From the NCBI GenBank assembly GCA_030849065.1, contig JASAON010001412.1, positions 1 to 22,751 of the forward strand: DNA of 22,751 nucleotides, read 5' to 3'. This stretch comes from Jaenimonas drosophilae (taxonomy: Eukaryota > Euglenozoa > Kinetoplastea > Trypanosomatida > Trypanosomatidae). Numbering within the stretch: the stretch's first letter is position 1; each line of letters opens with the position of its first letter. The notes under the pieces are model-generated. The model was not told the DNA's origin. It did not search any database and saw only the letters and a list, made by a program, of their open reading frames with translations. Positions 1 to 22,751 of this stretch are shown in pieces. Made by a program: the position numbers and the translations under genes.

Positions 1-1449
1 AGTGTTGGAGTGATTGTTGTATGTTGTGGTTCATGCGAAGAACACCTGCCACACACACGATGTGTGGTGTGCTGGTACAACGTTGTCCATATATGCCTTT
101 ATGTTTTCTGTTGCAGTCGCGTACCTGTGAAGTTTGGGTGAAGTGAAGGATGACGTTGTATTCTTGGAAAGGTTGTGTGCTGCACCACTCATCCGTCTCT
201 GCGCATACGTTGATGTTGATAGTGATGCAGAGCTGATGAGGCAGCAGACCTTTTTTTATTGTTTGTTTCGGTTTTTTTTTGTTTTTTTTTGTGTTTGCGG
301 TGCAGTGCTGTATTCTGCCTCTTCGCATGCTCATCTTCACTCACCCAATCCAACATGATCGTCATGATTATGATGTTCTCTAAAATTGTTTTTGCGAGCT
401 GTGGCGTTGGGCGACCATCTGTACTCACCTCGCCATGAATACAGAGTGGCAACAGATGTGTAGGTACGTCCACGGTACGTGTTTTTCTTTCAGCTTACGT
501 TGAGGTTTATTTTGGCTTTTAGCAGTTTCCCCAGCAAAACAACAACAACAACATCATCATCATCATCAATAAATGAGTCTTCTATCCCAATTGATGCTTC
601 TGCTTCACAACAGTGCATCTTTTTCTTTTTATTGATGATGGTGATGAGTTGTGTGTGGGCGTGGAGCGGGACTGATATTGTTGTTCAGCGCAATTTTGTT
701 GTTTGTGTTTCTTGTTTTGGAAGGTGGGGAGAAATGTATTGCTAAGTACCAACATGAGTGTGCTCAGGTATGTGCGGTGATGGTCCCATATTGACGTGTG
801 TGTTTTTTTAATGACTCCAGTGACACTTTTTTTTCTTTTTCTTTTTGTTTTCGTTTGCGTTGAATTCTTCCTTCCATTCCTCGTTGTTCAAAGATGTTAA
901 GTAGTTTTGTTTTTCTCTTTTTTATGTCTTCGTGATCAATGCCGCACTCACTCATCTTACGTCCACATGCCAACGCATTTAGTTGGTACGTGCACGCATT
1001 GATGCAAGATGATGTGGCTCCTGCCGTGCTTGAGAACGTGTGTGATGATGCTTCTTGGTATACATTGGTGGTAAACTTCATGTACGACATGCACATGCAC
1101 GATGTACTACATTGTTTCGTTCTCTTTCTTCATTTCTTTCGTACGTGCGTTAGTAGCTTTGCTCGTCATCAGGCTCCCCTCTCCTCTATACACCAAACAT
1201 CTTTTTTTTTCTTTTCTTGCCTAGAACTGTTTTCTTGTGTTGTTTTTGGTGCTGTGCGTGTGGCGATCAAACACAAACAACCACAACACTTTTTTTCTGC
1301 ATAGATACACTCAATCTTCTTTTGTTGTGGGTAGGTACTCCCACAGCCCCCCCCTCCTCCAGCTCTAACCTCTTATAGATACACTTTCTCTTTTCTGTTG
1401 TTCTCGTCTGCGTGCGTGTGCGTGTTTGGTGAGCTCCACACGAGCACAC
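1..1449. other. Gene-free leading region, T/G-rich, probably UTR and intergenic sequence
   Basis: No reading frame here looks like a protein. The open stretches are short and dominated by Phe, Cys, Val and Ser, as expected when T-rich DNA is translated by chance. Visible elements are long T tracts (about 250-292, 826-855 and 1201-1216), a CAA/CAT microsatellite (about 538-572), and a C-rich then T-rich pyrimidine run at 1345-1410 leading into the first gene. The left part may be the 3' untranslated region of a gene outside the window, but no stop codon or coding end shows this. Confidence 0.6.
1345..1433 (+). promoter_or_regulatory. Candidate trans-splice acceptor region for the first gene
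   Basis: A C-rich tract at about 1345-1360 and a T/C-rich tract at about 1381-1410 are followed by AG dinucleotides at 1377-1378 and 1432-1433. No AG lies between the second tract and 1432, so the AG at 1432-1433 would give a 16-base 5' leader before the ATG at 1450. The role is inferred from the kinetoplastid rule of polypyrimidine tract plus first AG; nothing here proves use. Confidence 0.45.
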
Positions 1450-2433
1450 ATGACGACGCATCTATCCAGTACGGAGGAGCGCCAACCTCAACCACGCCTC
1501 AGCCTCCACCAACCTCATCACAATGCGCGCATCCTCCCTGACACGGAACAATCATTCCGCGTCGCAGAGATACAACGACCGCAGAATCTTCCTGAGGCGC
1601 TGCCTGGACGTTTACGCCCGCACAAGCTGCGAACGGTCATGGGCACCGCGGTGTTGGATGTATCAGCTCATCTTGATCTCGCCACCTTTGAGGCAGTCGC
1701 TCCCCCACCTCCCCCACCACACACCAGCACCGAAACTGTGCATGGGTCTCATCCAACAACGCCCACACACAAGCATCGCCACAACCGCAACAAAATCATC
1801 TTTAATTGCACCACACATGGCGGTGCCACAGAGGCCAACATCGACGTCCTTCGCAATTTGTGCAGCCCACGACCAACGCGGAGCACAGCACGAAGACGGA
1901 TGATTGCCGCGATGGGCGTTGGTGATGATGATGCTTCCGTGGATGTTGCCCCGCTCTGCGCACCCAGCGTACATCCATCATCACCACGTGGGGCGCTCAA
2001 GGCAGGTGGCTGCATCATCTTGACGGATGCGTTCATGGAAGCACACCGCCATCATCTTCGTGCCTACGGCCGTTTGCGTGAGTGCTTGCGCTGGCGCCGG
2101 CAAAGACAGACGCCAAACAGCCCAACCACAGCTGCTGCGTTGGCTGCCGCACACAAGAAGCCACCCACACATCATGTGCATGGGGATCATGTTGATGAGG
2201 ATCATGATGGTGCTACGCAGCCACGCGTGGAGAAGATCACGGCTCGTGTGCGGCGCTACGTACAACAGGTGCGTGAGCATCAACGGCCCTTGTTGCGCCG
2301 CATGGAGTCTGCCCGTGTGTATGGGCGAGGCTATTACTACACTGGGGCGGTGCCCGTGGCTGATTTCTCCATCGTGGATGAGAGTGCGGTGTCGGAGATG
2401 GACCAGAGAAGGATCTCCGCAGCGGCAGCATGA
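1450..2433 (+). CDS. Hypothetical protein, member 1 of a four-gene block A/B/C paralogue family (327 aa)
   Basis: I do not recognise this protein from any named family. The frame is also open a little upstream from a TTG at 1426, but ATG at 1450 is the first ATG and lies just after a likely splice acceptor, so it is the chosen start. Three blocks match the next three genes in the same order. Block A (residues 47-85) has an LP-rich lead-in and the core MGTAVLD. Block B (181-199) has A-L-x-x-GGC-x-I, then Asp and a final His. Block C (278-297) begins QRPLLRR and contains YGRG. Between A and B the chain is Pro/His/Thr-rich with a run of seven prolines near residue 86, so probably disordered. There is no signal peptide or membrane segment. 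The stop at 2431 is the first of seven consecutive in-frame TGA codons. Function and location are unknown. Confidence 0.85.
   Translation: MTTHLSSTEERQPQPRLSLHQPHHNARILPDTEQSFRVAEIQRPQNLPEALPGRLRPHKLRTVMGTAVLDVSAHLDLATFEAVAPPPPPPHTSTETVHGSHPTTPTHKHRHNRNKIIFNCTTHGGATEANIDVLRNLCSPRPTRSTARRRMIAAMGVGDDDASVDVAPLCAPSVHPSSPRGALKAGGCIILTDAFMEAHRHHLRAYGRLRECLRWRRQRQTPNSPTTAAALAAAHKKPPTHHVHGDHVDEDHDGATQPRVEKITARVRRYVQQVREHQRPLLRRMESARVYGRGYYYTGAVPVADFSIVDESAVSEMDQRRISAAAA
1990..2046 (+). other. Conserved block B, member 1
   Basis: This 19-codon segment aligns without gaps to segments in the next three genes. Alanine at position 2, glycines at 6 and 7, isoleucine at 10, aspartate at 13 and histidine at 19 are identical in all four. 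This copy has Cys at position 8. Confidence 0.8.
2281..2340 (+). other. Conserved block C, member 1
   Basis: This 20-codon segment aligns without gaps to the other three genes. Arg-Pro at positions 2-3, Arg at 6, Tyr-Gly at 14-15 and Tyr at 19 are identical in all four. It follows a probable helix rich in Arg, Val and Gln. Confidence 0.8.
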
Positions 2434-2454
2434 TGATGATGATGATGATGATGG
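2431..2454 (+). repeat. (TGA)7 microsatellite forming the stop region
   Basis: Seven TGA triplets run from 2431 and are in frame with the upstream gene, so the microsatellite is a run of seven consecutive stop codons followed by TGG. Confidence 0.9.
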
Positions 2455-3726
2455 CGTTCGTCAACATGAAGATGCGTGTTTTGCGAGTGGATGAAACATG
2501 TAGGAACCTTTTTTCTGTCATAGATGCACAATACACCCTCGTGCAACACGCGGATGTATCTTAACCACCCCTCTTCTTTTAGCTGTAAGTGGCCTACCTG
2601 CATGCGTGTTGATGAGGTTCCTCCTCTTTTTTTTTTTTTTTGATCTCCTCACAGATGTGTTGGTGCTGTTGGTTAAGTTCGTATGTGTTGGATGTACGTA
2701 CAGCCAATGCAGGCACACCAATGCCAACCATCTTCTCTTCTCCTCGTCCTCCTCCTCCTCATCGCCACATACACTACGTGCGCCACACTCGTGTTACTGG
2801 GAAAATACGCAGCTTCTCCCCTCTTAACTAAACGCACGGTGCATGTGTGTGTGAGCAGATACACGTTCTATTTCTTTTCCATCTTCATTTCTGCGCGTAG
2901 TGTATTGGCGCCGGGGGTCACTGCCGGTTTTGTTTTTGAAAATGTTTGTTTGGATGGTGATGATGATGTATCTTTGATGATTTCTCTTTCGTTCGTGGGT
3001 GACGGTATCCTCGTCGTTGATTTTTTTTTGTTTTTGATGATGTCGGTTGATGGCACAGCGTGTGTTGTGCGCGACGATGCATCATCGTGGAACACAGAAG
3101 TTCTGCAAGTCTTGGCAACTAAAACTGCTTCTCCTCTTCTAGTGTACGTACGTGTGTACGTGTGTGTGTGTATGTGCTGGATACGCATCCGAGTACCGTG
3201 ATGATTTTTTTGCTCCACATTTTTCTTTGTGTTTCTGTGCGTAGCGGCAACGAGGAGTTTCTTTGCCATCACAACAAACATTAGTTGTTTCCCACTCCCT
3301 CCTTCTCTCACACATTGTAGGAGGACCCACGAAGATCAACGCTGCCATCTCTGTGGGTAGCAGTGTTGTGGGCTAGCTGTGTAGGTGCATTTTGTTGTTT
3401 TGTGTTCGTAGATTGACTTCATATCTGTGTTGTTGTGATTGGCAAAGCTCGCGTGGGTGTGCGTTGTTTGCTTTCTTTTTATTTTCGTTTCTTCTTTTAG
3501 AGTAGAGCTACCTTAGAAGGGTGAAGAGAGGAGCTTGGCTGCTGCTGCTGTGTGCGCATCAGCTTGGAAGTGCGCACAACACATCCGCCATCTTTTTTTA
3601 ACGCGATTTTTTCTGTTTTTTTCTTTTCTTGTACTGTTTCACACCTTTCTTTCTGCTCATCTCCACATTCTTGCATCATCCATATTGTTGTGATTGTTGT
3701 TGTTAATCCTTCAAATCATTCACCTG
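2434..3726. other. Intergenic/UTR spacer between members 1 and 2
   Basis: T/G-rich spacer with T tracts (about 2626-2641 and 3022-3031), a CTC/CTT-rich run near 2733-2762, a GT-rich run near 3144-3175 and a strong pyrimidine tract at 3470-3498. The longest open stretch (2683-3201) encodes a hydrophobic, repetitive sequence with no resemblance to the neighbours. I treat it as chance. Confidence 0.6.
3470..3500 (+). promoter_or_regulatory. Candidate trans-splice acceptor for member 2
   Basis: A T/C-rich tract of about 28 bases ends in TTTTAG with the AG at 3499-3500. No ATG lies between this AG and the ATG at 3727, so this acceptor would make 3727 the first start codon. A second long pyrimidine tract (about 3590-3660) lies downstream and has no AG until 3771-3772, inside the coding frame. 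Confidence 0.5.
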
Positions 3727-6081
3727 ATGCCAATATCTGGTGCTGCTGCTGCTGCTGGCATGACCTCCGCAGAGGATGCCTCCGTCACCCGCCACCGACG
3801 ACGCCATCTCCGTCGCTTCTCTAATCATCCACGCGAGCGCAGACGAACACATCATCACCCATCGCAACTCTCCACGGGTGATGCCGTTGATACCCGATCT
3901 CAACAACAACAACATCATAGCGGTGATGATGGTGCACGGCGTCATCGACGCCCAACGCAACTTCGGCAGCCATCTTCTCCGCACCTAAGTCAGTCGTACG
4001 CGAGCGGCAACATGCAGATCAACGCCACTTCACTCACTAGTGGCCCTGCTACATCAACCACCACACCAACACCAGCCAATGCAGCAGCAGCTGGTGGTGG
4101 TGGTGGTGGTGCGCCTAATACTGCTCGTGCACCCAGTAGGCCGCGCGACGGCCATCGATCCTTTCGCCGCTCCATCTACACAAGCACACCGCCACGGCAA
4201 CGCCCGACATCAACACACGCACCAGCGAATATCACCAATAACACCAACAACAACGCCAACAACAACAACAACAACAACAGCAACAGCAGCGGCAACACAA
4301 CATCATCCACAGCTCACCCGCCTGCACTTCCTTCGACGCTGCGCTTTCGCCGTGAAGATGGAGGAGGTTATGTGTTGTCCAGTGATGCGCATGGCGCCAC
4401 CGCGATGGGTACGGCCATCATGCGCAGCACACAACAACTCCCGCTCAGCGCATCGCTGTTGGAGGTGGCGCTGCCTCGCCTGCCTCCGACGTCGTGGATG
4501 GATGAGGATGATGATGAATGTACCAATGAAGTTGGTGAGGATGGAGGTGCCATGATTCAGACCCCAACCAACGTATTCACGCAACGGAGCCGTGGAAGTG
4601 GTCGTCCCAGTGCGGCTACATCTCGATCACCCCTCGCGGCCAACAAATCGCAGAGCCACAACGCCATTGTTGGTCTAAACACCCGCATCCAAGAGCAGGA
4701 GGAGTTGGTGATGTATCTATCTTCATCCGCGGTGACGGTGCCAAGCTCACCGACTTCTCCACGACGTCTCCTGAGCCCAACGAGTGTGTTGCATGTGCTT
4801 CCATCTTCACCACAACCCCAACTACATCAACGTCCACTCAGCCCAATGCCAAATGCTGATGGAGTTGGTGGTGATGTTCTTACTGCTGCCACAAACACAA
4901 GTGGTGCGGCCTATAACCTGGCCTTGGCTACCGTGAGTAGCCTTCGCAGCGGAAGTAGTGAAGAGAGCTTGACGGATGATGATGATTCAAGCAGTGAAAG
5001 AAGCGCGGATGATGGTGTGGAGGAGATGGGCAGCAGCAGCATTCTCAGTGCGTTGGAGGAAGGTGGCGGCATCATCTTCTCCGATAGCTATTTGCGTTTG
5101 CATCCTGAATCAGCGCTCACCACCCGGTGCCATCGTTTGTCGGCGCACACCGCTTCACTACACAACTCCCCGCGCCCGTTGCGTTCAGAGGGCCGCTCAC
5201 TCAGCCCACATCCTGCCAATTTTCGATCCGGCCGCTCCCGTTTGACCTCTCCAACCATCGCCACCACGGCAGACAACGTTGCACCAACACGATGGGAGGC
5301 GGGCTCATCTGCGGAGCCATCCTCCCCAAGCACACACTTTCTTGCATACCCATCTTCACCAAGCACACCACAATACCAACAACAACAACAACAGTTGTTT
5401 GCATCACCACGAGGTGTTGGATCTGGTGCAGCCACCATCACTTTAGGGAGGTCCGTCGCAGCCGCTGGACGTAGCTCCAGCCGTTTTACGAGCCAAATTT
5501 CCGCGCCATTTTCACCCACTGACCCTAACAGCAACAACAACAACAACAGTTTTTCAACGATATTGCCTATGATGATGGATGCGGTGGTGCTCGAAGTGTA
5601 TGACTCCACAATAAACAATGCGAATGGGGGTCGCCGACGTCACCGCGACCGCCGACGGCTGCCATCGCGGCCTGTACCAACACCACAACACACCTCTCCG
5701 CGCCCCTCCATGGCGGGAGGTGTCCAGGCAGATTTGAAGCACGCAGCAGAATACCTGGTGGACGTGGCACAGAATCAGCGGCCCATGTTTCGTCGCAAGA
5801 CCTCGGCCGAGGCCTACGGCAGAGGCACCTACTTTCAGCCTGTTGACGTGAATGTGCCACGTTCATTGATGCAAGATCCGCTGAAGCAAACAAGACGACC
5901 ATCAGATCCATTAGCTGGCATGGGAACCATGCGTGATGATGGCGAGGGTATGCTGAGTGACACAAGTGGTACATGCATGAGTATTGCATCTCCTTCGCGC
6001 ACACTTGGACCTCCCCCGCAGATGCAGCCGGCCAACTTTGATAGCTCCATCATGCACGGTTCTGAGTGGATCAACCAGTAG
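3727..6081 (+). CDS. Hypothetical protein, member 2 of the block A/B/C paralogue family (784 aa)
   Basis: Unrecognised, and the longest member of the array. The frame opens at TTG codons from 3694, but 3727 is the first ATG; 3760 and 4012 are alternative starts. Block A is weak (residues 227-250, core MGTAIM). Block B (441-459) has GGG where the other members have GGC. Block C (684-703) contains QRPMFRR and YGRG. The added length is low-complexity filler: a basic His/Arg-rich N-terminus, a Gly run near residue 123, an Asn-rich tract near residues 168-190, and many Ser-Pro/Thr-Pro pairs near residues 335-380 and 480-600, which could be proline-directed kinase sites. An acidic Asp/Ser stretch precedes block B, as in member 4. 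Most of the chain is probably disordered, with blocks A to C as the constrained parts. The N-terminal 95 residues are uncertain because of the alternative splice acceptor. Confidence 0.85.
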   Translation: MPISGAAAAAGMTSAEDASVTRHRRRHLRRFSNHPRERRRTHHHPSQLSTGDAVDTRSQQQQHHSGDDGARRHRRPTQLRQPSSPHLSQSYASGNMQINATSLTSGPATSTTTPTPANAAAAGGGGGGAPNTARAPSRPRDGHRSFRRSIYTSTPPRQRPTSTHAPANITNNTNNNANNNNNNNSNSSGNTTSSTAHPPALPSTLRFRREDGGGYVLSSDAHGATAMGTAIMRSTQQLPLSASLLEVALPRLPPTSWMDEDDDECTNEVGEDGGAMIQTPTNVFTQRSRGSGRPSAATSRSPLAANKSQSHNAIVGLNTRIQEQEELVMYLSSSAVTVPSSPTSPRRLLSPTSVLHVLPSSPQPQLHQRPLSPMPNADGVGGDVLTAATNTSGAAYNLALATVSSLRSGSSEESLTDDDDSSSERSADDGVEEMGSSSILSALEEGGGIIFSDSYLRLHPESALTTRCHRLSAHTASLHNSPRPLRSEGRSLSPHPANFRSGRSRLTSPTIATTADNVAPTRWEAGSSAEPSSPSTHFLAYPSSPSTPQYQQQQQQLFASPRGVGSGAATITLGRSVAAAGRSSSRFTSQISAPFSPTDPNSNNNNNSFSTILPMMMDAVVLEVYDSTINNANGGRRRHRDRRRLPSRPVPTPQHTSPRPSMAGGVQADLKHAAEYLVDVAQNQRPMFRRKTSAEAYGRGTYFQPVDVNVPRSLMQDPLKQTRRPSDPLAGMGTMRDDGEGMLSDTSGTCMSIASPSRTLGPPPQMQPANFDSSIMHGSEWINQ
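4228..4296 (+). repeat. AAC-rich microsatellite encoding an Asn-rich tract in member 2
   Basis: Imperfect AAC repeats interrupted by ACC, GCC and AGC encode an Asn-rich stretch. It is in frame and not conserved in the other family members. Confidence 0.85.
5047..5103 (+). other. Conserved block B, member 2
   Basis: Aligns gaplessly to the other block B copies and keeps all six invariant positions. It is the only copy with Gly instead of Cys at position 8. Confidence 0.8.
5776..5835 (+). other. Conserved block C, member 2
   Basis: QRPMFRR followed seven residues later by YGRGTY. Invariant Arg, Pro, Arg, Tyr, Gly and Tyr are all present. Confidence 0.8.
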
Positions 6082-6645
6082 ATCCATTAACAACCCGATG
6101 CAGGCACACATTGCTGGTTATGTTGTGATGCTTTCATGTACCACGAATGCACCAACAGTGTGATGTTACTTGCGTGGTTTGGCACCAACACACTGCCTGA
6201 CTCACTTTTCGAGGTACACCCACCCACCATCTACCCATCCACCCATCAACAACGTGTTCGGAAGTGTGATCTAGTGACGCCGTGCGTGTTTTTGTGCCAA
6301 AACAACCCTCTTCTCCCTCCTCATACTCCCCCTCTCTTTTCTTAATGCCTTCACTTGTTGCGTGGTGATGATGGATGATACACCTTTAAAAGCCCGACAC
6401 TCTAACAACAAGTGCTGAAACACATTCATCAAGGGCTCACCACGCTCTCACTTTTTTTTTTCTTCTTGTGTTTTCCGCTCGTCCGTGAGGATGACGAACA
6501 TCTCTGCTTTTTCCTCTCTTGATCTGTGGTGAGCGTGCAGCTGCTGCATTCCACGGCACACACACACGTGCCTACCTACTTAATCAAGAATCACCTACCT
6601 TATGATTTTTGATGTGTTTGTGTGTTGTGTTTTCGTATATGCAAC

Positions 6646-6658
6646 ATATATATATATA
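6646..6658. repeat. Short (AT)n microsatellite
   Basis: An uninterrupted alternating AT run followed by AAA. It resembles a TATA element but is about 1 kb from the next start codon. Kinetoplastid protein genes generally lack TATA promoters, so I record it only as a simple repeat. Confidence 0.7.
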
Positions 6659-7570
6659 AAAGACTGTTTGTTTGTTTCATTCATCACTCCTCACCCTCTA
6701 CTACCTCTGCAGATCCTTTGTGACTAATCATGATCAACAGAAGAGGTTTTGGCGATGGTGATGAGTGCTGAAGCAGACGTGGATGCGTTGATGTTGTGAA
6801 GTTTTGGCGTCGCACTCATTCATGCGCACTCACACTATATACTTCGTTGGAAACAACAGGAATACAAATCAAATACGTCGGATTTATATATCCAGAGTGA
6901 GGAGGGTGACTGCGTCTGTGTGTGATGCAACACGTGCAAATCCAAGGCCTATCTGATTTGCAATCATGCCATTTCGTGGCAACCCATGTATCGTGGATAT
7001 GTTTGTTGTGCAAGTGTACTCCTGCGGTGCGCCGGATGCTAACATTGCCCCTGACACTGACTTCCCACACCGCCGCTCACGACATCATCTTGTGTGTCGT
7101 GTCCTGTTCTGCGCCATACACACATCTTTTTTTTTGTTGTTTTTGTTTGTTTTGCTTGTTGTGTTTTGTGTTGATGTTGAGCTAACTCATCTTCTTCCTA
7201 CCTACCCTCCATGCCTCTCTGCCCCTCTGCATGTTCTTCTATACACGTGCATGTGTCTGTCTGCGCCAGGCACCAACCACGTTGGGGAGAAGCAATCAAA
7301 CTTCATGAATTCAAAGGAGATGACCATGACGAGCGTCATGTAGTGGTGAGCGTGTGCTCCTTGCTGCGGCTGAAGCTAATGTATTGCTGTTCCTCGTCTT
7401 CGTGTGTGTTGCTGCTCATGTTCGCCATCACCATCATCACGAACAACATTCTTTTCGTTCTCTTTCTTTTGATGCACACAATCTTCTCAGACCAGCCTTC
7501 TTCATGAAAAACAAAAAACAGTTTCTATGCCAACAGAAACAACTCATCTTTGTCTGTTCCTACCAAACTA

Positions 7571-7578
7571 AACATTAG
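7571..7578 (+). promoter_or_regulatory. Candidate trans-splice acceptor for member 3
   Basis: A weak pyrimidine stretch (about 7543-7560) precedes an AG at 7577-7578, after which the first ATG is the chosen start at 7657. An upstream alternative is AG 7489-7490 after a better T/C tract at 7450-7488; it would include a 24-codon upstream reading frame at 7504-7578. Confidence 0.35.
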
Positions 7579-7656
7579 CACCCCACTCTCCACCAACACC
7601 CACAACAACGTCATCATTGAACCATCACTCCACGTCACTGAGCTACGCATCTCGTG

Positions 7657-8454
7657 ATGTTGGAGGCCATGCTCAGCTATCAAGTGCATCAGATGCCAAT
7701 GCCATCACCCTTGGCAAGAAGCAGTAGCACCAACACCCTCAGCAACGCACGTACTCATCCAGAGGCTCTACCGGCTGACTTGCCGCAACATCTGCGTGGG
7801 ACGGTGAATGGTGTTGCGGTGATTGATGATGGCTCTAAGGATTTACGTGATGTTGAGCCAACCTTGGAGCTCATCGCTTCCGCCGTGGTGATGAAACACC
7901 AGCTGTACATGAAGGCGAGTGTGTTGGATGGCCGCCAAGATGATGCACGGACGACGATGGATGCTACACAACATCAAGACTGCAGTGCGGATAGAACCCA
8001 GGAACATCTTCATGACCAACATGACGTAGAGCGCGTCTCTACGTCTTGTACTCATGCGCACCTTATTCGTGCGCTTAACACACAAGTGCAGCCACAGACC
8101 TCATCCATCTCCCCGAGAGATGCCATTCGTGCCGGCGGCTGCGTCATCTTCAGCGACGTCTTCGTTCATGAGCACCCAACCTCACCAGTTACGCAGCTCA
8201 CGCATGAATACCAGCTCATTCAACAAGAACGTGCACGTACACGAGGTAAACGAGTGACGGCTACCTCATGCGCATCATCCAGAGACAGCACCTACGGCGG
8301 ACGTGTACGTGGTGAGCAGCTGGAGCTGGTGGAGCTGGATCACTACCTGATGGAGGCGATGCGTGCAGAGAGACCATTGTTTCGCCGACAACCATCACAA
8401 CAGCTGTATGGCCGAAGCACGTACCTCACCCGTGATGGGGAAGGGGTGCTGTGA
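7657..8454 (+). CDS. Hypothetical protein, member 3 of the block A/B/C paralogue family (265 aa)
   Basis: Unrecognised, and the shortest and least padded member, so it is the best guide to the core fold. The frame also opens with GTG at 7654, but the adjacent ATG at 7657 is taken as the start. Block A (residues 35-75) starts PEALP, identical to the same point in member 1, and continues to an AVIDD core. Block B (155-173) is AIRAGGCVIFSD ending in His. Block C (238-257) is ERPLFRR followed by YGRSTY. Only 64 residues separate B from C and just eight follow C. No membrane segment, signal peptide or catalytic signature is visible. It probably arose by duplication with its neighbours; function is unknown. 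Confidence 0.85.
   Translation: MLEAMLSYQVHQMPMPSPLARSSSTNTLSNARTHPEALPADLPQHLRGTVNGVAVIDDGSKDLRDVEPTLELIASAVVMKHQLYMKASVLDGRQDDARTTMDATQHQDCSADRTQEHLHDQHDVERVSTSCTHAHLIRALNTQVQPQTSSISPRDAIRAGGCVIFSDVFVHEHPTSPVTQLTHEYQLIQQERARTRGKRVTATSCASSRDSTYGGRVRGEQLELVELDHYLMEAMRAERPLFRRQPSQQLYGRSTYLTRDGEGVL
8119..8175 (+). other. Conserved block B, member 3
   Basis: Gapless match to the other three copies with all invariant residues (Ala, Gly-Gly, Ile, Asp, His) and Cys at position 8. Confidence 0.8.
8368..8427 (+). other. Conserved block C, member 3
   Basis: ERPLFRR then YGRSTY. Arg-Pro, Arg, Tyr-Gly and Tyr are kept. It is preceded by a probable amphipathic helix. Confidence 0.8.
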
Positions 8455-9555
8455 TGTCTATGCTCGTTGGGGATGCTCATGCGCAGCGTTCATCAGCACG
8501 TACTCACTCCATCATGTTCTTATCTGATTGTTAGTGCATCTGTGCCAACATGCGTTGTGGCGTGTATGACGATCGTCAATCAATAATGGAGGTTCCTCCA
8601 ACTCTCTTCACTCAGAATTCTTCTTCCATAATTCTCCCATCTTGTTTTTGTTGCTTTATGTTTGCTCTGCCTCTTCAGCACTGTACAACACCAGCAACCA
8701 TCATCATCTTTTTTTCTCTTGTTGTTGGTTGTTGTTGGTACGTACGCCCCCTCCCTAGCTGCTTTCTTTTGCACACCACCATACAGCACATTTTTTTTTG
8801 GCGATGTGTGGTATGATGGATGCCAACTACCTCGTTTTTGTTTTGGGTGCTGGATCATTAGTGAAAAAACGTGTGTGATGATGATTTTTGTTCTCTTCTT
8901 GATTGAGAGAAAATAATGAATGACTGACTTATGACGGACGTATGAAGCCTTTGTTTCGTGGAGATGATGGAACACCCTCTCCAATTTTTTGTGGCTTTAC
9001 TTGTTCTTCTTTTTATTTTCTTTTTGTTGTTGTTCCACGACGTGCTCATCTACGATGATGCTCCAGCGCATATAACACTGCGCAACAACGTCAACGTAGC
9101 ACTTCATTGACGTGTGTTTTTATCACCAACGTCGCCCCGGCTTCTTCTCCACGGGAGCGTTAACGTCACCAAAGAATGAAGAAGGCTTCTTCTCTAGGCA
9201 CATGTATGAAGAAGAGGTTGGTGCATGTTAGGAGCTCAGCGGATTGTGTGCGTACTGCCCCCATGATGATGCTACACATGTTGGCCTTCATTTCTACTCT
9301 TTTCGTCTTTTCGTGAATACAGGATTGAGATCACTGGGCCTCACACTCAGTCATACTCCTTCGTCCTTCTCGTCCCGAGGGCGTGCTTTTTTTTTTCCTT
9401 CTTCAAGCGTGTGTACGAGTAGCGCAACACACAACACATTTGATTGTGTTGCGTAGGTTAGTTTTTCTTATTTCTTCATTTTTTTCTTGTAGTTGTGTGT
9501 GTGTGTGGCTGTGTGAGTCTTCACACATCTACGCATACACGCAGAATCACATCCC
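8455..9555. other. Intergenic/UTR spacer between members 3 and 4
   Basis: No supportable gene. T-rich segments occur at about 8709-8733, 8789-8800, 8991-9035 and 9387-9400, with a pyrimidine tract at 9462-9488 leading into member 4. Open stretches on either strand are Phe/Ser-rich or Lys-rich products of the T tracts. Confidence 0.6.
9462..9492 (+). promoter_or_regulatory. Candidate trans-splice acceptor for member 4
   Basis: A T/C-rich tract of about 27 bases is followed by TTGTAG with AG at 9491-9492. The next ATG is the gene start at 9556, giving a 63-base leader. This is one of the clearest acceptor candidates in the window. Confidence 0.55.
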
Positions 9556-10761
9556 ATGCCTCGACAGCGACGTAGGGATCCCTCCCGCAGTCGTGGCCCG
9601 CAAGATGTGAATCTGCCAGGGAATCCAGATCGTGTATATCGTGGCGTGTACCGCGGCGCACAACTTCCACGACTGCGTCGCTCCGACTTGCCACGCGCCA
9701 AGGCACCAAAAGGAGATTTGTATAAGTTTGTCTCAACTGGTGTTGCGATCATGGATCGGAATTGGTCTGTGGAGGAGCATCAGCTGGAGGTGGTGGCACC
9801 AGATGCCTGGATGGATATCATTCACAACTGGAAGCCACGACGGTCATCAACGCGGAGTGTTGTGTCTAGCTTGTACTCCGTCATGGACCAACAACCGCTG
9901 CCGGTGAGCGATGATCAATCTGGGTCTTGCTCCAATTCGATGGCTTCACAGCGTGCGCCACGCCCGAGGCAGATCTCCATGGCGGGTGGACGAGCACGCG
10001 AGAGCAGCATCGCCAACACCAACCAAAGCATCTATAATGAAGAGGAAGATGGCGATGATGATGAAGATGATGATGATGAGGCATCAAGTAGCGAAAGTGA
10101 GGAGGATGAGCTCGTCACCATGGTGAGTGAGCGGGCCATGAAGGACGTGCGCAAAGCCATAAAGCGCGGTGGGTGCTTCATCTTCACAGATAGCTATCTG
10201 TCCAGGCACCCGAACAGCAGCATCAGTCGCATGTCGGAGCGCTTTGAAAACTTTTACAACCATCGATTTGGTGATCAGGACGCCATCATGGCTCTTCTTG
10301 CCAACCGTGAAGGCACGGAGCAGCGCACGGAGCAGCTCTTCCGTGAGGCGCTGCTTCTCAAGCGGCCAGTGTACCGCATAAAAGGTGCGGAGAAGGTCTA
10401 CGGGCAGAGCATGTATAGCCCTCGCATCATCACGAAGGAGGATGATGATAAACCATCCCCCAACCAACAAAAACGAAAGCAACAACTACAGGAACAACTG
10501 GAGCAACAACGGAAGCAGCAGGAGGAGCAGAAGGCCAAGCAGCGGAGGTTGCGTGATAGCTACAAGGATGGTGGTGAAGATCGTGAAGATCGCCAACGAC
10601 ACATCAAACGTGCGCTGTTTCAGGCGTTGGAGGATTTGGAGAACTCAAGCTCCAGCGTTAACATCAGCGATGTGACGGTTGGTGTGGTGAGCTCCGTCTC
10701 TGCACTCGATGTGAATAGCCCTCGTGGTCTTGGTGATTCACTCACGGCACTAACTCCCTAG
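9556..10761 (+). CDS. Hypothetical protein, member 4 of the block A/B/C paralogue family (401 aa)
   Basis: Unrecognised. ATG at 9556 is the first after a clear acceptor. The N-terminus is Arg/Pro-rich. Block A (residues 55-82) has the core GVAIMD and ends LEVVAP, close to FEAVAP in member 1. An acidic Glu/Asp run (about 159-175) lies before block B (200-218, AIKRGGCFIFTD ending in His). Block C (269-288) is the most divergent copy: KRPVYRI and YGQ in place of RR and YGR. It is also the only member with a long Gln/Lys/Arg/Glu-rich helix after block C (about 303-360), probably a coiled coil. The frame ends with TAG immediately followed by TGA. The coiled coil suggests self-association or a scaffold role, but that is inference. 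Confidence 0.87.
   Translation: MPRQRRRDPSRSRGPQDVNLPGNPDRVYRGVYRGAQLPRLRRSDLPRAKAPKGDLYKFVSTGVAIMDRNWSVEEHQLEVVAPDAWMDIIHNWKPRRSSTRSVVSSLYSVMDQQPLPVSDDQSGSCSNSMASQRAPRPRQISMAGGRARESSIANTNQSIYNEEEDGDDDEDDDDEASSSESEEDELVTMVSERAMKDVRKAIKRGGCFIFTDSYLSRHPNSSISRMSERFENFYNHRFGDQDAIMALLANREGTEQRTEQLFREALLLKRPVYRIKGAEKVYGQSMYSPRIITKEDDDKPSPNQQKRKQQLQEQLEQQRKQQEEQKAKQRRLRDSYKDGGEDREDRQRHIKRALFQALEDLENSSSSVNISDVTVGVVSSVSALDVNSPRGLGDSLTALTP
10153..10209 (+). other. Conserved block B, member 4
   Basis: Gapless match to the other block B copies with all invariant residues and Cys at position 8. Confidence 0.8.
10360..10419 (+). other. Conserved block C, member 4
   Basis: KRPVYRI then YGQSMY. This divergent copy keeps Arg-Pro, Arg, Tyr-Gly and Tyr. 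Confidence 0.75.
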
Positions 10762-11290
10762 TGAAATGCACACAACATACACACATTCATGATTTAGGTG
10801 TGCAGGACACCATCTAAAAATGGTTGTTGTCATTGATTTTTTTTTTTTTTTTAAATAATGAATAAACGCAGTGGCGCTGATGAGTTCCCCTCATCTTGGT
10901 GCTCCTCACTTTTTTTTTCTTTCTTTTTTTTTCATGGTTGCTGTTGATGGGAATAGAACGCGATGAGCGAGCGACGATGAAAGTTGGAGTGGTTTTAATC
11001 AATCATCACAACAACAACGTACTGTATCAAGTACGCTTGAGCGCTCACTCATGCTTGTTCTTCTCTGCTCAATGGCGATTTACGCTGTTATCATGCTTTG
11101 CCGGTGTTGTGGTTGATGGTTTGCTTGTTTCATTTCTGGGTGATGTTGTATTCTGTATTTCTTACTCGTGCAAACGAACGACCAACCACCAAGCAAGGAA
11201 GAGAGAAACGACGATCTGTGTGCATCAGCTCGCAGCATCCATCTCAGCAACACTGCAACTTTATACAGACGCGTCCTTTTCACCTGATAT

Positions 11291-11673
11291 CCGTTTCCTC
11301 AGCTGTGAGGAGAAGGAGGCAGCAACGCTCGACTGTGCAGAAATTTTTTTTTGCTGTCCTTTTTCCTTTTTCTTCTTCTTTTCATTTTTGCTGATTTGTT
11401 CTTCTGGATCGTTGAGTTTCACCTGTACATGTTAGCCCCTTGGTGACTCCAGTGTGCTCAGGTGTTGCTGCGGTCGCGTACATCTTCAGCCAATGACGTC
11501 ATGCGTCTTGAGGTGGAGAACACACTTCGTTTATGCGTCATTCACCACACAGCGAGGATGATGGCTGTGAGCTTTTTTTTTTTTATTCATCCTGCTTCTT
11601 TTTTTCTTCACTTTTCACGCTTTCAATTCCTCAGTTGTATTTTTGTTTTTCGCTCGCTCCGTGGATGTTCCTC
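11291..11673. repeat. Copy 1 of a duplicated segment, probable end of the left contig
   Basis: 383 bases near-identical to 11675-12067. Differences are mostly T-run lengths plus a few substitutions (for example ACATG against ACTTG, and CAATGAC against CAAAGAC). This copy ends at the base immediately before the ambiguous base. Confidence 0.9.
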
Positions 11674-11674
11674 N
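11674..11674. other. Single ambiguous base, probable unmerged contig overlap
   Basis: The only ambiguous base in the window, located exactly between the two copies. Some scaffolding programs write one n where contigs overlap but were not merged, and the flanks here fit that. Confidence 0.8.
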
Positions 11675-12067
11675 CCATTTCCTCAGCTGTGAGGAGAAGG
11701 AGGCAGCAACGCTCGACTGTGCAGAAAATTTTTTTTTTTTGCTGTCCTTTTTCTTTTTCTTTTTTCTTCTTCTTTTCATTTTTGCTGATTTGTTCTTCTG
11801 GATCGTTGAGTTTCACCTGTACTTGTTAGCCCCTTGGTGACTCCAGTGTGCTCAGGTGTTGCTGCGGTCGCGTACATCTTCAGCCAAAGACGTCATGCGT
11901 CTTGAGGTGGAGAACACACTTCGTTTATGCGTCATTCACCACACAGCGAGGATGATGGCTGTGAGCTTTTTTTTTTGGATTCATCCTGCTTCTTTTTTTC
12001 TTCACTTTTCACGCTTTCAATTCCTCAGTTGTATTTTTGTTTTTCGCTCGCTCCGTGGATGTTCCTC
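11675..12067. repeat. Copy 2 of a duplicated segment, probable start of the right contig
   Basis: 393 bases beginning at the base right after the ambiguous base and matching copy 1 to its last base. Copy 2 carries longer T runs in the first third, which accounts for most of the length difference. Confidence 0.9.
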
Positions 12068-12677
12068 CATATCCCGTCACCTCTTCTTCTACTAGTTGTT
12101 TTTTGACGGATGTGTGTGTTGATGTGCTTCAACTGTCATCCGACGCACACATCCTCATCACTCATGTTTCTCATCTCTACCTGGAGGTGTATTCATGCTG
12201 TCATTGCTTTGCTATCTGAAGAAGCTATACCCAACAGTGTGTTTTTGTGTTGTTGCTGATGATGTGGCGGTGATGGTGGGGTGAAGCGTACGATCAGCTG
12301 CCATAGAGAGTAATAGCGCTTTTGTAGTATGTACGTGGTGCGGCGGATGCGCCAGAACACACAAGACAATTTCGTCATGGATAGAAGTTGCGGGGTTGGT
12401 GCGGCCATGATAAGTGTTTTGCAAACCTCCAACAAAAGTGCGTTTCTTCAATACACAACTTCACATCACAGGGCACTATCATTTGCAACTCTTTGGTTGT
12501 GTTCGCTAACATCATCTCCTCGGCTTCTCTTGTTTCTTCATTGTAGTTCGTAGAGCAGAGCACGTCTGCACTCTTCTTCTGACAGGGCCGTCAACGGAGT
12601 GCTGAAGTGTCTGTTTTTTTACCACCTTCGGTGCATCCACACGTACACGTACATAACTTGTGTTCTTTCATAGATTT

Positions 12678-12719
12678 AATTCTTCTTCTCCTCGCGTGTT
12701 GTTGGTCTTGTACGAACAG
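12678..12719 (+). promoter_or_regulatory. Candidate trans-splice acceptor for the 1232-aa Ubl protein
   Basis: A T/C-rich stretch at about 12678-12710 is followed by AG at 12718-12719, only two bases before the ATG at 12722. If used, the native 5' leader would be almost nothing beyond the spliced leader. An alternative AG lies at 12672-12673. Confidence 0.4.
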
Positions 12720-12721
12720 TC

Positions 12722-15700
12722 ATGCCCAAGGCTTCATCACCCTCCAAGATGGAGAGGAAGCGGGCCCACTCCCCGGTTGCGGAGGACGATGATCATGATC
12801 AAACCTTTTTTGTGGATGAGGCAGATGGCGAGCGCTTCAAGATGGTCTTCCAAGGAGATCTCAATCGGCTGAGCGTGGCCAAGATACGTCGCTATCTGCG
12901 GCTGCACAACATCAACGATGAAGATGAGCTGCGGTACGAGGGAAGAGTGTTGTCGGATGATATGCGAGGAGCTGAGTTTGGTCTGAAGCGTGGCGTGGTA
13001 TTAAAGCTACGCAAGCCATCACCTCCACGGAAGGCCGAACATCATCAAGCACACCACCAACAGCAGCAGCAGCAGCAGCAGCGCAACAACAACAACAACA
13101 ACATCTCCGCCAAGGGCAGTAACATCAAGGCAAAGAACAGCAACATCAACGCCAAGAAGAAGCATGTGGAGGAGGCAGACTCGTGTAGAGATGGTGGATC
13201 ACAGACCTTTGAAGAGCGTGTTCGCCTGAACAAGGATATGTTTGCCCTTCGCTTTCACATTGAGCGTGTTCGTGATGATGCGCGCAACACACGTGATGGA
13301 GCATCCATGAAGCTTCCCGCACTTCACGAGCGCCACTCGCCATCGCCCAATGCACCAACCTCTTCCGAGATGAGCAGCAGCGACCTCCCATCACCCACCG
13401 TATTGAAACTGAAGAAGAAAAAGTTGCTGCTCAACAAGGCATCATCACCGGCCTTCTCGGATGTGCTCGTTGATGCATCTGCTCCTGAATCGTACGGCCG
13501 TGGGGATCCTAATGTGGTCCGGCCGGCAAAGAATGCACGTGTTCGTGGATGTTCTCCTCCACGAAACAACAACAACAACAACAACACGACAAACAGCAAC
13601 AAGAACAACGCCGTGAGTCCAGAAGAGATGTGTGGTGGCCCTTCCTTGTATATTCAGCGGTTGCACGAGATGCTCCGTCAAGCAGAGGCACTTGGATATA
13701 CTCCAAACAACAACAACAACAACAACGCCACACCGCATCTTCAATCATCGGTGCTTCAGCTCTCACCACAACAATCCGGGCCACAGTATGAGATGCCACT
13801 TGGCGCGGGTGTTGCTCCGGACTCGCTGCGATCAACGCCAGCCGTAAATGCAGCAGCCAATGTTGCGACCTCCACGCCAGGTACCGCACGTCCTCCCCAT
13901 ACCAACACCGCCATCAACGACAACAACAACATAAACAGCAACAACGTCATGGAGGAGATCCGAGACGTCCGTGAAGCGGTGCTCGATATGACGGGGATGT
14001 TGATGGAAATGAAGAAGCGCGGTGTGCGGCACCTCTCTGCGAGCTCCTCCACCACCGACAGCAGCATCACGCTGCCACGTGAGGAGTACGCCACATATGG
14101 TGCAGCGGCTGGTGATCGAAGAGGTGTTCGTCAAGAGGATCACGTGGCATCTCTTCCGATGCGTGTGCCAAGTCCGCTTCGCCCATCGCATCGTGATCAG
14201 CAGAGACAGCCCATCATGGATGAATCTGGTGAGGAGGAATTTGCGCAACGTTTGCACGATGTTCTTCCACGTGCAGAAGGTGTGTTGCAGGCTCTTCTTG
14301 GTGCCCTCCATGTGGCAGCCTATGAACCCTTGTCAGCTCGGCAGCGTGAGGAAGGCCGTGGAGCAGTACCTCCACGTACATCATCCAAGAAGCAGCACAT
14401 CACGCCACCTTCTCAATCGGTGTTTGCCGATGAAGACTCCATGCCAACAGGCAGGGCCATTGGGATGGAGCTCCGTGGCATTCGGGGTCTGCTGAAGGAG
14501 CTCGAGGCACGTGTAGAGGGCGGTGGTGAAGGGAGTGGGCGCCTGCACCCACAACAACAACAGCAGCAACAACAGCAACAACAACGTACGCCTCGGCAAT
14601 CTCCCACATCCAAGGATGGCCATCTTCTACGTGCCACGACCCCACTCGGGCAAGATCTTCGTCGTGTGATTAACTACACCGAGCATGCTCTCGTGGATTT
14701 GGTGGAGGTGCTGCAGCAATCACAGCGCTCACAACATGATGCAGCTGAACGGAGCTCTCCACGACCAGAGAACCAACGCATTTCTCCCGATGCAGGACGA
14801 AGGCACTCGCCACGTCATGCCGCTCATCACGTGCAGGATTCAACATGTGCCAGAGTGGCGCAGCCGCCACCGTCTCAGCGCTCACTCAGCGGACGCCGTT
14901 CATCACCTCTACAGAGTGCGTCGGTACATCAACATCGGCGGCGCGGGGAGCATCATCGTCACCCATCCAGTGGGCGGAAGGAGGCTGCGGAGAGCAGAGA
15001 GGAGGCGATTCTTCACGAAGTGCACGACATTCATCAAGCGTTGCGCAATCTGGTGATGAGAGAAGATGAAGGAGCGGAATCACGTACCTCGCCCATTCGC
15101 GGTCAGAGGCATCCATCTCAACACGCTGGCCGCTTCTCTGCAGATGTACCATCGCCACACTCATCGGCTGCACGATCTGTAGATACACGATCAACGCGAC
15201 CTCCCCCACCCTCATCCGCCACAGATGCTCCCATCTACGATGGCCAACGTCTTCACGAAACGGTACAGCGTGCAGAGCAAGTGATTCATCATTTGCTGCA
15301 CATTGCGCAAGGCCAGCCTAACGTGGTTGCTGCCGCCAACAACAACAAGATGGGAGAGGCACCGAACGTCTCCACCCTTGAACGAAAAGACACAAAACGC
15401 TTTGACCAAACACCATACTCTGGCCCACTCGGAGTAGGTGTTGGCGCACAAGATACATCCACGACGGGCTCCACGCTGATTCAGCAGAGTGTGGTGGAGC
15501 AGCTGGGCAGTGTGCAGCACATGGTGGAGGATCTTGCACGTGTGGTGCGCTCACAGCATAATCTTCATGATCCATCGACGTCATCGCCATCGGCTGCTGT
15601 TGGCGCGGCTCGTACAACGCCAGTGTCACGCCAATTTGAGGTCCTTCCGTTGCCGCCGAGCGCCACCGGATTTGGGGAGTTTGCTTCCGCACAGTTGGGG

Positions 15701-16420
15701 CAACAACAACACAACCGCTCTGCTCCTGCATCACCTCCCCTGCCACAACAACAACAACAACAACAACAATTTGATGTGGATGGCGGCGTTCCTTCGCATG
15801 TTGTGGAGAAGCGCTTGAAGCACATCACCGTAGAGGTGGAGGAAGTACTCAGCGGACTGACGCAGCTCGTGCGGGCACTGGAGGAGCGTGGCATCTCACC
15901 CACAACAACCATTTCAAAGACTATGAATGATGGCAGCTCACGCCACACCTTGCCGGAGCCAAGCTACGAAAACCGAGCAGCTCCACACGCATCAGCATCC
16001 AACGTCGTTGATCAACCACAGCAGATGGCGTTCCGTGAGCAGTTTTATACGGAATTGCCATCACAAGCAGTTGAGGTGGCACCCATGACAGAGCTCCATC
16101 CTGGGCAGTCTGCTACACTGCAGCTTTCCACGCAGATGCGCTCATACAATGACGTGGATGTGCAACAACAACAACATCCGTATTCGGGATCTCTTCAATC
16201 ACAACATAGTCCTTTGTCTCAGCAATCCTCGCGCCAGATCTCTGGCCGAGGATCGTTGGGCTCACAGCCGACGAACGCCAACAACAACAACATCATCTCT
16301 TCACGTGGTAGCACGAAACAACTTTATAGGCAGGCACTGACGATGTTAGGTGATGTGGAGAACATCCTTGGGGATTTAAGAGGCATCGTGGGTAACGAGG
16401 GCCAACCAGCACAATCATAG
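12722..16420 (+). CDS. Large hypothetical protein with N-terminal ubiquitin-like domain and helical modules (1232 aa)
   Basis: The start is the ATG two bases after a candidate acceptor. Residues 28-98 align along the whole length of ubiquitin: a first strand (FFVDEADG), a second strand (FKMVFQG), a helix (VAKIRRYLR), a D-E-L strand with G-x-V-L matching the ubiquitin G-K-Q-L turn, and a last strand ending LKLRK. No Gly-Gly terminus follows, so it is a fixed Ubl domain, not a processed modifier. The rest is Ser/Pro/His-rich with CAG/CAA-encoded Gln runs and AAC-encoded Asn runs, broken by about ten short amphipathic helical modules near residues 309, 410, 507, 582, 643, 761, 839, 924, 1026 and 1201. 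Three of these (309, 507, 839) share QRLH[ED] and A-E-x-[LV]. The final module (LTMLGDVENIL) resembles one in the next gene. Function unknown; an adaptor or scaffold that binds ubiquitin-fold partners is conceivable but unproven. Confidence 0.9.
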   Translation: MPKASSPSKMERKRAHSPVAEDDDHDQTFFVDEADGERFKMVFQGDLNRLSVAKIRRYLRLHNINDEDELRYEGRVLSDDMRGAEFGLKRGVVLKLRKPSPPRKAEHHQAHHQQQQQQQQRNNNNNNISAKGSNIKAKNSNINAKKKHVEEADSCRDGGSQTFEERVRLNKDMFALRFHIERVRDDARNTRDGASMKLPALHERHSPSPNAPTSSEMSSSDLPSPTVLKLKKKKLLLNKASSPAFSDVLVDASAPESYGRGDPNVVRPAKNARVRGCSPPRNNNNNNNTTNSNKNNAVSPEEMCGGPSLYIQRLHEMLRQAEALGYTPNNNNNNNATPHLQSSVLQLSPQQSGPQYEMPLGAGVAPDSLRSTPAVNAAANVATSTPGTARPPHTNTAINDNNNINSNNVMEEIRDVREAVLDMTGMLMEMKKRGVRHLSASSSTTDSSITLPREEYATYGAAAGDRRGVRQEDHVASLPMRVPSPLRPSHRDQQRQPIMDESGEEEFAQRLHDVLPRAEGVLQALLGALHVAAYEPLSARQREEGRGAVPPRTSSKKQHITPPSQSVFADEDSMPTGRAIGMELRGIRGLLKELEARVEGGGEGSGRLHPQQQQQQQQQQQRTPRQSPTSKDGHLLRATTPLGQDLRRVINYTEHALVDLVEVLQQSQRSQHDAAERSSPRPENQRISPDAGRRHSPRHAAHHVQDSTCARVAQPPPSQRSLSGRRSSPLQSASVHQHRRRGEHHRHPSSGRKEAAESREEAILHEVHDIHQALRNLVMREDEGAESRTSPIRGQRHPSQHAGRFSADVPSPHSSAARSVDTRSTRPPPPSSATDAPIYDGQRLHETVQRAEQVIHHLLHIAQGQPNVVAAANNNKMGEAPNVSTLERKDTKRFDQTPYSGPLGVGVGAQDTSTTGSTLIQQSVVEQLGSVQHMVEDLARVVRSQHNLHDPSTSSPSAAVGAARTTPVSRQFEVLPLPPSATGFGEFASAQLGQQQHNRSAPASPPLPQQQQQQQQFDVDGGVPSHVVEKRLKHITVEVEEVLSGLTQLVRALEERGISPTTTISKTMNDGSSRHTLPEPSYENRAAPHASASNVVDQPQQMAFREQFYTELPSQAVEVAPMTELHPGQSATLQLSTQMRSYNDVDVQQQQHPYSGSLQSQHSPLSQQSSRQISGRGSLGSQPTNANNNNIISSRGSTKQLYRQALTMLGDVENILGDLRGIVGNEGQPAQS
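12803..13015 (+). other. Ubiquitin-like domain of the 1232-aa protein
   Basis: About 71 codons aligning with ubiquitin strand by strand with roughly one indel in the central half. Against the Ubl of the next large protein, 60 gapless positions give 22 identities by hand count, including the seven-residue helix segment KIRRYLR. Confidence 0.75.
13061..13104 (+). repeat. CAG then AAC microsatellite encoding Gln and Asn runs
   Basis: A CAG run encoding Gln is followed after one Arg codon by an AAC run encoding Asn. It lies just after the Ubl domain and is likely a flexible linker. Confidence 0.85.
13646..13705 (+). other. QRLH helical module, copy 1
   Basis: Encodes IQRLHEML followed by R-Q-A-E-A-L, matching copies at residues 507 and 839 of the same protein and a segment in the partial gene at the window end. 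Confidence 0.6.
14240..14322 (+). other. QRLH helical module, copy 2
   Basis: AQRLHDVL then R-A-E-G-V, extended by a second helical stretch rich in Leu and Ala. Confidence 0.6.
14551..14586 (+). repeat. CAA/CAG run encoding twelve Gln
   Basis: Mixed CAA and CAG codons encode a Gln run in the 1232-aa protein. Mixed codons argue for an older or selected tract, not a recent slippage event. Confidence 0.8.
15236..15316 (+). other. QRLH helical module, copy 3
   Basis: GQRLHETV then Q-R-A-E-Q-V and a His/Leu-rich helix. It is the same module as copies 1 and 2. Confidence 0.6.
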
Positions 16421-16426
16421 ATAGAG

Positions 16427-16456
16427 TGATGATGATGATGATGATGATGATGATAG
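16427..16456 (+). repeat. (TGA)9-TAG microsatellite after the stop codon
   Basis: After the TAG at 16418-16420 and two more codons, nine TGA triplets and a TAG follow in the same frame as the upstream gene, echoing the stop-codon microsatellite after member 1. Confidence 0.9.
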
Positions 16457-17008
16457 ATCTTGATCACCATCATCCAGCAACGCATTCATCCCATTCGTCC
16501 ACCGTGGCGATGTGCCGTACACACACCATATATAGATAGAGATGGCTTTAACGTGGCTGCATTCGTCTATGTGCCTTGCGGCGTCATGGATGATGCCTGT
16601 CTTGACGCACGACGCTTTTTTTTTTCCTTCTTTTCTTTCGTATCAGATTATCAGTATTTGTTTCGTGCTTCATCTTGTGTATTGTCATACCCACACACGT
16701 GTGCCTACCTCATCAATAGTGTTAGAGTGAAGCATGTGTTGGTGTATGTGTGCGCGCACAGAGGATGAAGGCATCTTGTTTCTTCTTTTGTTCTCCGCAC
16801 CTCGTGTGCTGGTGGAGAGTATAGAGGCGGCATAGATCGTGAACGCACACATCTTGTGTGAAGATGTAAAAGCGAAAAAAAAAAGAGCTACTCTGCGACG
16901 TGTGTGATACGTAGGAGCACGATGAAGTGCTGTTTCTGCTTCCAACAAAATGTTGCTGGTTCATTCTTGCTCTTCTTGATCACAGACAGCTCACTGTAGT
17001 TGCGGAAC

Positions 17009-17035
17009 TCTTTTTGTTTGCTGGCAACACAACAG
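17009..17035 (+). promoter_or_regulatory. Candidate trans-splice acceptor for the 1205-aa Ubl protein
   Basis: A short T/C-rich tract (17009-17020) followed by the first AG at 17034-17035, 21 bases before the ATG at 17057. Another AG at 17052-17053 is also possible. Confidence 0.4.
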
Positions 17036-17056
17036 CAGCACATATCATCTGAGGTG

Positions 17057-20000
17057 ATGGCCGCCACCATCGTGGATGAGGTGCTGCTGAGTTCCATCCT
17101 CACCCCAACGTCTTCATCGCCGCCACGGAATGCGCACATGCACGTCTTCTACATCAAGCGTGAAGCATCTCGCCAACGTTTTGAGATGCAAATGGAGGGA
17201 AATTTGCAGAGCCTGACCATAGACAAGATACGCCGATACCTCCGCATGCAGGGTGTGCCAGATTGCGATGAGCTTCATTTCCACGGCGTTGTCCTGCGTA
17301 GTGGGCAGCTCTGCGGTGATGTGCAGCTCGTGGATGGGGCCACAATGGAGCTCATTGCACGCCATGCTCCACCACCCATTTATTATGAATCATCCGCGCA
17401 CTCTGGTGCATACCGCGATGGTAATGATGATGATCATGAGCCAACTCTTCGCTGCACTTCCGTAAAGTACGAGGATAGCTCATCATCAGCATCATCGTCA
17501 TCGCTGGATGGTCGCGTGGTTGATGGAGTTGTGCAGAGCTACACAAGAAAATCTAAGAAGAGCGACGGCGCACTTCCCGTCGTTCAGCTCACGGTGAAGG
17601 TGGTTAATTTGCACACTGGAGCTTGTGATGTGAAAGCATCCGTGGAACCTCAACGTAAGTGGCCGCGGAAACCTGTGATGGAGCTTGGTGGGGGCTTGCA
17701 TCATCATCCAGATGAACCAAAAAAGCGTAGACGTCGTCGTGGCAAGTATCGCGCGCTCGATGTGCCAATGAGCCCGTTGGAGTGCGTGGAGTGCTGCAAC
17801 TCCATGGAATTTGCCAGGACGGCATCTCACAGCAGCGATCAGCGACGCCAACACAGCCGCTCTGCCTCCACGTCTGGGCGCTTTTTATCATCGATGCATA
17901 AATCGCCCACCTTTGCTGATGTTCCTCGTTCCACGGAACCTCGTTCCTTCAGTGATGTACTGCCATGTGTACGAAGGAGCTATCCATCTCGTGGGAGTCG
18001 TGGTGATGATGGCAGCCCAACTGCTCCTCCATCCATCCTACTTCCATCTATACAACTGTACGAATGTACGCCACATGCGGAGGTCCATCACAACTCACGC
18101 GACCAAGGCCATGCGATGATGCACCATTCCGTGAGCACCCAAACCGCGCTCGGCCATCATCAGGCCTCTTCTCCTGTGTATCACTATGCAACACAACAGG
18201 ACGTTTGTGATGATGATGATGATGATGATGAAACTTTGAGCATCCACTCACCCTTGCATACGTGCCGACCATCGATTCACAAGATGGATCGTTGCACCAA
18301 CACGGAACATCTTCACTCAGTGGAGCAACTACCTCATCGTGATGCATGCACCCCACAAAAGCCTCGTGTGCTCGTGGAGCGCAGCAAAGACCTCTCCTGT
18401 GGGTCCTCTGGGCACCTTCGAACACATGTGCAGCGTGTAAGCTCCGTGAAGATGTGGATGGCGGCGTTGCCACCTCCGATGCAGTTCTTGGCCGTGGAGC
18501 AACCAACAGCAGAGCTGGCCAACATTCCGAAGGATTCATTGGAGGTGTGCAACTCACGACGAGCAAGTGAGGCTGGAGATGTTGTGGTGCCAGAAGCCCC
18601 GGCACCCAAGACGTCTGGCAAAGAAAGCACCCCAACGACGGTAGCATCATCTCAGCCATCCACCAACAAACAAACCATCACATCCGTTGAATCATTCCGG
18701 TGTGCTCCGCCCGATCAGCAGTCTGCGGCCATCTTTGCTACCCTGAAGGGTGTGGAGGACAACACACGTCAGGTGCTTCATCAGCTAAAGATTGGTGCTC
18801 CAACACAGGGGTGCTTCACAACACGGGTGCCATCATCATCGGGTGGAACTCCGCTGGACCTTCCTCACGTGGGAGATGCGCACCATGATGGCCATGAAGA
18901 TGATAATGGGAGCGGTCAGAACCAAACACACCAACACGAACACACTATTCCAACGGATCCGAACGTTGCCATGGAGCTCAGCAAGAACCTCTCACGGGGT
19001 TCTTCTGCCAACGTTGGCACGTGTGCTCGACGAGTGAGTTCTGCCACGATGTGCATGTCAGCGCTGCCACCTCCGATGGACTTCTCCGTGGCGGAGCAGC
19101 AAACGATGGAACTCCCCAACACATCAGAGACCTCCCTGGAGGTTTGTACGTCACTGCAAGCCAACTCCATTCTGTCAGACCCTCCCGGAGAGTTTCTGGC
19201 AACGCGTTCGACGGTGTTGTTTGGCAATCTTCCCATCACAACAACGGAAGCCTTTGGCTCTGCCACCCCAGCTGAGCAGGCACAGACACTTTCGATGGTG
19301 GTGGTGCAGCTGAGCGATATGCATCGCCAACTTCGCCAGCACGTCATGACGGATCATGAAGAAAAGCAACAACAACAACAACAACAACGTGAGAAACATG
19401 CACCGGTAGCTCCATCAGCTGTGGTGTTTCCACCCATCGTTGCACGTGCCGGTGGAGGTCGGGGCAGCACAGGAGGTGCGCAGCCTGTGGCTCACTCCAC
19501 GTGTGTGGAGATGCGCGCTAGTCGTGAGATGATTCAGACCTCGCCACTACAAAAATCTTCTCAGGGCCTGACCTTGATGGAAAAGACGAAGACGACTCCA
19601 TCTACCAACCAGAAGAAGAAGGAGCTCTCACAGCCCTCTACGCGTGCAGATGCACACGCACCATCTCCGTCCTCGATTGTGTCCATGGAAGAATTCCGAG
19701 CTGCATCGCCAGAAGCACAGGCGAAGGCCTTCTGTGATTTGCTGGAGCGGCTGCAGGAGCTGAGCCGCCAACTACGTCAGCGGATGCAAGAAGGGAAGAT
19801 ATACTTTGAAGGGGAGGATGGCAGGAGGTCATGCTTATCCCAAGGTGCATCGTGCGTGGAGGCAGAGAAGCCTGCATCGCCAGAGGAGGTGATGGGCGCC
19901 GAGGATACGGCGGTGCAACAACGTGCGCTGCTGATGCTATCGGATATGGAGCACATGGTGGAGGAGGTGCAGCGCCATGTGGAGGCTTCAAGCTTGACAC

Positions 20001-20674
20001 AAGAGGAGGAGCACTCACCCTGGCAGCCCACGTCGTGGCCCGTGGATGAACCTAACCCATCGCCCTTGTTGGCGCGCGAGGCGGCGCGGATGGATGGCGG
20101 TGTCCAGCCAACTTTTATTTCTCTGAATGGGTTCAGCTCTGCCGTGCCGCGCGATGCTAAGACGAAGATGCCTTCACTAGTGAGTGGCCAGATGGATCAA
20201 CCCGAGACTGCACCACCGGTTGATGCTGCCGGTGGTGGAACTACGCGACGCCATCGCGAGATGCGCTGCCATGCGCCACCGCGGCTGTCGGTGTCGGTGA
20301 TAAACAGCATTTTGGAGAAGGACTTTATCCAGCCACAACCTCACCAACATCCCTCCACCCTCCCACACGTGGATGATGATCGCCACATGAGCCTTCCTCC
20401 CCTCTCCCTGCCCCGGCAGGCCCCCTCTCCCTTGACGAGCATCATCAAACCCAACAACACATCTCCCGACATGTTGGCTGAGTCTGCCAACAAGAGGCGG
20501 GTTACATTCACCACCCACGATCCCCCACCCCTTCCTCCTGCTCCAGGTGTGCGCGCCGAGCACCATGAGGAAGATTTTTATTTCACGGCGGTCATGGGCA
20601 TGCTCGGTGAGGTGGATGCCTCCCTGTGCAACGCGGGAGAGGCGCTGCAACGTCTGGCCAAGGAGGTATCATAA
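17057..20674 (+). CDS. Large hypothetical protein with N-terminal ubiquitin-like domain and internal repeats (1205 aa)
   Basis: The frame is also open from a TTG at 17000, but the first ATG, in a GTGATGGCC context, is 17057. Residues 30-101 form a ubiquitin-like domain paralogous to that of the preceding gene, with FEMQMEG, then TIDKIRRYLR, then DELHFHG. It lacks a terminal Gly-Gly. Downstream is a basic stretch (about 212-236), an Asp run near 385, and two copies of a 61-residue segment (440-500 and 639-699, 34 of 61 identical by hand count) around the core ALPPPM. Three copies of a 36-residue module (543-578, 729-764, 876-911) have E at 3, F at 5, A at 8, P at 10, Q at 13 and R-Q at 29-30. 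Near the C-terminus are LMLSDMEHMV (from 953) and GMLGEVD (from 1174), resembling the last module of the preceding protein. The two genes are probably diverged duplicates with a shared plan. Function unknown. Confidence 0.9.
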   Translation: MAATIVDEVLLSSILTPTSSSPPRNAHMHVFYIKREASRQRFEMQMEGNLQSLTIDKIRRYLRMQGVPDCDELHFHGVVLRSGQLCGDVQLVDGATMELIARHAPPPIYYESSAHSGAYRDGNDDDHEPTLRCTSVKYEDSSSSASSSSLDGRVVDGVVQSYTRKSKKSDGALPVVQLTVKVVNLHTGACDVKASVEPQRKWPRKPVMELGGGLHHHPDEPKKRRRRRGKYRALDVPMSPLECVECCNSMEFARTASHSSDQRRQHSRSASTSGRFLSSMHKSPTFADVPRSTEPRSFSDVLPCVRRSYPSRGSRGDDGSPTAPPSILLPSIQLYECTPHAEVHHNSRDQGHAMMHHSVSTQTALGHHQASSPVYHYATQQDVCDDDDDDDETLSIHSPLHTCRPSIHKMDRCTNTEHLHSVEQLPHRDACTPQKPRVLVERSKDLSCGSSGHLRTHVQRVSSVKMWMAALPPPMQFLAVEQPTAELANIPKDSLEVCNSRRASEAGDVVVPEAPAPKTSGKESTPTTVASSQPSTNKQTITSVESFRCAPPDQQSAAIFATLKGVEDNTRQVLHQLKIGAPTQGCFTTRVPSSSGGTPLDLPHVGDAHHDGHEDDNGSGQNQTHQHEHTIPTDPNVAMELSKNLSRGSSANVGTCARRVSSATMCMSALPPPMDFSVAEQQTMELPNTSETSLEVCTSLQANSILSDPPGEFLATRSTVLFGNLPITTTEAFGSATPAEQAQTLSMVVVQLSDMHRQLRQHVMTDHEEKQQQQQQQREKHAPVAPSAVVFPPIVARAGGGRGSTGGAQPVAHSTCVEMRASREMIQTSPLQKSSQGLTLMEKTKTTPSTNQKKKELSQPSTRADAHAPSPSSIVSMEEFRAASPEAQAKAFCDLLERLQELSRQLRQRMQEGKIYFEGEDGRRSCLSQGASCVEAEKPASPEEVMGAEDTAVQQRALLMLSDMEHMVEEVQRHVEASSLTQEEEHSPWQPTSWPVDEPNPSPLLAREAARMDGGVQPTFISLNGFSSAVPRDAKTKMPSLVSGQMDQPETAPPVDAAGGGTTRRHREMRCHAPPRLSVSVINSILEKDFIQPQPHQHPSTLPHVDDDRHMSLPPLSLPRQAPSPLTSIIKPNNTSPDMLAESANKRRVTFTTHDPPPLPPAPGVRAEHHEEDFYFTAVMGMLGEVDASLCNAGEALQRLAKEVS
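17144..17359 (+). other. Ubiquitin-like domain of the 1205-aa protein
   Basis: About 72 codons with the ubiquitin strand-strand-helix-strand-strand order. It shares the run KIRRYLR and D-E-L with the preceding gene's Ubl. Confidence 0.75.
18374..18556 (+). repeat. Internal 61-residue repeat, copy 1
   Basis: Aligns without gaps to 18971-19153. Shared parts include ER/EL then SK, GSS, RVSS, ALPPPM, EQ, EL and SLEVC. Confidence 0.85.
18683..18790 (+). repeat. 36-residue module, copy 1
   Basis: SVESF start, A-P-P then Q, ending RQVLHQL. It aligns gaplessly with copies 2 and 3 and is probably a helix pair. Confidence 0.75.
18971..19153 (+). repeat. Internal 61-residue repeat, copy 2
   Basis: Second copy, 597 bases downstream of the first, an exact multiple of three. 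It is followed by module copy 2, as the first is followed by module copy 1. Confidence 0.85.
19241..19348 (+). repeat. 36-residue module, copy 2
   Basis: TTEAF start, A-T-P then Q, ending RQLRQH. All six conserved positions are kept. Confidence 0.75.
19682..19789 (+). repeat. 36-residue module, copy 3
   Basis: SMEEF start, A-S-P then Q, ending RQLRQR. Unlike copies 1 and 2 it has no 61-residue repeat upstream, though the SQPST lead-in is shared with copy 1. Confidence 0.75.
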
Positions 20675-21768
<1,094 letters not shown>

Positions 21769-22177
21769 AATCAATGATCGAGCATGGTGTCATGGGGGGT
21801 TGCGTCCATCGATGGATGATGTTCGTCGTTGTCTGACGGTGTGGGGCATGTATTCCTCATTTTTTCATTTCGTTCATGATTATCTCATAAAAGATTCTCT
21901 GCGACCCGTCAAAACAAGGGGCCATGCGATTGCGCAACGTCACCTACATCCATCAATGTTCTCTCTTGATGATACTCTTACTCATCTTCCTGTGTGTTGA
22001 TGTGCTTTTGTGTAGGAAGGGCTGAGCACCGTCTCCTTCACGGTTCACAGAACATCACTGTGCTCCCAGCCACTGAAGAACTCTTGTCTAGCTCCTCTCT
22101 AGTCTTGCTGCACGAAGCACCACCAACCACACCAACACACATATCCTGCTCTCTCTACTTCATTCATTGCTGTCACC
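21769..22177. other. Spacer between ubiquitin-eL40 and the partial gene
   Basis: 409 bases without a gene. It includes a T-rich stretch at about 21858-21870 and pyrimidine-rich sequence at about 22081-22105 and 22144-22175 before the next start. AG at 22101-22102 is a candidate trans-splice acceptor. Confidence 0.6.
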
Positions 22178-22751
22178 ATGTCCTCCGACAACCATGGTGC
22201 CATCCTCGTTTCTCAGATTGGGCAGCTCATGAATAGCATCTCCAACTGCAGCGCACCACCAGACCCCACTGTTATCGAGCGCTCTTTTGATCTCATGATG
22301 CACCTCGAACGTCTCTTCATTCACATTCTACAAAACATGATGGAGGATGAGATGGAGCCCAACTCCCCGCTCACCTCACCCCGCCAAACTACTCCGTCTG
22401 CGGCGGACTTCGCCAGTCGTAGTGCAGCATCTCGCCAGCCTGTACTCCCCGCGGCACCGCGACGCCCCAACATCCAAGACGGCCGTCATAGTCCTCAAGC
22501 GCCGCGCACGCACCTCCGCAAGCACAAAACGCTGGCCGCACAGTTACAGCAACTGAAGCAGCTGCTCCATGCACTTCGCCATGCCATCACAGACCCCACA
22601 CCGCTCACTCAACGTGGCCCACATCCACCAACCACACGCACAGTTCCCATCTCTACACAACACTACCAAATAGCCGTCCAACACATTCACGAGATGATCA
22701 CACAGCTCTATACTCTCTTCCAAGATCGTCTAGGACACTCCATCAGCCGTA
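22178..22751 (+). CDS. Partial hypothetical protein with helical modules, open at the window end (at least 191 aa)
   Basis: The frame starts at ATG 22178 in a CACCATGTCC context and stays open to the last base, so the C-terminus is missing. I do not recognise it. It contains four Leu/Ile/Met-rich probable helices at about residues 8-22, 36-54, 118-136 and 162-185, separated by Ser/Pro-rich linkers. The last (VQHIHEM, then I-T-Q-L) resembles the QRLHEM module of the 1232-aa protein, sharing Q, H, E, M and Q in register. There is no ubiquitin-like domain at its N-terminus. Coding-like features are the C/A-rich composition typical of genes here, a long frame without stops, and module similarity. 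Probably a shorter relative of the large helical-module proteins. Confidence 0.7.
   Translation, partial: MSSDNHGAILVSQIGQLMNSISNCSAPPDPTVIERSFDLMMHLERLFIHILQNMMEDEMEPNSPLTSPRQTTPSAADFASRSAASRQPVLPAAPRRPNIQDGRHSPQAPRTHLRKHKTLAAQLQQLKQLLHALRHAITDPTPLTQRGPHPPTTRTVPISTQHYQIAVQHIHEMITQLYTLFQDRLGHSISR

What the first reader, a model, noticed from the sequence alone, without database searches (positions are those of the whole stretch)
1450..10761. Four-gene tandem array of an unrecognised protein family defined by two short conserved blocks
Four consecutive + strand genes (327, 784, 265 and 401 aa) share block B (A-[IL]-x-x-G-G-[CG]-x-I-[IFL]-[ST]-D-x-[FY]-x-x-x-H) and block C ([QEK]-R-P-[LMV]-[LFY]-R-[RI]-...-Y-G-[RQ]-x-x-Y). 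Both align gaplessly in the same order, while the rest diverges almost completely. Six positions in each block are invariant. I know no family with this pair. The B-to-C spacing varies from 50 to 224 residues, so the blocks could pair in the fold across disordered insertions. Seen: the blocks. Inferred: common ancestry by tandem duplication.
Basis: partly seen in the sequence, partly recalled or inferred. Interest (0 to 1): 0.8.

Follow-up and report, generated by a model that had tools for sequence, protein, structure and literature searches.

The report
Trypanosomatid tandem family of three-block proteins
A trypanosomatid genome carries a tandem row of fast-evolving, mostly disordered proteins that share three short conserved blocks; the family is real and matched no catalogued domain here, but its function and its spread in other species are still open.

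Summary
The four genes (327, 784, 265, 401 aa) carry blocks B and C as described; each block has six positions invariant among the four, and the B-to-C gap is 50 to 224 residues. G-T-A-V-I-D ... L-E-V-V).

The same assembly holds 18 members: 4 in the window, 3 on contig C118, 11 on C323. C118 (reversed) plus the window contig is collinear with C323. Seven ortholog pairs show that the paralogs diverged before the segment was duplicated. Profiles from the 11 C323 members find all 7 others (E 1.6e-8 or better per block) and none of 1,400 shuffles at E 0.01.

No relative was found in Pfam, PDB or a 5.8-billion-protein set that does hold trypanosomatid proteins; that last negative is weak, because low-complexity words probably swamp its first filter. 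Low-confidence AlphaFold models place strands in all three blocks, suggesting one small alpha/beta domain split by disordered insertions.

Best mechanism (inferred): a non-enzymatic cytosolic adaptor with a shared docking domain and variable disordered arms. A membrane-anchored neighbour carries a block-C-like stretch and may be a distant relative.

The parts
1450..2433 (+). family member 1 (327 aa); ortholog of C323:32788-33831
   Evidence: blocks A, B and C each found by profiles made from C323
1585..1707 (+). block A of member 1
   Evidence: alignments; coordinates
1993..2046 (+). block B of member 1 (ALKAGGCIILTDAFMEAH)
2281..2340 (+). block C of member 1 (QRPLLRRMESARVYGRGYYY)
3727..6081 (+). 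family member 2 (784 aa, longest insertions); ortholog of C323:35121-37409. The start could also be the in-frame ATG at 3760
4315..4488 (+). block A of member 2, with an insertion inside
5050..5103 (+). block B of member 2 (ALEEGGGIIFSDSYLRLH)
5776..5835 (+). block C of member 2 (QRPMFRRKTSAEAYGRGTYF)
7657..8454 (+). family member 3 (265 aa, shortest of the four); ortholog of the gene at C323:38451-39506
   Evidence: AlphaFold model
7756..7884 (+). block A of member 3
8122..8175 (+). block B of member 3 (AIRAGGCVIFSDVFVHEH)
8368..8427 (+). block C of member 3 (ERPLFRRQPSQQLYGRSTYL)
9556..10761 (+). family member 4 (401 aa, charged Q/E/K-rich tail after block C); ortholog of C323:40703-41938
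   Evidence: AlphaFold model of part of it
9688..9810 (+). block A of member 4
10156..10209 (+). block B of member 4 (AIKRGGCFIFTDSYLSRH)
10360..10419 (+). block C of member 4 (KRPVYRIKGAEKVYGQSMYS)

Best explanation
The four genes belong to one tandem family of cytosolic, largely disordered trypanosomatid proteins. Shown here: 18 members in one assembly, three collinear conserved blocks, two collinear copies of the array, paralogs older than the duplication of the segment, purifying selection focused on the blocks, no membrane span by hydropathy. Inferred with weak structural support: blocks A, B and C fold together into one small alpha/beta domain whose loops are long, variable, disordered insertions. 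Inferred without direct evidence: the domain is a non-enzymatic docking module by which all members bind one common partner or class of partners, mainly through the basic-aromatic end of block C (RPLFRRxxSxxxYGRGxY), while the paralog-specific disordered arms give each member its own further contacts. The conserved serine after the arginine pair could be a switch for a basophilic kinase. The single-pass membrane protein encoded upstream of the first members in both copies may be a membrane-anchored relative.
For: Three blocks in one order in 18 of 18 members with 12 invariant columns. Profiles from 11 members recover 7 of 7 others per block, 0 of 1,400 shuffles at E 0.01. Seven ortholog pairs: identity 69% in A (236 of 342), 70% in B (214 of 304), 80% in C (190 of 237), 44% elsewhere (812 of 1842); changes per codon position 0.22/0.12/0.51 in blocks and 0.41/0.35/0.61 elsewhere. 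The tree on block columns groups 7 of 7 pairs as orthologs, branch support 97 to 100. Highest 19-residue hydropathy among 18 members is 1.55, against 2.39 and 2.50 in the two membrane neighbours. Low pLDDT outside the blocks and strands in or beside A, B and C in two AlphaFold models. The serine after RR is present in 15 of 18. Block B's H is N in 7 of 18, which speaks against an active-site D-H pair.
Against: Both models are low in confidence (mean pLDDT 52.1 and 45.7, pTM 0.47 and 0.40) and rest on the same four window proteins, so they are not independent and the shared domain is a suggestion. Nothing tests binding, phosphorylation or location. The membrane neighbour is supported in block C only (11.2 and 11.3 bits against at most 7.5 in scoring shuffles; hhalign E 0.0036 but probability 9%). 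Its A-like part exceeds all but 1 of 231 scoring shuffles in the C323 copy but not in the C118 copy (47 of 245 reach it), and its B-like part does not stand out.
Confidence: 0.35

Rival explanations
1. Cytoskeletal or flagellar structural proteins: the blocks are short sequences laid along microtubules or an attachment zone, like microtubule inner proteins, and no globular domain forms.
For: Trypanosomatids have many lineage-specific cytoskeletal proteins (recalled). The end of block C (YGRGxY after a basic-aromatic stretch) resembles motifs of such proteins only by recall; no call shows it.
Against: A profile of all 18 members finds no PDB chain at E 10, and one of the B-C part of 12 members finds none convincing (best E 0.16, a designed barrel). 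The models predict alpha/beta elements rather than extended chains, at low confidence.
Confidence: 0.2
2. RNA-binding or RNA-granule proteins: the basic-aromatic block C contacts RNA and the S/P/N/Q-rich arms drive condensation.
For: RR and YGRG in block C (15 of 18 have the R of YGR); poly-N and poly-Q tracts in several members.
Against: No RNA-binding domain among the Pfam matches of 18 members at E 1; block C is one copy per protein, unlike RGG tracts.
Confidence: 0.15
3. An ordinary conserved-hypothetical orthogroup present across trypanosomatids and already listed in parasite genome databases, merely not curated as a domain.
For: RPA2 shows the organism is an ordinary trypanosomatid, 65 to 71% identical to the Phytomonas, Leishmaniinae and Trypanosoma proteins named, and the protein search is probably blind to relatives of low-complexity queries. 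From recall only, neighbouring genes (ubiquitin-L40, phospholipid methyltransferase) bring Leishmania chromosome 31 to mind.
Against: Single and profile searches of 5.8 billion proteins returned nothing at E 10, though that set holds named trypanosomatid proteins.
Confidence: 0.55
4. The two arrays come from two species or strains mixed in the assembly and not from a segment duplicated in one genome.
For: C118 (reversed) plus C121 is collinear with C323; the best segments of the 7 family pairs are 40 to 62% identical. Only one Rpb2-family gene was found where three are expected (recalled), so the assembly or the search is incomplete and single copies prove little.
Against: RPA2 and the MoeA-like gene were found once each. 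Outside the block C118 carries a phosphatase and two cullin-like genes with no BLAST match at 1e-5 in C323:1-80000, which has a MoeA-like gene instead. Base composition is similar (C121 0.513, C118 0.498, C323 0.519).
Confidence: 0.25

Closest known systems
Pfam-A families in general (24,736 models)
   Same: Nothing but chance-level matches: 6 families at E 1 or better among 18 members, each in one member.
   Different: The best is 2OG-FeII_Oxy_6, E 0.082, 13.3 bits against a cut-off of 27.
Membrane-anchored neighbour, C323:13806-15752 and C118:10267-12060 (same genome)
   Same: Block-C-like stretch SSFDVYGRGAYL; by eye also YPEAQPS and RRLRDISKGGYLVYER in the family's order.
   Different: N-terminal membrane span, no RPLFRR, no invariant D of block B; only the block C part is statistically supported in both copies.
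Ubiquitin-like proteins next door (window 12722-16420 and 17000-20674)
   Same: Same habit: a small conserved domain in a long, low-complexity protein, in the same segment.
   Different: The N-terminal part of the first weakly matches ubiquitin variants in the PDB (E 0.31 and 0.44), the second shares that part with the first; neither reaches E 0.01 for block A, B or C.

Membership tests
The three-block family itself (window members) | Blocks A, B and C in this order in one open frame | tested here: met
   18 of 18 members including all 4 window genes
The three-block family itself (membrane neighbour) | Blocks A, B and C each scoring above shuffles | tested here: not met
   Block C exceeds every scoring shuffle in both copies; A exceeds all but 1 of 231 in one copy and fails in the other; B fails. 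Profile-profile match limited to 20 columns of block C
Any Pfam-A family | Score above the curated cut-off | tested here: not met
   Best E among 18 members is 0.082, 13.3 bits against a cut-off of 27; cut-offs of four of the six chance-level families were not printed
Proteins with a solved structure | Sequence-profile match to a PDB chain, or fold match of the model | tested here: inconclusive
   No convincing match, but the models are of low confidence
Trypanosomatid-wide orthogroup | Relatives in Leishmania, Trypanosoma or Phytomonas | tested here: inconclusive
   None found in a set that holds trypanosomatid proteins, but only 7,334 and 7,992 word-sharing candidates were scored
Microtubule inner or flagellar structural proteins | Location on the axoneme or cytoskeleton | not testable with these tools
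   No localisation data; considered from recalled motif likeness only
Basophilic kinase substrates | Conserved phosphorylatable residue after an arginine pair | tested here: inconclusive
   Serine present in 15 of 18; phosphorylation itself not testable here

The most novel reading that the evidence does not exclude
A new small alpha/beta fold assembled from three short, widely separated blocks, with disordered insertions of tens to more than two hundred residues placed between its parts; the tandem array is a kit of adaptors sharing one docking domain and differing in the insertions, with one membrane-anchored version at its head.
Probability: 0.15. Interest if true: 0.6.

Novelty: new member of a known kind. 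Interest (0 to 1): 0.36.

Why it matters
Much of a trypanosomatid proteome is 'hypothetical, conserved' (general knowledge) because disordered, fast-changing sequence hides small shared domains. Here a family that annotation libraries leave blank becomes definable by three blocks and 12 invariant residues, which gives a profile to search other trypanosomatids with, residues to test, and a natural experiment: at least 7 paralogs kept apart through the duplication of their whole segment.

Tried and rejected
Enzyme reading (D and H of block B as catalytic): rejected, H is N in 7 of 18 members and no Pfam enzyme matches better than E 0.082. Membrane or surface protein: rejected on hydropathy only, highest 19-residue value 1.55 in 18 members. 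Family scattered over the genome: not seen. Three single-protein searches hit members only on C121, C118 and C323; hits elsewhere have E 0.029 or worse. Of those four places I fetched pieces of C119, C162 and C130, in which block profiles gave nothing at E 0.01 or better; C362 was not fetched. A genome-wide codon pattern for YGRGxY gave 24 matches; the reversed-pattern controls gave 12 and 19, so the pattern is not enriched in the genome as a whole, but 16 of the 24 lie in 14 members and the two membrane neighbours. In the 8 other places no frame of 80 aa or more reaches E 0.01 for block A or B (best 0.11 and 0.033); one 95-aa frame on C358 shows block-C-like letters alone at E 0.006. Prokaryotic or viral relatives: 23 pattern matches in viral contigs, none confirmed; of 39 in genome contigs one 23-residue tblastn match in a Clostridia bin, which lies in no frame of 60 aa or more on the matching strand, and no frame of that stretch reaches E 0.5 for any block. 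Fold searches of both models against the PDB: best E 7.6 and 2.7; the VIA-align look, first model only, found nothing. A single spliced-leader pattern gave no match, which says little because such arrays are often missing from assemblies. An RPA2 tree of 31 of the 34 proteins plus the genome's own (P0033 to P0035 left out) put it beside two Phytomonas; the support of that join was not printed and neighbouring branches have 30 to 76, so the place is unresolved. Papers: six searches, listings only, no paper opened (one, none, none, five, none and none listed); no title or abstract start shown names such a family. One of the searches used six short motif strings.
Full report
What was checked. The window is bases 1-22751 of contig C121 of an assembly of 18.8 million bases in 370 contigs. 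The organism is a trypanosomatid: its RNA polymerase I second subunit is up to 71% identical to named trypanosomatid proteins. By reading, contig C89 carries a calmodulin gene, a calmodulin-like gene and ubiquitin-L40, and the window holds a ubiquitin-L40 gene at 21376-21768.

The family is larger and has three blocks. One search of the genome with the 401-aa protein found further members on C323 and C118. I fetched these contigs in pieces and listed open frames. There are 18 members: 4 on C121, 3 on the minus strand of C118, 11 on C323 (nine in a row from 16783 to 41938, then 53696-54730 and 56309-57907). All carry block A upstream of B, and 12 columns are invariant over all 18: four in A (P, G, A, E), three in B (G, G, D), five in C (R, P, Y, G, Y). 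Profiles built only from the C323 members found every other member for each block, and no shuffled protein at E 0.01. The spacing from GG of B to RP of C runs from 64 to 240 residues, and from A to B from about 83 to 295. Three single-protein searches suggest that the family stays on these three contigs, but only the best candidates are scored, so the count of 18 is a lower bound.

Two collinear arrays. C118 (reversed) followed by C121 has the gene order of C323 from about 13.7 to 51 kb: membrane protein, three members, four members, ubiquitin-like protein, ubiquitin-L40 and a following gene. Four C323 members (26546, 30009, 53696, 56309) have no counterpart found, and C118 has an extra phosphatase gene between the membrane protein and its first member. 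The best segments of the 7 family pairs are 40 to 62% identical, and the ubiquitin-L40 proteins are identical over 129 residues. A tree on the block columns puts 7 of 7 pairs together with support 97 to 100, so the members were already distinct before the segment was copied, and they have not been homogenised. That C118 and C121 are neighbours is an inference. RPA2 and a MoeA-like gene were found once each, and gene order outside the block differs, so a segmental duplication is likelier than two mixed species. Only one Rpb2-family gene was seen, so the assembly or the search is incomplete and this is not proven.

Selection. Across the seven pairs, blocks A, B and C keep 69, 70 and 80% identity against 44% elsewhere. 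Second codon positions differ at 0.12 in blocks (883 codons) against 0.35 elsewhere (1842 codons), while third positions differ at 0.51 and 0.61. These are translated genes with constraint concentrated in the blocks.

What it resembles. The best Pfam match among the 18 members has E 0.082, and PDB profile searches give nothing convincing. A single-protein and a profile search of 5.8 billion proteins gave nothing at E 10. As a control, the RPA2 protein of the same genome found Leishmania, Leptomonas, Novymonas, Porcisia, Trypanosoma, Phytomonas, Strigomonas and Angomonas proteins in that set, so trypanosomatids are there. The control is a long, conserved protein, however. Only some 7,300 and 8,000 word-sharing candidates were scored, and the family's poly-N, poly-Q and serine-rich words probably fill such lists, so the negative does not show that relatives are missing elsewhere.

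Structure. AlphaFold with only the four window proteins gives low confidence (mean pLDDT 52.1 and 45.7; pTM 0.47 and 0.40). The better parts coincide with the blocks (ten-residue means up to 81 in and after B and 73 in C of the 265-aa protein). Both models give the same order: two strands (A), helix-strand-helix-helix (B and what follows), helix-strand (C). The second model has one more strand just before A. In the 265-aa model the strands of three or more residues are two in A, one in B and one in C. Since DSSP strands need partners, the blocks probably share a sheet in that model; I did not see coordinates, so which strands pair is unknown. Fold searches found nothing.

The membrane neighbour. 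The first gene of the collinear segment (C323:13806-15752; C118:10267-12060; 58% identical) has a membrane span after a short N-terminus and a stretch SSFDVYGRGAYL. Block C scores 11.2 and 11.3 bits against at most 7.5 in the shuffles that gave a score. The A-like part of the C323 copy beats all but 1 of 231 scoring shuffles, but that of the C118 copy is reached by 47 of 245, and B does not stand out. The profile-profile match covers 20 columns of block C (E 0.0036, probability 9%). By eye the other two blocks are present in degenerate form in the right order. A three-motif pattern that I wrote after seeing this matches both copies and 10 of 18 members strictly, 14 of 18 strictly or loosely, and 0 of 20,000 shuffles of the C323 copy. 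I call it a possible distant relative.

How it most likely works. The family looks like non-enzymatic cytosolic adaptors: a shared small domain that meets a common partner, and disordered arms that differ between paralogs. Only the shared blocks, the constraint and the lack of membrane spans by hydropathy are shown; the domain is weakly supported; the docking role is inference.

Verdict. In checking I mended several numbers (pair identities, block coordinates, the shuffle result for block A of the neighbour, Pfam cut-offs); none called for a change of odds.

Noticed in passing
window 12722-16420 and 17000-20674: Two long low-complexity proteins whose N-terminal part looks like a divergent ubiquitin-like domain; related short hits occur on C323, C193 and C253.
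   Followed up: partly
window 11291-12052: A stretch of about 390 bases stands twice in tandem (300 bases at 98% identity, spacing 394), with a single N at 11674 at the join, possibly an assembly effect.
   Followed up: partly
C323:10566-12719 (L009:566-2719): A MoeA/MogA-like (gephyrin-type) molybdenum cofactor protein in a trypanosomatid, found once in the assembly.
   Followed up: partly
C118:13223-16657 and 17271-20000 (L019): Two neighbouring large genes with a cullin neddylation domain beside the second array.
   Followed up: no
C121, C323 and C89: Three ubiquitin-L40 genes, one in each array segment and one beside calmodulin genes on C89.
   Followed up: partly
C118:8600-9724 (L016): A HAD-type phosphatase gene sits between the membrane protein and the first member on C118 but has no match in C323:1-80000, so the two segments differ by an insertion or loss.
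   Followed up: no
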